A DNA stretch of 64,000 nt from Archangium lipolyticum (lineage in GTDB: Bacteria; Myxococcota; Myxococcia; Myxococcales; Myxococcaceae), in NCBI RefSeq assembly GCF_024623785.1, contig NZ_JANKBZ010000022.1, positions 1-64,000 of the forward strand. The letters are read 5' to 3'. Positions within the stretch are counted from its first letter, which is position 1; every line of letters begins with the position of its first letter. This document shows, piece after piece, positions 1 through 64,000 of this stretch. Under the pieces are notes generated by a model. The model did no database searches. It was not told the origin of the DNA and was given only the letters and a program-made list of their open reading frames with translations. Made by a program: the position numbers and the translations under genes.

Positions 1-1784
1 CCGCCGCTCAGCTGCGCGCGGCCCTGCAGCAAAAGCTGCCGGAGTACATGGTGCCCTCGGCCTTCGTGCCCCTGGCGGCCCTGCCCCTGTCCACCAGCGG
101 CAAGGTGGACAAGAAGGCCCTTCCCGCTCCCGAGAGCGCCACCGCGAAGGACACGTACGTGGCGCCGCGTACCCCGGTGGAAGAGATGCTCGTCGCCATC
201 TGGTCCGAGGTGCTCGGAGTCGAGCGCGTCGGCACGGGCGACAACTTCTTCGAGCTGGGAGGACACTCGCTGGTGGCCACGCAGCTGGTCTCCCGGCTGC
301 GGAGCACCTTCGGAGTGGAGCTGTCGCTGCAGGACTTCTTCGAGCACGCCACGGTGGCCGAGCTGGCGGCCCGGCTGGCGGCGGCGGGACCGGATCAGAG
401 CGTGCTCCCGCCGGTGGTGTCCACGCCGCCCGCTGATCATCTGCCACTGACGCACGCGCAGCGAGCGTACTGGTCGCCGGAGCGAATGGGCCCGGACAGT
501 CCGCTCAACCTGGTCGTCCGGGCGATGCGCTTCTCGGGCGAGCTGGACGTGGACGCGCTCGAGCGGAGCCTCCAGGAGCTGGTGCGGCGCCACGAGAGCC
601 TGCGCACCACGTTCCCCACGGTGGACGGAGAGCCCGTGCAGAAGGTATTGCCGCGGCTGGAGCTGCCCCTGTCGGAGGTGGATCTGGGCCACCTGGCCCC
701 CGCCGAGCGCGAGGAGGCCGCCCTGCGCCACCTCCGCCAGGAAGCCTGGCGCCCGTTGGACCTGGAGCGGGGTCCGCTGCTGAGGACCGGGCTGCTGCGC
801 CTGGGTGAGCAGGAGCACATCCTGCTGCTCGTGCTGCACCACGCGGTGACGGACCTCGTCTCCGAGCAGGTGATGATGCGCGAGCTGGGCGCCCTCTACG
901 AGGCGTTCTCGCGGAGCCAGACCTCTCCGCTGCCCGAGCCGGCCCTGCAGTACCGCGACTTCACCCGCTGGCAGCTGGAGCGGCTGCGGGGAGAGGAGCT
1001 GGAGCGGCTGCGCCAGTGGTGGAGCCAGAAGCTGGAGGGCATCTCGCCAGCGCTGGAGCTGCCGTATGACCGGGCCCGCCCGGCCCAGGGCACGCTGCGA
1101 TGCGCGTGGCACGAGCTCGTCGTCCCGGGCTCCGTGTGGAGCGAGCTGCGCGGGCTGAGCCGCCGCGAGGGGGCCACGCCGTTCATCCTGCTGCTGACGG
1201 CCCTGCAGACGATGCTGGCGCGCGTGTCGGGCCGTTCGGACGTGCTCGTCGGCTTCGCTCACGCCAACCGGCCCCGCCCCGAGCTGGACGCGGTGGTGGG
1301 CATGATGGCCAACCTGCTCATGGTGCGGGGCGAGCTGTCCGGCGATCCCACCTTCCTCGAGCTGCTAAAGCGCGTGCGCGCCGCCTACCTGGAGGCCTTC
1401 GCCCACCAGGAGTTGCCGCACGCCGAGCTGATGAAACTGCTGAACGGCACGCCGCACCAGGGCCCGCCCTACCCCGTGGGCATGTCCTACTCCGAGGAGG
1501 AGGAGGAGCAGGAGGCGCTGGTGGCGGGCCTCACCACGAGGCCGGTGCCGCTCGAGCTGGAGCTCACGATCAGCGACCTGTCGCTCCACTTCCGCGAAAC
1601 GCCCGAGGGGCTGGCGGTGAGCATCGAGTACCGCACGGAGCTCTTCGAGGCCGCCACGGTGGAAGCGCTGGGTGACTACCTGCGGGTGCTGATGGAGTGC
1701 GTCGCGGCCGATCCCCGGCAGCGGCTGGAGTCGCTGCCGGTGCCTCCCGTGGGTGTGCGTGCGAAGCGAGAGGTGGCGTCATGA
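1..1784 (+). CDS. Nonribosomal peptide synthetase, C-terminal part (A end - carrier - terminal condensation domain)
   Basis: The gene is cut by the left edge; the frame is open from base 3. The first residues are the end of an adenylation domain with the A10 motif (STSGKVDKKAL). A peptidyl carrier domain follows, with the phosphopantetheine serine in ELGGHSL at about base 267. Next comes a full-length condensation domain of about 430 residues with the catalytic HHAVTDL motif (two His codons at 837-842), a YRDFTRW motif and a VGMMANLL motif. The protein ends after this domain, with no further A, carrier or thioesterase domain, so the condensation domain is terminal. Such domains can release or cyclise the peptide, or accept a chain from another protein. 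The stop overlaps the exporter start (ATGA), so the two are translationally coupled. The product cannot be predicted because the A-domain pocket lies outside the window. Confidence 0.95.
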   Translation, partial: AAQLRAALQQKLPEYMVPSAFVPLAALPLSTSGKVDKKALPAPESATAKDTYVAPRTPVEEMLVAIWSEVLGVERVGTGDNFFELGGHSLVATQLVSRLRSTFGVELSLQDFFEHATVAELAARLAAAGPDQSVLPPVVSTPPADHLPLTHAQRAYWSPERMGPDSPLNLVVRAMRFSGELDVDALERSLQELVRRHESLRTTFPTVDGEPVQKVLPRLELPLSEVDLGHLAPAEREEAALRHLRQEAWRPLDLERGPLLRTGLLRLGEQEHILLLVLHHAVTDLVSEQVMMRELGALYEAFSRSQTSPLPEPALQYRDFTRWQLERLRGEELERLRQWWSQKLEGISPALELPYDRARPAQGTLRCAWHELVVPGSVWSELRGLSRREGATPFILLLTALQTMLARVSGRSDVLVGFAHANRPRPELDAVVGMMANLLMVRGELSGDPTFLELLKRVRAAYLEAFAHQELPHAELMKLLNGTPHQGPPYPVGMSYSEEEEEQEALVAGLTTRPVPLELELTISDLSLHFRETPEGLAVSIEYRTELFEAATVEALGDYLRVLMECVAADPRQRLESLPVPPVGVRAKREVAS

Positions 1785-3424
1785 ATCTGCTGTGGATGCT
1801 CCTGCGCACCTCGCGTTGGGTGGTGCTGCTGTCGATCCTGTGTGGCGCGGCCTCGGGAGCCAGCAGCGCCGGCATGATCTCGCTCATCACCCGCGTGCTG
1901 AGCAGCGGTGGCCAGGTCACCCGTGAGACCACGCTGCAGTTCATCCTGCTCGGTGCGTTGGTGCTGACCACCCGTATCGGCTCACAGACGCTGCTCAACA
2001 CCCTGCACCACCAGGTGGTGTACGACCTGCGAATCGGGCTCAGCCGCCGCTTCCTCTCCACGCCCCTGCGGCAGCTCGAGGGGCTGGGGGCCCACCGTCT
2101 GATCGCGGCCCTCAACAACGACATCCTCGCCGTGAGCACCGGACTGCTGGCGCTGCCCAACACCATCATCAACCTCGCCGTCGTGCTCGGCTGTCTGGCC
2201 TACCTGGCGTGGCTCTCCTGGTGGGTCTTCCTGTCGTTCATCGCGTTCCTGGCGGTGGGGATGCTCACCTACTGGCTGCCGGCCTCCTACTCCCTGCGGT
2301 TGATGAAGGGCTCGCGCGAGGCCTACGACATGCTGCAGAAGCACTTCCGCACCCTCACCGAGGGCCTCAAGGAGCTGAAGATCCACCACCTGCGGCGCCA
2401 CGCCTTCCTCGACGAGGACCTGGACGGCACCGCGAACAGGCTGCGGCGGCTGGACACCACCAGCAGCAACATCGACTCCGCCAACGCGAGCTGGGGCCTG
2501 TTCCTCTTCCTCGGGTTCATCGGCCTGCTGCTCTTCGCCCTGCCGGCCTTCGGCGCGGTGAAGTTCGAGGCGCTCACCGGCTACGTGCTCACCATCCTCT
2601 ACATGCAGCAACCGCTGGACGCGGTGATGGGCAACTTCCACGGCCTGGGCCAGAGCGTGGTGGCCCTGCGGAAGCTCGAGGCGCTCACACTGGGTGTCGA
2701 GCCCGAGGTGCCCCCCGCCTCCGAGAACGCCACCTTCCGCCGGCTGGAGCTGGTGGGCATCACCCACGTCTACCGGCGCGAGGACGACGAGGACGGACGC
2801 TTCACGCTGGGCCCCATCCACCTGACGTTCGAGCCCGGGGAGCTGGTCTTCCTGGTGGGAGGCAACGGCAGTGGGAAGACGACGCTCGCCAAGCTCATCA
2901 TCGGCCTGTACGCGCCCGAGGGCGGCACGCTGCTGTGGGACGGAGAGCCCGTCACGGACGCCCGGCGCGAGCACTACCGCCAGCTCTTCTCGGTCATCTT
3001 CTCCGACTTCCACCTCTTCGATCGGCTGTTGGGTCTGGAGACACAGGGACGCACCAGCGAGGTGCAGGGCTACCTCGAGCGGTTGCACCTGAGCCACAAG
3101 GTGAAGGTGGTGGACGGGAAGCTGTCCACCACGGCGCTGTCCCAGGGTCAGCGCAAGCGCCTGGCGCTGCTGGTGTGCTGGCTGGAGGATCGCCCCTTCT
3201 ACGTGTTCGACGAGTGGGCGGCGGATCAGGATCCCATCTTCAAGGCCGTCTTCTACGAGCAGCTGCTGCCGGACCTGAAGAAGCGGGGCAAGACCGTCTT
3301 CGTCATCACGCACGACGATCGTTACTTCCACCTGTGCGACCGTCTCATCCGACTGGACTCCGGCCAGCTCCTGACGGACGAGCCGCAGCGAGTAGCACTG
3401 TCCCAGGCCGTCAACTCCCGCTGA
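1781..3424 (+). CDS. Cyclic peptide/siderophore-type ABC exporter (fused permease-ATPase)
   Basis: This 547-residue half-transporter carries an N-terminal membrane domain with about six hydrophobic segments, the first at residues 10-35. A C-terminal nucleotide-binding domain has Walker A GGNGSGKTT near residue 360, the signature SQGQRKR near 454 and Walker B FYVFDEW near 474-480. The short linker, compact NBD and DEWAADQDP ending of Walker B match the PvdE/SyrD cyclic-peptide exporter family. The start at 1781 overlaps the NRPS stop; an upstream extension in the same frame lies inside the NRPS gene and is unlikely. It probably moves the NRPS product or a precursor across the inner membrane, working as a homodimer. 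Confidence 0.93.
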   Translation: MNLLWMLLRTSRWVVLLSILCGAASGASSAGMISLITRVLSSGGQVTRETTLQFILLGALVLTTRIGSQTLLNTLHHQVVYDLRIGLSRRFLSTPLRQLEGLGAHRLIAALNNDILAVSTGLLALPNTIINLAVVLGCLAYLAWLSWWVFLSFIAFLAVGMLTYWLPASYSLRLMKGSREAYDMLQKHFRTLTEGLKELKIHHLRRHAFLDEDLDGTANRLRRLDTTSSNIDSANASWGLFLFLGFIGLLLFALPAFGAVKFEALTGYVLTILYMQQPLDAVMGNFHGLGQSVVALRKLEALTLGVEPEVPPASENATFRRLELVGITHVYRREDDEDGRFTLGPIHLTFEPGELVFLVGGNGSGKTTLAKLIIGLYAPEGGTLLWDGEPVTDARREHYRQLFSVIFSDFHLFDRLLGLETQGRTSEVQGYLERLHLSHKVKVVDGKLSTTALSQGQRKRLALLVCWLEDRPFYVFDEWAADQDPIFKAVFYEQLLPDLKKRGKTVFVITHDDRYFHLCDRLIRLDSGQLLTDEPQRVALSQAVNSR

Positions 3425-3443
3425 GGCCCGCTCCGGAATACGT

Positions 3444-4301
3444 ATGCCCCTGCCCAACCCCTGGCACGAGCTGCTCGAATCCTTCACGCACGTCAACCAA
3501 TACGACTCGTGGTTTCCTGGCCGGGTGAACTACCTGCGGGACTACACGCGCTGGCGGAACCAGGTGCGCCACGGACCGAACCTCCCGGCGACGGGGCCCG
3601 AGCGGCTGACGGTGGTCCTGCTGAGCTACCGGCGGGTGCGCAACATCGAGCCGATGGTGAACAGCCTGCTACGAGCGGACTTCGTCGGCCGCGTCCTGGT
3701 GTCCAACAACAATCCGGCCTACCGCATCTCGGACTGGGTGCGGGTGCGCGACGAGCGGCTGCACCTGGTGGATCAATCCGAGCGCCGGTACGCGGGCATC
3801 CGCTTCGAGCTGGCGCGCGGCGAACAGGGTGAGTACTTCGCCAGCATCGACGACGACACCTTCCTGTCACCCGAGCAGCTCCGGCAGCTCTTCACCATGC
3901 TCGTGACGGATCCGAGCACGCCCCACGGCATCCAGGGAGAGCTCTACAAGGGCCGGCCGGGAGAGCCGACCAACGACGATTGGAGGCCCGGGCTGGTCGG
4001 CGAGCGCCGGGTGGACGCGATCAACCGCGTGTACTTCTTCACCCGAGAGCACCTGGAGGAGCTCTACCGGCTGGCGGGCCTGCTGGGCCTGAACGTGCCG
4101 ACACTGGCCAACGGCGAGGATCTGCTGCTGAGCGCCTGTGGGCGACTCCGTCCGCGCGTCCATGACGTGGGTCCGGTGGCGCAGTGCCTCTCGGCACACC
4201 GGCTCGGGGTGGCCACGTGGCGCACCCGCCAGGACTTCTTCCAGGAGCGTACGGATCTGCTGCTGCGCCTGCGCCAGCTCAAACCCCTGGCCGACTCCTA
4301 G
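3444..4301 (+). CDS. Glycosyltransferase-like protein (GT64/GT2-type fold)
   Basis: This is a 285-residue soluble protein. The region around residues 53-75 (TVVLLSYRRVRNIEPMV) resembles the start of GT-A glycosyltransferases, in particular the exostosin C-terminal GT64 type. An acidic DDD triplet at residues 136-138 (ASIDDDTFLS) fits a metal and nucleotide-sugar binding DxD motif. There is no signal peptide or membrane segment. It follows the exporter by 19 bp and precedes the CmlA-like gene by 39 bp on the same strand, so it is probably part of the NRPS cluster and may glycosylate the peptide. The family call rests on motif resemblance only; donor and acceptor are unknown. Confidence 0.7.
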   Translation: MPLPNPWHELLESFTHVNQYDSWFPGRVNYLRDYTRWRNQVRHGPNLPATGPERLTVVLLSYRRVRNIEPMVNSLLRADFVGRVLVSNNNPAYRISDWVRVRDERLHLVDQSERRYAGIRFELARGEQGEYFASIDDDTFLSPEQLRQLFTMLVTDPSTPHGIQGELYKGRPGEPTNDDWRPGLVGERRVDAINRVYFFTREHLEELYRLAGLLGLNVPTLANGEDLLLSACGRLRPRVHDVGPVAQCLSAHRLGVATWRTRQDFFQERTDLLLRLRQLKPLADS

Positions 4302-4340
4302 CTCCCGACGATTCCTTCCCCCCTCCTCTACAGTAGACAC

Positions 4341-5924
4341 ATGACCATGTACCTCAAGCCCAACGTCGCCATCGAGCCGCTCTACAACCAGTGGTACACG
4401 TGGTGTTACCTGCTCTCACCCGCGACGGCGCCGCTGTACGTGACGAACCTGCACATCAAGGTGATGCAGTCGTTCGTGGCCAATCCGGACGTGCACGTGG
4501 CGGCGCTGAAGAACCCGGCGCTGATGGGAGGACCCTTCCTCAACTACCCGGCCTCGCGGGTGGCGGACGTGAAGGCGCTGTTGGATCGCACCCTGCGCGA
4601 GCAGGCGCACATGGTGGCCTTCACCAAGGCGGTGGCGGAGCTGGAGCAGCTGCTGGCCATCAATGCCACGGGCCCGTCGATGGAGAGCCTCTATCCGAAG
4701 GTGCCGGACGTGCTGCGCGGCTACGTGGAGCTGACGTACGACATGGTGCACCGCGCGAGCATCCGCTTCATCGAGCCGCTGCTGTACCACAGCCGCTACA
4801 ATCAGGAGTCGTCGCAGAGCGTGTTCCTGATGCAGGTGGACGGGGACGCGCGCAAGTTCATCTACAGTACGCCGCGGCTCGAGGGGGAGTCGCCGCTGTG
4901 GCTGAAGGTGCCCTTCCGCCACGAGGGCCTGGACGAGCTGTTCCGGATGCGCACGACGCCGGGCTCGCCGGGGAAGGTGGCGGAGATGCTGGGGGTGCCC
5001 GCGAGCGCGGCGAACGAGTTCGCGGCGCTCTTCACGGAGACGCCGCCGCGGCGCCCGGAGCGCTGGACGGGGGACGGGGTGCGCATGCGCTACTTCGGCC
5101 ACGCGTGCGTGCTGATGGAGTCCCGGGAGACGTCGGTGCTGACGGATCCGGTGATCAGCTACGAGTTCCCGACGGACCAGCCGCGCTTCACGCACGCGGA
5201 TCTGCCCGAGCGGATCGACTACATGGTGCTCACCCACGCGCACGCGGATCACCTGATGATGGAGACGCTGATCCAACTGCGTCACCGGGTGGGGACGGTG
5301 GTGGTGCCGCGCAACAACGGCGGAGGACTGGCGGATCCGTCACTGCGGCTGATGCTGGAGCACAACGGCTTCCGCAACGTGGTGGAGCTGGACGAGTTGC
5401 AGCGCCTCGCGATTCCGGGCGGGTCGATCACCGGGTTGCCGTTCATCGGTGAGCACTGCGATCTGTCGATCCAGGCGAAGCTCGCGCACCTGGTGCAGAT
5501 GGGAGGCAAGTCGTTCCTGATGGCGGCGGATTCGAACGCGCTGGAGCCGCGGCTGTACCAGCACCTGCGGGAGGTGGTGGGAGAGATCGACGTGCTGTGC
5601 CTGGGGATGGAGTGCGAGGGCGGGCCGATGAGCTGGATGTACGGGCCGCTATTGAGCCAGCCAGTGCCGCGCAAGGTGGACCAGTCGAGGAGACTGAACG
5701 GGTCGAACTGCGCGCGAGCCAGCGAGATCGTGAACCACCTGAACCCGAAGGAGGTCTACATCTACGCGATGGGCCAGGAGCCGTGGCTGAGACACGTGAT
5801 GGCGCTGGCGTACGACGAGAAGGCGCCGCAGATCGTCGAGTCCAACAAGTTGCTCGAGTACTGCCGGGGCCGGGGAATCCGAGCCGAGAGGCCGTACATC
5901 CAGATGGAGAAGGTGTTCGTCTGA
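4341..5924 (+). CDS. CmlA-like diiron beta-hydroxylase (MBL fold) for carrier-bound amino acids
   Basis: The protein has 527 residues: an N-terminal domain of about 245 residues with no metallo-beta-lactamase signature, then an MBL-fold domain. The metal motif is H299-A-H301-A-D303-H304. It is followed by E371 (in PFIGEHCDL) and D397 (in MAADSN). The 72- and 26-residue spacings between His, Glu and Asp equal those I recall for the CmlA ligands (His305, Glu377, Asp403), and the total length is close to that of CmlA, which beta-hydroxylates a carrier-bound amino acid in chloramphenicol biosynthesis. Ordinary MBL hydrolases lack this N-terminal half. The third motif position is His here, where I recall Glu in CmlA, so metal geometry may differ. 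Placement after an NRPS gene fits a tailoring role. A plain MBL hydrolase is the alternative. Confidence 0.8.
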   Translation: MTMYLKPNVAIEPLYNQWYTWCYLLSPATAPLYVTNLHIKVMQSFVANPDVHVAALKNPALMGGPFLNYPASRVADVKALLDRTLREQAHMVAFTKAVAELEQLLAINATGPSMESLYPKVPDVLRGYVELTYDMVHRASIRFIEPLLYHSRYNQESSQSVFLMQVDGDARKFIYSTPRLEGESPLWLKVPFRHEGLDELFRMRTTPGSPGKVAEMLGVPASAANEFAALFTETPPRRPERWTGDGVRMRYFGHACVLMESRETSVLTDPVISYEFPTDQPRFTHADLPERIDYMVLTHAHADHLMMETLIQLRHRVGTVVVPRNNGGGLADPSLRLMLEHNGFRNVVELDELQRLAIPGGSITGLPFIGEHCDLSIQAKLAHLVQMGGKSFLMAADSNALEPRLYQHLREVVGEIDVLCLGMECEGGPMSWMYGPLLSQPVPRKVDQSRRLNGSNCARASEIVNHLNPKEVYIYAMGQEPWLRHVMALAYDEKAPQIVESNKLLEYCRGRGIRAERPYIQMEKVFV

Positions 5925-5950
5925 CGAAGAACACGAGGGTTTCGCATGCT

Positions 5951-5985
5951 CCCTCTCCCTCTGGGAGAGGGCGGGGGGTGAGGGT
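5951..5985. repeat. REP-like dispersed palindromic repeat, copy A
   Basis: A CCCTCTCCCT-CTGGGAGAGGG palindrome is followed by a GGGTGAGGGT tail. The same unit recurs near 39813, 47853 and 53286. It lies 27 bp after the CmlA-like gene and could also help end that transcript. Confidence 0.75.
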
Positions 5986-6082
5986 AACCGGACCCCGGGA
6001 TGCGGAGTTGGCAAGCTCCACCTGCGGGTAGATGGTACGGTCCGTCGCCGTTTCCGTACCCATCACCCGGAGGTCTCAACCC

Positions 6083-6667
6083 ATGACGAACACTCGTTCC
6101 ACGTCGTACCTGAGCATTCCGACCCTGGCCGCGCTCATCCTCCTGGCCGCGACGCCGGCGCTGGCGCAGAAGACCATTGCGCCGCCGAAGGCGCCCGTGA
6201 GCCCGATGGAGATGGCGGCGAAGAAGCTGGATGACACGACGTACGTGAAGGTGACGTACCACTCGCCGCGCATCCAGGATCCGAAGACGGGCAAGAAGCG
6301 GGTCATCTTCGGCAAGCTGGTGCCCTACGGGGAGGTGTGGAGGCTGGGAGCGAACGCCGCCACGGAGCTGACCACGACGGGGGACATCGAGCTTGCGGGC
6401 CAGCGGCTGCCGGCGGGCACCTACGCGCTCTTCACCATTCCGCAGGCGGACAAGTGGACGCTCATCGTCAACAAGGACGTGGGCCAGTGGGGCGCCTACA
6501 AGTACAACAAGGACAATGACGTCCTGCGGGTGGACGTGCCGGTGAAGAAGAGCGCGGACACCTACGAGGCGTTCACCATCGCCTTCGATGAGAAGGGCAC
6601 GGCGCTGAACTTCTCGTGGGAGAACACGCAGGTCTCCGTGCCAGTCCAGCCGGCGAAGAAGGGCTGA
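6083..6667 (+). CDS. Exported DUF2911 family protein
   Basis: This 194-residue protein has a cleavable signal peptide (hydrophobic residues 10-25, AxA-type site at ALA-Q). The mature part carries the DUF2911 pattern: VTYHSPRIQDPKTGKKR, GKLVPYGEVWRLGANAAT and AGTYALFTIP. The family is common in Bacteroidetes and myxobacteria; its function is unknown. The start at 6083 is chosen because it begins the signal peptide and has a GGAGG ribosome binding site at 6069-6074. No operon partner is evident; the downstream neighbour is convergent. Confidence 0.88.
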   Translation: MTNTRSTSYLSIPTLAALILLAATPALAQKTIAPPKAPVSPMEMAAKKLDDTTYVKVTYHSPRIQDPKTGKKRVIFGKLVPYGEVWRLGANAATELTTTGDIELAGQRLPAGTYALFTIPQADKWTLIVNKDVGQWGAYKYNKDNDVLRVDVPVKKSADTYEAFTIAFDEKGTALNFSWENTQVSVPVQPAKKG

Positions 6668-6746
6668 GCGGGCCACCCCCGGGTGCGGAAGCCACGCGCC
6701 TCCGCGCCCAGGGGTTCTCACTTCGAGCGCTTCAACCCTGCCCCAC

Positions 6747-7391
6747 TCAGAAGGTGACGAAGTGGGGAGACCGCGGCGTCGAGCCGAAGAAGTCAGGGTA
6801 GATGGCGACGAAGCGGCTTCCCTGCACGATCGGGTACGGCCAGGAAAGGGTCGTGGGATCTTCCGTGATCGAATTCCCGGTCAAGGTGCCACTCACCTCG
6901 AGGTAGCCGGTGTGAAGGGAGAGCTCCTCCAGGTAGGTAGCGCCCGGGCCGCCGGCCCCGCCATTCGACGGCACGAAGTGCCCCTGCAGACCCACCACCT
7001 TCACGGAGCCCAGAGTGCTCGGGTCCAGACGGTGGGTGCGGATGCGAACCCAGTTACCGAAGCCGCGGTAATACTCGCCAAAGGAGTAGGCAACAACGAG
7101 CCCCTCGGCATTGGCCGCGATCGCGATCCGCGGCGTGAGCTTCGAGGTCGCCAACTCGACGGTCCCGGGCGTCAGCGAGCAGGTGCCGGACGAAACCACC
7201 TCGCTCTGGACGGAGATTCTGTAGAGCGGCTGGTAGTACGGAGCCGACGGATCGGCGTCCTGCCGCACCTTGACCGAATAATCACAGCCCTGCCAGGAGA
7301 CTCGCGCCTCGTTGACGACGGGCAGCTCGGCATGGGCCGATGAACCGAGCAACGCGACAATCCCAACGGCAATCGTTCCAAGAATGCGCAT
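6747..7391 (-). CDS. Exported hypothetical protein
   Basis: I do not recognise this 214-residue protein. It starts with a signal peptide (RILGTIAVGIVALLGSSAHA, Sec type with an AHA-E cleavage site). The rest is rich in beta-prone and aromatic residues with no catalytic motif I can identify, ending in a PRSPHFVTF tail. The two mature-region Cys residues (in QGCDYS and GTCSLTP) could form a disulfide. The ATG at 7391 is preferred over an upstream GTG because GGAGG lies 8 nt before it. It diverges from the phosphoesterase lipoprotein gene, sharing a 195-bp intergenic region. Confidence 0.7.
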   Translation of the reverse strand: MRILGTIAVGIVALLGSSAHAELPVVNEARVSWQGCDYSVKVRQDADPSAPYYQPLYRISVQSEVVSSGTCSLTPGTVELATSKLTPRIAIAANAEGLVVAYSFGEYYRGFGNWVRIRTHRLDPSTLGSVKVVGLQGHFVPSNGGAGGPGATYLEELSLHTGYLEVSGTLTGNSITEDPTTLSWPYPIVQGSRFVAIYPDFFGSTPRSPHFVTF

Positions 7392-7461
7392 GAATGCGGC
7401 CTCCACGGGGTAGAGGCCGCGGACTCTATGCGACTCGAGCCGCCCTCCCTATGGGGAAGTT

Positions 7462-7492
7462 TTGCCTTTCCTGACCTCCGGTCAAATGCTAT
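7462..7492 (+). promoter_or_regulatory. Possible promoter with internal palindrome
   Basis: TTGCCT (7462) and TGCTAT (7487) are separated by 19 bp. A TGACC-TCC-GGTCA inverted repeat (7472-7484) lies in the spacer, where a regulator could bind. The spacing is longer than optimal, so this is tentative. Confidence 0.25.
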
Positions 7493-7586
7493 CGGAAACA
7501 AGCAATCCCGTCTTTCACTGAGAAAACGGTCAGAAGCGGCACGGGGCCAGTCGCCTCGCGTCGCCCCACCCTGGAAGGAGACACCC

Positions 7587-9047
7587 TTGAGGATCTCGAG
7601 ATTCGTCACATCCCTGGCATTGGCAGGCGCGCTTTCCGCCTGTGGCGACGGCCTCCCGGCCGAGGCTCCCGGGCTCGAGCCCGTCGGGTCCGTCGGGTCC
7701 GCGCTGGACTGCGCCGCCATGAGTGCTCCCGTGTATCACCGCATCCGGCCGACGTCGGGTGACAGCCTCTACACGACCAACGCGAACGAGGCGGCCAACG
7801 CCGCGACGACCTACGGCTACACCGACGACCGCGGCGTGGCCTTCCGCGCCTCCACCGCCACGGGAACGGGGCTGTCCCCCGTCTACCGCATCTACAGCCC
7901 GAGCCGGGGCGAGCACTTCTGGACCATCGACGCGACGGAGAAGCAGAACCTCGTGAGCACGGGGGGCTTCACCACCGACGAGGGCATCGGCTTCTACGCC
8001 TCGAAGACGGCGGACCCGTGCCTCGTGCCCGTGTACCGCTACTCCAACACGGCGCTCAAGAAGCACCGCTTCGCCATCACCGACGCCGAGCGCAACAGCC
8101 TGAGCGCCGCCGGATGGGTCGACGAGGGCATCAAGCTCTACGCCGCGCCCTCCTCCACCCAGCCCATCGACACGAAGTTCACCTTCGTCGTCATCCCGGA
8201 CACGCAGAACGAGGTCGTCAACAACTCGACACTGATCGACCACCGCATGCAGTGGCTCGCCGACAACAAGTCCGCGCTCGACCTCCGCTTCGTGATGCAG
8301 ACCGGCGACATGATGAACTGGGACACGCCCGACCACATCCAGTACGAGCGCGCCAGCAATGCGCTCGAGAAGCTGGAAGCCGCCGGCATTCCCTACGCGC
8401 TCGCCATTGGGAATCATGACACGGCGGCCACCTGCACTGGCGGCGGTGCCTGCCCCGGCAACGTGAACGCCAACCTGCGCAACACCACCACGTTCAACAC
8501 GTACTTCCCGACGACGCGGTTCAAGGCGCTCGCTGGCGTGTACGAGACGGGGAAGTGTGACAATGCCTATCACACGTTCTCGGCGGGCGGCCTGAACTGG
8601 CTCGTGCTCAACCTGGAGTTGTGGGCCCGCACGGGCGCGGTCGAGTGGGCGAAGACGGTGCTGGCCCAGCATCCCCGCCACAACGTCATCGTCATCACCC
8701 ACTCACACCAGACGAGCAGCGGCGGCATCGAGCAGAGCAACGGTGGCTATGGCAACAACAGCCCCCAGTACGTGTTCGACAACGCGCTCAAGCAGTACGC
8801 CAACGTGCGGTTCATCTTCTCCGGCCACGTGGGAACCTCGGCCTACCGCGAGGTCACCGGCGTCCAGGGCAACAAGATCCACCAGATCCTGACGACCTAC
8901 CATGACTCGACGACGAACCCGACGCGGCTGATCGAGGTCGACACCGCCGCGAACACCTTCTCCACGCGCGTGTACTCGCCCTACACGAACGCGGAGAAGC
9001 AGGACGGCTCGAAGTTCACCATCAGCAACGTCTCCTGGGTCCGCTAG
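7587..9047 (+). CDS. Lipoprotein calcineurin-like phosphoesterase with DUF5648-type repeats
   Basis: This 486-residue exported lipoprotein begins at a TTG codon preceded by AAGGAG (7574-7579). The start is fixed by the signal peptide that follows, which ends in a lipobox (LSAC). Residues about 45-195 hold three tandem units of the DUF5648 type (VYHRIRP, VYRIYSPSRGEHFWT, VYRYSNTALKKHRF), a beta-propeller-like surface module. A metallophosphoesterase domain follows with IPDTQ, QTGDMMN, GNHD (residues 275-278), THSHQ and SGHVG, the complete two-metal ligand set. It should hydrolyse phosphoesters outside the inner membrane; the substrate is unknown. It may be secreted or tethered by the lipid. 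Confidence 0.87.
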   Translation: MRISRFVTSLALAGALSACGDGLPAEAPGLEPVGSVGSALDCAAMSAPVYHRIRPTSGDSLYTTNANEAANAATTYGYTDDRGVAFRASTATGTGLSPVYRIYSPSRGEHFWTIDATEKQNLVSTGGFTTDEGIGFYASKTADPCLVPVYRYSNTALKKHRFAITDAERNSLSAAGWVDEGIKLYAAPSSTQPIDTKFTFVVIPDTQNEVVNNSTLIDHRMQWLADNKSALDLRFVMQTGDMMNWDTPDHIQYERASNALEKLEAAGIPYALAIGNHDTAATCTGGGACPGNVNANLRNTTTFNTYFPTTRFKALAGVYETGKCDNAYHTFSAGGLNWLVLNLELWARTGAVEWAKTVLAQHPRHNVIVITHSHQTSSGGIEQSNGGYGNNSPQYVFDNALKQYANVRFIFSGHVGTSAYREVTGVQGNKIHQILTTYHDSTTNPTRLIEVDTAANTFSTRVYSPYTNAEKQDGSKFTISNVSWVR

Positions 9048-9092
9048 GATGGCCGGCGCCGGAAGAAGCGGGTCCGGCGACGGAGAGCGGCG

Positions 9093-9518
9093 ATGATGAA
9101 CGACGAGGAGCTGCTGGGTAAGACGCTGCATGTAGCGCGGGAGGCGGGCCTGCTCCTGCTCCGCAAGCACGGCTCCGTGCTCCCGTTCGGGTTGACGCTC
9201 GACACGTCGGGCGGCAACCCAAGGACCTGGTTTCCCCGAGACCAATTGCCACGCGCCTCGTGGGACGAGTTGTTGGATGCCACCATCGGGCATCTCGAGC
9301 AATGCGGCGCCTCGGCCGACGTGGGGGCGATCGCACTCGCCACCACGCTTGAGTCCGGAAGCGAGTCCGGCCTGGGCATCCAGGTCGAGACGCGCGCCTC
9401 GTCGCTCTTCCTGGTGTACCCCTACAGCGGAACCGGGCAGAGCTGGCGTCTCGGGGAGCCCCAGACCGCGCAGGGGCTGCTCGTGGGACCGCTCCTGGCG
9501 GTGACCACGGGGCGTTGA
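9093..9518 (+). CDS. Hypothetical protein
   Basis: This 141-residue protein begins at a tandem ATG-ATG with GGAGAG just upstream. It has no signal peptide or membrane segment. The start MMNDEELLGKTLHVAREAG looks alpha-helical, followed by a mixed alpha/beta region. I do not recognise the family. The codon bias matches neighbouring genes, so it is probably real. It follows the phosphoesterase by 45 bp and may be co-transcribed with it. Confidence 0.55.
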   Translation: MMNDEELLGKTLHVAREAGLLLLRKHGSVLPFGLTLDTSGGNPRTWFPRDQLPRASWDELLDATIGHLEQCGASADVGAIALATTLESGSESGLGIQVETRASSLFLVYPYSGTGQSWRLGEPQTAQGLLVGPLLAVTTGR

Positions 9519-9596
9519 GCGCGGGCTCCAGGGGATTGGATTCCCGGCCAGGCAGCCATCCCTGCCTTGCGCGGCGCCCTCATCGGACCCGTATTT

Positions 9597-9628
9597 AAGT
9601 CGGTTGACTTGTTCAGTCGATTGACTTA
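9597..9628. promoter_or_regulatory. Tandem palindromic operator and probable promoter for the oxidative operon
   Basis: Two AGTC-N4-GACT palindromes begin at 9598 and 9615, 17 bp apart (AGTCGGTTGACT and AGTCGATTGACT). The pair can also be read as one larger imperfect inverted repeat, TTGACT-TGTTC-AGTCGA. TTGACT resembles a -35 box. The site lies about 50 bp before the mini-ORF and TetR1, the usual position for an autoregulated TetR operator. It is not present upstream of TetR2. Confidence 0.6.
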
Positions 9629-9675
9629 GTTCTTCTCGCGTGGGCTCGAGGACGTTCCAACCCCCGGAGGTCGTG

Positions 9676-9726
9676 ATGAGTGCCGACGACAGCAAGAAGC
9701 TCCTGGGAAAGGTCCCGGTGCGCTGA
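9676..9726 (+). CDS. Conserved 16-codon mini-ORF coupled to TetR1
   Basis: The ORF encodes MSADDSKKLLGKVPVR and has a GGAGG 5 nt upstream. Its stop shares one base with the TetR1 start (TGATG). A near-identical mini-ORF (MSADDSKQFLGKVPVLW, 15552-15605) precedes TetR2 in the same arrangement, while TetR1 has no good ribosome binding site of its own. It is probably a leader that couples translation to the regulator; a function as a peptide is possible but unproven. Confidence 0.5.
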   Translation: MSADDSKKLLGKVPVR

Positions 9727-10370
9727 TGGGCCCGAGCAAATCCGACCGGGGCAGCGAGACGCGCGAGCTTCTCCTCGTCACCGCCGAGCGCCTGTTCGCC
9801 GAGCACGGGGTCGAGGCCGTCTCCAATCGCCAGATCAGCGAGGCGGCCGGCCAGTCCAACAACTTCGCTGTTGGCTACCACTTCGGCTCCAGGGAGGAGC
9901 TCATCCTGGCGATCGTGCGCCGGCATTCCGAGTCGATGGATCGGCGGCGGACCGAAATGCTCGCGAAGATCACCGGCTCGCCCGACCTGCGCGACTGGGT
10001 GTCCTGCTTCGTGCGGCCGACCACCGAGCACCTCGCCTCGCTGGGCACGCCCTCCTGGTATGCGCGGTTCATCGCCCAGGTGATGACCCACCCCGCCTTG
10101 CGTGAGCGCGTGAGCAAGGAGTCGTTCACCTCGCCCTCGCTGCAGCAGGCCATCGAAGGCATGTCCCGGCTGGTCCCGCGTCTGCCCGAGGACGTGCAGC
10201 AGGAGCGTAACGACATGGGCCGGTTGCTGATCGTGCACATGTGCGCCGAGCGGGAACGCGCGCTGCACGCGGGCACTGCCCAGCCCCGCTCGACCTGGGA
10301 CTCCATCGCGGCCGGTCTGGTCGACGCGCTCGTCGGCTTGTGGCTGGCCCCCGTCTCCGCCCGCCGGTGA
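9726..10370 (+). CDS. TetR-family transcriptional regulator 1
   Basis: This 214-residue repressor has an N-terminal helix-turn-helix: ETRELLLVTAERLFAEHG, then VSNRQISEAAGQSNN and the conserved YHFGS. The C-terminal ligand domain is of the TetR_C type. About four-fifths of its residues match the second regulator at 15602, so the two are recent duplicates with possibly different ligands. It heads a run of same-strand genes with gaps below 80 bp and probably represses them from the tandem palindromes at 9597-9628. The start overlaps the mini-ORF stop. Confidence 0.92.
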   Translation: MGPSKSDRGSETRELLLVTAERLFAEHGVEAVSNRQISEAAGQSNNFAVGYHFGSREELILAIVRRHSESMDRRRTEMLAKITGSPDLRDWVSCFVRPTTEHLASLGTPSWYARFIAQVMTHPALRERVSKESFTSPSLQQAIEGMSRLVPRLPEDVQQERNDMGRLLIVHMCAERERALHAGTAQPRSTWDSIAAGLVDALVGLWLAPVSARR

Positions 10371-10447
10371 CCTCGCTGGACGAGCCCGACACACCCGGCA
10401 AAGGCAACACATCCGTCTGAAACCACCGAAGTGAAGAAGGAATGCGC

Positions 10448-12265
<1,818 letters not shown>

Positions 12266-12291
12266 TTCATCCACGCCCCCCGGAGGCCCCC

Positions 12292-13944
12292 ATGCATCGA
12301 TTCCCCTACAAGTCCCTGCTCGCCTGGCTGTTGATGGCGAGCTCCCAGGCCCTGGCCGCCCCTCCACCACCGGCCTATCGCCAGGAGGTGGTGGTGGCCG
12401 GCTCCCACTTCCAGGGCGTCCACGGGCTCGCCGTCGATGGCAAGGGGCACCTGCTGGCCAGCAATCTGCTCGGCCAGTCGGTCCACTCCATCGACTTGAA
12501 GGATGGCAAGGTATCCACCCTGGTGGGGCCTCCGCTGGGCGGCGCGGATGACGTGACCCTGGGTCCCGACGGCTCGGTCTACTGGACCGGTTATTTCACC
12601 GGCCAGTTGATGCGGCGCACCCCGGATGGAAAGACGCGCGTCATCGCCAGGGATCTGCCGGGCCTCAACTCGCTGGCCTTCCGCCGCGATGGCAGGTTCT
12701 ACGTCACCCAGCTCGGCCGGGGCGATGCGCTGTGGGAAGTGGACCCGAGCGGGAAGAAGCCGCCTCGGAAGGTCCTCTCCGAGCCCGGCTTCCTCAACGG
12801 CTTCGAGTTCGGCCCGGACGACAAGCTCTACGGTCCGATCCTGACCAAGGGGCAGATCGCCCGCGTGGACGTGGACACGGGGAAGATCGAGACCGTGGCG
12901 GAGGGCTTCACGATTCCGGTCGCCGTCAATTTCGACGCGCGCCGGGAGAACCTCTATGTGGTCGACGCGGCGCGTGGCGAGTTGGTGCGCGTCCGGCTGC
13001 CCACGGGCGCCAAGGAGGTCGTCGCGAAGCTGCCCACCGGGCTCGACAACCTGGCCGTGGGCCCGGATGACCAGGTGTACGTGTCCAACATGGTGGACAA
13101 CGACATCCGCGTGGTCAATCCCGCCGATGGCTCCGTCCGGCCCCTCGTCGAGGCGCGCTTGAGCGTGCCCTCCGGGCTCGCCGTCGCGCCGGATGATCCG
13201 GACGAGCAGCTGTACGTGGCGGATGTGTATGCCTTCCGCCGGGTGGGCGGGCGCGATGGGAAGATCAACCAGACGACCCGGGTCCTCTCCACCCGGATGA
13301 ACTTCCCCATGAACGTGAGCCTGAGCGCGAAGCATGTGGTGCTGAGCACTGCCTACCTGGGCGGCCACAGCAACGTGCAGGTGCTGGATCGCGCCTCTGG
13401 CGAGGTCCTGCGGACGATTCCCAATGCGAATGGCGTCCAGGGCGTGCTCGAGCTCGCCGACGGCACGCTGCTCCTCGCCGAGGCCGCCACGGGCCGGCTG
13501 GTGCGGGTGGATGCCGCCGAGCCCGCGGGGACCACGATGCTTGCCGAGGGCCTGGAGGGGCCCGTGGGCCTCGCGGCCGACACGGAGGCGAAGGAGCCGG
13601 GGGTGTACGTCACGGAGGTGCGCTCGGGGAAGGTGACCCGGGTGCGCCTGTCGGATGGCGCCCGGCGCACGGTGGCCAAGGGCCTCAAGGCCCCCGAGGG
13701 CATCGCCCGGCATCCGGATGGAGGGCTGATCGTCGCCGAGGTGGGCCGCAAGCGCCTGGTGCGCATCGAGCCGGCCACGGGCCGGTTGACCGTGCTCGCG
13801 AGCGGCCTGCGCATCGGTCTGCCCGAGAACGCGGGCATGCCGCCGGGCTACATCCCCACGGGGGTCGCGGTGGGTGGCTCGGGAACCATCTACCTGACGT
13901 CCGACATCGAGAGCGCCCTCTACCGCTTCGTCCCCGTGCCCTGA
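12292..13944 (+). CDS. Exported SMP-30/NHL-type beta-propeller (possible lactonase)
   Basis: This 550-residue protein has a signal peptide ([15 protein letters not shown]) and then repeated propeller blades of the NHL or SMP-30/gluconolactonase type, for example [45 protein letters not shown] and [17 protein letters not shown]. Members include calcium-dependent lactonases. Its place directly behind the monooxygenase makes a lactone-opening role attractive, but the signal peptide would put it outside the cytoplasm, which complicates a shared pathway. The ATG at 12292 has GGAGG 5 nt upstream and starts the signal peptide; an in-frame ATG at 12262 overlaps the previous stop and is less likely. 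Confidence 0.85.
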
Positions 13945-13960
13945 AAGAGAGAGAACGGCA

Positions 13961-14773
13961 ATGAAGGTCCAGAACAAGGTTGTCGTCGTGACCGGTGGCG
14001 GAAATGGCATGGGCAGGGAGCTGGTCCTGGCTCTCCTGTCGAAGGGCGCGAGCGTCGCCGCCGTTGACATCAACGCATCCGCCCTCGAGGAGACCCTCGC
14101 GCTGGCGGGGCGGAATCGGGACAGGCTGGCCACCTATACCCTGAACATCACGGACCGGGCCCTGGTGGAGGCGCTCCCGGAGCAGGTCATCTCCCGCTTC
14201 GGGGCTGTCGACGGCATCATCAACAACGCGGGCATCATTCAACCCTTTGTCAGGTTGAAGGACCTCGACTACGCGGCGATCGAACGGGTGATGAACGTCA
14301 ACCTGTTCGGAACGCTCTACATGACCAAGGCGTTCCTGCCGCACCTGCTCGCACGCCCGGTGGCGCACATCACGAACATCTCCAGCATGGGTGGATTCCT
14401 GCCCGTTCCGGGGCAGACCATCTACGGAGCGGCCAAGGCGGCCGTGAAGCTCCTGACGGAAGGCTTGAGCTCGGAGCTCCTGGGGACGAACGTGAAGGTC
14501 ACGGTGGTCTTCCCGGGAGCGATTGGCACGAACATCGTGGTGAACTCTGGCGTGACGATGGACAGCCAGCAGGAGAAGCGCCGGGAGGGGCCGCCGCCCA
14601 AGGTGCTGGCTCCTGGCAAGGCCGCGCAGATCATCCTCGAGGGCATCGAGAACGACCAGTATCGCGTCCTGGTGGGAGCCGATGCCAGGCTCATGGATGC
14701 CATCTACAGACTGAACCCCCAGCGCGCGGCGCGGTTCATCTACACCCAGATGAGTGCCTTGTTGCCGAAGTAG
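13961..14773 (+). CDS. Short-chain dehydrogenase/reductase
   Basis: This 270-residue classical SDR has a cofactor motif TGGGNGMG near residue 12, the D of AAVDIN (which favours NAD over NADP), the structural NNAG, and a catalytic Ser-Tyr-Lys set in NISSMG and YGAAKAA. SDRs interconvert alcohols and ketones. In this operon it would oxidise the P450-made alcohol to the ketone that the Baeyer-Villiger enzyme uses; that order is inference. It follows the propeller gene by 16 bp. Confidence 0.93.
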   Translation: MKVQNKVVVVTGGGNGMGRELVLALLSKGASVAAVDINASALEETLALAGRNRDRLATYTLNITDRALVEALPEQVISRFGAVDGIINNAGIIQPFVRLKDLDYAAIERVMNVNLFGTLYMTKAFLPHLLARPVAHITNISSMGGFLPVPGQTIYGAAKAAVKLLTEGLSSELLGTNVKVTVVFPGAIGTNIVVNSGVTMDSQQEKRREGPPPKVLAPGKAAQIILEGIENDQYRVLVGADARLMDAIYRLNPQRAARFIYTQMSALLPK

Positions 14774-14814
14774 GTCGTCCCCAAAACCCTGTCACCGTCC
14801 GAGGACACCGCCCC

Positions 14815-15507
14815 ATGCTCGATCCCAATACCCTGACCCTGCCCGAAAACGCCTCCTTGTTCACCCGCCTGAACCTGGCGCTCAAAATCCTGAAGGTGAT
14901 CAAGGGCAATGAGGGGAATCCCGTCTATGGCCAGACGCTCAACGCCTGCCTGGACTACAACGTCTATGAATCACTCGCCCAGCGGCTCCAGAGCAGCGCG
15001 TATTGGCGCCGCATGCTGTCCGAGCGCCCTTCCCTGGAGAGCAGGAATCTCGACCTGGACGCCCTCGAGCGCCTGCCCGAGGGAACGCTCGGCCATGCGT
15101 ACGCGCGCTACTTCCGCGACAACAAGATCTCGCCCTTCGAGACGACGCTCGAGATCAAGAACGACATCGACTTCATCGCCAAGCGCTACCGTGAGACGCA
15201 TGATCTGTTGCACCTGGTGACGGGCTACGGCACGGACGTGATGGGCGAGATGGAGCTGCAGGCGTACGCCCTCGGCAATCTGGGCATCCGGACCGCTGCG
15301 CTCATCGTGCTGGTTGGCACGGTCGGACAACTCAAGGACCGGCAGTCCGGAGTCGATTCGTCCGAGTACATGCGGCGGGTGTGGGCCGCGTACCACCGTG
15401 GCCGCGCGTCCCCGCTGTTCCTGGACTTCTGGTTCGAGGACCACTGGGAGACCCCCGTGGCCACGCTGAGCGCGAGCCTGTGCGCCCCCGCGACGCAGTT
15501 GCACTGA
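14815..15507 (+). CDS. Coq4 family protein
   Basis: This 230-residue protein has the Coq4 zinc motif HDxxHx11E (HDLLHLVTGYGTDVMGE) and the conserved surroundings DFIAKRYRETHD and AYALGN. Coq4 acts in ubiquinone assembly in eukaryotes and some proteobacteria. The organism makes menaquinone (men genes at 37573-44943), so this copy inside an oxidative operon probably acts on another hydrophobic substrate or binds lipid-like intermediates. No membrane segment is clear. The family call is firm; the function here is open. Confidence 0.9.
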   Translation: MLDPNTLTLPENASLFTRLNLALKILKVIKGNEGNPVYGQTLNACLDYNVYESLAQRLQSSAYWRRMLSERPSLESRNLDLDALERLPEGTLGHAYARYFRDNKISPFETTLEIKNDIDFIAKRYRETHDLLHLVTGYGTDVMGEMELQAYALGNLGIRTAALIVLVGTVGQLKDRQSGVDSSEYMRRVWAAYHRGRASPLFLDFWFEDHWETPVATLSASLCAPATQLH

Positions 15508-15551
15508 CCCGGCTGAGCCTTCTGGCAGGCACTGATTCAACAGAGGTCATG

Positions 15552-15605
15552 ATGAGCGCCGACGACAGCAAGCAGTTCCTGGGAAAGGTCCCGGTGCTCT
15601 GGTGA
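15552..15605 (+). CDS. Conserved 17-codon mini-ORF coupled to TetR2
   Basis: The ORF encodes MSADDSKQFLGKVPVLW and its stop overlaps the GTG start of TetR2 (GTGA). It is a diverged copy of the mini-ORF before TetR1, with few changes over 16 aligned codons, so frame and overlap have survived the duplication. Confidence 0.45.
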   Translation: MSADDSKQFLGKVPVLW

Positions 15606-16246
15606 GCTCGAGCAAATCCGACCGGGGCAGCGAGACGCGCGAGCTTCTCCTCGTCACCGCCGAGCGCCTGTTCGCCGAGCACGGGATCGAGGCCGTCTCC
15701 AACCGCCAGATCAGCGAGGCGGCCGGCCAGTCCAACAACTCCGCCGTCGGCTACCACTTCGGCTCCAAGGAGGACCTCGTGGTGGAGATCGTCCGCCGGT
15801 ACTCCGAGTCGGTGGAGCTGCGGCGGACCGAGATGCTCGCGGAGATCACCGGCTCGCCCGACCTGCGTGACTGGGTGTCCTGCCTCGTGCGACCCACCAC
15901 CCAGCACCTCGCCTCGTTGGGCATCCCCTCCTGGCACGCACGGTTCGTCGCCCAGATGACGACCCATCCCGCCTTGCGCGAGCGCGTGAGCAAGGAGTCG
16001 TCCACCTCGCAGTCGCTGCGGCAGGCCCTCGAAGGCATGTTCCGGCTCATCCCGCGTCTGCCCGAGGACGTGCGGCAGGAGCGTAGCGACATGGGACGGT
16101 TGATGCTCGTTCACATGTGCGCCGAGCGGGAACGCGCGCTGCACGCGGGCACCGCGAACCCACGCTCGACGTGGACATCCACCGCGGACGGATTGATCGA
16201 CGCACTCGTCGGATTATGGCTGGCCCCCGTCTCCGCCCGGCGGTGA
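15602..16246 (+). CDS. TetR-family transcriptional regulator 2
   Basis: This 214-residue paralogue of the regulator at 9726 begins at GTG inside the stop of the mini-ORF. The helix-turn-helix is nearly unchanged (VSNRQISEAAGQSNN, YHFGSKEDL), so the two may bind related operators. Differences are scattered through the ligand domain. The duplicated DNA starts near the mini-ORF (about 15543) and ends at the stop; the tandem palindromes upstream of TetR1 were not copied. It sits between the Coq4-like and ferredoxin reductase genes and may divide the operon into two controlled halves. Confidence 0.92.
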   Translation: MSSSKSDRGSETRELLLVTAERLFAEHGIEAVSNRQISEAAGQSNNSAVGYHFGSKEDLVVEIVRRYSESVELRRTEMLAEITGSPDLRDWVSCLVRPTTQHLASLGIPSWHARFVAQMTTHPALRERVSKESSTSQSLRQALEGMFRLIPRLPEDVRQERSDMGRLMLVHMCAERERALHAGTANPRSTWTSTADGLIDALVGLWLAPVSARR

Positions 16247-16319
16247 GCCCGCGGAACGAAAACGGCACACCCCGTGACGCAGTCGGCGTTCGAGCCGGGC
16301 GCACGGAGAAAGGAACGTC

Positions 16320-17570
16320 GTGACAATGGAAGAGCGCATCGTCATCGTGGGAGCCGGCCAGGCCGGAGGCGAGCTGGCCGCCGGCTTGCGCAAGCAGGGC
16401 TACAAGGGGCGCGTCCTCCTGTTGGGAGACGAGGCGCATCCGCCCTACCAGCGGCCTCCGCTGTCGAAGGGATTCCTGCAGGGAAAGGTGGCGCTGACCG
16501 ACCTCTACCTCAAGCCGCTGGCGAGCTATGAGCGCTTCGACATCGAGCTCAAGCCCGGCACGCGCGTCGAGGCCATCGACCGCGCCACGAAGGAGGTCTC
16601 CCTGGGGGATGGGAGCCGGCTGGCCTACGACAAGCTCGTCCTGGCCACGGGAGGCCGCGCACGGCCCTTGAGTGTTCCCGGGCTGGCGGGTGCCCGGCCC
16701 GAGAACCTGTTCTCCCTGCGGTCCATCGCCGACGTCGAGGCGATGCGCGGGAGGTTCATCCCCGGCAACCGCCTGGTCATCATCGGTGGCGGCTACGTGG
16801 GGCTCGAGGTCGCGGCCGTGGCCGTGCAGCTCGGGTTGCGTGTGACGCTGCTGGAGGCGGCGCCTCGCCTGCTCTGCCGGGTGACGGGTCCGGAGGTGTC
16901 CGCGTTCATCGAGAAACTCCACCGCGAGCGGGGCGTGGAGCTCCGGCTCTCGTGCGAGGTGCGGAGCATGGAGCTCGACGAGGCGCGCCGCCAGGTGCGC
17001 GAGGTGGGCTTCGCGTGTCAGGGCGTGCAGGAGCGGCTCGAGGCCGACCTGGTGCTGGTGGGAATCGGCCTCATTCCGAACACGGAGCTGGCCTCCGCGG
17101 CGGGCCTGGCCGTCGACAATGGCATCGTCGTGGACGAGTACGCCTGTACGGCCGATCCGGACATCCTCGCCATCGGGGACTGCGCCAATCAACCCAGCGC
17201 CTACACGGGTGGACGCATCCGTCTGGAATCCGTGCCCAATGCCATCGAGCATGCGCGCGTCGCGGCGGCCACGCTGATGGGCAAGCGGGAGCCCTCCGCC
17301 GCCATTCCCTGGTTCTGGTCGGACCAGTACGGCTTGAAGCTGCAGATGGTGGGGCTCTCCACCGGCCACGAGCAGTGCGTCACGCGAGGTTCCGTCGAGG
17401 GCAAGGAGTTCTCGGCCTTCTACCTCAAGGACAGACGGGTCATCGCCGCGGATGTCATTGGCCGGCCCGCGGAGTTCATGGCCGCGAAGCGGCTGGTCTC
17501 GAGCCGGGTGCAGGTGGATGCGGCCCGCCTGGGTGACGCGGCCGTCCCGCTCGCCAGCCTCGCCGCGTGA
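16320..17570 (+). CDS. NAD(P)H-ferredoxin reductase (putidaredoxin reductase type)
   Basis: This 416-residue flavoprotein has an FAD motif VIVGAGQAGGELA at the start, YQRPPLSKGFL, ATGGRARPL, an NAD motif VIIGGGYVGLEVAA near residues 155-168, and the FAD-ribityl motif DILAIGDCAN. It passes electrons from NADH to the [2Fe-2S] ferredoxin encoded next, completing a three-component class I P450 system. The GTG at 16320 is chosen because AAAGGAA lies 5 nt upstream; an ATG at 16326 is the alternative. Confidence 0.94.
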   Translation: MTMEERIVIVGAGQAGGELAAGLRKQGYKGRVLLLGDEAHPPYQRPPLSKGFLQGKVALTDLYLKPLASYERFDIELKPGTRVEAIDRATKEVSLGDGSRLAYDKLVLATGGRARPLSVPGLAGARPENLFSLRSIADVEAMRGRFIPGNRLVIIGGGYVGLEVAAVAVQLGLRVTLLEAAPRLLCRVTGPEVSAFIEKLHRERGVELRLSCEVRSMELDEARRQVREVGFACQGVQERLEADLVLVGIGLIPNTELASAAGLAVDNGIVVDEYACTADPDILAIGDCANQPSAYTGGRIRLESVPNAIEHARVAAATLMGKREPSAAIPWFWSDQYGLKLQMVGLSTGHEQCVTRGSVEGKEFSAFYLKDRRVIAADVIGRPAEFMAAKRLVSSRVQVDAARLGDAAVPLASLAA

Positions 17571-17602
17571 AGACAGTCAAACCCAACGATCCAGGAGGAC
17601 AT

Positions 17603-17929
17603 ATGGCGAAGATCAAGTTCATCGAGGCGAATGGGAAGCAGCACGAAGTCGAGGCGGAGGAGGGACAGTCCGTCATGCAGGCGGCGACGAACAACCTCGT
17701 GCCGGGAATCGTCGCCGAGTGTGGAGGCTTCGCCAGCTGCGCGACCTGCCACGGCTACGTCGATGAGGCCTGGCTGACGAAGCTCCCCCCTCCCGATGCG
17801 GCGGAAGAGGGAATGATCGCGTGCGCCTTCCACGTGCAGCCCAACAGCCGGCTGACCTGTCAGCTCAAGATGACGCCCGCGCTGGATGGGCTGGTGGTCC
17901 GGCTTCCCGTCTCGCAGACGGAAGAGTGA
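17603..17929 (+). CDS. [2Fe-2S] ferredoxin (putidaredoxin/adrenodoxin type)
   Basis: This 108-residue protein carries the C-x5-C-x2-C cluster motif (CGGFASCATC) and the fourth Cys in MIACAF, with the ferredoxin start AKIKFIEANGK. The ATG at 17603 has AGGAGG just upstream. It lies between its reductase and the P450 and should shuttle single electrons between them. Confidence 0.95.
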   Translation: MAKIKFIEANGKQHEVEAEEGQSVMQAATNNLVPGIVAECGGFASCATCHGYVDEAWLTKLPPPDAAEEGMIACAFHVQPNSRLTCQLKMTPALDGLVVRLPVSQTEE

Positions 17930-17982
17930 GGACCGGACAGGTCCCCGCGCTTTTTTCTCCAACACCCAGAAGAGGTTCGACC

Positions 17983-19218
17983 ATGAGCGCCTTTACCGGA
18001 CAGAAGCTGGACAAGATTCCCGCGCACATCCCGCCGGAGCTGGTCTACGAATACGACAACGCCAGGGATCCGCGGATGCTGGAGGATCCGCACGCCCGGA
18101 TGCGCTCCCTCATCCTCGAGGCTCCGCCCATCTTCTTCTCCCCATGCAACGGGGGCCAGTGGTTCGTGACCCGGAAGAAGACGATCGTGGACATCACGAT
18201 GAATCCGGAGGTCTACAGCAACGCCTTCCTCGCGGCCTCGGGGGAACACTCGGGGGAGCACAAGGAGCAGCAGCAGGGTCTGGTGATGCTGCCCATCGCG
18301 GTGGATCCGCCGAAGCACACGGCGTACCGGGCGCCGCTCAACCAGCCGCTGGCGGCCAAATCCGTTGCCGGACTCGAGACGGCGATCCGGACCATGACGA
18401 ACGAGCTCATCGACAAGGTGCTCGGCGCGGGACGCTGCGACTTCCTCTCGGAGATCGCCGAGCCGCTGCCCGTCACGTTGTTCATGAAGCTGGCCGGCAT
18501 GCCGACCAACCGCCTCGCGGAGTTCCGCCACCTGGCCACGCAGGCGACGTCCGCCACGGTGGATGCAGCGACCCGCGAGGCGACGTTCAAACAAATCGCG
18601 GGGATCCTCACGGAGACCATCAAGGCCCGGCAGGAGAAGCGCGAGGATGATCTGATCAGCCGGCTGCTCGACGCGAACATCAACGGCCGCAACCCCACGT
18701 TCCATGAGATGTTGGGCTACAGCATCACCCTGTTCCTCGGGGGGCTGGAGACCGTGGTGAATGCCCTGAGCTTCGGTGTCCGGCACCTGGCGCGCGATCA
18801 GGAGTTGCAGGCCAGGCTCCGGGCCGACCCCAGCCTCCTGCCTGGAGCCATCGAGGAGCTGCTGCGGCTCTATAGCGTCGCGTCCACGCCCCGGCGGGTG
18901 ATGCGCGACGTGGTCTGCGAGGGCGTCCAGTTCAAGGAGGGCGACACGGTGTTGTTGCTCCTGCCCGCGGCCAACTACGACGACGCGGCGTTCCCGAACC
19001 CCGAGCAGTTCATCCTGGGCCGGCCGGAGCAGCACATGACGTTCAACACGGGTCCGCACCGGTGCGTCGGTCTGAATCTGGCCCGCCTGGAGATGAAGGT
19101 GTTCTACCAGGAGTGGTTGAAGCGCGTCCCGCCGTTCCGGCTGGATCCCCAGAACCCGCCTCGGTTCGTGGGTGGCTTCAACCTGGCGGTCACGAGCCTG
19201 CCACTGATCTGGGAATAG
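17983..19218 (+). CDS. Cytochrome P450
   Basis: This 411-residue soluble bacterial P450 has an I-helix LGGLETV (acid-Thr pair kept), an ExxR helix (EELLRLY), the Arg of TPRRVMRDV, and a heme-binding FNTGPHRCVG with the axial Cys. There is no membrane anchor, as in class I bacterial P450s. Ferredoxin and reductase genes lie immediately upstream, which is the P450cam arrangement. It probably hydroxylates an unactivated carbon of a terpenoid or similar hydrophobic molecule; the substrate is unknown. The ATG at 17983 begins a normal P450 N-terminus. Confidence 0.95.
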   Translation: MSAFTGQKLDKIPAHIPPELVYEYDNARDPRMLEDPHARMRSLILEAPPIFFSPCNGGQWFVTRKKTIVDITMNPEVYSNAFLAASGEHSGEHKEQQQGLVMLPIAVDPPKHTAYRAPLNQPLAAKSVAGLETAIRTMTNELIDKVLGAGRCDFLSEIAEPLPVTLFMKLAGMPTNRLAEFRHLATQATSATVDAATREATFKQIAGILTETIKARQEKREDDLISRLLDANINGRNPTFHEMLGYSITLFLGGLETVVNALSFGVRHLARDQELQARLRADPSLLPGAIEELLRLYSVASTPRRVMRDVVCEGVQFKEGDTVLLLLPAANYDDAAFPNPEQFILGRPEQHMTFNTGPHRCVGLNLARLEMKVFYQEWLKRVPPFRLDPQNPPRFVGGFNLAVTSLPLIWE

Positions 19219-19228
19219 ACAGAGACCC

Positions 19229-20683
19229 ATGCACCCGTCAGAAGAGCCACGAGCCACCCGATTCTGGCCGTTCATGTTCGCCCTCTTCGTGGGGTCGTTC
19301 ATGTCCGTGCTCAGCTCCAGCACGATCACGATCGCCATTCCCGAGTTGCAGCGGCATTTCGGGGCTGATCTCTCGCAGCTCCAGTGGACCCTGACGGGGT
19401 TCATGCTCGCCATGGGCACGAGCGCGCCGCTCACCGGCTATCTGGGTGGGCGCTTCAGTTTCAAATGGCTGTACGTGGCCACCCTGGTGGGCTTCATCCT
19501 GGCGTCCGTGCTGTGTGGGGTGGCCTGGGATGCGGGCTCGCTCGTGGCCTTCCGGTTCCTGCAGGGCGCGTTCTGCGGCGCCATCATGCCCGTGACCATG
19601 ACGCTCATCTACCAGCTCGTTCCACGGGAGCGGCAGGCGCTGGCCGCCAGTCTCTGGAGCCTGTCGGCGAGCCTCGCTCCCGCGTTCGGGCCGACCTTCG
19701 CGGGCTGGTTGATCACCCTGGGCAACTGGCGATGGTTGTTCTTCATCAACGTTCCGCTCGGCGTCGTCGCCGTGGGTCTGGCCGTGCGGACCATTCCCTT
19801 CTACCGCCTGAAGGCCCCGAAGGCATTCGATCTCCCCGGGCTGCTCACCGTCATCACCGGCACCCTGTCGCTGCTGATCGCCCTGAGCCAGGGAAGGGAG
19901 TGGGGGTGGACCCATGGGAAGACAGTGTCCCTGTTCCTGCTCGGGACGCTGTCACTGATCGTCTTCGTCGTCAGGGAGCTGAAGACGAGCGCTCCGCTGC
20001 TCGACCTGCGTGTGCTCGCGAATGGCCGCTATCTGGTGACGCTGCTCATCTCGAGCATCATCACGATCAGCCTGTATTCGGGCGCGTTCCTCGTGCCCGT
20101 GTTCCTGCAGAAGGTCCAGGGCGTGACGGCGCTCGAGACCGGGTTGATCCTCCTCCCCGCCTCCCTGGCCATGGCGCTCCTGATGCCCCTGGTCGGGCGC
20201 CTGTATGGCCCGATCGGGCCGAGCACGCTCATGACGGCTGGCGTCCTGTTGATCGCGGGGGGCACGTATGCCTTGAGCCGTTTGACGCCGGAGGTTCCAC
20301 ACTTCTACATGTTGATGTGGATGGTGGTGCGGAACGTAGGCATCTCCCTCTCCATGATGCCGGCCAGCAACGCGGGCATGGAGCAGATACCGCGCGAGCT
20401 GAGCGGCCACGCCTCGTCCATCAGCAACTGGTTGCGAAACGTGTTCGGAGCGTTCTCGATCGCCATCTTCACGTCGCTCCTGTCCACCTTCACGGCCCGG
20501 GAGGCGGAGGATCTCGTGCGGCAGGGGATGACGGATCGCCGTCACATCGAGTTGTTCTCGTTCGTGGAGGGCATCAACGACGTCTACCTGGTCGCCACGA
20601 TCATCACCCTGGTGGCGGTGCCCCTCAGCCTGGGGATCCGCAAGAAGCCGGTGGTGCTCGCGGCCTCCGCGGAAGCACGCTGA
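19229..20683 (+). CDS. MFS transporter, DHA2 (14-TM, EmrB/QacA type)
   Basis: This 484-residue protein has about fourteen hydrophobic segments and family motifs such as SSSTITIAIPELQRHF in the first helix, LTGYLGGRFSFKW in loop 2-3 and LAPAFGPTFAGWL (motif C of drug-proton antiporters). It starts 10 bp after the P450 stop and ends the operon. It probably exports the pathway product or a toxic substrate, or less likely imports the substrate. TetR control of DHA2 exporters is common. Confidence 0.93.
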   Translation: MHPSEEPRATRFWPFMFALFVGSFMSVLSSSTITIAIPELQRHFGADLSQLQWTLTGFMLAMGTSAPLTGYLGGRFSFKWLYVATLVGFILASVLCGVAWDAGSLVAFRFLQGAFCGAIMPVTMTLIYQLVPRERQALAASLWSLSASLAPAFGPTFAGWLITLGNWRWLFFINVPLGVVAVGLAVRTIPFYRLKAPKAFDLPGLLTVITGTLSLLIALSQGREWGWTHGKTVSLFLLGTLSLIVFVVRELKTSAPLLDLRVLANGRYLVTLLISSIITISLYSGAFLVPVFLQKVQGVTALETGLILLPASLAMALLMPLVGRLYGPIGPSTLMTAGVLLIAGGTYALSRLTPEVPHFYMLMWMVVRNVGISLSMMPASNAGMEQIPRELSGHASSISNWLRNVFGAFSIAIFTSLLSTFTAREAEDLVRQGMTDRRHIELFSFVEGINDVYLVATIITLVAVPLSLGIRKKPVVLAASAEAR

Positions 20684-20703
20684 GGACACCGCTGAGTCCG
20701 GCA

Positions 20704-20727
20704 CCGGGGCGGCGGTGGCCGCCCCGG
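20704..20727 (+). terminator. Stem-loop ending the oxidative operon
   Basis: A perfect 10-bp GC stem (CCGGGGCGGC / GCCGCCCCGG) with a GGTG loop lies 20 bp after the MFS gene. It lacks a T-tract, so termination may need Rho or be partial. Confidence 0.55.
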
Positions 20728-21029
20728 CGCCCTACCCGCTCACCGGCCTGGTCAGTGGCGAGTGCCATGGCGACTGCGAAACGGTTGGAGCTCAGCGAGG
20801 CAGTCGGGCGGGCCTCCGCGAAGGCCGTAAGCGAGCCGTAACCCCGCTCGCGGACCGGCAGGCAGGAGTGTGCAACCTCGTGCCCAGGAGCCAGCCCGTG
20901 CCCGAGCATGGGCTGCCGCGTGCCGCGCCCTCGCATGCTCGTTCGTCGCTATCGGAGCGCGCTTGGATACTCCGGACACCCCCGCCAGGACTCGCCAGGT
21001 CCTGACTTGATTGGAGGACCGACCCGGCC
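20728..21029. other. Non-coding interval
   Basis: No convincing gene lies here. Short open frames on both strands lack ribosome binding sites and protein-like composition. It should hold the promoter of the DUF6310-like gene, but no clear -35/-10 pair is visible. Confidence 0.5.
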
Positions 21030-21963
21030 ATGCGTCTCCGAGCGTGCATTGCACTTCTGCTCTATGTCTCAGCATGCGCTACATCAGCGCCCAGCCTGAG
21101 AGAGCCAGCGGCCCGGTACCCGAGGCTCGCCAACCTCCAGCGAGCGGCGACGCTGTCCTGGACGGACGGAGGGCGGTGCGCCGTCCGCGAAGCTTCTGAG
21201 CCCTGGCCCGTGCTGGTGGAGAGGTGCTTTCATGCCCTCGATCATGACCGGCTCGAGTTTCACGACACAACAGGACGATGCGCGGTGGCCTCGGTGGGTG
21301 CCGGTGCAGCGGGAATCGGGGTCTGCGTCCTCGCGGCCCCGGAGATCGTCGTGGGAGCGGTGATCGTCGCGGGCGTGGTGGTGGTGGGATTCGCCATCAA
21401 AGAGGCACTCGATGCCTATGAGCTGAAATGGGCCGACCAAGGGGACGCAAGGCCCGCGCCAGAAACGCGCCCTGTGCCTGAAACGACGCCAGCGCCGCAG
21501 AAACCTTCGCCGGAAAAAAGGCCCAAGCCGGAGCCCAAAGGACCGGATTTCCCTCCCGTGGGGCCAATCGAAGTCACGGAGCGAGAGCGCCGTCCGGAGT
21601 GCAAGCCTCGCCGGGTGCCGCCCAAGGGTGGAAACAAGCTGCACAACAAGTGCGCTGACGGAATCAAGTTCAATGCCTACCGTGGGGCCAACGCGCTGGT
21701 TAACGGCAAGGCTTTCGACGCGTTGCAGGTTGTCGCGGGCGTGCTTTGGGAGGTGAAGACTGACAACTTCGACTCGTACCCGCTAGAACTTCAAAACATT
21801 GTGATCAGAAAAAAATGTGCATGATTTCCTGATCGAGCGTGAGCTTGCGAGGACATGTGGATTTGACTTCCGGGTCGGTGTGCGAAGCGCAACGCACAAG
21901 GCCATGCTGGAGATCGAGGAACCGCAACTCCAGGGCGTTATCGTCCTCATGGATTGGTGCTGA
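21030..21963 (+). pseudogene. DUF6310-like lipoprotein (putative toxin), frameshifted at an A7 run
   Basis: The first frame (21030-21824) encodes a lipoprotein signal with lipobox VSAC, a hydrophobic hairpin (residues about 88-125), a Pro/Glu/Lys-rich linker and a C-terminal domain with KGGNKLHNKCAD, VNGKAFDALQ and LWEVKTDNFD. It then stops after IRKKCA. In the next frame the domain continues without interruption to a stop at 21961-21963: DFLIERELARTCGFDF, VGVRSATHKAMLE and VIVLMDWC, which is how I recall myxobacterial DUF6310 proteins ending. Dropping one A from the seven-A run at 21809-21815 joins the two parts. EVK in a D...ExK-like setting suggests a nuclease fold. It may be a real knockout, a switching locus or a sequence error. 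Confidence 0.72.
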
Positions 21964-21964
21964 A

Positions 21965-22726
21965 ATGTCCGCCACACGAAAAGACCAGATGACCATGATC
22001 GTCTACGCGCCTGCGCTTGCGGTCAATGATGGCCGTCCATTGGCTGTTGTTCATGCAATGGAACGCGCAGTTCCTGGCTTGTGCATCGGGCTTATGATTT
22101 CTGACGAGGGACAACTCATCCCGTTACAGGATCGTGATGCACTCGTTGCCCGCGAGAGTAAGCGCGGGGAATTTCCGACTCTGCGCAGCATCGATGACAA
22201 CTTCCGAGTGAGCGTAATGGGATGGAGGAAACCGGCGGGGATGTCCCCTGGCGGTCGGGCACAGTTTGAATTCCATGTGTCAGTGCCTCTGTCCGCGGAC
22301 GGCATCGCGGCTGCGGCGGCTTTGCTAGAGGCTGTGGCGGAGGAAGCACACGCGTTCTGGGGGCACGCGACGCCGTTCAGCGCGGGGGTGGACATTGCAC
22401 GCCAGACGAAGAATCGGCCAGACGACCTGGAGCCGCCTCCCCGTGGCCTGCCGGTGATCAGATCCCCTAGCGCCATGCGCTCGCCAGAGATTCCGCATCG
22501 CCTCGGGTGGCTGAACTACTGGTCAGACGCCGCTGCACGGACCATCGGCTTTCCGGACCCGACGTGCGACGCGGAGCTGCTTTCGCGCTCACGGCGTACC
22601 GCGACGGGCGGGTGGGTTGTTCGGCTCACTGATGCGCCGCTCGACCTGGACAACCCCGCGCACCTGGACGCGCTTAAACGGGCCTATGAGCGCTTCCCGG
22701 AGATCGGCGGGCGCTCCACCCCTTGA
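21965..22726 (+). CDS. DUF5953-like protein, probable partner or immunity protein of the DUF6310-like gene
   Basis: This 253-residue soluble protein begins one base after the DUF6310-like stop, so the two are co-expressed. Conserved-looking blocks are MIVYAPALAVNDGRPLAVV, GLCIGLMISDEGQ, KPAGMSPGG and EEAHAFWGHATPF, and the C-terminus has LGWLNYWSDAAA. I recall this pairing from other myxobacteria, where the second gene resembles Imm52-like immunity proteins. No signal peptide is seen, which suits a cytoplasmic inhibitor. The assignment is from memory of the family. Confidence 0.7.
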   Translation: MSATRKDQMTMIVYAPALAVNDGRPLAVVHAMERAVPGLCIGLMISDEGQLIPLQDRDALVARESKRGEFPTLRSIDDNFRVSVMGWRKPAGMSPGGRAQFEFHVSVPLSADGIAAAAALLEAVAEEAHAFWGHATPFSAGVDIARQTKNRPDDLEPPPRGLPVIRSPSAMRSPEIPHRLGWLNYWSDAAARTIGFPDPTCDAELLSRSRRTATGGWVVRLTDAPLDLDNPAHLDALKRAYERFPEIGGRSTP

Positions 22727-22803
22727 GGCTCGGCACTGCTCGCGGTGGCCGTGCTCATCAAGGCGCCGCCTGCTGGCTCACCGGGAAGGTGAACGAGGGC
22801 AAA

Positions 22804-22839
22804 GAAAAAGCCCAGCAACCCCTTGAGATTGCTGAGCTT
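22804..22839 (-). terminator. Rho-independent terminator
   Basis: On the minus strand the stem AGCTCAGCAA / TTGCTGGGCT with a 10-nt loop is followed by TTTTTC. It lies just beyond the tmRNA/tRNA 3' fragment, as expected if it was that RNA gene's own terminator. Confidence 0.8.
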
Positions 22840-22844
22840 CTGAA

Positions 22845-22880
22845 TGTGGAGGCGGCGGGAATCGAACCCGCCGCGTGGAT
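22845..22880 (-). other. 3' end of a tmRNA or tRNA gene (partial; probable attachment-site scar)
   Basis: Read on the minus strand, this is a complete T-arm (GCGGG-TTCGATT-CCCGC) followed by a 7-nt acceptor strand CGCCTCC, discriminator A and an incomplete CCA end (CA). The acceptor would suit a G3:U70 pair, as in tmRNA or tRNA-Ala. No matching 5' acceptor, D-arm or anticodon arm lies upstream; the SbnB-like coding sequence starts within 11 bp. A 3' fragment with its terminator is what integrative elements leave when they use such genes as attachment sites. Confidence 0.7.
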
Positions 22881-22890
22881 GCTCCGGGGA

Positions 22891-23904
22891 CTAGCGCGTC
22901 AGCTCGTAGAAGAAGTCGTTGATCTCCACGGTCTTCCCGGCGGCCTTCGCCTGCTCGAACACCCATGAGCCCACCGCCAGGTCCAACACCCCCAGACCGA
23001 AGGGCGAGAAGAGGATGGTGCGCGAGCGGTCCACCTTGCACTCGCCCTTGATGAGCTGGGCCAGCGTGCCGGTGACGAAGTCACGTCCCCCGCTGAGCTT
23101 CTCCGCCAGATGGGGCGAGGTGTTCGCCTTCATCACGTGCTCCACGTCATCCACGATGTTGTAGCTCTGGAGGACGATCTCCGGCGACACGTCGCGCAGC
23201 GAGATGTTGAGCACGATGGGATGGTGGGACAGCAGGCTCGCGTCGGTGATGTAGGGCGTGGGCACCGTGGTGGCCAGCAGCACCATGTCGCTGGAGCGCA
23301 GCGCGGTGGCCAGATCCGGCGCCACGTGCACGCGACGGTGCCGCGCCTTGTCGCACACCTTGTCCGCGAAGCGCTCGGCCTCGCCAGGCGTGGTGTCGTA
23401 CAGCCACACCTCCTCCACCTCCCAGTTCATCTTCAGGAAGAAGTCGTAGATGTAGCGGGCGATGAGGCCGTTGCCGACGATGGCCAGCGAGCGCGTGCGC
23501 CGCTGCCCTCCATTGAGCCACTGCGCCGCCAGCACCGCCGAGCCCGCCGTACGCGCCGCCGAGATGATGGAGCTTTCCAGGCAGGCGAAGGGGTAGCCCG
23601 TCTCGTAGTCATTGAGCAGCAGCGCGGCGGAGGCCCGGGGGAAGCCTTTCTTCACGTTCGCCGGGAAGCTGGAGATCCACTTCAGCCCCGCCACGTCGTA
23701 GTCGCCGCCCAGGTAGGCCGGGAGGGCGATGATGCGGGCGTCCGGCTTGTCGGGGAAGCGCAGGAAGTAGCTGTCCGGGTTGACGCTCTTGCGCTCGCCA
23801 TGAAGCAGATAGGCACGCTCCACCTGCTGGACACAGCCGGCGATGTCGCCATGGATGAGTTCGTGGATGACCTTGCCGGGGACGATGGCGAATTCGAAGG
23901 ACAT
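22891..23904 (-). CDS. SbnB-like N-(2-amino-2-carboxyethyl)-L-glutamate dehydrogenase (ornithine cyclodeaminase superfamily)
   Basis: This 337-residue protein is of the ornithine cyclodeaminase/mu-crystallin fold, with the NAD motif AIVGNGLIARY near residue 142. Blocks such as RIIALPAYLGG, GLKWISSFPANVKKG, RASAALLLNDYETGYP and FACLESSIISAARTA resemble SbnB, which works with SbnA to make 2,3-diaminopropionate for staphyloferrin B and several NRPS products. No sbnA-like gene is visible in the window, although an NRPS cluster ends at its left. Alternatives are another amino or imino acid dehydrogenase. It lies opposite to the toxin-like pair and is separated from ndk by a terminator, so it is probably a single-gene unit. 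Confidence 0.82.
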   Translation of the reverse strand: MSFEFAIVPGKVIHELIHGDIAGCVQQVERAYLLHGERKSVNPDSYFLRFPDKPDARIIALPAYLGGDYDVAGLKWISSFPANVKKGFPRASAALLLNDYETGYPFACLESSIISAARTAGSAVLAAQWLNGGQRRTRSLAIVGNGLIARYIYDFFLKMNWEVEEVWLYDTTPGEAERFADKVCDKARHRRVHVAPDLATALRSSDMVLLATTVPTPYITDASLLSHHPIVLNISLRDVSPEIVLQSYNIVDDVEHVMKANTSPHLAEKLSGGRDFVTGTLAQLIKGECKVDRSRTILFSPFGLGVLDLAVGSWVFEQAKAAGKTVEINDFFYELTR

Positions 23905-23966
23905 GGAGTGGCTCCTGGGAGGGGCGCCATCTTATTCCCGCCTTCACTCGAAGTACGGTGTCTTTC

Positions 23967-24013
23967 GAAAAAGACAACGGCCCGGTCCCGCCGAGGAGGA
24001 GGGAGCCGGGCCG
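23967..24013 (-). terminator. Rho-independent terminator of the ndk transcript
   Basis: A GC-rich inverted repeat (CGGCCCGG on one arm, CCGGGCCG on the other) is followed on the minus strand by TGTCTTTTTCG. It lies just after the ndk stop. Confidence 0.8.
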
Positions 24014-24038
24014 GGTCCTGGGCGCGAGGCCCTGGGGA

Positions 24039-24482
24039 CTACTTCTTGGCCGTCCAGTCGTAGCCGTGGATCTCGGTCTCGCGGAAGAAGTACGCGATCT
24101 CGATCTTGGCGTTCTCGAGGCTGTCCGAGCCGTGCACCGTGTTCTGGTCGATGCTGGTGGCGAAGTCGCGGCGGATGGTGCCAGGAGCGGCGTTGGCCGG
24201 GTTGGTGGCGCCCATGATGTCGCGGTTGGCCAGGACGGCGTTCTCACCCTCCAGCACCATGAGCACCACGGGGCCGGAGATCATGAAGTTGACCAGGTCC
24301 TTGAAGAAGGGGCGCGCCTTGTGGACGGCGTAGAACCCCTCGGCCTGGGCCTGGGAGAGCTGCTGCAGGCGGATGGCGACCGGCTTGAGACCCTTCTCCT
24401 CGAAGCGGGAGATGATCTTGCCGATGACGCCCTTCTGCAGCCCGTCGGGCTTGATGATGGACAGCGTACGCTCGATGGCCAT
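24039..24482 (-). CDS. ndk: Nucleoside diphosphate kinase
   Basis: This 147-residue enzyme is of normal family length. It starts [13 protein letters not shown] and has the active-site His in NTVHGSDS. It transfers the gamma phosphate between nucleoside triphosphates and diphosphates. It lies 36 bp after sucD, so the GTP or ATP made by succinyl-CoA synthetase can feed nucleotide balance. A strong terminator follows. Confidence 0.97.
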
Positions 24483-24518
24483 TGTGGTGGTCCTCGGTGT
24501 GTCGTGTGAAAGGTGGGA

Positions 24519-25421
<903 letters not shown>

Positions 25422-25445
25422 GGCTTGAACCTTTCTCTGCCTGGA

Positions 25446-26606
<1,161 letters not shown>

Positions 26607-26719
26607 CGAAGCTCCGGGTGACGCGGGTGACGCGAGACTGGCACCCGGGAGCAAATCCCCGGGGCGGGACGACGCGGCTGCCTCTCTCGCGCAGAATGGC
26701 CCGCTTGGCAAGGCCCTAT

Positions 26720-26725
26720 TGTCAA
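26720..26725 (-). promoter_or_regulatory. Candidate -35 box for sucCD-ndk
   Basis: A perfect TTGACA on the minus strand lies 114 bp before the sucC start and downstream of a stem-loop. No strong -10 box is visible at 16-18 bp, so this is tentative. Confidence 0.3.
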
Positions 26726-26754
26726 GGGCGAAACCCGCGGACCGGTAAAGAACC

Positions 26755-26795
26755 GGGGCCCCGGCCCGGCGAGGAACGGCCGGACACAGGGCCCC
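26755..26795 (-). terminator. Stem-loop between sdhB and sucC
   Basis: GGGGCCC arms (26755-26762 and 26789-26795) enclose an inner CCGGCC/GGCCGG stem, followed on the minus strand by GGTTCTTT. It may end or attenuate the sdhAB message. Confidence 0.55.
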
Positions 26796-26831
26796 GAGCA
26801 ACAGCGGTGAAACGAACACTCCCCTGCCCTG

Positions 26832-27662
26832 CTAGGCAGGTCCGCCCGCGGACTTCTTCTCGTCCTCCTGGTCGAAGAAGATGTCCTTGATGACCTGCTT
26901 GGTCACCTCGCGGTTCATCACCGCGATGGACGTGGTCAGGGGGATCTCCTTCGGGCACACCTTGACGCAGTTCTGCGCCTTGCCGCAGTCCTGGATGCCG
27001 CCCGGACCCATGAGACCCCGGACGCGCTCCTCGGCGTTCATCTTGCCGGTGGGGTTCATGTTGAAGAGGCGGGCCTGGCTGATGGCGGCGGCGCCGAGGA
27101 AGTCGTTGTCGATCGTCACCTGGGGGCACGCCTCGAGGCAGCTGCCGCACGTGATGCACGTGGACAGCTTGTACATCACCGTCTGATCACCCGGGGACTG
27201 ACGGGGACCGGGGCCGAGGTTGTGCGTGCCGTCGATGTTGATCCACGCCTTCACGCGCTTGAGCGCGTCGAACATGCGGCTGCGATCCACCGCGAGGTCG
27301 CGCGTGACCGGGAACTTCTTCATCGGCTCCAGGGTGATGATGGGCTCCCCGTTGCCGATGATGCGGTCGATCAGCGCCGAGCAGGCCATGCGGACCCGCC
27401 CGTTGATGTTCATGGCGCAGCTGCCGCAGACCTCCTCGAGGCAGGCGGCGTCCCAGATGACCGGAGGAACATTGCGGCCGTCCGTGGTGACCGGGTTGCG
27501 CTGGATCTCCATGAGGCAGGAGACGACGTTGGCGCCCGGACGATACGGGACGCGGAACTCGTCGTAGCGGCCCGCCTTGTCCGGGCCGTCCTGGCGCCAG
27601 ATGCGGAAGGTGACGTGCTTGGTGTTGGTGCTGACAGGCGCCTGCGCGGTCGCGTTGTCCAT
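26832..27662 (-). CDS. sdhB: Succinate dehydrogenase/fumarate reductase, iron-sulfur subunit
   Basis: The protein has 276 residues. The [2Fe-2S] motif is CLEEVCGSCAM with a fourth Cys in RMACSA; the [4Fe-4S] motif is CITCGSCLEACP; the [3Fe-4S] region is CGKAQNCVKVCP. It carries electrons from the SdhA flavin to the membrane quinone, expected to be menaquinone here. The start is 12 bp after the sdhA stop. Confidence 0.96.
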   Translation of the reverse strand: MDNATAQAPVSTNTKHVTFRIWRQDGPDKAGRYDEFRVPYRPGANVVSCLMEIQRNPVTTDGRNVPPVIWDAACLEEVCGSCAMNINGRVRMACSALIDRIIGNGEPIITLEPMKKFPVTRDLAVDRSRMFDALKRVKAWINIDGTHNLGPGPRQSPGDQTVMYKLSTCITCGSCLEACPQVTIDNDFLGAAAISQARLFNMNPTGKMNAEERVRGLMGPGGIQDCGKAQNCVKVCPKEIPLTTSIAVMNREVTKQVIKDIFFDQEDEKKSAGGPA

Positions 27663-27674
27663 GTCTTTCCCTCC

Positions 27675-29552
27675 TCAGGCGTACCAGCGCGGCTCGGGGT
27701 CGAGCACGGGCGTGGGGATGTCCTCGTAGCTGATCTGCGGGCCCTCCACCGCGTACTTCGCGATGGTCGTCTTGGCCCACTTCTCATGGCGCTTCTTCCA
27801 CAGCTCCATCCACTGGGGATCCTCGCGAGGATCCTTCGACTTGGGCTCGGGCAGCGAGAACTCCGGCTTGTAGTGGGCGCCGCGGCTCTCGTCGCGCAGC
27901 AGCGCGCTCTTGGCGATGACCTCGGCCAGCTCGAACATGTTCCACAGCTGGTTGGCGTAGGAGATGCTGCGGTTGCCCACGCTGCCGGTGTCCAGCGCGT
28001 TGAGGTTCTTCCAGCGATCCTTGAAGTCGCGGATGCGCTCGAGCGTCTTCTTGAGCCGGTCGTTGTAGCGGACGACGGTGCAGTTCTCCGTCATCAGGTC
28101 GCCCAGCTCCTTGGTGAGCCCGTACGCGTTCTCCTTGCCGTCCATCTTCTTGATGGTGGCGAAGCGCTCCTCCCAGAACTTCTTCGACTCGGCGAAGTAC
28201 TTCTGGTTGTCCGCGTCGGTGGCGCTCTTCGCGTTGTTCTTGGCGAAGGCCGCCATGGCCGGGCCGCCGATCATGCCGCCGTAGATGCAGGACAGCAGCG
28301 AGTTGGCGCCCAGGCGGTTCGCGCCGTGGTAGGCGTAGTCCGCCTCGCCCGTGGCGTACAGGCCGGGGATGTTGGTGGACTGGTTGATGGGGCTGCCGGC
28401 GAGCGGCTCGTTGTTGGGGCCCGCCTCGAAGCGCACGTACAGGCCGCCCATCGAGTAGTGCATGCCCGGGAAGATCTTCATGGGCACGTAGCGCGGATCA
28501 TCCCCCACGAACTTCTCGTAGATCTCCATCACGCCGCCCAGCTTGGCGGTGAGGACGTGGGCCGGGATGTGCGTGACGTCCAGGTACACGGCGTCGCCGC
28601 CGCCGAGGCCCAGGCCCATCTCGCGGCACACGGTGAAGATCTCACGCGTGGCCACGTCGCGCGGCACGAGGTTCTTGTACTTGGGGTACTTCTCCTCGAG
28701 GAAGTAGAAGCGCTCGCTCTCGGGGATGTTCTTCGGGTCGCGCGTGTCGCCCTTCTTGCGCGGCACCCAGACGCGGCCGCCCTCGCCACGCACCGACTCG
28801 CTCATCAGGCGCAGCTTGTCCTCACCCGGGATGGAGGTGGGGTGCACCTGGATGAACTCGCCGTTGGCGTAGATGGCGCCCTCCATGAAGGCGCGGCCGG
28901 CGGCGGTACCGGTGTTGATGATGGAGTTGGTGGAGCGCCCGAAGACGATGCCCGGGCCACCGGTGGCCAGGCACACCGCCTCGGCCGGGAAGGTGCGGAT
29001 CTCATTGGTGCGCAGATCCATGGCCACGCTGCCGATGACGCGGCCCGTGCCGTCCTTCACCGTGCCGAGCCACTCCCAGTACTCGTACTTGGTGACGCGG
29101 CCCTCGGCCTCCCAGCGGCGCACCTGCTCGTCCAGCGCGTACAGCAGCTGCTGGCCCGTGGTGGCGCCCGCGAAGGCCGTCCGGTGGTGCAACGTGCCGC
29201 CGAAGCGCCGGAAGTCCAGCAGACCCTCCGCCGTGCGGTTGAAGGTCACGCCCATGCGGTCGAGCAGGTAGATGATGCCCGGGGCCGCGTAGCACATGCC
29301 GCGAACGGAGATCTGCTCGGCCAGGAAGTCGCCGCCTCGCAGCGTGTCCTTGACGTGGATCTCCGGGGAGTCGCCCTCACCCTTCGTATTCACCGCGCCG
29401 TTGATACCGCCCTGGGCGCAGACCGAGTGGGAACGCTTCACCGGCACGAGCGACAGGATGTCGACCTGGTGGCCCGCCTCGGCAAGCTTGATGGTGGTCA
29501 TCAGCCCGGCGAGTCCGCCGCCCACCACCGTGAACCGCGCTGCTGCTGCCAT
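27675..29552 (-). CDS. sdhA: Succinate dehydrogenase/fumarate reductase, flavoprotein subunit
   Basis: The protein has 625 residues. It has an FAD motif VVGGGLAGLMTTIKLAEAG at the start, the flavin-attachment region RSHSVCAQGGINGA, and substrate-site Arg/His residues in the middle domain (HPTSIPG, GANRLGANSLL). The sequence style is that of the menaquinone-linked (B-type) enzyme. It oxidises succinate to fumarate at the inner face of the membrane. The usual partner gene sdhC (membrane cytochrome b) should lie just upstream but does not; the 230 bp before it hold only stem-loops. Confidence 0.96.
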   Translation of the reverse strand: MAAAARFTVVGGGLAGLMTTIKLAEAGHQVDILSLVPVKRSHSVCAQGGINGAVNTKGEGDSPEIHVKDTLRGGDFLAEQISVRGMCYAAPGIIYLLDRMGVTFNRTAEGLLDFRRFGGTLHHRTAFAGATTGQQLLYALDEQVRRWEAEGRVTKYEYWEWLGTVKDGTGRVIGSVAMDLRTNEIRTFPAEAVCLATGGPGIVFGRSTNSIINTGTAAGRAFMEGAIYANGEFIQVHPTSIPGEDKLRLMSESVRGEGGRVWVPRKKGDTRDPKNIPESERFYFLEEKYPKYKNLVPRDVATREIFTVCREMGLGLGGGDAVYLDVTHIPAHVLTAKLGGVMEIYEKFVGDDPRYVPMKIFPGMHYSMGGLYVRFEAGPNNEPLAGSPINQSTNIPGLYATGEADYAYHGANRLGANSLLSCIYGGMIGGPAMAAFAKNNAKSATDADNQKYFAESKKFWEERFATIKKMDGKENAYGLTKELGDLMTENCTVVRYNDRLKKTLERIRDFKDRWKNLNALDTGSVGNRSISYANQLWNMFELAEVIAKSALLRDESRGAHYKPEFSLPEPKSKDPREDPQWMELWKKRHEKWAKTTIAKYAVEGPQISYEDIPTPVLDPEPRWYA

Positions 29553-29673
29553 GCTGCGTCTCCTTGGTGACCGGAGGGCCGGGGGACCCTTGGGCTGGGA
29601 CGGCGCGCCGCTCAGACCTCCGGTGCGATACCTCTGGCTAGTTAACTGGTGAATTCAGCGAGCCGCAAAGATT

Positions 29674-29705
29674 ACCGGAGTGGAGGGATAAGCCCACTCC
29701 ATCTC
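29674..29705. promoter_or_regulatory. Inverted repeat in the sdhA leader
   Basis: GGAGTGG and CCACTCC arms separated by 10 nt lie about 125 bp before sdhA. It could be an attenuator or a protein-binding site; there is no direct evidence for either. Confidence 0.3.
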
Positions 29706-29723
29706 CGGCATCAGCCCCGCTCA

Positions 29724-29763
29724 GCCCGGCCCCCGCGATGGCTCGCGCCACGCGGGACCGGGC
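29724..29763 (-). terminator. Stem-loop after mdh
   Basis: GCCCGGCCCCCGCG (29724-29737) pairs with CGCGGGACCGGGC (29751-29763). It lies 20 bp beyond the mdh stop on the minus strand and lacks a T-tract. Confidence 0.6.
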
Positions 29764-29782
29764 CGGCTCGCGGCGGGAGGGA

Positions 29783-32041
<2,259 letters not shown>

Positions 32042-32102
32042 GGACGAAGCTCCTGACTGGAATCTTGAAAGAGAGTGTGACCTTGTGGGCGGCGGATGCT
32101 TT

Positions 32103-32125
32103 GCAACACTGGCCCCTCGCGTCAA
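32103..32125 (-). promoter_or_regulatory. Candidate icd promoter
   Basis: On the minus strand TTGACG (32120-32125) is followed 17 bp later by an AAAGCA/AAGCAT segment. The -35 box is good; the -10 box is weak. Confidence 0.3.
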
Positions 32126-32178
32126 GGACGTTCGGCAGCTCTCCGAGCGTCCTGACTTATCGGAGCCAATCCCCAGGG

Positions 32179-32850
32179 TCAGCGCCCCTGCTGGCGACGC
32201 TCCACATCCCACCAGCCGAAGCGCATCGTCCGCTGCTCGGTGAGCTGCACCCACCCCGGGGCGTGGGCGTAGCCGCGGGGGAGCAGACCCGCGTCCAGGA
32301 GCACCCGGGCCGTCTCCTCGAAGGACCAGAAGTACAGCGTCACCTCCGTGTCCGCCGTCTGGACCCGCCGCCGGGCCTCCTCGTGCCCCTCCAGCCCCGG
32401 GCGGCGCTCCAGCACCGTGAAGAGCAGCCGCCCGCCCGGATTCAAGACCGCGGAGACGTGGCGCAGCGTCCGGCCCAGGTCATCACAGAAGTCGAGGCAC
32501 CCCACCGCCAGCGCCACGTCGAAGCGGCCGAGCTCCTCGGGGAGCGGGTCGCGGTAGCTGTGCACCCGGTACTCGCCCGAGGGCCGGCCGCTCCGCGCCC
32601 GTTCGATCATCTCGGGTGAGAGATCCACCCCCACGACCTCCACGGACGGGGCGAGCTCCCGCGTGAGCTGTCCCGGGCCGCACCCCACGTCCAACACCCG
32701 GCAGCCAGGGGCCACCACCTCCCCGAGGAACCGCTCCACCCTCCCCTCGTACCGGTGCAGCGAGGGGAAGAACGCCTCGTAGATGCCGGCGATCTCCCCG
32801 TACACCCGCCGCACGCCCTGCTCTTCCGCTTCGTCCATGACGGCGGGCAC
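32179..32850 (-). CDS. Class I SAM-dependent methyltransferase
   Basis: This protein of about 223 residues has the SAM motif [16 protein letters not shown] near residue 52, an acidic motif II ([10 protein letters not shown]) and post-motif [11 protein letters not shown]. The substrate cannot be told. It starts at GTG 32850 or ATG 32838, 1 or 13 bp after the deacetylase stop, so the two are co-transcribed; a role in envelope polysaccharide or lipid modification is possible from context only. Confidence 0.85.
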
Positions 32851-32851
32851 T

Positions 32852-33571
32852 CTACCCGCCGCCGAGCGCCAGCAGCTCGGACACCGTCACGAACCGGTAC
32901 CCCTGCGCCCGCAGCCGCCCCAGGACGATGTCCACGGCCTTCACCGTCCCCGGCTTCTCCTGTCCTCCATCGTGGAACAGGATGATGGAGCCCGGCCTCA
33001 CCGCCTCCATCACCCGAGACGTCAGCAGCTCCACGTCCTGCTCCGCGTCGTCCCTGGGCACCACGTCGAAGGTGATGTGCTTGCGACCGCTCCGGGACAG
33101 CAGCCAGGGCAGCACCACCAGCTTCTTGCCGTTCGGCGCCCGGAAGAGGAGCTCCCCCTCCACCCCCAACCCCCGCAGCAGCGCGTCCGTCCTGTCGAGC
33201 TCCTCCCTCACATAGGACGGCGATTTGAAGATCAGCCGGCGGTGCGAATACGAGTGGTTGCCCAGCTGGTGCCCCTCGGCCAGCACCCTCGCCGCCAGCT
33301 CCCGGTGACGCTCGATGTTGCGGCCCACCATGAAGAAGCTGGCCCTCACCCCGTGCCGTTTCAGGATGTCGAGGATGGCCTCCGTCTGACCCGGCCTCGG
33401 CCCGTCATCGAACGTCAGCGCCACCACCTTCTCGGAGGTCTCCACCCGGGCGTGCAGCTCGCCGAAGAGCTGGAACGTCCATGACCTCGAGAGCTGCCAC
33501 AGCCCCACCAGCAGCCCCAGCACCACCAGCGGCGTCCCGACCGCCCAACGCACCCAGCGCTTCCTGTCCAT
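32852..33571 (-). CDS. Membrane-anchored polysaccharide deacetylase (NodB domain)
   Basis: This 239-residue protein has an N-terminal membrane anchor (VGTPLVVLGLLVGLWQL) and a NodB-type carbohydrate esterase 4 domain: catalytic TFDDGPRPG, zinc-binding HSYSH, FRAPNG and ILFHDGG. It should remove acetyl groups from N-acetylglucosamine-type polymers or peptidoglycan outside the inner membrane. Confidence 0.92.
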   Translation of the reverse strand: MDRKRWVRWAVGTPLVVLGLLVGLWQLSRSWTFQLFGELHARVETSEKVVALTFDDGPRPGQTEAILDILKRHGVRASFFMVGRNIERHRELAARVLAEGHQLGNHSYSHRRLIFKSPSYVREELDRTDALLRGLGVEGELLFRAPNGKKLVVLPWLLSRSGRKHITFDVVPRDDAEQDVELLTSRVMEAVRPGSIILFHDGGQEKPGTVKAVDIVLGRLRAQGYRFVTVSELLALGGG

Positions 33572-34002
33572 CCCCGGACCTCACTGCAGGGGCCGATCCG
33601 TCCAGAAGCCACCTCCGGGCCCTCTTTTCGTGGCGGAACGGACGCGTTGTGCGTGGGCACGGAGACACTCCGTGGCCCTCCGCCCTCGATTCGGGGGCTC
33701 AAACCCCTGGGTCAAACCCACCAGATGAGTCACAATCGACACCTTGCCGGGAAATACCCCTCGAAAAGTCGCCCAAGGTAGACAAGAGACGCACAAAACA
33801 GGCCATTTTTCCAGGGTCTCCACACAAAAATGACTAGTTTTGATCTTCTTCTTTTTGACCTACGCGGAAAAATCCGCTAGAACTACTCATGTCGACGCGA
33901 AACAGGGTGTCCGCACGAACCCGCCCCCGCGCCGATGTCCTTCGCGGACTTCACATCCCCCCATGTGGCGGTGTCGGAAACGACCCAGCAGGAGACGGAG
34001 CC
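33572..34002. other. Intergenic region with one promoter
   Basis: No gene is visible in these 431 bp. The right part is unusually AT-rich for this genome (33770-33885) and holds the promoter described at 33855. The left part is ordinary high-GC DNA between divergent genes. Confidence 0.6.
33855..33883 (+). promoter_or_regulatory. Sigma-70-type promoter with an operator in the spacer
   Basis: TTGACC and TAGAAC are separated by exactly 17 bp. The spacer contains a perfect inverted repeat, GCGGA-AAAA-TCCGC (33864-33877). A protein bound here would block RNA polymerase. Confidence 0.6.
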
Positions 34003-34758
34003 ATGAAGCAGGTCATGAAGCGGATCGAAGAGAACAAGCGGGCCCTGGCGGCAACGGAGCTGATGACGTTCATCCAGAACCGCGACATCGACGCCCGCAA
34101 GCGGTTCAGCTTCGTGCCCTGCATGGCTCCGTTCGTCATGGGCTTTTCGGACGTCAACAAGTACGCCCTCCGGGATGACGGCTCGGACGATCCCGTCCAG
34201 CAGATGATCAACGTCCACAGCCGCGAGGACGATCACCACTGGGGCATGTACCTCAAGGATCTGCGGACGCTGGAGCTGAACTCCAGCATGGATCTCAATG
34301 GCGCTCTGCGGTTGCTCTGGGGGGAGGACCGCAAGAAGACCCGCCAGACGATCTACGGATTGATGGGGCTCATCGAGGACACCAACCCGCGCGTGCGCAT
34401 GGCGATCGTGGAGGCCATCGAGGCCACGGGAGACGTGGCGTTCACCCGGTTCAGCGAGCTGGCGCTCGAGTACGAGAAGGCGACGGGCGAGGAGCTCGCC
34501 TACTTCGGCAAGCTCCACAAGGATCTGGAGAGCGGCCACGCCATGGGCACCGAGGACGTCGAGGCGAAGCTCGCGGACATCGCGCTGACGGAGGAGGAGG
34601 AGAAGAAGGCGCTCACCCTGGTGGACGCGGTCTTCGAGCTCTTCACCGACATGTTCGCGGAGTGGATGGCCTACGCCCAGAGCAGCACGAAGGCGCGGAC
34701 CACCAACAAGGTCCAGGTCGCCGTGACGGTGAAGACGCAGAAGGCCCTCTCCGCCTAG
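34003..34758 (+). CDS. Putative heme-oxygenase/TENA-fold protein (possible diiron or redox enzyme)
   Basis: This 251-residue, mostly alpha-helical protein has no signal peptide. Acidic and His-rich helices stand out: INVHSREDDHHWGMYL near residue 70, ALEYEKATGEELAYF and KLHKDLESGHAMG. These resemble the ligand helices of heme-oxygenase-like iron enzymes, but I cannot name a family with confidence. The ATG at 34003 has GGAGACGGAG upstream; an in-frame ATG at 33889 coincides with the predicted transcript start but would add an unlikely basic and Pro/Gly-rich leader. It is controlled by the palindromic promoter at 33855 and converges on the V4R-like gene. Confidence 0.6.
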   Translation: MKQVMKRIEENKRALAATELMTFIQNRDIDARKRFSFVPCMAPFVMGFSDVNKYALRDDGSDDPVQQMINVHSREDDHHWGMYLKDLRTLELNSSMDLNGALRLLWGEDRKKTRQTIYGLMGLIEDTNPRVRMAIVEAIEATGDVAFTRFSELALEYEKATGEELAYFGKLHKDLESGHAMGTEDVEAKLADIALTEEEEKKALTLVDAVFELFTDMFAEWMAYAQSSTKARTTNKVQVAVTVKTQKALSA

Positions 34759-34769
34759 GGCCTGGAGCG

Positions 34770-35366
34770 TTACCGCCAGGAGATGTTGTAGGTGCAGCTC
34801 TCGGCCCCGCGCGAGCGGCATCCGTTGGGCGAGTGCACCACCGTGGCGGAGGTCTCGAAGCGCTGCGCCATCGCGGTCAGGATGCCCTCGTCGAAGGCGC
34901 ACGGATACGGCCCGTCGCACCGGCTGACGATGAGCTTCTTGGTCGGCATGCGCTCGTAGCCGTAGTGACCGATGCCCTCACGCATCTCCCCGGTCTGGGG
35001 CGAGAACAGGGCCTGGCCCTTGATGCCGTGATTCATGTGGTAGGCGACGTCGATCGACCGGATGCCCGAGTCGATGTCCACCACGGAAGGGGGGAACACG
35101 GCGTTCTTGGGAATGGACATCCCCGCCTGCTTCAGCGTGTAGACACCGAACTCCTTGCCGATGCGCTCGAAGGCCCGCAGGAACTGGTTGAGCGAATACC
35201 AGCGATTCTTCTCGAAGGTGACCATCCCGTCCTTGCCTTCGGTCCCCAGACGCTCATCCAGGAGGATCCGGCTCGCGAGCAGGGTGAAGGCCGCGAAGCC
35301 ATCCTTGATGCACTCCAGGTTGCTGCCCAGCACGTCAATGTTCTTGAGATTCTCTTGGTTCCACAT
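34770..35366 (-). CDS. Small-molecule-binding V4R/HNOB-like protein
   Basis: This 198-residue soluble protein has a C-terminus (NGCRSRGAESCTYNISW) with the spaced Cys pair and aromatic ending seen in 4-vinyl-reductase (V4R) and related ligand-binding domains. The N-terminal part (LECIKDGFAAFTLLASRIL) is helical. V4R domains often sense small hydrophobic ligands and are usually fused to regulators; here the domain is alone. The start at 35366 is the ATG closest to the folded region; an extension upstream is possible. Confidence 0.5.
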   Translation of the reverse strand: MWNQENLKNIDVLGSNLECIKDGFAAFTLLASRILLDERLGTEGKDGMVTFEKNRWYSLNQFLRAFERIGKEFGVYTLKQAGMSIPKNAVFPPSVVDIDSGIRSIDVAYHMNHGIKGQALFSPQTGEMREGIGHYGYERMPTKKLIVSRCDGPYPCAFDEGILTAMAQRFETSATVVHSPNGCRSRGAESCTYNISWR

Positions 35367-35474
35367 GGTCGAGGAGGGTCCTACTCGGGGGGAGAGAAAG
35401 GGAGGGAATTCCAGCACATCGTAGTGAAGACACCAAACGCGCGGCCACGTCCGCGGATGCCGTGTCTGATACCT

Positions 35475-35822
35475 CTAGTTGGGTCGCGTGGGTTTGGAGG
35501 AAGGAGCCGCTGTTTCGCTCGAATGCTCGGCCAGGGTGGACTCGTCCGTCACCGGGGACTCGAAACAGGTGGCCACCATGTGGCCCGAGTCATCCGTGGC
35601 GGCACTGCGCACCACCACCATGGACGTCGGGGGCACCTGCATGTCCGGGATGCTCACCTCGATGACATCTCCCGCCTGCACCCGCAGGTGGGTCCTCAGC
35701 AGGCAGCCGCCCACGGAGGCATTGATGACCTCCGCTTCCACCTCCTCGGAGCCGAACCGGAGAAGGGCGCGCAGCCGCAAGGGGTAGCGCCGGAAGCGGC
35801 GCCGCTCCTGTTCGGAGGACAT
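35475..35822 (-). CDS. PilZ domain protein (c-di-GMP receptor)
   Basis: This 115-residue protein has the c-di-GMP motif RRFRRYPLR (RxxxR) at the N-terminus and NASVGG (N/DxSxxG) about 25 residues later, so binding is likely kept. A low-complexity Ser/Pro tail follows. The ATG at 35822 has AGGAGA upstream. It lies 77 bp after the PilT/PilU-like gene on the same strand, so second-messenger control of that motor is plausible. Confidence 0.9.
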   Translation of the reverse strand: MSSEQERRRFRRYPLRLRALLRFGSEEVEAEVINASVGGCLLRTHLRVQAGDVIEVSIPDMQVPPTSMVVVRSAATDDSGHMVATCFESPVTDESTLAEHSSETAAPSSKPTRPN

Positions 35823-35899
35823 GCATTCTCCTGGGACGAGGGGCAATCCTGGCATCCTAGCCCATTCCCACCGCGTGACGTCCAGCCAGGGGGGCCCAC

Positions 35900-36973
35900 T
35901 CACTCGAACTCGAGCGCTCGCTGGAAATCCGCGGGGTTGGTCGCCGCGCTCTGCGCCGTCTCCAGGGAGATGACGCCCTGGCGGTAGAGCTGGCTCAGGT
36001 GCTGATCGAAGGACTGCATGCCGAACATGTCCCGGCCCTTCTCGATGACGTCCTTGAGCTCGCTCGTCCGGTCCTCGCGGATGTACTGCTCCACCGACTT
36101 GGTCTGGACCATGATCTCCAGCGCCACCGTGCGCCCCTTGCCGTCCGCCTTCGGCAGCAGCCGCTGCGAGACGGTGGCGCGCAGGCTGTCGGCCAGGCGC
36201 ATGCGCACCATCGCCTGCTCCTCGGCCGGGAACACCGACACCAGGCGGTTGATGGTCCTCGAGGCGTCCGTCGTGTGCACCGTGGACAGCACCAGGTGGC
36301 CCGTCTCCGACGCCTTGAGCGCGATGTCGATCGTCTCCGTGTCGCGCATCTCGCCCACCAGGATGACGTCCGGGTCCTGACGCAGCGCGGCGCGCAGCGC
36401 GATGGCGAAGTTCTCCGTGTCCGGGCCGATCTCCCGCTGGGAGATGGAGGACTTGATGTTCTTGTAGATGAACTCGACCGGGTCCTCGATGGTGAGGATG
36501 TGCAGGTTCTCGGAGCGGTTGATGTGGTCGATCATCGCCGCGAGCGTCGAGCTCTTGCCCGAGCCCGTGGCCCCCGTCACCAGCACCAGGCCGCGATCAT
36601 TGCCGGCGATCGTCTTGAGCACCTGCGGCAGCCCCAGCCCGTCGATGGTGGGGATCTCGTCCGGGATGATGCGCAGGATGCAGGCCAGCGTGCCCCGCTG
36701 CCGGTAGATGTTCACCCGGAACCGCGCCACCCCCGGCAGGCCATAGGAGGTGTCGTACTCCTGCAGGCTGTCGATCTGGGTCTTCGTCAGCGGATCCTGA
36801 ACGATGTGGAGCGCCACCTGCCGGGTGTGGTCCGGATGCAGCTTCTCCATCTTCAGTGGCCGCAGCACCCCGTTGACCCGATAGATGGGGGGATCGCCGG
36901 GCCGGAAGTGGATGTCCGAGGCGCCATTCTGCACGCCGACCGTGAGCAGCTTGTTGAGCGTTGCCTGATCCAG
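35900..36973 (-). CDS. PilT/PilU-type pilus retraction ATPase
   Basis: This hexameric secretion-type ATPase of about 357 residues has ASDIHFRPGDPP, Walker A GATGSGKSS, an Asp box (EDPVEFIY), Walker B (DVILVGEMRD), a His box (STVHTTDA) and a C-terminus (GMQSFDQHLSQLY) closer to PilU than to the main PilT; the AIRNLIRE motif of PilT is replaced by SVEQYIRE. The first ordinary start (GTG 36934) would cut off the conserved N-terminal helix. A CTG at 36973 with AGAGAGG 8 nt upstream keeps it and gives DQATLNKLLTVGVQNG, so I place the start there. It probably drives type IV pilus retraction. Confidence 0.88.
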   Translation of the reverse strand: MDQATLNKLLTVGVQNGASDIHFRPGDPPIYRVNGVLRPLKMEKLHPDHTRQVALHIVQDPLTKTQIDSLQEYDTSYGLPGVARFRVNIYRQRGTLACILRIIPDEIPTIDGLGLPQVLKTIAGNDRGLVLVTGATGSGKSSTLAAMIDHINRSENLHILTIEDPVEFIYKNIKSSISQREIGPDTENFAIALRAALRQDPDVILVGEMRDTETIDIALKASETGHLVLSTVHTTDASRTINRLVSVFPAEEQAMVRMRLADSLRATVSQRLLPKADGKGRTVALEIMVQTKSVEQYIREDRTSELKDVIEKGRDMFGMQSFDQHLSQLYRQGVISLETAQSAATNPADFQRALEFE

Positions 36974-37178
36974 GGGGATGACCTCTCTCGCCGGTGGCGG
37001 ATTCTAGGCGAAAGCCCCCCACCCGGGCCAAGAACCTGCCAGGGCGCCCTACCCGCCCTCCCCCTCGGACCCTTCCCCGGGTTTCACCGTTCCGTCACAC
37101 TGGCCGCCGCTGGTACGCGTTAGTGGATCGGGATAGGAGCCTCCCCACCAGCCAGGCTCGGTCGAGGAGAGATTCACC

Positions 37179-37571
37179 CTGTTCCAAGTCAAGGTCGACA
37201 GGTCTCGGGCAGTCGTGGAAGTCACCCTGGAAGGGAGCATCCGCCCGGACGAGATGCGGCAGTTCGTCGAGCAGTCCGTGGAAGCCATCCGCGACCTCGC
37301 GGCCCAGGGGCGGGTCGTGAAATCCCTCGCGGACCTGCGCCAGTTCCGCGCCGCCTCGCTCGAGGCGACGGAGATCCTCCGCCAGGGCCAGCAGGCCGCC
37401 ATGCAGGCGGGCATGAAGCGCATCGCCGAGCTCGTCGGCAGTGAGCTCGCCTCGCTCCAGCTCAACCGTGTCGCGCGCGCCAGCGGCATGGACCGCATCC
37501 TCCGCCGCTTCGACAACGAGCAGGCCGCCCGGCAATGGCTCGAGAGCGAAGACGCGCTCGACAGGGTCTGA
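37179..37571 (+). CDS. STAS/SpoIIAA-like protein
   Basis: This protein of about 130 residues has a STAS-like start (FQVKVDRSRAVVEVTLEG), a helical middle (PDEMRQFVEQSVEAIRDLA), SLADLRQFRAASLEAT and a C-terminal helix (EQAARQWLES). A GTG at 37215 would remove the first strand; an in-frame CTG at 37179 with GAGGAGA 8 nt upstream restores it and is my choice. Such proteins often take part in signalling or anti-anti-sigma switches. The stop is one base from the convergent menE stop. Confidence 0.7.
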   Translation: MFQVKVDRSRAVVEVTLEGSIRPDEMRQFVEQSVEAIRDLAAQGRVVKSLADLRQFRAASLEATEILRQGQQAAMQAGMKRIAELVGSELASLQLNRVARASGMDRILRRFDNEQAARQWLESEDALDRV

Positions 37572-37572
37572 G

Positions 37573-39015
37573 TCAGGCCGACAGCGCCCGCTCGCGCAGC
37601 ACCGTCCGCTCCAGCTTGCCCATGGCGTTGCGGGGCAAGGTCTCGATGGCCAGGAAGCGGGCCGGCACCTTGAAGCCCGCGAGGGACTCCCGGCACCACG
37701 CCCCCAGGTCCTCCGGCAGTGAGGCCCCGCCGCGCATCGCCACGAAGGCCACGGGAATCTCGCCCCAGCGCGCGTCCGGGACTCCCACCACCGCCGCCTC
37801 CTGCACCGCCGGGTGCGAGGCAAGGACCGCCTCCAGCTCCGCCGGATAGATGTTCTCCCCGCCCCGGACGATCAGGTCCGTCCGCCTCGACAGCACCGTG
37901 AGGCGCCCCCGCTCGTCCAGCATCCCCATGTCCTTCGTCCTCAGCCACCCGTCCCTCAGCGCCTCGCGCGTGGCCTCCGGCCGGTTCAGGTAGCCCGCCA
38001 TCACCGTCGGACCGCGGACCTCGATGTCCCCTTCCCTCCCCGGACCCAGGACCTCGCCCTCGGGGCTCACGATGCGGACCTCCATCCCCGGCAGCGGCCG
38101 GCCCGCCGTACGCCCGTCCGATTCGTCCGGGTGCTCCGTCGTCACCTGCGAGCAGGCCTCCGTAAGGCCGTACGTCTGGAGCGCCAGGATCCCCGCCGCC
38201 CGCGCTCGCGCCAGCAGCGGCGCCGGTACAGGCCCTCCGCCGATCAGCGCCAGCCGGAACGTGGCCGGCACCGGCCGGTCCTTCCGCGCGTCCAGCACGC
38301 GCTCCAGTGTCGTCGCCACGAAGCTCGCGTGGGTGACGCCCTCCTCGTCGATGGCCCGGTTCGTGTCCTCCGCCTCGAAGCGCTCCCGCAGGACGAGGCA
38401 TCCCCCGTCGTATGCCGTGCGCGTCAGCATCGCCAGGCCCCCCACGTGGAAGAGCGGCAGCGTCCCCAGCCAGCGCGGCCCCGGGTACGCCCCCAGGTTC
38501 CCCTCCGAGCCCCTCGCCGAGGCCCGGAAGTTCCCCTCCGTCAGGATCGCCCCCTTCGGCCGGCCCGTCGTCCCCGAGGTGAAGAGGATGACCCGCGGTG
38601 TCTTCGTCCCGAGGGGCAGGTCGTCGGGTGAGGCGGAGTGTGCCGTGTCGGCGAAGGACTCCAGCGGCTCCGCCCCCGGAAGGCGCTCCGCGAGCGCACC
38701 GAGCGCCAGTGTGAGCCTCGGGGCCACGTCCTCGACCAGAGGCTGGAGCTCCGCCCGGGTGAGCCTCGCGTTGAGCGGCGCCAGCACCCCGCCCAGTCTC
38801 CCGAGTGCGAAGAAGAGGTGTGCCACCGCCGCGTGGTTCGTCGCCAGCAGTGCCACCCGCTCCCCTGCTTTCACGCCTCGTGACTGGAGCGCGGATACCC
38901 ACCGGCCTATCCCCGCGTCCAGCTCTCGATACGTCCACCGTTCTCCCGCGAAGGTGAGCGCCAGCGCCTCTGGATGCCGCTCGGCACCCGCTCGGATGGG
39001 ACACGTCCACTTCAT
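37573..39015 (-). CDS. menE: o-Succinylbenzoate-CoA ligase
   Basis: This 480-residue AMP-forming ligase has the P-loop FTSGTTGRPKGA, the A5 region TYGLTEACSQV, DGWLRTKDMG and the C-terminal Lys motif (PRNAMGKLERT). It activates o-succinylbenzoate for ring closure by MenB, whose gene is not in the window. The ATG at 39015 overlaps the menC stop (ATGA); a longer frame upstream lies inside menC and is not supported. It is the last gene of the men operon. Confidence 0.94.
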   Translation of the reverse strand: MKWTCPIRAGAERHPEALALTFAGERWTYRELDAGIGRWVSALQSRGVKAGERVALLATNHAAVAHLFFALGRLGGVLAPLNARLTRAELQPLVEDVAPRLTLALGALAERLPGAEPLESFADTAHSASPDDLPLGTKTPRVILFTSGTTGRPKGAILTEGNFRASARGSEGNLGAYPGPRWLGTLPLFHVGGLAMLTRTAYDGGCLVLRERFEAEDTNRAIDEEGVTHASFVATTLERVLDARKDRPVPATFRLALIGGGPVPAPLLARARAAGILALQTYGLTEACSQVTTEHPDESDGRTAGRPLPGMEVRIVSPEGEVLGPGREGDIEVRGPTVMAGYLNRPEATREALRDGWLRTKDMGMLDERGRLTVLSRRTDLIVRGGENIYPAELEAVLASHPAVQEAAVVGVPDARWGEIPVAFVAMRGGASLPEDLGAWCRESLAGFKVPARFLAIETLPRNAMGKLERTVLRERALSA

Positions 39016-40091
39016 CCGCTCACCCCCAGGCCCGGCTTCCTCGGAAGGGTGATGCGGCCTCGCACCGGACGGAATGGGTGGTTCTCTGGCTCGTTCTTGA
39101 AGAGGTGCCCCACCCCGAGCCCCGACGCGTACCTCCCCGACGGCAGCGCCGCCGCCACGTGGGCCGCTCCCGCTCGGGCGATCACCCCGTCCAGTGAGCT
39201 CGTCACGTATGCGTCCATGCCTCTTCTCGCTGCCTCTCGTGCCACCGCGAGCGTCGGTAACAGGCCCCCCAACACCATCGGCTTGAGCACCAGGATTCCC
39301 ACCGTTCGCGGGTGGGTCAGGAGCTTCTGGAGGAGCTCCGGGAACGCCAGCGACTCGTCCGCCGCCAGCGGGCACGGGGCGCGCTCGCACAGCCGGAACA
39401 GTGCATCGGGATCTTCCGCCGCCACCGGCTGCTCGCACAGCTCGAGCCCGTAGCCGCTCAGGGACTCCAGCGCTAGCAGCGCCTCCGGTTCCTTCCAGCC
39501 TCCGTTCGCGTCCACTCGCAGTCGGATGTCTGGACCGACCGCTTCGCGTACCGCGGACAGTCTCGCCGCGTCTTCATCCAGCGGGCGACCCGCTACCTTC
39601 ACCTTCAGCGTCGTGTAGCCCTCCGCCACCGCTCGTCTCGCTTCCTCCGCGAGCGCTTCCGCTCCCTGCGCCCCAAGCAGCGCGTTGACCTGCACCTCTC
39701 CTCGCGCCTCGGCGCTCAGCAGGTGGCTCAGCGGGATTCCCTCGCGCTGGGATTGGAGATCCAGGAGCGCTTGCTCGATTGCGTGTCTGGCCGCGGGGGT
39801 GTTCGCGTGTAGACCCTCACCCCAACCCTCTCCCAGAGGGAGAGGGGGCATACACGGGTTCAATCCACGGCTCAGGTTCGACAGGTACTGCTCCAGGGCT
39901 TGTTCGCACTCGATTGCTGATTCCGTGCCGAACTCCCTCAACGGCATCGCCTCGCCTTGACCGACACGCCCCTCCTCGTCCCTCAGGCTCACCACGAAGC
40001 CTTCTCGCGCTTCGTACGTGCCTCTCGCCGTCTTCAGCGGGTGCACCATCTCCAGCTTCAACCGCTGGATGGATGCCTCCGTGATGCGCAT
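39012..40091 (-). CDS. menC: o-Succinylbenzoate synthase, with an in-frame REP insertion
   Basis: This 359-residue enolase-superfamily enzyme has the KxK pair (LKVKVAG), metal ligands in VDANGG, ELCEQP and AADESLA, and LVLKPM with the second catalytic Lys. It dehydrates SHCHC to o-succinylbenzoate. Residues about 80-93 (CMPPLPLGEGWGEGL) are encoded by a copy of the dispersed REP-like repeat, lying in a loop between the capping domain's early strand and helix. The reading frame is kept, so the protein is probably active. Confidence 0.94.
   Translation of the reverse strand: MRITEASIQRLKLEMVHPLKTARGTYEAREGFVVSLRDEEGRVGQGEAMPLREFGTESAIECEQALEQYLSNLSRGLNPCMPPLPLGEGWGEGLHANTPAARHAIEQALLDLQSQREGIPLSHLLSAEARGEVQVNALLGAQGAEALAEEARRAVAEGYTTLKVKVAGRPLDEDAARLSAVREAVGPDIRLRVDANGGWKEPEALLALESLSGYGLELCEQPVAAEDPDALFRLCERAPCPLAADESLAFPELLQKLLTHPRTVGILVLKPMVLGGLLPTLAVAREAARRGMDAYVTSSLDGVIARAGAAHVAAALPSGRYASGLGVGHLFKNEPENHPFRPVRGRITLPRKPGLGVSG
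39813..39848. repeat. REP-like repeat, copy B (inside menC)
   Basis: ACCCTCACCCCAACCCTCTC continues into CCAGAGGGAGAGGG, the same unit as copies A and D in inverse orientation. Its length keeps menC in frame; on the coding strand it reads PLPLGEGWGEG. Confidence 0.85.
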
Positions 40092-40095
40092 CGGC

Positions 40096-41007
40096 TCACC
40101 TCAGCAGCAGGCCCACCGAGAACAGCACCCCGAACACCAGTTGCAGTCTCGCCGTCCCTCCCAGCGCCGGGTTCAATGCCGCCCCCTTCTCCCCCATCAC
40201 CAGCTTCAACGGCGCCACCGCCACCGGCACGCTCAGCAGCGCCAGCAACACCCACGGGCTCGCCAGCCCCAGGGCCCACATCGCCACCGGCGTCGCGTAG
40301 GCCGCCATCAGCAGCACCACGTACTCCGCCTTGCCCGCCGTCGACCCCAACCGCACCACCAGCGTCCTCTTGCCCGCCTTCGTGTCCGTCGTCTCGTCCC
40401 GCAGGTTGTTCACCACCAGCAGCGCCGTACCGATCGCCCCCACCGGAATCGCCGCCCACCACGCCGCCGGGCTCACCGTCAGCGCCTGCACGTAGAACGT
40501 CCCCGGCACCGCCACCAACCCGAAGAACACGAAGACGAACACGTCTCCCAATCCGTTGTACGCCAGCGGGAACGGGCCTCCCGTGTACGCGTACCCCGCG
40601 AGCACCGACGCCAGCCCGATCGCCACGATCGGCCACCCTCCCACCACCACCAGGTAGATGCCCGTCACCACCGCCAGCCCGAAGCACAGCAGCGCACTCG
40701 CCAGCACCGTCCCCGGCGCGATCAGCCCGCTCTGCGTCACCCGCTTCGGCCCCAGCCGCTCCTCCGTGTCCGCCCCCTTCTTGAAGTCGTAATAGTCGTT
40801 CGTCAGGTTCGTGCCGATCTGGATCAGCATCGCGCCCACCAGCGCCGCCAATGCCGGCAGCCAGCGGCCCACGCCCAGTCCGTACGCCAGCGCCGTCCCC
40901 ACCATCACCGGCACCAGCGCCGCCGTCAGCGTCTTCGGCCGCGCCGCCATCAACCACGTCTTCAAGGTGGGGCGAGGTGCCTCCACCACGGGTGCAATCG
41001 CGTTCAT
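40096..41007 (-). CDS. menA: 1,4-Dihydroxy-2-naphthoate polyprenyltransferase
   Basis: This 303-residue UbiA-family membrane protein has about eight hydrophobic segments and the prenyl-diphosphate motif NLTNDYYDFKKGAD, with a second Asp-rich loop NNLRDETTDTKAGK. It joins the isoprenoid tail to the naphthoate ring in the inner membrane and makes demethylmenaquinone, the substrate of MenG (45969). It ends 4 bp before menC. Confidence 0.96.
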   Translation of the reverse strand: MNAIAPVVEAPRPTLKTWLMAARPKTLTAALVPVMVGTALAYGLGVGRWLPALAALVGAMLIQIGTNLTNDYYDFKKGADTEERLGPKRVTQSGLIAPGTVLASALLCFGLAVVTGIYLVVVGGWPIVAIGLASVLAGYAYTGGPFPLAYNGLGDVFVFVFFGLVAVPGTFYVQALTVSPAAWWAAIPVGAIGTALLVVNNLRDETTDTKAGKRTLVVRLGSTAGKAEYVVLLMAAYATPVAMWALGLASPWVLLALLSVPVAVAPLKLVMGEKGAALNPALGGTARLQLVFGVLFSVGLLLR

Positions 41008-41028
41008 GGGATGACTCGTTCCCGGGAG

Positions 41029-41889
41029 CTAGCCCTGGCCCCCGGCCGCGCTCTTGTCCGGCGCGGCATTCTCGAACTGCGGCGCTTCGTACCAGGGAGT
41101 CCGCAGGAAGGACACCACCTCGCTGGCGTACTCCTCCGGCGCCTCCAGATGCGGAGCATGGCTGCTCCCCTCGAACGTGCGCCTCCACACCACCGGCAGC
41201 TCCGCCGCCATCCGCCGAGCGATCTGCGTGAACTTCTCGTCCAACGCCCCCGTCAGCAGCAGCGTCGGCAGCCGCTGGCGCTGCAGCTCCGGCCAGTAGT
41301 CCGGCTGCACGCCCAGACCCAGGCACTCCAGCGCCCCCACCAGCCCCTCCACCGTGCACGCGCGCCGCCGGGACCGCAGCACCTCCTGCTGCTCGGCGGG
41401 CAGGTTGCGCAGCCCCGCGAAGATCGGCTGCGACTCCCAATGCGCCACGAACGCCTCCACGCCCTTCTGCCGGATGAAGGTCGCCAGGTTCGCGTCCTTC
41501 GCCCTCCGCTCCGTCCGCTCCTGGCGCCGGTGCAACCCGGGCGAGCCGCTCTCCATGATCAGCCGCCCGAAGCGCTCGGGCTTCGTCAGCGCCGCGGCCA
41601 GCGCGAACCGCGCTCCCTGCGAATACCCCAGCAGGTTCGCCGTCGGCACCTTCAGCTCGTCCAGCACTCCGAACAACGCCTCCACCGTCTCCAGGAAGCC
41701 GTCCCGCCCCGTCCTCGAGGGCAGCGGCGTCTCTCCATGGCCCGGCAGATCCACCGCGATGGCCCGCACCTGCTCGCTCAGCAGCGGACGCAGGTGATCG
41801 AACGAGGAGCGATTCCCCGTGAATCCGTGCAGGAGGAGGAGCGGGTATTTGCCCTCTCCCCAGGTCTCGTACGCCAGCTTCAGAGCCAT
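41029..41889 (-). CDS. menH: SHCHC synthase, alpha/beta hydrolase
   Basis: This 286-residue hydrolase-fold protein has an oxyanion region LLLHGFTGNRSSFDHL, a nucleophile elbow LLGYSQGARFAL with the Ser, and a late Asp/His (TGALDEKF, SSHAPHLEAP). MenH removes pyruvate from SEPHCHC. Its position between menD and menA supports that call over a general esterase. The ATG at 41889 overlaps the end of menD by 10 bp. The C-terminal tail (about 25 residues, Ala/Pro-rich) is longer than usual. Confidence 0.9.
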   Translation of the reverse strand: MALKLAYETWGEGKYPLLLLHGFTGNRSSFDHLRPLLSEQVRAIAVDLPGHGETPLPSRTGRDGFLETVEALFGVLDELKVPTANLLGYSQGARFALAAALTKPERFGRLIMESGSPGLHRRQERTERRAKDANLATFIRQKGVEAFVAHWESQPIFAGLRNLPAEQQEVLRSRRRACTVEGLVGALECLGLGVQPDYWPELQRQRLPTLLLTGALDEKFTQIARRMAAELPVVWRRTFEGSSHAPHLEAPEEYASEVVSFLRTPWYEAPQFENAAPDKSAAGGQG

Positions 41890-43649
41890 GGGCCTTCTCC
41901 CAGTGAGACAGCCATCCTCGCGAAGAGCTGCCGGTGCAGATCCACGTTCTTCGTGCGCTCCGCCACCTTCACCTCGATGAGGTGCAGGCCGCCCTTGAGC
42001 CCCTCGGCCACCGCCGCCCTCAGGGCCGCCGGCGAGTCCGGGCGCTTGAAGCGCGTCTGGTAGAGCGCGGCCGCGTGCGACAGGTCCACGCCATGCGGCG
42101 TGCCCCACAACGGCTCGTAGTGCTTCTGGGCCGCCTCGGCCTGCGCGATGGGAAGGAAGGAGAAGATGCCTCCCCCGTCGTTGTTCACCACCACCACCGT
42201 CAGGGGCACCCCGCTCCGCCGCGCCGTGAGCAGCCCGCCCACGTCGTGCAGGAAGGCCAGGTCGCCCGTGAGCAGCACCGTGGGACGCGCCGAGACCGCG
42301 GCCACCCCCAGTGCGCTCGAGATGATTCCATCGATGCCGTTGGCGCCCCGGTTGGCCAGCACCCGGAGCCGCCGGCCCATCGACGGCGCGAAGGCGTCCA
42401 CGTCGCGGATGGGCATGCTGCTGGACACGAAGAGGTTCGCCCCGTCCGGCAGCGCCGCCACCACGTCGTGCGCGATCCGCATCTCCGTGAGCGAGGGATC
42501 CTCCGAGAACGCCGACTCCAGCGCCGCCCGCGTCCACTGCTCGGCCCACAGGAAGCTGCGCGCCCACGGGCCCAGGCCCCGCGAGAGCCCCTTGCCCAGC
42601 GCCTCGCAGGCCGCCACCGCCGAGCCCTCCACCACCCGTGACGCCCGGTGGGCCGGATCGAAGAGCCCTCCCTCGTCGCTGAAGAGCACCACCTCCGCGC
42701 CCGAGCCGTCGATCCACGCCTGCGGCCCCTTGGGCGTCAGGCCCCCGCCGAAGCGCAGCACCAGCTCCGGCCGGTGCGCCTTGGCGAAGGGCTCGTGCCG
42801 CAGCATCGCGTCATAGAGCGACACCGTGGCCGGGCCGCCGCCATAGCGCGCCTGCGAGGTGGCCTCGGCCAGCACCGGATAGCCCGTGGCCTCGGCCAGC
42901 GAGGCGATCGCCTCCGCGAAACCGTCGTTCTCGTCCCGGGGGCCGCAGACGATGACGCCGCGCTCGACGTCCGCCACCCGGGCACGCACCTGCTCCAGCA
43001 CCTGGGGGTCCGGCTGGCGCGTCGGCGGAACGATGCGCGTGAGCGGCGCCCCCTTCCGCCCCTCCCGGGCCAGCGCGGAGAGGTGCTCCGCGTCGAAGTC
43101 CTCCGCCGTGGGCGCGAGCGGCTCGCGGAACTGCATGTTGAGGTGCACCGTGCCCCTCGGGGCCCGCGAGGCCTGGCTCACGGCCCGCGCCACCGTGGCG
43201 CGCAGGTGCACCAGCGCCGCGTCGCTCGCCTCCGGCAGCCCCACGTCCGCGAACAGCCGCGCGAACTCCCCGAAGAACCTCCCCTGGGGCACCGTCTGTG
43301 GCGCGCCCCACCCTTGCAGCTCCAACGGCCGGTCCGCAGTCAGCACCACCAGCGGCACCTGCGACATGGCCGCTTCGATCACCGCCGGGTAGAAGTGCGC
43401 GCCCGCCGTTCCGCTCGTGGCCACCAGCACCGCGGGCGCACGCGACTGCTTGGCCAGCCCCAGGGCGAAGAAGCCCGCGCTGCGCTCGTCGATGACGGAC
43501 CAGGTCCGAAGCCCCTGGGTCCTCACACACGCGAGCGCCAGGGGAGAGGAACGCGAGCCCGGGCAGACCACCGCGTGCCGCACGCCTCCGCGAACCAGCT
43601 CCTCCAACACCGCCCGCGCCCAGAGCTGGTTCAAGTTGGCGTCAGACAT
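41880..43649 (-). CDS. menD: SEPHCHC synthase (MenD)
   Basis: This 589-residue thiamine-diphosphate enzyme has the N-terminal substrate loop CPGSRSSPLALA, the catalytic-type Glu region VIDERSAGFFALG, and a ThDP motif (GDLAFLHDVGG ... NNDGGGIFSF). It adds a 2-oxoglutarate-derived unit to isochorismate, the first committed step of menaquinone synthesis. Overlaps with menF (8 bp) and menH (10 bp) show tight coupling. Confidence 0.97.
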   Translation of the reverse strand: MSDANLNQLWARAVLEELVRGGVRHAVVCPGSRSSPLALACVRTQGLRTWSVIDERSAGFFALGLAKQSRAPAVLVATSGTAGAHFYPAVIEAAMSQVPLVVLTADRPLELQGWGAPQTVPQGRFFGEFARLFADVGLPEASDAALVHLRATVARAVSQASRAPRGTVHLNMQFREPLAPTAEDFDAEHLSALAREGRKGAPLTRIVPPTRQPDPQVLEQVRARVADVERGVIVCGPRDENDGFAEAIASLAEATGYPVLAEATSQARYGGGPATVSLYDAMLRHEPFAKAHRPELVLRFGGGLTPKGPQAWIDGSGAEVVLFSDEGGLFDPAHRASRVVEGSAVAACEALGKGLSRGLGPWARSFLWAEQWTRAALESAFSEDPSLTEMRIAHDVVAALPDGANLFVSSSMPIRDVDAFAPSMGRRLRVLANRGANGIDGIISSALGVAAVSARPTVLLTGDLAFLHDVGGLLTARRSGVPLTVVVVNNDGGGIFSFLPIAQAEAAQKHYEPLWGTPHGVDLSHAAALYQTRFKRPDSPAALRAAVAEGLKGGLHLIEVKVAERTKNVDLHRQLFARMAVSLGEGPWL

Positions 43650-44943
43650 GTCCTCCTCCGAGGGCCCTGAGCATGGCCAGGCTCTTCATCTCCGTCTCGC
43701 GCCATTCCGATTCGGCGCTTGAGCCCGCCACGATACCAGCACCCACGAAGAGTCGTGCCTTTGATTCCTTTACCCGCGCCGAGCGCAGCGCCACCATCTG
43801 ATGCGCCCGCCCGAGTCCTACCCAGCCAACCGGTCCCGCGTACCAGCCGCGATCCAGCGCCTCGTGCTCGAGCAGGAACTCCAGTGCGTGCTCCCGCGGC
43901 GTTCCACCCACCGCTGGTGTGGGGTGCAGCGCCGCCACCAGCTCGGCCACCCCCACCCCCTCGCGCAGCTCGGCGCGGATGCCCGTGCGCAGGTGCACCA
44001 CGTTCCTCAACGGGAGCAGCGCCGGCTCCGCGTCCGCCTCGACGCGCTCGGCCAGCGGCTTGAGCGCCTTGAGGATGTAGCGCACCACCGTCTCGTGCTC
44101 GCGCCGGTCCTTGTCGCTCGCCTCCAGCGAGCCGGCCTGCGCGGGCGGAGCGGAGCCCGCGAGCGCCTCCGTCTCCAACCGGCGCCCCTCCACCCGGCAC
44201 AGCGTCTCCGGCGTGGCTCCCAGGAAGGCCGTCCCGTCCGGCGCCCGGAAGAGGAAGGTGGCGCAGCGCGGGTTCTGCTCGCGCAGCCGGGCCAGCACGT
44301 CCACCCGATCGAAGACGCGCTCGCCCTCCACCTCCACCGCCCGCGCCATCACCACCTTCTGGAGACCCCCGGCGTTGATCGTCTCCACCGCGCGCACCAC
44401 GCGCCCCTCGAAGTCCGGCCGCGACGAAGACAGCTTCAGATTCTGGGGCCCACCGGTGGGGTGACGGTACCCGGCCGGGAAGGCCGCGCCCACCCGCGCC
44501 AGCCGCGAGCGCAACACGTCCTCGGCCCCGGGGCCCTCGTGCGCGAAGGCCGCCGCGAGCAGGCCCGTGCCCTCGCGCCACACCACCACCTCCGGCAGCG
44601 TCCACCGGCCGAAGCCGAACGGCACCCAGCCCTCGTCCCCGCCCACCGCCGAGAAGCGCATGCCGCCGAACCAGGGGCCCGGCAACGCGGACGGCGCCTC
44701 GCCCAGCCACCGCATGGAATCCGGCGCGGAGATCGCCTTCAACACCGCCTGGGCCTGCGCGGCGCTCCCGGCCTCCACCGCCGACGCCTCGCCCCACCCC
44801 GCCACCGCCTCCCGTGCGAGCGGACGCTCCCAGTACACGGAAGGCTCTCCCAACACCTCCGCACCCGCGAGCGGATCCACCGCGGCCAGGGGCATCACCC
44901 CCGCCACCCAGCGGCCTCCCTCAACGGGTCCGAGCGTCGTCAT
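43642..44943 (-). CDS. menF: Isochorismate synthase
   Basis: This 433-residue chorismate-utilising enzyme has a C-terminal chorismate-binding domain with LQKVVMARAVEV, FLFRAPDGTAFLGATPETL, LAGSAPPA, KDRREHETVV and VGWVGLGRAHQM. It converts chorismate to isochorismate for MenD. It heads the men operon and faces the aro operon across 132 bp, so supply and use of chorismate may be regulated together. Other members of the family (EntC, PchA) are less likely given the men context. Confidence 0.94.
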   Translation of the reverse strand: MTTLGPVEGGRWVAGVMPLAAVDPLAGAEVLGEPSVYWERPLAREAVAGWGEASAVEAGSAAQAQAVLKAISAPDSMRWLGEAPSALPGPWFGGMRFSAVGGDEGWVPFGFGRWTLPEVVVWREGTGLLAAAFAHEGPGAEDVLRSRLARVGAAFPAGYRHPTGGPQNLKLSSSRPDFEGRVVRAVETINAGGLQKVVMARAVEVEGERVFDRVDVLARLREQNPRCATFLFRAPDGTAFLGATPETLCRVEGRRLETEALAGSAPPAQAGSLEASDKDRREHETVVRYILKALKPLAERVEADAEPALLPLRNVVHLRTGIRAELREGVGVAELVAALHPTPAVGGTPREHALEFLLEHEALDRGWYAGPVGWVGLGRAHQMVALRSARVKESKARLFVGAGIVAGSSAESEWRETEMKSLAMLRALGGGHV

Positions 44944-44996
44944 CAGCGGTCCTCATAAGAAGAGGTCCTGCCAGCAGCCGAGGCAGCAACCTCTTG

Positions 44997-45024
44997 TTGT
45001 TCTGTACGGCGGTTTGGCTATACA
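44997..45024 (+). promoter_or_regulatory. Candidate promoter of the aro operon
   Basis: TTGTTC (44997) and TATACA (45019) are 16 bp apart. An alternative -35 box TTGTTG at 44994 has 19-bp spacing. The segment is the most AT-rich part of the men-aro intergenic region. Confidence 0.5.
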
Positions 45025-45075
45025 AGCATCACGGGGTTCAAAACAACGTGAACTCCACATGGGACGGAGGCGCCC

Positions 45076-45968
<893 letters not shown>

Positions 45969-45972
<4 letters not shown>

Positions 45973-46658
45973 GCACCGAAGTCCGTCAGATGTTCTCCTC
46001 CATCGCCACGCGCTACGACGTGACGAACGAGGTCCTGTCGTTCGGCATCCACCGGCTGTGGCGGCGCACGGCCGTGCGGCTCAGCGGCGCAAAGGAGGGC
46101 AGCGCCGTCCTCGACTGCGCCACCGGTACCGGAGACCTGGCGCTGGCCTTCAAGCGCAAGGTGGGCGCTTCTGGCCGCGTGATGGGCACCGACTTCTGCA
46201 AGGAGATGCTGGACAGCGCTCCCGCCAAGGCCGCTCGCGAGGGGCTCCAGGTCGAGTTCCAGGTGGCCGATGCCATGGACCTCCCCTTCGCGGACGACAG
46301 CTTCGACGTGGCCTCCATCGCCTTCGGCATCCGCAACGTGGATGACCCGGTGAAGTGCCTCAAGGAGATGGCCCGCGTGGTGCGCCCCGGCGGCCGCGTG
46401 GTGGTGCTCGAGTTCGGCCAGCCCACCGGCTTCTTCGGCGCCCTCTTCCGTATGTACAGCAAGGTGATCATGCCCGCCATCGGTGGCCTGCTCACCGGCA
46501 ACCGCGCCGCCTACGAGTACCTCCCCCGCACCTCGGCCGCCTTCCCGGCCGGTGACAGGTTCCTCGCCCTGATGGATCAGGCCGGCGCCTACAAGGAGCG
46601 AGTGGCCCACCCGATGACGTTTGGCACATCCTACGTCTATGTCGGGACCGTCCGCTGA
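45969..46658 (+). CDS. ubiE: Demethylmenaquinone methyltransferase (MenG/UbiE)
   Basis: This 229-residue SAM enzyme has the UbiE start [25 protein letters not shown], the SAM motif [14 protein letters not shown], and [16 protein letters not shown]. It performs the last methylation of menaquinone. It overlaps aroF (ATGA) and is thus a menaquinone gene embedded in the aromatic operon, opposite the other men genes. A dual UbiE role is unneeded, as no ubiquinone genes other than the Coq4-like one are visible. Confidence 0.96.
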
Positions 46659-47244
46659 TCTGAAACATCCGCTCGTCGAGCGGATCCTCGAGGCCGTGGA
46701 TCCGCGGCTCGCGCCCGGGCTGCGGGAAGAGCTCGCACGGCCCGGCCCCAGCCGGCTTCCCGCGCCGGGCCAGACCGTCGCCATCGGCGGTCACCGCGCC
46801 GCGGGCAAGTCGCGGCTGCTCCCCCTGGTGAGCGCCCTGCTGGGCCGGCCGGGGTTGGACCTCGACGTCGAGCTCGAGCGCCGCTCGGGCCGCTCGCTGC
46901 GCGACTGGGTCGCCGAGGATCCCACCGCGTTCCGCTCCGCCGAGCGAACCCTCTTCCTGGAGCTGCCTCCCGGGAGCCTGGTCGCCGTGGGGGGTGGATT
47001 CCTCTCGAACCACGCGGAGGCGCTCGCTCCCTGTTACACCCTGCTCGTGCCCGTCTCCTTCGAGACCTACCGCGAGCGCCTCCTCGCCGATACCTCCCGC
47101 CCCCGGCTGCGCCCCGGCATGTCCCTGGAGGAGGAGCTCAGCTCCGTCTACCACCAGCGCACGGTGCTCCACGCCCGCGTCCCCACCGTGAGCCTCGTCG
47201 AGCTCCTCCGCGCCTTCGTCTCCCCCGGGAGTAGTCAGCCATGA
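46639..47244 (+). CDS. aroK: Shikimate kinase-like protein
   Basis: This 201-residue protein has a P-loop GGHRAAGKSR, an Asp-rich substrate motif (GLDLDVELERR), VAVGGGF and the lid-like region TSRPRLRPGMS. It would phosphorylate shikimate. An N-terminal extension of about 45 residues precedes the P-loop and is unusual for AroK; a helical N-terminal domain of this kind occurs in some longer forms. It overlaps ubiE by 20 bp and the aroDE gene by the ATGA pattern. Confidence 0.85.
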   Translation: MSGPSADLKHPLVERILEAVDPRLAPGLREELARPGPSRLPAPGQTVAIGGHRAAGKSRLLPLVSALLGRPGLDLDVELERRSGRSLRDWVAEDPTAFRSAERTLFLELPPGSLVAVGGGFLSNHAEALAPCYTLLVPVSFETYRERLLADTSRPRLRPGMSLEEELSSVYHQRTVLHARVPTVSLVELLRAFVSPGSSQP

Positions 47245-48518
47245 GGACGGCCCGCCGCGTCGTTACCCTCCCCCCGACCCTCCGCGGTCCCGAAGCGCTC
47301 CGCTTCGCCACCGAGGCCCGGAGCCGTGGAGCGGAAGTGCTGGAGGTGCGCACGGACCTGCACCCCGCCGAGGCCGTGGACGCGGCGGCGCTGGCAGGAG
47401 TGATGGAGCTGCTCGTGTCCGAGCGCGGGACGCCCCTGCCTCCGGCGTGGGTGGCCGCCGCGCGGTGGGTGGATCGGGATGTCGTCCACGCGGGCGAGCT
47501 GGCCGCGCCCCCCGGGAAGCTGCTGGCCTCGCACCACGCCGAGCGCCCCCTGTCCACCGACGAGGCCCTGCGCCTGTGGGACGTGACCCTCCCGGAGGGC
47601 TCCCTGGTGAAGCATGTCGAGCCGCTCGGGGAGGTGTCCCGGGCTCGGGTCGACGCTTTGTTGGAGACCCAGGCTCGACTGGGGGCCCGTTTCGGGGCGG
47701 AGCGCGTCACCGTGCTCGCGATGGGGCCCGTGGCCCTTCCCGTGCGCGCCGTGCTCGCCCGGCGCAATGTGCTCGATTACGTCGCCGTCGGGGGTGACTG
47801 GAAGGCGGCTCCGGGACAACGGTTGCTCGCGGATGCCTTCCGGGAGGCCCGGTCCCCTCACCCCGTCCCTCTCCCGAGGGGAGAGGGGATGGGGGGGAGA
47901 TTGGGGATTCTGGGGACCGCGATTGCCCACTCGCGCTCGCCCCGCATCCACCTCCAGCCCTTCGACCGCATCGACATCCCCGAGGATGCTCCCGTCGAGG
48001 CGCTCGTGGATGCCCTCCTTCCCCACTACCGCGGCTTCGCCGTCACCAGCCCCTTCAAGATCCGCCTCGCACGGCACACCGGCTCGTCTCTCGATGCCAT
48101 CAATACCCTCGTGCGCCGCCGCGACCGCTGGGAGTCCTTCAACACCGACACCGAGGGCGCTCGCACCGTCCTCGAACGGCTCGGTGCCCGCAAGGCCTTC
48201 GTCCTCGGTGACGGCGGCGCCAGTGCCGCCATCCGCGTCGTGGCCCCCGAGGTCGGCTGCCAGTTGCGCTTCCTCCGCCGAGCCGAAATCTCCGCGCCCC
48301 TCACCGGCCCGGGCATCTGGACCTGGCCCGATCGCGTCACCCCTCCCGATTCCCTTCGTTTCGAGGGTGCTCGCATCGCCGTGATCGCCTACGGTGCACC
48401 CGCGCGACGTATCGCCACCGAAATCATCCGCCGCGGGGGAAGCCCGCTGCTCCTCGGCGCCGCCTGGTTCATCGCCCAGGCCCGCCGGCAGCGAGCCCTC
48501 TGGGAGACCGCAACATGA
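47241..48518 (+). CDS. aroDE: Bifunctional 3-dehydroquinate dehydratase/shikimate dehydrogenase
   Basis: This 425-residue fusion has a type I dehydroquinase half (residues about 1-205) with the catalytic His region LLASHHAE, the Schiff-base Lys probably in SLVKHVEPL, and MGPVALPVR. The second half (from about 222) is shikimate dehydrogenase: TAIAHSRSPRIH, TSPFKIRLA (catalytic Lys), DAINTL, NTDTEG and an NADP motif GDGGASAAI. Fusion of these steps is known in plants and chlamydiae. The linker (HPVPLPRGEGMGG) is encoded by a REP-like repeat. The Lys assignment is by alignment from memory. Confidence 0.9.
   Translation: MRTARRVVTLPPTLRGPEALRFATEARSRGAEVLEVRTDLHPAEAVDAAALAGVMELLVSERGTPLPPAWVAAARWVDRDVVHAGELAAPPGKLLASHHAERPLSTDEALRLWDVTLPEGSLVKHVEPLGEVSRARVDALLETQARLGARFGAERVTVLAMGPVALPVRAVLARRNVLDYVAVGGDWKAAPGQRLLADAFREARSPHPVPLPRGEGMGGRLGILGTAIAHSRSPRIHLQPFDRIDIPEDAPVEALVDALLPHYRGFAVTSPFKIRLARHTGSSLDAINTLVRRRDRWESFNTDTEGARTVLERLGARKAFVLGDGGASAAIRVVAPEVGCQLRFLRRAEISAPLTGPGIWTWPDRVTPPDSLRFEGARIAVIAYGAPARRIATEIIRRGGSPLLLGAAWFIAQARRQRALWETAT
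47853..47897. repeat. REP-like repeat, copy C (inside aroDE)
   Basis: CCCCTCACCCCGTCCCTCTC continues into CCGAGGGGAGAGGGGATGGG, a diverged copy of the dispersed unit. It codes for the linker between the two enzyme halves. Confidence 0.8.
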
Positions 48519-49534
48519 ACACCCTCGGCACCTTGTTCCGCATCACCACCTTCGGCGAGAGCCACGGCCCCGCGCTCGGCACCGTCATCGACGGGTGCCC
48601 CGCGGGCGTTCCCCTGGAGCGTGAATTCATCCAGGCCGCGCTGGATCGCCGCCGTCCCGGCCAGTCCACCATCACCACCGCCCGCGCCGAGCCCGATCAG
48701 GTCGAGATCCTCTCCGGTGTCTTCGAGGGCAAGACGCTCGGCACGCCCCTGGCGGCCATCGTCCGCAACACCAACCAGCGCTCCGGGGACTACGACAAGC
48801 TCAAGACCGAGGACCGTCCCGGCCACGCGGACGCCGTCTGGCGCGAGCGCTTCAAGCACCGCGACCACCGGGGAGGCGGGCGCACCAGCGGCCGCGAGAC
48901 GCTCTGCCGCGTCATCGGTGGCGCCGTCGCCGAGGCCTACCTCGCCCAGGCCTTCCCCTCCATCCGCACCGTCGCCTGGGTGTCGCAGGTGGGCAACCTC
49001 GTCTCCGTCGTGCCCGAGCCCGGCCTCACCCGCGCCATGGTGGATGCGCACCCCACCCGCTGCCCGGACCCGGTGGCTCGCGAGGAGATGTCCAGGCGGA
49101 TCCTCGCCGCCAAGGAGGCCGGTGACAGCCTGGGCGGCAGCATCGACGTCCGCGTGGACGGCCTGCCCGTGGGTCTTGGCGAGCCCATCTTCGGGAAGAT
49201 CAAGGCCCTGCTGGCGCATGCCCTGGGCAGCGTGGGCGCCGTCACCGGCGTCGTCTGGGGCCCGCCGGATCTGCTGGCGCGCATCGAGCAGCCCGGCAGT
49301 GTCTTCCACTCCCAGAAGGACACCTACGGCGGCATCCAGGGCGGTCTGGCCAATGGCGAGCCGTTGGCCCTGCGCGTCTTCTTCAAGCCTCCCGCCACGC
49401 TCGCGGACCATGCCAAGGGCGGGCGACATGACCCGTGCATCATGCCCCGCGCCGTGCCGGTGCTCGAGGCCATGGTCTCCGTCGTCCTGGCCGATCTCAT
49501 CCTGCAGCTGAACGCCCGCCCCCACTCCGCATGA
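48515..49534 (+). CDS. aroC: Chorismate synthase
   Basis: This 339-residue enzyme begins NTLGTLFRITTFGESHGPALG, the family signature with the catalytic His, and has RPGHADAVWRERFKHRDHRGGGRTSGRET. It converts EPSP to chorismate using reduced FMN. It is coupled to aroDE and aroB by 4-bp overlaps. Confidence 0.97.
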   Translation: MNTLGTLFRITTFGESHGPALGTVIDGCPAGVPLEREFIQAALDRRRPGQSTITTARAEPDQVEILSGVFEGKTLGTPLAAIVRNTNQRSGDYDKLKTEDRPGHADAVWRERFKHRDHRGGGRTSGRETLCRVIGGAVAEAYLAQAFPSIRTVAWVSQVGNLVSVVPEPGLTRAMVDAHPTRCPDPVAREEMSRRILAAKEAGDSLGGSIDVRVDGLPVGLGEPIFGKIKALLAHALGSVGAVTGVVWGPPDLLARIEQPGSVFHSQKDTYGGIQGGLANGEPLALRVFFKPPATLADHAKGGRHDPCIMPRAVPVLEAMVSVVLADLILQLNARPHSA

Positions 49535-50601
49535 GCACACTTCCTCCTGGCGCCTACCGCCCCGCGAATGACAAGTGGGGCTCCTTCAAACGCCTGTGCG
49601 CGAGCCTCCCCGAGGGCAGCCTCGCCGTCGTGGATCGCCGCGTTGCGCGCCTGCACCCCACCCTGCTGCCGTCCCTCCAGGCCCGCAAGCCCCGCGCCAT
49701 CGTCCAGCTCACTGGCGGCGAGGTCGCGAAGACCTTCGAGGCCCTGGAGCAGGTGCTGGCCGCGGGCCTGTCGATGCCGCGCTCGGGCACGCTGCTCGCC
49801 GTCGGAGGCGGCACCATCGGTGACGTGAGCACGGTGGCGGCGCACCTGCTCAAGCGCGGCGTGCGGCTCGTGCAGGTGCCCACCACGCTGCTGGCCGCGG
49901 TGGACAGCAGCCTGGGCGGCAAGGGCGCGGTGGACATGACCGTGCGCGGGCGCGTGGTGAAGAACCCGGTGGGCGTCTTCCACTACGCCGAGGAGGCGTG
50001 GCTCTGCCCCGAGCTCTACGCCAGCCTCTCGGAGACGCAGCTGCGCGAGGGCTCGCTGGAGGCCTGGAAGATGGTGGCCAGCCTCGACGCCGAGCTCTTC
50101 CGCGCCTACGCGCGCCGGGCGCCCTCGCTGGAGCGCATGGTGAAGGACGCGCGCCGCCTCAAGGAGTCCGTCTGCGCGAAGGATCCCTACGAGCACGAGG
50201 GCCTGCGGCGGGTGCTCAACTTCGGGCACACCTTCGGCCACGTGCTGGAGAGCGTCTCGCGCTTCGAGCTGTCGCACGGGGACGCGGTGGGGCTCGGCAT
50301 GTTGTGCGCGCTCGACGTGGGCCGCGCCCTGGGCATCACCCCCGATGAGGTGGCGTGGCGGGTCGAGGACGCCCTGCACCAGGGCCCCGGGCTGCTCGGC
50401 CGCGAGCGGACGGCGGAGCTGCTCGCCCGCGCGAAGATCAAGGACGTGGTGGCCCTGCTGGCCGCGGACAAGAAGGCCGGGAGCGCCGGCGAGCTGCGGA
50501 TGGTGTTGCTTACCGACCTGGGTACCTCGGTGGTGCGCGACGTGTCGGCGGAGCAGTGGCGAGCGCTGTGGCCGGCCTGGACCCGAGGGGAACGCCCATG
50601 A
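49531..50601 (+). CDS. aroB: 3-Dehydroquinate synthase
   Basis: This 356-residue enzyme has the NAD motif GGGTIGDVSTVAAHLLKRG, PTTLLAAVDSSLGGKGAVD and the zinc motif NFGHTFGHVLE plus LSHGDAVGLG. The ATG at 49531 overlaps the aroC stop. The N-terminal domain is about ten to twenty residues shorter than in E. coli AroB. Confidence 0.95.
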   Translation: MSTLPPGAYRPANDKWGSFKRLCASLPEGSLAVVDRRVARLHPTLLPSLQARKPRAIVQLTGGEVAKTFEALEQVLAAGLSMPRSGTLLAVGGGTIGDVSTVAAHLLKRGVRLVQVPTTLLAAVDSSLGGKGAVDMTVRGRVVKNPVGVFHYAEEAWLCPELYASLSETQLREGSLEAWKMVASLDAELFRAYARRAPSLERMVKDARRLKESVCAKDPYEHEGLRRVLNFGHTFGHVLESVSRFELSHGDAVGLGMLCALDVGRALGITPDEVAWRVEDALHQGPGLLGRERTAELLARAKIKDVVALLAADKKAGSAGELRMVLLTDLGTSVVRDVSAEQWRALWPAWTRGERP

Positions 50602-51866
50602 CGAAGACGAAGCTTCAGGTCGATCCGAGCCATCTGGTCCCGGCGGCCCTCACTCCGCCCATCTCCAAGTCGGACGCGCAGCGGGCGATGGTGCTGGCGC
50701 ACCTCACCGGTGCCTGGCCCCTGCCCGTCCTCCAGGAGGAGCCCGAACAGTTCCTGCCCGCGGACGTGCGCGTGATTCGCCGGGGCATCGAGACCCTGCG
50801 CCTGCCTCCGGGCCCCGTGCGCGACATCAACTGCGCGGATGGCGGAGCCCCCTTCCGCATCCTCGTCACCCAGGCCGCGGTGACCCCTGGAGCGCACGTG
50901 CGCCTGACGGGCACGCCCCGGCTCGGCGAGCGCCCCCATGGCGCCCTCTTCGACTCCCTGCGCGAGGCGCTCGGCCCCTCCGGGCTGGTGCTCACGGAGG
51001 GCAACCCCTGGCCGGTGGAGATCCGTGCCCCCACCACCACGGGAGAGCCGGTGTTCCGCGTGCCGGGCGCGCAGAGCAGCCAGTACGCCTCCAGCCTCCT
51101 GCTGGGGTGCGCGGCCCTCTACCTGCGCGAGCGCCGCCCGTGGCGGGTGGAGATCATCGGCCCGCTGACGAGCGCGGGCTACCTGGAGCTCACCGTCTCC
51201 TGGCTGCGCCGCTTCGGCTTCACCGTCCAGGAGTCCGAGGGCCGGCTGGAAGTGACGGACTACCGGGCACCCGAGCGCACCCCGGCCATGCCGGGCGACT
51301 GGTCGTCCCTGGGCTACCTGCTGCTCATCGCCTGGCACACCGGGGGCAGCGTGGAGCGCGCCGACCTCTCCAGCGCCCACCCGGACCAGGCGCTGGTGCG
51401 GCTGGTGGAGCGCGCGGGCCTCACCACGGTGGCCGGCCCCGACAACACCCTGCGCATGACGGGCAAGGCCAGGGACGGGCTGGTGGCCTCGGGCAAGGAG
51501 TGCCCGGACCTGCTGCCCACCCTGGCAGCGCTCGCATGTGTGCTGCCCCGCCCCTCCACACTCACGGATGTGGGCGTTTTGCGCCTCAAGGAAAGCGACC
51601 GGTTGGAGGGAATCCGCACGCTGGTGGACGCTTTCGGCGGCACCACGCAGCTGGAGGGGGAGACGTTGACAATCCACCCTCCTACCTCCCATCCGTCGCA
51701 CTTCTCCATGGACAGCAAGGAAGATCACCGCCTGGCCATGGTGGCGGCTACTCTTTCCGTGGTGTCCGGTGTGCCTCTGACCCTCACCGGGCCGGAATGC
51801 GTGGAGAAGAGCTTCCCGGGCTTCTGGCGGCAGTTGGAGCGCGCAGGAGTCCGCCTCACGTCTTGA
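50598..51866 (+). CDS. aroA: 5-Enolpyruvylshikimate-3-phosphate synthase, divergent
   Basis: This 422-residue EPSP synthase fold has PPISKSDAQRAM at the start, SSQYASSLLLG, CPDLLPTLAALA (catalytic Asp), LRLKESDRLEG and DHRLAMVAA. The PEP-binding loop, LGNAGTAMRP in the E. coli enzyme, reads CADGGAPFRIL here, so the Thr and Pro are replaced. With the rest of the active site kept it is probably functional. It closes the aro operon; a likely terminator follows at 51878. Confidence 0.92.
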   Translation: MTKTKLQVDPSHLVPAALTPPISKSDAQRAMVLAHLTGAWPLPVLQEEPEQFLPADVRVIRRGIETLRLPPGPVRDINCADGGAPFRILVTQAAVTPGAHVRLTGTPRLGERPHGALFDSLREALGPSGLVLTEGNPWPVEIRAPTTTGEPVFRVPGAQSSQYASSLLLGCAALYLRERRPWRVEIIGPLTSAGYLELTVSWLRRFGFTVQESEGRLEVTDYRAPERTPAMPGDWSSLGYLLLIAWHTGGSVERADLSSAHPDQALVRLVERAGLTTVAGPDNTLRMTGKARDGLVASGKECPDLLPTLAALACVLPRPSTLTDVGVLRLKESDRLEGIRTLVDAFGGTTQLEGETLTIHPPTSHPSHFSMDSKEDHRLAMVAATLSVVSGVPLTLTGPECVEKSFPGFWRQLERAGVRLTS

Positions 51867-51877
51867 AACGGGCGTTG

Positions 51878-51918
51878 CCCAGGGGGAAACGCGGCCTCCC
51901 CGGGTGCGGTTCTTTTTT
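51878..51918 (+). terminator. Probable terminator of the aro operon
   Basis: An imperfect hairpin CCCAGGGGG / CTCCCCGGG is followed by TGCGG and a T-rich tract TTCTTTTTTG. It separates the aro operon from gltA. Confidence 0.6.
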
Positions 51919-51955
51919 GTTGAAAGCGCTCTGCCGCCTGTGAAAAGTCCCGCCC

Positions 51956-53251
51956 ATGCCAAAGGACACGCTGACGATCACGGACAACCGGACCGGGAAG
52001 ACGTACGAGGTCCCGATCGAGAATGGCTGCATTCGGACGAACAACCTCCGGCAGATCAAGGTCTCAGAGGACGACTTTGGTCTGATGGGTTACGACCCGG
52101 CGTTCCTGAACACGGCCAACTGCAAGAGCGCCATCACCTTCATCGATGGCGACAAGGGCATCCTTGAGTACCGGGGATATCCCATCGAGCAGCTCGCCGA
52201 GCGCTCCTCGTACCTCGAGGTGGCGTACCTGCTGCTCAATGGTGAGCTGCCCACGCAGAAGCAGCAGGAGGAGTTCAGCTACCTCGTGACGCACCACACG
52301 TACGTGCACGAGAACATCAAGTCCTTCATGGACGGGTTCCGCTACGACGCGCACCCGATGTCCATGCTGGCCTCGACGGTGGCGGCGCTCTCGGGCTTCT
52401 ACCCGGACGCGCGCAACATCAAGGACGAGCGCAGCCGCAGCATCCAGATCACCCGGCTCATCGCGAAGATGCCGACGATCGCGGCCTTCTCGTACCGCCA
52501 CAGCATGGGCCTGCCGTACGTCTACCCGGACAACGACCTGTCCTACGTGGGCAACTTCCTGGCGATGATCCGGAAGATCGGCACGGCGTCGTACAAGGTG
52601 CACCCGACGCTGGAGAAGGCGCTGGACGTGCTGTTCATCCTGCACGCGGACCACGAGCAGAACTGCTCGACGACGTCGGTGCGCACGGTGGGTTCGTCCG
52701 AGGTGGATCCGTACTCGGCGGTGGCGGCGGGCATCGCGGCCCTCTACGGCCCGCTGCACGGCGGCGCCAACGAGGCGGTGCTGCGGATGCTGCGCGAGAT
52801 CGGCCACATCTCGAAGGTGCCCGACTTCATCAAGGCGGTGAAGACCGGCGAGGGTGAGAAGAAGCTGATGGGCTTCGGTCACCGCGTCTACAAGTCGTAC
52901 GACCCGCGCGCGAAGGTGATCAAGCGGGTGGCGGACGAGGTCTTCGACGTGACGGGCAAGAACCCGCTGCTGGAGATCGCGGTGGAGCTCGAGCGGATTG
53001 CCCTGCAGGACGACTACTTCGTGAAGCGCAAGCTGTACCCGAACGTGGACTTCTACTCGGGGCTCATCTACGAGGCGATGGGCTTCCCGGTGGAGATGTT
53101 CCCGGTGCTCTTCGCGATTCCGCGTACGGTGGGTTGGTGCGCGCAGTGGCAGGAGATGGTGAAGGATCCGGAGCAGAAGATCGCGCGTCCGCGTCAGGTG
53201 TACACGGGCTCGAAGCGTCGCGACTACGTGCCGATGACGGATCGCAAGTAG
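51956..53251 (+). CDS. gltA: Citrate synthase
   Basis: This 431-residue type II enzyme has LEYRGYPIEQLAE, the catalytic His in GPLHGGANEAV and MGFGHRVYKSYDPRAK, and LHADHEQNCSTTSVR. It condenses acetyl-CoA and oxaloacetate at the start of the TCA cycle, whose other genes are at 24519-32041. It has its own upstream region rather than an overlap with aroA. The ribosome binding site is weak (AAAAGT). Confidence 0.97.
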   Translation: MPKDTLTITDNRTGKTYEVPIENGCIRTNNLRQIKVSEDDFGLMGYDPAFLNTANCKSAITFIDGDKGILEYRGYPIEQLAERSSYLEVAYLLLNGELPTQKQQEEFSYLVTHHTYVHENIKSFMDGFRYDAHPMSMLASTVAALSGFYPDARNIKDERSRSIQITRLIAKMPTIAAFSYRHSMGLPYVYPDNDLSYVGNFLAMIRKIGTASYKVHPTLEKALDVLFILHADHEQNCSTTSVRTVGSSEVDPYSAVAAGIAALYGPLHGGANEAVLRMLREIGHISKVPDFIKAVKTGEGEKKLMGFGHRVYKSYDPRAKVIKRVADEVFDVTGKNPLLEIAVELERIALQDDYFVKRKLYPNVDFYSGLIYEAMGFPVEMFPVLFAIPRTVGWCAQWQEMVKDPEQKIARPRQVYTGSKRRDYVPMTDRK

Positions 53252-53285
53252 AACCAGTGGTGGTGAGGGTGCCAGGGGTTCCGGG

Positions 53286-53331
53286 CACCCTCTCCCTCTG
53301 GGAGAGGGCTGGGGTGAGGGTCTACGGACCT
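53286..53331. repeat. REP-like repeat, copy D
   Basis: CACCCTCTCCCTCTGGGAGA continues into GGGCTGGGGTGAGGGTC. It lies between the convergent gltA and acyl-CoA ligase genes and could end either transcript. Confidence 0.8.
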
Positions 53332-53368
53332 GGAACCCGCGGCCCTCTCGCCGTTTCTACCCCCTCCC

Positions 53369-55189
53369 CTACCCCGCCTGGACCACCCCCGGGGACTCCG
53401 CGTCTGCATACAAGGACTCGATGAGGTCCTTGTAACGGGCCTCGATGACCTGGCGGCGCATCTTCATGCTGGGGGTGAGCTCACCGCCGTCGATGGAGAA
53501 GTCCTGGGCGAGCACGGCGAAGCGCTTGATGCCCTCGAAGCGGGCCAGGCGGGGGTTCACCTCGTGCTCGATGGAGGCCTGGAGGTGCTGGCGCAGGCGG
53601 GGATCCACGGCGAGTGCGGACAGCTCCTCGGGCCAGCCCTGCTGTCGGGCGAGCGCCCGGGAGCGCTCGGGATCCAGGGTGAGGAGGGCCACGAGGAACT
53701 TGCGGCGCTCGCCGATGACGAGCGCGTGGCCGACGGGAGGCACGGCCTTTAGGAGCATCTCGATGTGAGCGGGTGCGGTCTTCTTGCCGCCGGAGGTGAC
53801 GAGGATCTCCTTCTTGCGGCCGGTGATGTGGAGGAACCCCTCGGGGTCGAGCTGGCCGACGTCGCCCGAGTGCAACCACCCCTCACGAAGCAGCTCGGCG
53901 GTGGCATCCGGGTCCTTGAAATACCCCATGCAGACGCCGCCGCTGCGCACGAGGATCTCCCCGTCACCGGCGATGCGGACCTCGACGCCCAGGATGGGCC
54001 GGCCGAGGGAGCCCAGGCGGGTGGCCTCGAGGGTGTTGAGAGTGGTGGGGCCACACACCTCGGACTGGCCGTAGACCTCGCGCAGGACGAGGTCGAGCGA
54101 GGCGAAGAACTCGAGCACGTCCCGGCCGATGGGGGCGGCGCCGCTGACGACGAAGCGGGCGCGATCCAACCCGACCCTCCCCAGCAGGGACTGGAAGACG
54201 GAGCGCCGGGCGAGCTGATACTGGCCCTCCAGGAACAGGGGAACGCGCTCGTGACGGATGGCGAGGGCATTGCGTTCGGCGGCCACCTGGCGGGCCCAGG
54301 AGACCACCTTCTGGCGGGAGGCGGGCTGCTCGCGGAGGGCCTCCTCGATGCGGCCCTTGAACTTCTCCCACACGCGCGGCACGCCGAAGAAGAGCGTGGG
54401 CCGGGCCTCTCGCAGGTCCTCCGGCACCGACTCCATGGAGCGCGCGAAGAACACCTCGGCACCGATGAGCAGCGGCCCGTGGAGGCTGAGCATCTGCTCG
54501 GCGATGTGCGCCAGGGGCAGGTACGACAACAGCGCCTCCCCTTCCTCGCGCATGCCGGTGGCGCGCATCAGATGATGGGCCGTCCACACGAGGTTGCGGT
54601 GGCTGAGCATGACCCCCTTGGGGTTGCCGGTGGTGCCGGAGGTGTAGATGAGGGTGGCGAGCCCCTCGGGTTGGAGGGTGTTGACGGCCCCCCAGTAGGG
54701 CGCCTCGTCGGCACCGGTACCGAGCGCCTGCACGTCCGAATAGCGCAGCACGCCCTCGGGGAGGGCCGGATTGGACTCCAGGACGATGATGTGACGCAGC
54801 CGGGGCACGCGCTCGCGCACGGCGAGGGCGGTGGCCAGGTGCTTCTCGTTCTCCACCACGAGGAACTCCGCCTCGCAGTGGTCGACGATGTACTGGACCT
54901 GCTCCACGCTGCTGGTGGTGTAGACCCCCACCGGCATGCCTCCCAGGGCCATGGCCGCCAGGTCCGCCACGAGCCACTCCTCGCGGTTGAAGGAGAGGAT
55001 GGGCAAGGCGCTTCCACTCCGGAACCCCAGGGAGAGCAACCCCAGGGCAAAGCGCTTCACCCGGAGGGCATACTCGTGCCACGAGGTGGGGATGTACGTC
55101 CGGCCCCTGCGCGTCCACAGGGCCGGACGGTACTGTCGCCGGGTGGCTTGATCATGCAGCGCATGCACCAGGGTCCTGGGAGTGTCCAT
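53369..55189 (-). CDS. Long-chain acyl-CoA ligase (AMP-forming)
   Basis: This 606-residue AMP-binding enzyme has the P-loop LIYTSGTTGNPKGVMLSH, SYLPLAHIAEQ, REVYGQSEVCGP, LHSGDVGQLDPEGFLHI and the FACS-type GRKKEILVTSGGKKTAP. The bubblegum/long-chain FadD-like layout activates fatty acids for degradation, lipid synthesis or signals. No other fatty-acid genes adjoin it. Confidence 0.93.
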   Translation of the reverse strand: MDTPRTLVHALHDQATRRQYRPALWTRRGRTYIPTSWHEYALRVKRFALGLLSLGFRSGSALPILSFNREEWLVADLAAMALGGMPVGVYTTSSVEQVQYIVDHCEAEFLVVENEKHLATALAVRERVPRLRHIIVLESNPALPEGVLRYSDVQALGTGADEAPYWGAVNTLQPEGLATLIYTSGTTGNPKGVMLSHRNLVWTAHHLMRATGMREEGEALLSYLPLAHIAEQMLSLHGPLLIGAEVFFARSMESVPEDLREARPTLFFGVPRVWEKFKGRIEEALREQPASRQKVVSWARQVAAERNALAIRHERVPLFLEGQYQLARRSVFQSLLGRVGLDRARFVVSGAAPIGRDVLEFFASLDLVLREVYGQSEVCGPTTLNTLEATRLGSLGRPILGVEVRIAGDGEILVRSGGVCMGYFKDPDATAELLREGWLHSGDVGQLDPEGFLHITGRKKEILVTSGGKKTAPAHIEMLLKAVPPVGHALVIGERRKFLVALLTLDPERSRALARQQGWPEELSALAVDPRLRQHLQASIEHEVNPRLARFEGIKRFAVLAQDFSIDGGELTPSMKMRRQVIEARYKDLIESLYADAESPGVVQAG

Positions 55190-55275
55190 GGGAAGCGCAA
55201 GCTACTGAAACCGGGTTCCCCCCCGCCACGGGCGTTGACAGCCAACGGGAGCCCTATGTATTCCGCGCGACGCAC

Positions 55276-55626
55276 ATGACGATCGATCTCACTTGCCAGA
55301 AGTGTGAGGGCACCTTCGAGCTGGACGCTCAGGATCTCATTGACGGGACGGAGAAACTCGTCTGCCCGCATTGCGGTCAAAAAGCGCCCACCAACGTCCA
55401 GGAGGACTTCGTCTCGGCCCTCACCGAGATGCGGACCCAGGTGGCCGTGCTCGGCAAGAAGTTCGCCGTCTCGCTGGCGCTGGAGACCGAGGATCTGGAG
55501 GACGAGCTCGACGAGGACGACGAGTCCGACGAGGACGAGGAGTCCGACGACGAGGAGCTCGACTTCGACGAGGACGAGGACGTCGAGGACGAAGAGGACT
55601 ACGACGAGGACGAGGACGAGCGCTGA
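55276..55626 (+). CDS. Zinc-ribbon protein with acidic tail
   Basis: This 116-residue protein has two CxxC pairs (CQKC at residue 7, CPHC at residue 30), a zinc-ribbon layout. A short helix (FVSALTEMRTQVAVLGKKF) leads to a tail of almost only Asp and Glu (about residues 72-116). Acidic tails often mimic DNA or bind basic proteins. The function is unknown; myxobacterial zinc-ribbon starts of this type are common in regulators. Confidence 0.75.
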   Translation: MTIDLTCQKCEGTFELDAQDLIDGTEKLVCPHCGQKAPTNVQEDFVSALTEMRTQVAVLGKKFAVSLALETEDLEDELDEDDESDEDEESDDEELDFDEDEDVEDEEDYDEDEDER

Positions 55627-55746
55627 AGCTCGCTTGTCTACCCCCGCGAGCGGACGAAAACGGGGAGCGGCTGGTGTGAGGCTGGGGAGCAGGCGGGCAC
55701 GGCGCGGAGCCCTCCCGGCCCCAGCGCACATGTACACGTTTGCAGG

Positions 55747-56481
55747 GTGAAAACGCCCATCGCTGCCACGTTCCTCCTTGGTCCGCTTTCAGCCGCGCTG
55801 CTTGCCCTGGGAGGCGTCTTCCTCCCGGCCTCCGGTGCACACTCCTCGCCCAAGGCCGCGGCCGTGGATGACGAGACGGCGTGCGTGCCGAAGAAGGGTG
55901 GAAACCCCGCCGCCTGCAAGGAGCTGGTCGAGCTCCAGGTGCGCGACGTGATCCCCCTGGTCGAGGCGCAGACACACGCCGTGGTGCTCACCACCTCGGA
56001 CGGGGAGATGGTGCTCCCCATCTTCGTGGACGAGTCGGCGGCCGTGGCCATCGCCTTCCGGCTCGCGCACCTGAGGCCGCCCCAACCGCTCGCTCAGGAT
56101 CTGCTGGGCTCGGTGGTGACGGAGCTGGGCGGCAAGGTCGTCGAGGTGCGCATCGACGATCTGCACGACGACATCTACACGGGCCGCGTCTTCCTCACGC
56201 AGGGCAAGCGCAAGATGGCCCTGGATGCGCGGCCCTCGGACTCCATCGCCATGGCGCTGGATGGCCAGGCGCGCATCATGGTGACGCGCAAGGTGCTGGA
56301 CGAGGCCGGCATCACCCGCGACGAGATCGACTCGCTGCGCGAGGGCGGTCCGGGCGTGGGCGGCAGCGGCCCCGGCGACGAGCAGGTGGTACCCATGCCC
56401 GGGGATCCGCACCACGGCATGCCGCCTCCGGGCCTCGCCCCGAAGCTGGTGCCCGAGAAGACGGACGAGATCAGCCTGTGA
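55747..56481 (+). CDS. Exported bifunctional-nuclease-domain (DUF151) protein
   Basis: This 244-residue protein begins at GTG with a signal peptide (LLGPLSAALLALGGVFLPASGA). The BFN/DUF151 domain is recognisable by MVLPIFVDESAAVAIAFRL, DLLGSVVTELGGKV, DDIYTGRVFL and LDARPSDSIAMAL. The C-terminus is Gly/Pro/His-rich. Most BFN proteins are cytoplasmic; the signal peptide is unusual. The enzymatic activity assigned to the domain has not been shown for most members. Confidence 0.87.
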   Translation: MKTPIAATFLLGPLSAALLALGGVFLPASGAHSSPKAAAVDDETACVPKKGGNPAACKELVELQVRDVIPLVEAQTHAVVLTTSDGEMVLPIFVDESAAVAIAFRLAHLRPPQPLAQDLLGSVVTELGGKVVEVRIDDLHDDIYTGRVFLTQGKRKMALDARPSDSIAMALDGQARIMVTRKVLDEAGITRDEIDSLREGGPGVGGSGPGDEQVVPMPGDPHHGMPPPGLAPKLVPEKTDEISL

Positions 56482-56536
56482 TGTAACCTGGGCCGTCACC
56501 TGGATTGACGGTCCCGAGCCCCACGGCTAAGGTGGT

Positions 56537-58891
56537 GTGCTCGTGATGACCTCTGAGAGCGGGCCCGCGCGGATCTCAGCCGATCTCTTCTGGCAGCTCG
56601 TCTCCGGAGTCATGGGGATCGACGCCTCGGGGCTGGGGCCCATCGTCCAGCCCGGCTCCGGCACCCCGATGCAGATCACCGCCGGGGCGGGAACGGGCAA
56701 GACGACGGCGCTCACGTTGAAATGCCTCCATGCGGTGTACGTGGAGGCGGTTCCGCCCGAGACCATCGTCGCGACGACCTTCACCAAGAAAGCCGCGAGG
56801 GAGCTGCAATCGCGCATCCTCTCGCGCGGGCAGCAGCTGGTGAGGGCCCTGCGAGATCAGTTCCCGGAGAAGGCCTATGAGCGGCTGCGCCTGATCGACC
56901 TCAACCTCGTGCGCACGGGGACGCTGGACAGCCTGGTGCAGGGGGTGCTCAACGAGCACAAGGCGCCGAGGGATCCTCCGCCGATCCCCATCGAGCCCTT
57001 CGTCGCCCGGGGTCTGTTGCTCAAGGAGGGCCTCTTCGCCCGCGGGCGGCACAACGACGACCTGCTCACCGACTACCTGAGACGTCTACGAGGGCGGCGC
57101 TGGCCCGTGGGGCTGAGCACCGCGGAGAAGGCCCGGCTCCTCTACGAGCTCCGCTTCTTCTGCCTCACCTCGGGGGTGGACACGCGCAGGTACCTGGCGC
57201 AGCCCGATCCGCACCCCGGGGCCAGGGTCGCCTTCGAGGCCCTCCAGGACTTCGAGCGCGCGATGGAGTCGCTGCGCATCGCGGACTACACGCGGCTGTC
57301 CTCCCTCTTCCTCGAGCGCCTGGAGAACGGCTCCCTGAAGGAGTTCGCGAGGACGCTGCGGCTCATCCTGGTGGACGAATACCAGGACACGGATCACCTG
57401 CAGGAGCGCATCTATTTCGGGCTCGCCGCGCATGCGCGCCGCAACGGAGGAGCGCTCGTGGTGGTGGGAGACGACGATCAGGCGCTCTACCGCTTCCGGG
57501 GCGCGACCGTCGGTCTCTTCCGCGACTTCGTCGAGCGCTACGAGCGCCACATCGGCCAGCGTCCCCAGCGGCATCCCCTGGTGGTGAACCGGCGCAGCAC
57601 GCGGGAGATCATCCGGTACTGCCAGGAGTTCGTGACCAACGATCCCGGCTACATGGAGGGCCGCACGCCCAAACCGCCGCTGGTGGCGCCACCGGGCAGG
57701 GAGGACAGCGGCGTTCCCGTCTACCTGCTGGTGAAGGATGGGAAGACGGCGGAGCCTCTCGCGCGGGAGGTGGCGCGGGTCATCTGCTCCGTCCTGTCGC
57801 GCGAGGGGTGGCGTCCGACGCCCGGCTCGGAGGAGATCTCCATCGATCACGAGCGCGGCTCGGCCAGCGACATCGCCATCATCGCCGCCAGCGCGCAGGA
57901 GCGAGGCAACGACAACGAGCCCACCTTCATCGGGTACCTGCGCAACGAACTCGAGCGGCTGGGGGGCCCTCCGCTCTTCAACCCGCGTGGCCGGGACTTC
58001 GCGGACGTGACCGGGCTGCGCGTGCTCCTGGGTCTGCTCCTGGAGGCCTTCGATCCCACGGAGGCGCTCTGCGCGAACGAGCGGCTCCCTCGCGACATCC
58101 GCGAGACCTTCGAGCAATGGCGCCGGGACGCTCGGGCCTTCACGCCGTCACCGCCCGCCCATGTGCAGCCGGGGATGGACCTGCACCAGTACATCGATTC
58201 GCTGCGCAACGCGCGCTCGACCCGCGCCGAGGGCCCGAGGACGCTGCTCGTGTCCGAGGTCATCTACCGGCTCGTCACCTGGCTCCCCTACTTCCAGGAT
58301 GACCTGGAGGGGCTCGCGTACCTGGAGGTCATCCAGCGCTGCCTGTCACAGGGGGAGTCCCTGGGCAGATGGGGCTCGAAGATCGCCTACGACGCGAACG
58401 GGCCCGTCCCGGCCAGCGTCCGCGAGTTCCTCTGGAACTGCCTGGTGCCCCTGGCCGCCGGAGACCTCGAGCTGGACGAGGAGCTGCTGGAGACCCTGCC
58501 GCCCAACCGGCTCCCGGTCCTGACGATCCACCAGGCCAAGGGGTTGGAGTACCCCATGGTCATCGTCGACATCGGCTCTTGGATCAAGGACGGCCATGCC
58601 CACCCGGCGCTGCGCTACCCGGATCGCGATCCCGACAAGCCCAACCTGCTCACGCGGGAGTTCGGACCGTTCGCGCGGTACGTGGATGAGTGGCGCACCG
58701 AGCGCGATGCGCGCTTCGACGACCTGGTGCGCAAGTACTTCGTCGCGGCGAGCCGGGCCCGGCAGACGCTCCTGCTGGTGGCCCACCGGGGAGGGATCGC
58801 CAAGGGCACCGCGAACGTCGCGGCCTGGACGCGGCGCGACGAGGACCAGAGCCTGGGACCCCGCACCTCCTACACGGTGACGCTGCAATGA
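56537..58891 (+). CDS. UvrD/Rep-like SF1A DNA helicase
   Basis: This 784-residue helicase has Walker A TAGAGTGKTT near residue 50, motif Ia (TTFTKKAARELQSRI), motif II LVDEYQDTD near 280, motif III GDDDQALYRFRGAT, motif IV-like VNRRSTREI, motif V TIHQAKGLEYPMV and motif VI VAASRARQTLLL. No nuclease domain is fused. The nuclease gene that follows overlaps the stop by ATGA, so the two proteins probably act as one complex. The start is GTG 56537 or ATG 56546. It could serve in end processing, repair or defence. Confidence 0.93.
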   Translation: MLVMTSESGPARISADLFWQLVSGVMGIDASGLGPIVQPGSGTPMQITAGAGTGKTTALTLKCLHAVYVEAVPPETIVATTFTKKAARELQSRILSRGQQLVRALRDQFPEKAYERLRLIDLNLVRTGTLDSLVQGVLNEHKAPRDPPPIPIEPFVARGLLLKEGLFARGRHNDDLLTDYLRRLRGRRWPVGLSTAEKARLLYELRFFCLTSGVDTRRYLAQPDPHPGARVAFEALQDFERAMESLRIADYTRLSSLFLERLENGSLKEFARTLRLILVDEYQDTDHLQERIYFGLAAHARRNGGALVVVGDDDQALYRFRGATVGLFRDFVERYERHIGQRPQRHPLVVNRRSTREIIRYCQEFVTNDPGYMEGRTPKPPLVAPPGREDSGVPVYLLVKDGKTAEPLAREVARVICSVLSREGWRPTPGSEEISIDHERGSASDIAIIAASAQERGNDNEPTFIGYLRNELERLGGPPLFNPRGRDFADVTGLRVLLGLLLEAFDPTEALCANERLPRDIRETFEQWRRDARAFTPSPPAHVQPGMDLHQYIDSLRNARSTRAEGPRTLLVSEVIYRLVTWLPYFQDDLEGLAYLEVIQRCLSQGESLGRWGSKIAYDANGPVPASVREFLWNCLVPLAAGDLELDEELLETLPPNRLPVLTIHQAKGLEYPMVIVDIGSWIKDGHAHPALRYPDRDPDKPNLLTREFGPFARYVDEWRTERDARFDDLVRKYFVAASRARQTLLLVAHRGGIAKGTANVAAWTRRDEDQSLGPRTSYTVTLQ

Positions 58892-60093
58892 AGCTCACGC
58901 CTCGCGAGGACTACAAGGAGATCCCCAACTACAGCCTCACGGGGGATCTGCTCGCGTTCCACCGCTGCGGCCTGCAGTACCGCCTGCAGAACCGGGGGCG
59001 GCTGCCGCCCTCCACCCCCGTGCAGCTGTGGTTCGGAGGCTTCATCCACGGCGTCATGGAGGATGCGTACCTGTCCTGGAGGGACGCCTCGTCGGACCCG
59101 CGCTACCGCGCCTTCCCCTGGGACTACGCGCTCTCCCACGAGCTGCAGGTGACGGTGGATCGCACCCGGCTGCGGCCGCGCAACGTGATCGCCCCCACCA
59201 ACCAGTTCAACCCCGAGCCCGTCCAGGAGGAGGCCCGGAGCGCCAACCTGCGCGCCCATGAGGCCATCAACCTCTGGGGGCCCCACCTCTTTCCGCTCAT
59301 CGATCGGCCCGAGATCCCCCTGCACGGCCTGCGGGACATGCCCGAGACGGGCCATCCCCGGCGCGCGGACTTCTTCGAGATCAGCGGCATCGTCGACGTG
59401 CTGGCGGCCGCGAACATCCGGGCCCTGACCGACAACGTCCTCGTGCGCAAGCTCCAGGAGGTGCTGCCGCTCCAGGACGGCGATTTCGAGATCATCGTCG
59501 ACTACAAGGGAACGGACCGCCCGGAGCCCTCCGACGAGATGCTCCGCGTCTACCAGTGGCAGCTGGAGACCTATGCGTGGCTGCGCTCGAGGCAGGAGGG
59601 CGCCCGCCCCGTGCGCGCCGGCATCCTGCTGTTCCTCACCGAGGTGCACCCCTCGCGGGAGGTGCTCGGACGGCTGGCGGAGCGGGCCCGGCTGGGGGAG
59701 CCCATCGAAGGCGCCACGGCCGAGGACGTGGAGGCGCTGCGCAACCACCGCTGGGACCGCCCGGTGCCACCCCTCAGCGAGCAGCTGCGGATGCACCGCT
59801 CGCTGTACATCATCCCGCTCGACGCGGCGCGGGCGGAGACGGGGGCGGGATTGTTCGACCAGCCGGTCTCCCTCATCGAGACGGCGGTGGCCCTGGAGAT
59901 CCGGGGCGAGCCCCTCTCGAAGGCCTGGATCGACACCTGGCGGCGGCTTCCCACGCCTGACGGCGGACCCCGCCGCGCACCGGACCTGAAGACGTGCATC
60001 GCGTGTGACCACCGCACCTACTGCCCCATCGCCCTGGAGACCCATGGGGCGAGCGCGGTGGGAGCCATCCCGAAACCGTTCTCGGGGCCCTGA
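58888..60093 (+). CDS. PD-(D/E)XK nuclease with a four-Cys (Fe-S type) arrangement
   Basis: This 401-residue RecB/AddB/Cas4-type nuclease has the conserved His in GFIHGVMEDAY (residue 54), Asp in GIVDVLA (170), the catalytic IIVDYKGT (Asp205, Lys207) and QWQLETYAWL, the usual Gln-Tyr motif. One Cys lies near the start (FHRCGLQYR, residue 27) and three at the end (CIACDHRTYC, residues 370-379), the spacing that holds a [4Fe-4S] cluster in AddB and Cas4. The ATG at 58888 overlaps the helicase stop. Together they form a two-subunit helicase-nuclease, smaller than AddAB. Confidence 0.88.
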   Translation: MKLTPREDYKEIPNYSLTGDLLAFHRCGLQYRLQNRGRLPPSTPVQLWFGGFIHGVMEDAYLSWRDASSDPRYRAFPWDYALSHELQVTVDRTRLRPRNVIAPTNQFNPEPVQEEARSANLRAHEAINLWGPHLFPLIDRPEIPLHGLRDMPETGHPRRADFFEISGIVDVLAAANIRALTDNVLVRKLQEVLPLQDGDFEIIVDYKGTDRPEPSDEMLRVYQWQLETYAWLRSRQEGARPVRAGILLFLTEVHPSREVLGRLAERARLGEPIEGATAEDVEALRNHRWDRPVPPLSEQLRMHRSLYIIPLDAARAETGAGLFDQPVSLIETAVALEIRGEPLSKAWIDTWRRLPTPDGGPRRAPDLKTCIACDHRTYCPIALETHGASAVGAIPKPFSGP

Positions 60094-60113
60094 GCGAGCA
60101 ACCCCGGACAGGC

Positions 60114-60152
60114 GAAAGCCCGGCCCCCCCTCCCAGGGAGCCGGGCTTTCTC
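60114..60152. terminator. Rho-independent terminator
   Basis: GAAAGCCCGGC (60114-60124) pairs with GCCGGGCTTTC (60140-60150) around a 15-nt loop. A and T ends on both sides allow it to work in either direction. It ends the helicase-nuclease transcript. Confidence 0.85.
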
Positions 60153-60296
60153 GCAACGTAGGGGTGGAAACCCCTTGGAAAGACAGAAAAGGACCGCCGC
60201 GCCGACGCCGTCGCTCTCTCGCCCGCGCGTGGGGAGGCAGTATTCCCGAGGCTGGGAAGCTGTCAAGGAGGCGGGGTGTGCCTAGGATGCGGACCC

Positions 60297-61703
60297 ATGC
60301 GCAAGGCGAAGATCATCTGCACGCTGGGACCGTCCTCGGACTCCTCCGAGGTCATTGAGGGACTCATCCGGGCCGGCATGAACGTGGCGCGGCTCAACTT
60401 CTCGCACGGGACGCACGATCAGCACCGCCGTCGGGTGAACCTCATCCGGCGCGCCTCGCGCAAGCTGGGGGTGCCGGTGGGCATCCTGCAGGACATCCAG
60501 GGGCCGAAGATCCGCCTGGGCAAGTTCGAGAGCGGGTGCCTGGAGGTGAAAACGGGCCAGACGGTGATCGTCACCACGCGCGAGGTGATGGGCCACGAGA
60601 ACATCATCCCCACGCCCATCCGCTCGCTGCCCAAGGACGTGGAGCCGGGCCACCCCATCCTGCTGGATGACGGGCGGGTGCGGCTGAAGGTGCAGAAGGT
60701 CCAGGGCAAGGACGTGACCTGTCTGGTGGAGCTGGGAGGCGTGCTGAAGGACCACAAGGGCCTCAACCTGCCGGGAGCGCACGTGTCGGTGCCCACCGTC
60801 ACGGAGAAGGACGAGGAGGACCTGGCCTTCGGACAGGAGGTGGGCGTGGACTACGTGGCGCTCTCCTTCGTGCGTACGGCGGACGACATCCGGAGGGCGC
60901 GCCAGCTGGTGTCCAAGCGGGGCACACCGCTCATCGCGAAGATCGAGAAGCCACAGGCGGTGACGAACCTGGAGGCGATCGCGCGCGAGGCGGACGGCAT
61001 CATGGTGGCGCGAGGGGACCTGGGGGTGGAGATGCCGCTGGAGAAGCTGCCGGCCATCCAGAAGCACATGGTGCGGACGGTGAACAGCATGGGAGGCCTG
61101 GTCATCGTCGCCACGGAGATGCTGGAGAGCATGGTGAACAACGCCCGGCCCACGCGCGCCGAGGTGTCGGACGTGGCCAACGCCATCCTGGATGGAGCGG
61201 ACGCGGTGATGCTGTCGGGGGAGACGGCGGCGGGGAAATACCCGCTGGAGGCGGTGGCGACGATGGCGCGGATCGTCGAGGAGACGGAGTCGGGGGTGAT
61301 GCGCAGCGAATTCCGCCCGGCCCCGTTCCCGAACTCGGGAGACGACATCTCCACGGGAGTGGCGGCGGCGGCGGCGGCGGCGGCCGAGCAGATGAACATC
61401 GGCACCATCGTGGCGTACACGGAGCGGGGCCTGACGGCGCGGCTCATCTCCGAGTTCCGGCCGAAGGCGCGGATCGTCGCGCTGACGCCGAACCCGGAGA
61501 CGGTGAACCGCATGGCGCTCTACTGGGGCGTGAAGCCGCTGCAGGTGGGGCGCTGCCAGTCGACGGACGCGATGCTCCGGCAGGTGCGCCGGCTGTGCAA
61601 GGAGATGGGCATCTGCCAGGCGGGTACGCCCGTGGTCATCGTGGCCGGTGTGCCGCTCAACGAGCCGGGGCGCACCAACATGATGTCGGTGCACCGGATT
61701 TGA
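60297..61703 (+). CDS. pyk: Pyruvate kinase
   Basis: This 468-residue enzyme has MRKAKIICTLGPSS at the start, MNVARLNFSHG, the catalytic LIAKIEKPQAV, MVARGDLGVE, VIVATEMLESM and a C-terminal regulatory domain. It converts PEP and ADP to pyruvate and ATP. The ATG at 60297 begins the conserved N-terminus; seven more residues would follow from an upstream start without a good ribosome binding site. Confidence 0.97.
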   Translation: MRKAKIICTLGPSSDSSEVIEGLIRAGMNVARLNFSHGTHDQHRRRVNLIRRASRKLGVPVGILQDIQGPKIRLGKFESGCLEVKTGQTVIVTTREVMGHENIIPTPIRSLPKDVEPGHPILLDDGRVRLKVQKVQGKDVTCLVELGGVLKDHKGLNLPGAHVSVPTVTEKDEEDLAFGQEVGVDYVALSFVRTADDIRRARQLVSKRGTPLIAKIEKPQAVTNLEAIAREADGIMVARGDLGVEMPLEKLPAIQKHMVRTVNSMGGLVIVATEMLESMVNNARPTRAEVSDVANAILDGADAVMLSGETAAGKYPLEAVATMARIVEETESGVMRSEFRPAPFPNSGDDISTGVAAAAAAAAEQMNIGTIVAYTERGLTARLISEFRPKARIVALTPNPETVNRMALYWGVKPLQVGRCQSTDAMLRQVRRLCKEMGICQAGTPVVIVAGVPLNEPGRTNMMSVHRI

Positions 61704-61728
61704 GGAGCCAACCCGGGAGTGGGCGCTG

Positions 61729-62562
61729 ATGAAGACCGATGTCCGCCGTCGCATGTCCGTTGCCGCGCTCGGAGTCTGGGTGGCGCTGACGCCGCTGTAC
61801 GCGGCCACGGCCCAGACGAAACGAACCCAGCCCGGGAAGAAGGTCCAACTGCCTCCCGCGCCGAATGAAGCGGCTCGCTACATCACCGCCGCCGAGCGGC
61901 TGTACGAGGCACTCGAGTACGAACGCGCCCTGGAGCAGCTTGCCCAGGCCCGGCGCCAGCCGCGAAGTCTCGCCGAGGACGTGCGCATCTCGCTCTTCGA
62001 GGGACTCATCCTCGCGGACATGGGCCGGCGCGTGGAGGCGCGCACGTCCTTCAAGACGGCGCTGTTGCTGGACCCACAGGCCCGGCTACCGGTGCGCACC
62101 TCTCCCAAGGTGGAGCAGGAATTCGAGGAGCTTCGAGAAGCGGTGCGCAAGGAGCTGAAGCTCCCGGAAACCGAGCCCCAGGCTCGAGCGCCCAGCCCGG
62201 ACGATCGCCCGGAGACACCCTCGGTGGAGCTCGTGCCGGAGACGGAGCAGCGCCCGTGGCTACCCTCCTCGGTAAGGATGGGGAGCGTGTCCGTGCCCAC
62301 GCCGAGCCTGGCGCTGCTGGGAGCCGGAGTAGTCGCGGGCGGAGTGGGCGGCTTCTTCGGGCTGCGCTCACGCGGGCAGATCCAGGACGCACGAGACGCG
62401 AGCTACCAGCAACCGATGGCCGCACACCGCGACGAGGCCCTGGGAAGCGCGCGCGTGGCCAACGTCCTCTTCGGCGCGGCCGGGCTGTTGGCCACGGGTG
62501 CGGTCGTCACCTGGCTGCTGTCCGGCGGAGAAGAAGTGCCCCACACGGAGGCAGCGCGATGA
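61729..62562 (+). CDS. Exported protein with TPR-like helices and C-terminal membrane segments
   Basis: This 277-residue protein has a signal peptide (ending near ATAQ), helical repeat-like segments (AARYITAAERLYEALEYERA, RVEARTSFKTALLLDP), a Pro/Glu-rich linker and two hydrophobic segments at the end (LALLGAGVVAGGVGGFFGL and VLFGAAGLLATGAVVTWLL). This resembles myxobacterial envelope proteins paired with secretion or kinase modules. No function can be assigned. It is coupled to the next gene by ATGA. Confidence 0.75.
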   Translation: MKTDVRRRMSVAALGVWVALTPLYAATAQTKRTQPGKKVQLPPAPNEAARYITAAERLYEALEYERALEQLAQARRQPRSLAEDVRISLFEGLILADMGRRVEARTSFKTALLLDPQARLPVRTSPKVEQEFEELREAVRKELKLPETEPQARAPSPDDRPETPSVELVPETEQRPWLPSSVRMGSVSVPTPSLALLGAGVVAGGVGGFFGLRSRGQIQDARDASYQQPMAAHRDEALGSARVANVLFGAAGLLATGAVVTWLLSGGEEVPHTEAAR

Positions 62563-63512
62563 GGATGCTCCTGAAGATGGCGGCCCTGCTGGGAGTGCTG
62601 CTCACGGGCTGTCTGGTACCAACGATCGACGACTTCAACCAGGAGGACGCACGGCGTTGTGACAGCGAGAACACGTGCCTGACGGGTTATGTCTGCGTGG
62701 AGGGCCGCTGCCAGCCCGAGCAGGGCACGGCATGTCGACCCGGCACGTCGGCGCTCTGCGGCCCGGACATGGGCGAGTGCCAGGCCGGTAAGCGCCCCTG
62801 CGACACGGGAGGGGCCTATGGGCCTTGTGAAGGGGCCGTGTCCGCGGTGGACGAGGTGTGCAACGGCAAGGACGACGACTGCGACGGCACCCCGGACGAG
62901 GGACTCCCCTGCGACCCAGCCTGCACGATATGCACGTACAAGGGACGCGCCTGCGAGAACGGACAGTGTGGGGGCTGTCTGGACAGCCACTACGAGAACG
63001 GGACCGAGTGCATTCCCAAGGTGGGGCTCGGAAAGGGCTGCACCGAGAATCGCATGTGCGACTCCGGCTTCTGTGTGGATGGCATCTGCTGCAACGTCTC
63101 CGCCTGCGACAAAGCGCCGGACCAGTGCTTCGCGCCTGTCGGCTCCTGCGCCAGCGGCACGTGCCAATACGCCCCCCTGTCAACGGGAACGCTCTGCAAC
63201 GATGGCAATGCCTGCACCTCCGACGACAAGTGCAACGGCTCCGGCGCGTGCGGGGGAACCGCCAAGGCCTGCAACACCCCCCCGGGCCAGTGCTTCAATC
63301 CTACCGGCACCTGCAACCCGGCCACTGGAGCCTGCACCTACCCGCCCAAGCCCGCCGGCACGGGTTGTGACGATGGGCGCGGCTGTTACGGTCCCGATGT
63401 GTGCGATGGCTCCGGCGCGTGCGGAGCCACTTATTATCTGTGCTGCAAGAATCAATACTGCTCCAACAACGAATGCGTCTGTAACACCAGCCCTTGCTAC
63501 TGCCAACTGTGA
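62559..63512 (+). CDS. Cys-rich lipoprotein with a MopE-type metal-binding motif
   Basis: This 317-residue lipoprotein has a lipobox (LLTGC) and about forty Cys residues. One segment, CNGKDDDCDGTPDEG, matches the MopE-like putative metal-binding repeat. Others (CNDGNACTSDDKC, CNGSGACGG) are tandem disulfide-rich units typical of myxobacterial surface proteins. It ends in a Cys-rich tail. It is probably a surface-exposed structural or metal-binding protein made together with the upstream TPR-like protein. Confidence 0.87.
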   Translation: MRMLLKMAALLGVLLTGCLVPTIDDFNQEDARRCDSENTCLTGYVCVEGRCQPEQGTACRPGTSALCGPDMGECQAGKRPCDTGGAYGPCEGAVSAVDEVCNGKDDDCDGTPDEGLPCDPACTICTYKGRACENGQCGGCLDSHYENGTECIPKVGLGKGCTENRMCDSGFCVDGICCNVSACDKAPDQCFAPVGSCASGTCQYAPLSTGTLCNDGNACTSDDKCNGSGACGGTAKACNTPPGQCFNPTGTCNPATGACTYPPKPAGTGCDDGRGCYGPDVCDGSGACGATYYLCCKNQYCSNNECVCNTSPCYCQL

Positions 63513-63526
63513 CGTGAAGGAGTGGG

Positions 63527-63976
63527 TCAGCTGTCGCGATAGGCGTCGGCGATGCCGCACAGGTTCTGGATCACCACCATCCTCGTGATGAGCCCCTGGT
63601 GGAAGTCCGTGACGACCGCGTACTCGCTGCGAAAGGTCTTCCCCGTCTTCTTCACGAGGAAGGAGTCGTCCCCCAGGACGATGACCTGGTCACCGTGGTC
63701 GATGAACTCCTGGGGCCGCTCCTGGTGGAACTCGGCGATTTCAGGCAGCCGGGAGTAGTAATCGATCACGGCCTGCTTGCCGCGGAACTCTCCGCTGAGG
63801 GGCGTTCCGTCCGGAATCGTCACCTTCCAGACCACGTCTTCCGCCATGTGGTCGAGCAAGGGCTTCGCATCCATCACCCTGTCCATCTCCTCGAAAATCC
63901 ACTTCAAGAGACCCGCGTTGTCCTTCGACATGCGCGCGCCTGTCCCCAGCTCCATTTCCGCGACCGTGCTCTCCAT
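63527..63976 (-). CDS. SnoaL-like/NTF2-fold protein
   Basis: This 149-residue protein has the SnoaL/NTF2 cone-fold pattern: WIFEEMDRVMDAKPLLDHMAED, VVWKVTIPDGTPLSGEFRG, YYSRLPEIAEF and a C-terminal strand VTDFHQGLITRMVVIQNL. Members include polyketide cyclases, hydrolases and binding proteins, so the activity is unknown. The start at 63976 has AAGGGAA upstream. It faces the Cys-rich lipoprotein gene, with 14 bp between stops. Confidence 0.85.
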   Translation of the reverse strand: MESTVAEMELGTGARMSKDNAGLLKWIFEEMDRVMDAKPLLDHMAEDVVWKVTIPDGTPLSGEFRGKQAVIDYYSRLPEIAEFHQERPQEFIDHGDQVIVLGDDSFLVKKTGKTFRSEYAVVTDFHQGLITRMVVIQNLCGIADAYRDS

Positions 63977-64000
63977 GACCGTTCCCTTTCTTTCAAGCCC

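What the first reader, a model, noticed from the sequence alone, without database searches (positions are those of the whole stretch)
9597..20727. Camphor-like oxidative operon: P450, ferredoxin, reductase, SDR, Baeyer-Villiger enzyme and lactonase-like protein
Seen: eleven same-strand genes with gaps below about 80 bp between a tandem palindrome and a hairpin. Known: in Pseudomonas camphor degradation, a P450 with ferredoxin and reductase, a dehydrogenase, a Baeyer-Villiger enzyme and lactone opening act in order, under a TetR repressor (CamR). Inference: this operon runs the same chemistry (alcohol, ketone, lactone, acid) on an unknown terpenoid or alicyclic compound, with an exporter at the end. 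I know of no such pathway in myxobacteria.
Basis: partly seen in the sequence, partly recalled or inferred. Interest (0 to 1): 0.65.

Follow-up and report, generated by a model that had tools for sequence, protein, structure and literature searches.

The report
Myxobacterial P450-Coq4 oxidation operon
A group of co-regulated myxobacterial genes resembles the bacterial camphor-oxidising enzyme chain, but its steadiest extra member is a relative of a ubiquinone-making protein in a bacterium that appears not to make ubiquinone, which hints at an unrecognised role for that protein family.

Summary
The operon is real: ten + strand genes (not eleven) at 9726-20683, after a tandem operator (9598-9626) and before a hairpin. 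The P450 chain is truly camphor-like: the reductase's best solved match is putidaredoxin reductase, and the P450 is nearest CYP101 (about 36% identical) but has Leu or Phe where CYP101 has Tyr96. The Baeyer-Villiger enzyme is type I, unlike camphor's. The finding does not name what I find most interesting: a Coq4-family protein (14815-15507) with intact HDxxHx11E motif, in a genome with MenD and no UbiG over cut-off. All six genomes of the genus have the P450 with Coq4 beside it; the Baeyer-Villiger gene is linked in three. The operator pattern gave 17 sites in 10 of 12 genomes; 16 stand at these units or at a second unit with the same TetR and an SDR. So one regulon does P450 and dehydrogenase, often Baeyer-Villiger, oxidation, with an efflux-type pump. 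Against a fixed pathway: the Baeyer-Villiger block is elsewhere in three genomes, and an NRPS cluster end lies 3.7 kb upstream here (also near it in one relative). Substrate unknown; a hydrophobic alicyclic or terpenoid compound is my best guess.

The parts
9598..9626 (.). tandem operator AGTCN4GACT-N5-AGTCN4GACT, presumed TetR binding site
   Evidence: conserved at the orthologous units; reversed-pattern control 0 in 12 genomes; binding not tested
9726..10370 (+). TetR1 regulator
   Evidence: PF00440 and PF17939; 88% identical orthologue in G003
10442..12265 (+). type I Baeyer-Villiger monooxygenase
   Evidence: PtlE model 759.5 bits (cut-off 1100); nearest solved 5mq6, 465.1 bits; fingerprint [12 protein letters not shown]
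12292..13944 (+). beta-propeller protein (SMP-30/gluconolactonase-like, ScyD/ScyE family), N-terminus looks like a signal peptide; possible lactonase
   Evidence: signal peptide judged by eye from the translation
13961..14773 (+). short-chain dehydrogenase
   Evidence: PF00106; TGGGNGMG and YGAAK motifs; 75% identical SDR under the same operator in G015
14815..15507 (+). Coq4-family protein with HDLLH-X11-E metal motif
   Evidence: PF05019 103.8 bits (cut-off 22.9); nearest solved 3msq and 6e12; motif
15602..16246 (+). TetR2, duplicate of TetR1 (177 of 214 residues identical), without its own operator here
16320..17570 (+). putidaredoxin-reductase-type ferredoxin reductase
   Evidence: 1q1r 405.7 bits; PF07992 and PF14759
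17603..17929 (+). putidaredoxin-class [2Fe-2S] ferredoxin
   Evidence: Cys pattern
17983..19218 (+). cytochrome P450, CYP101-like
   Evidence: heme motif FNTGPHRCVG and GGLET
19229..20683 (+). DHA2 (EmrB/QacA) MFS transporter of an efflux family
   Evidence: TIGR00711 341.5 bits over cut-off 230.2
20700..20731 (+). hairpin after the last gene, no following T run

Best explanation
An inducible oxidation-and-export unit. A hydrophobic alicyclic or terpenoid ligand releases the TetR repressor from the tandem operator. NAD(P)H electrons pass through reductase and ferredoxin to a CYP101-like P450, which hydroxylates the substrate; the SDR oxidises the alcohol to a ketone; the type I Baeyer-Villiger enzyme, where present, makes the lactone or ester, perhaps opened by the propeller protein; the MFS pump exports the product. 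The Coq4-family protein is a core part of the P450 step, most likely binding the isoprenoid-like substrate or removing a carboxyl group oxidatively, not making ubiquinone. Shown by sequence: gene content, homology, linkage, shared operator. Inferred: order of steps, substrate class, ligand, direction of transport, role of Coq4.
For: P450 chain homologous to the camphor chain. A search with the P450 alone found orthologues of 81-91% identity in the 5 other genomes of the genus, the next full matches listed being 28-36%; all 6 of these P450 loci carry Coq4. Second genus: TetR-BVMO-Coq4-FdR-Fd-P450-MFS in G101 and G102, the same without FdR in G100. Operator pattern (up to 1 mismatch) in 12 whole genomes: 17 sites in 10 genomes, 16 at these units or at a second TetR unit, 1 unrelated (G005:C232); reversed control 0. 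The second unit, in 4 genomes of the other genus, carries an SDR, and in G100 also the FdR missing from its main unit. Of 10 P450 units under the operator, 9 have Coq4 and 6 BVMO. MenD over cut-off, no UbiG over cut-off.
Against: In G001, G002 and G005 the BVMO-propeller-SDR-Coq4 block is elsewhere, without the operator and beside a different, divergent TetR. G015 keeps two operator sites but has no P450 orthologue (best 31%): one site precedes a lone Coq4, the other TetR-SDR. One P450 unit in G100 lacks Coq4. The second-genus units were first met around Coq4 copies, so their Coq4 count is biased. An NRPS cluster end lies 3.7 kb upstream here and near the G003 unit. No ligand, substrate or activity is known. 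The propeller's signal-peptide-like start makes a cytoplasmic lactone an awkward substrate.
Confidence: 0.57

Rival explanations
1. Biosynthesis: the operon tailors and exports an endogenous metabolite, such as a terpenoid lactone (compare pentalenolactone) whose synthase lies elsewhere, or the product of the neighbouring NRPS cluster.
For: BVMO matches the pentalenolactone D synthase model over its whole length (759.5 bits); efflux-family transporter at the end; the genome has 4 terpene-synthase domain hits on other contigs; NRPS condensation, ABC transporter, glycosyltransferase-like and CmlA-type hydroxylase genes end 3.7 kb upstream on the same strand, and the 93% identical hydroxylase lies about 11 kb upstream of the G003 unit.
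Against: BVMO is below that model's cut-off of 1100; P450 is closer to CYP101 (248 bits) than to the pentalenolactone synthase model (114 bits); nearest PF19086 hit on the same contig over 130 kb from the P450 units and operators of 10 genomes; the extra operator sites of the second genus lead to TetR-SDR units; in G001, G002, G004 and G005 no close hydroxylase relative lies near the unit.
Confidence: 0.25
2. Catabolism: the operon feeds an alicyclic compound into central metabolism as a carbon source, as camphor does in Pseudomonas.
For: camphor-type P450 chain; Coq4, P450, ferredoxin and a BVMO-like enzyme stand near acyl-CoA dehydrogenases and an acyl-CoA synthetase on two sphingomonad plasmids.
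Against: none of the ten genes is a CoA ligase, thiolase or acyl-CoA dehydrogenase; the only transporter is of an efflux family.
Confidence: 0.12
3. Two independent systems placed side by side: a TetR-BVMO block and a TetR-P450-MFS block that share no substrate.
For: each block has its own TetR, and in G003 and G004 its own operator; the blocks are apart in 3 of 6 genus genomes.
Against: together in 3 of 6 genomes of one genus and in 3 of the 4 genomes of a second genus that I looked at; there one TetR and one operator precede both; the window's two TetRs are duplicates (177 of 214 identical).
Confidence: 0.12

Closest known systems
Camphor 5-monooxygenase system (P450cam/putidaredoxin/putidaredoxin reductase) and CYP101 relatives such as CYP101J2 and CYP101D2
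   Same: class I chain of homologous parts; reductase best match is putidaredoxin reductase (405.7 bits); the P450's best solved matches are CYP101 and P450cam
   Different: about 36% identity to CYP101J2 (144 of about 405); Leu or Phe in place of Tyr96; type I BVMO, SDR and Coq4 instead of the camphor pathway's later enzymes (the latter recalled)
PtlE/PntE-type Baeyer-Villiger enzymes and polycyclic ketone monooxygenase (5mq6; that name recalled)
   Same: type I BVMO, whole-length match
   Different: below the PtlE equivalog cut-off; no PF19086 terpene synthase within 130 kb of a P450 unit
COQ4 of the coenzyme Q pathway and Nostoc Alr8543 (6e12)
   Same: Pfam Coq4 over cut-off; HDxxHx11E motif intact, as described in PMC9774615 (passages read)
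   Different: genome has MenD and no UbiG over cut-off; the gene sits in a P450 regulon
Sphingomonad plasmid clusters with Coq4, P450, ferredoxin and BVMO-like enzyme (Sphingobium yanoikuyae pF2, Sphingopyxis fribergensis pSfKp5.2)
   Same: Coq4, P450, 2Fe-2S ferredoxin and a BVMO-like enzyme within about 12 kb
   Different: proteins only about 25-45% identical, with acyl-CoA genes and a different gene order

Membership tests
Camphor (CYP101A1-type) system | P450 with homologous 2Fe-2S ferredoxin and FAD reductase | tested here: met
Camphor (CYP101A1-type) system | CYP101 family identity (40% rule, recalled) | tested here: not met
   about 36% to CYP101J2 and to 4dxy by counting identical letters; best plasmid match 39.1%; not every named CYP101 was compared
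Camphor (CYP101A1-type) system | substrate-binding tyrosine at position 96 (numbering recalled) | tested here: not met
   Leu in the window and 8 others, Phe in 3, of 12 P450s aligned; Tyr in 4 of the 5 CYP101 chains printed, Ala in 4dxy
Camphor (CYP101A1-type) system | FMN type II diketocamphane monooxygenase (recalled) | tested here: not met
   the BVMO here is type I
Camphor (CYP101A1-type) system | TetR-family repressor with palindromic operator | tested here: inconclusive
   TetR gene and conserved palindrome present; binding and orthology to CamR not tested
PtlE/PntE pentalenolactone D synthase | NCBIfam NF045818 cut-off 1100 bits | tested here: not met
   759.5 bits
Type I Baeyer-Villiger monooxygenase | two Rossmann motifs and FxGxxxHxxxW(P/D) (motif recalled) | tested here: met
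Coq4 family | Pfam PF05019 gathering score | tested here: met
   103.8 bits, cut-off 22.9
Coq4 family | HDxxHx11E metal motif | tested here: met
   motif from PMC9774615
Coq4 as ubiquinone enzyme | host has a ubiquinone pathway | tested here: not met
   no UbiG over cut-off, MenD present; other Ubi genes not searched
SMP-30 lactonase | metal-binding catalytic residues and lactonase activity | tested here: inconclusive
   SGL score over cut-off; best solved matches of the profile are designed propellers, PknD and LRP2; catalytic residues not checked

The most novel reading that the evidence does not exclude
The Coq4 family is not only a ubiquinone family: one branch is a dedicated, metal-dependent partner of class I P450s that works on isoprenoid or alicyclic substrates, perhaps by oxidative decarboxylation or by presenting the substrate. 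It has multiplied in this group of myxobacteria and stands beside P450s in sphingomonads and on a cyanobacterial plasmid too.
Probability: 0.3. Interest if true: 0.75.

Novelty: new variant of a known kind. Interest (0 to 1): 0.5.

Why it matters
An enzymatic role of COQ4 in ubiquinone synthesis has been reported only lately (PMC12938788, passages read). A small bacterial version that sits with a P450 under one operator, in a genome that seems to make menaquinone, would make another function of the family testable in vitro. The operator is nearly unique in genomes of 9.4-13.8 Mb, so the regulator's ligand can be sought directly. The operon also offers a self-contained class I P450 with its own partners and a BVMO.

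Tried and rejected
Camphor as substrate: held unlikely because of the Tyr96 change. Link to terpene synthases: PF19086 searched in 12 genomes, 10 of them with the operator; nearest same-contig hit to a P450 unit or operator is about 137 kb (G100); the separate BVMO block of G001 has one a little over 40 kb away. Other terpene-synthase families and PKS genes were not searched. Link to the NRPS cluster upstream: the CmlA-type gene was searched in 6 genomes of the genus only; in the stretches of 15 other loci that I held, the four NRPS-side genes gave only ABC-transporter matches of about 30%, but the G003 stretch stopped short of it. Methyl jasmonate as ligand: RNA-seq of Archangium sp. Cb G35 (PMC6997564: outline, passages, Results part 1 of 2, Discussion part 1 of 2 read) lists no P450, TetR or MFS gene among the named upregulated genes; a P450 is down 34-fold and an FAD oxidoreductase up 111-fold, neither of which I could match to this operon, and I do not know whether that strain carries it. 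A general Coq4-P450 link: among 19 Coq4 loci from 10 of 17 genomes that carry a BVMO relative, 2 had a P450 and 3 a BVMO-type match, so the link recurs but is not general. Function for the leader ORFs: found, at up to 5 substitutions, only in G000 and G003. Another menaquinone route: TIGR03700 gave no match. Literature: no paper held both 'Coq4' and 'Baeyer-Villiger', none 'Coq4 family protein' and 'gene cluster', none 'Coq4', 'cytochrome P450', 'gene cluster' and 'myxobacteri'; one held 'Coq4' and 'myxobacteri' (PMC9712229), saying that a Coq4 gene with the disorazol cluster is not needed for disorazol (one passage read). Searches gave listings.
Full report
Observation. The stretch holds ten same-strand genes at 9726-20683 with gaps of 10 to 94 bp, after a tandem palindrome at 9598-9626 and before a hairpin at about 20700-20731. 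Order: TetR1, BVMO, propeller protein, SDR, Coq4, TetR2, ferredoxin reductase, ferredoxin, P450, MFS transporter. The finding does not mention Coq4.

Surroundings. Upstream on the same strand lie genes of an NRPS cluster cut by the contig start: carrier and condensation domains (48-1784), ABC transporter (1697-3424), glycosyltransferase-like (3444-4301) and a CmlA-type hydroxylase (4341-5924), then DUF2911, a DUF5648-metallophosphoesterase protein and a gene without Pfam match. Downstream are two DUF genes and then minus-strand genes such as ornithine cyclodeaminase-like, nucleoside diphosphate kinase and succinyl-CoA ligase. The CmlA-type gene has a 93% identical copy in G003 about 11 kb upstream of that genome's unit; in G001, G002 and G005 the best copies are 63% identical and far away, and G004 has only weak matches. 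The NRPS neighbour is thus shared by two of six genus genomes.

Camphor likeness. Among solved structures the reductase is closest to putidaredoxin reductase (405.7 bits against 306.2 for the next enzyme). The ferredoxin is in the putidaredoxin class (putidaredoxin 99.9 bits, best match 3hui 117.2). The P450's best matches are CYP101J2, CYP101D relatives and P450cam (247.8 to about 190 bits). Counting identical letters in the printed alignment gives 144 over about 405 residues for CYP101J2. In 4 of the 5 CYP101 chains printed a tyrosine stands four residues before the proline of P-x3-DPP (Tyr96, numbering recalled); the fifth, 4dxy, has alanine. At that place the window has leucine; of 12 related myxobacterial P450s, the window's included, 9 have leucine and 3 phenylalanine. 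The camphor pathway's zinc alcohol dehydrogenase and type II BVMO (recalled) have no counterpart; here are an SDR and a type I BVMO with intact fingerprint, nearest 5mq6 (465.1 bits) and the PtlE model (759.5 bits, cut-off 1100).

Conservation and modules. Searched in 39 genomes, the window's included, the P450 has orthologues of 81-91% identity in the 5 other genomes of the genus, plus two short C-terminal remnants; the next full matches listed are about 28-36%. All 6 P450 loci carry Coq4. G003 has the full ten-gene order; G004 has TetR-BVMO-Coq4-TetR-FdR-Fd-P450-P450-MFS. G001, G002 and G005 have a unit of Coq4, TetR, FdR, Fd, P450 and MFS and hold BVMO-propeller-SDR-Coq4 elsewhere, beside a different divergent TetR and without the operator. 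In a second genus, of the four genomes looked at, G101 and G102 have TetR-BVMO-Coq4-FdR-Fd-P450-MFS, G100 the same without FdR, and G015 no P450 orthologue. These second-genus units were found around Coq4 copies, so their Coq4 content is biased. Counting P450 units under the operator, 9 of 10 have Coq4 and 6 of 10 BVMO; the exception for Coq4 is a second unit in G100. A further P450 copy in G102 (82.7% identical) lies beside another Coq4 without the operator.

Regulon. The pattern AGTCN4GACT-N5-AGTCN4GACT, one site with a mismatch, stands at 11 places in nine loci. Over 12 whole genomes with up to one mismatch it gave 17 sites in 10 genomes and none in G018 and G019; the reversed control gave 0 in all. 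In the window's genus 8 of 9 sites are at these units; the ninth (G005:C232, one mismatch) has no related gene near it. In each of four genomes of the second genus there is a further site in front of another copy of the TetR: followed by an SDR about 30% identical to the window's in G101 and G102, by FdR-P450-SDR in G100, and by an SDR 75% identical to the window's in G015. G100's missing FdR is thus under the same operator. In G015 the other site precedes a lone Coq4. I read this as good support that P450 chain, Coq4, MFS and SDR, with BVMO where linked, serve one purpose. In the window TetR2 has no operator of its own (best 7 mismatches), whereas G003 and G004 have one there.

Coq4. The protein passes PF05019 (103.8 bits), matches solved Coq4 relatives 3msq and 6e12 and keeps HDLLH-X11-E, the metal motif described in PMC9774615. 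That paper reports geranylgeranyl monophosphate bound in the obsolete entry 3KB4 and oleic acid with magnesium in its replacement 6E12 (passages read). A review says that COQ4 carries out oxidative decarboxylation of a prenylated precursor in human cells (PMC12938788, passages read). The window's genome has MenD over cut-off, inside this window at 42297-43625 on the minus strand, and no UbiG over cut-off (best 66.2 bits against 102.95), so a ubiquinone role is unlikely; other Ubi genes were not searched. Coq4 is found in 58 of 179 genomes of the phylum searched and 5 to 7 times in each of the six genus genomes. Of 79 copies in the loci I read, picked by hand, 24 have a P450 within 5 kb: 9 of 9 in these units and 15 of 70 others (one P450 counted for two Coq4 copies), the latter with several P450 groups and with gaps under 200 bp in 9. 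Taking at most 74 P450 candidates in 12.6 Mb, my own arithmetic gives about 5 of 70 by chance; orthologous loci are not independent, so this is support, not proof. Elsewhere, two sphingomonad plasmids hold Coq4 with P450, ferredoxin and a BVMO-like enzyme (about 29-30% to ours); Novosphingobium pNL2 has two Coq4 genes, one after an acyclic terpene utilisation gene; a Synechococcus plasmid has one near a P450 annotated in two pieces. In genomes carrying a BVMO relative the link was rare (2 of 19 Coq4 loci with a P450).

Mechanism. Best reading: ligand-released TetR control; P450 hydroxylation; SDR oxidation; Baeyer-Villiger oxidation where the gene is linked; possible lactone opening; export. 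The absence of CoA-ligase and beta-oxidation genes among the ten and the efflux-family transporter favour transformation and export over use as food. Coq4 is placed at the P450 step because it is the most constant partner; whether it binds the substrate, removes a carboxyl group or does something else is open. Biosynthetic tailoring, of a terpenoid or of the neighbouring NRPS product, is the main rival. The order of steps and the substrate are inferred.

Verdict. Real, conserved in two genera of one family, correctly recognised as camphor-like for its P450 chain, but not a camphor pathway, and with a more interesting member than was noticed. I rate it a new variant of a known kind, interest 0.5, with a bolder case about the Coq4 family at probability 0.3.

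Noticed in passing
window 48-5924 (+): End of an NRPS gene cluster (carrier and condensation domains, ABC transporter, glycosyltransferase-like, CmlA-type diiron hydroxylase), cut by the contig start; hydroxylase 93% identical in G003 about 11 kb from that genome's unit.
   Followed up: partly
window 42297-43625 (-): MenD of menaquinone synthesis, 473 bits, in the same window.
   Followed up: partly
window 9641-10372 and 15517-16248: The two TetR genes are duplicates, 177 of 214 residues identical; the stretch 9701-9880 is nearly identical in DNA (56, 59 and 56 of 60 bases), which may be gene conversion.
   Followed up: partly
window 9676-9726 and 15549-15605: A 16-18 codon leader ORF (MSADDSKKLLGKVPVR and MMSADDSKQFLGKVPVLW) ends at each TetR start; found, at up to 5 substitutions, only in G000 and G003.
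   Followed up: partly
L173 (G000:C12), L174 (G005:C57), L145 (G001): Remnants of the unit: C-terminal pieces of the P450 at 86% identity, the one in G005 near another Coq4 and P450s, and a Coq4-TetR with a truncated reductase.
   Followed up: no
L213, L217: Coq4-BVMO-Coq4 groups in two genomes of the second genus, without the operator.
   Followed up: no
L182 (Novosphingobium aromaticivorans pNL2): Two Coq4-family genes, one directly after an AtuA acyclic terpene utilisation gene.
   Followed up: no
window 7428-9047 (+): DUF5648 plus metallophosphoesterase protein just upstream of the operon.
   Followed up: no
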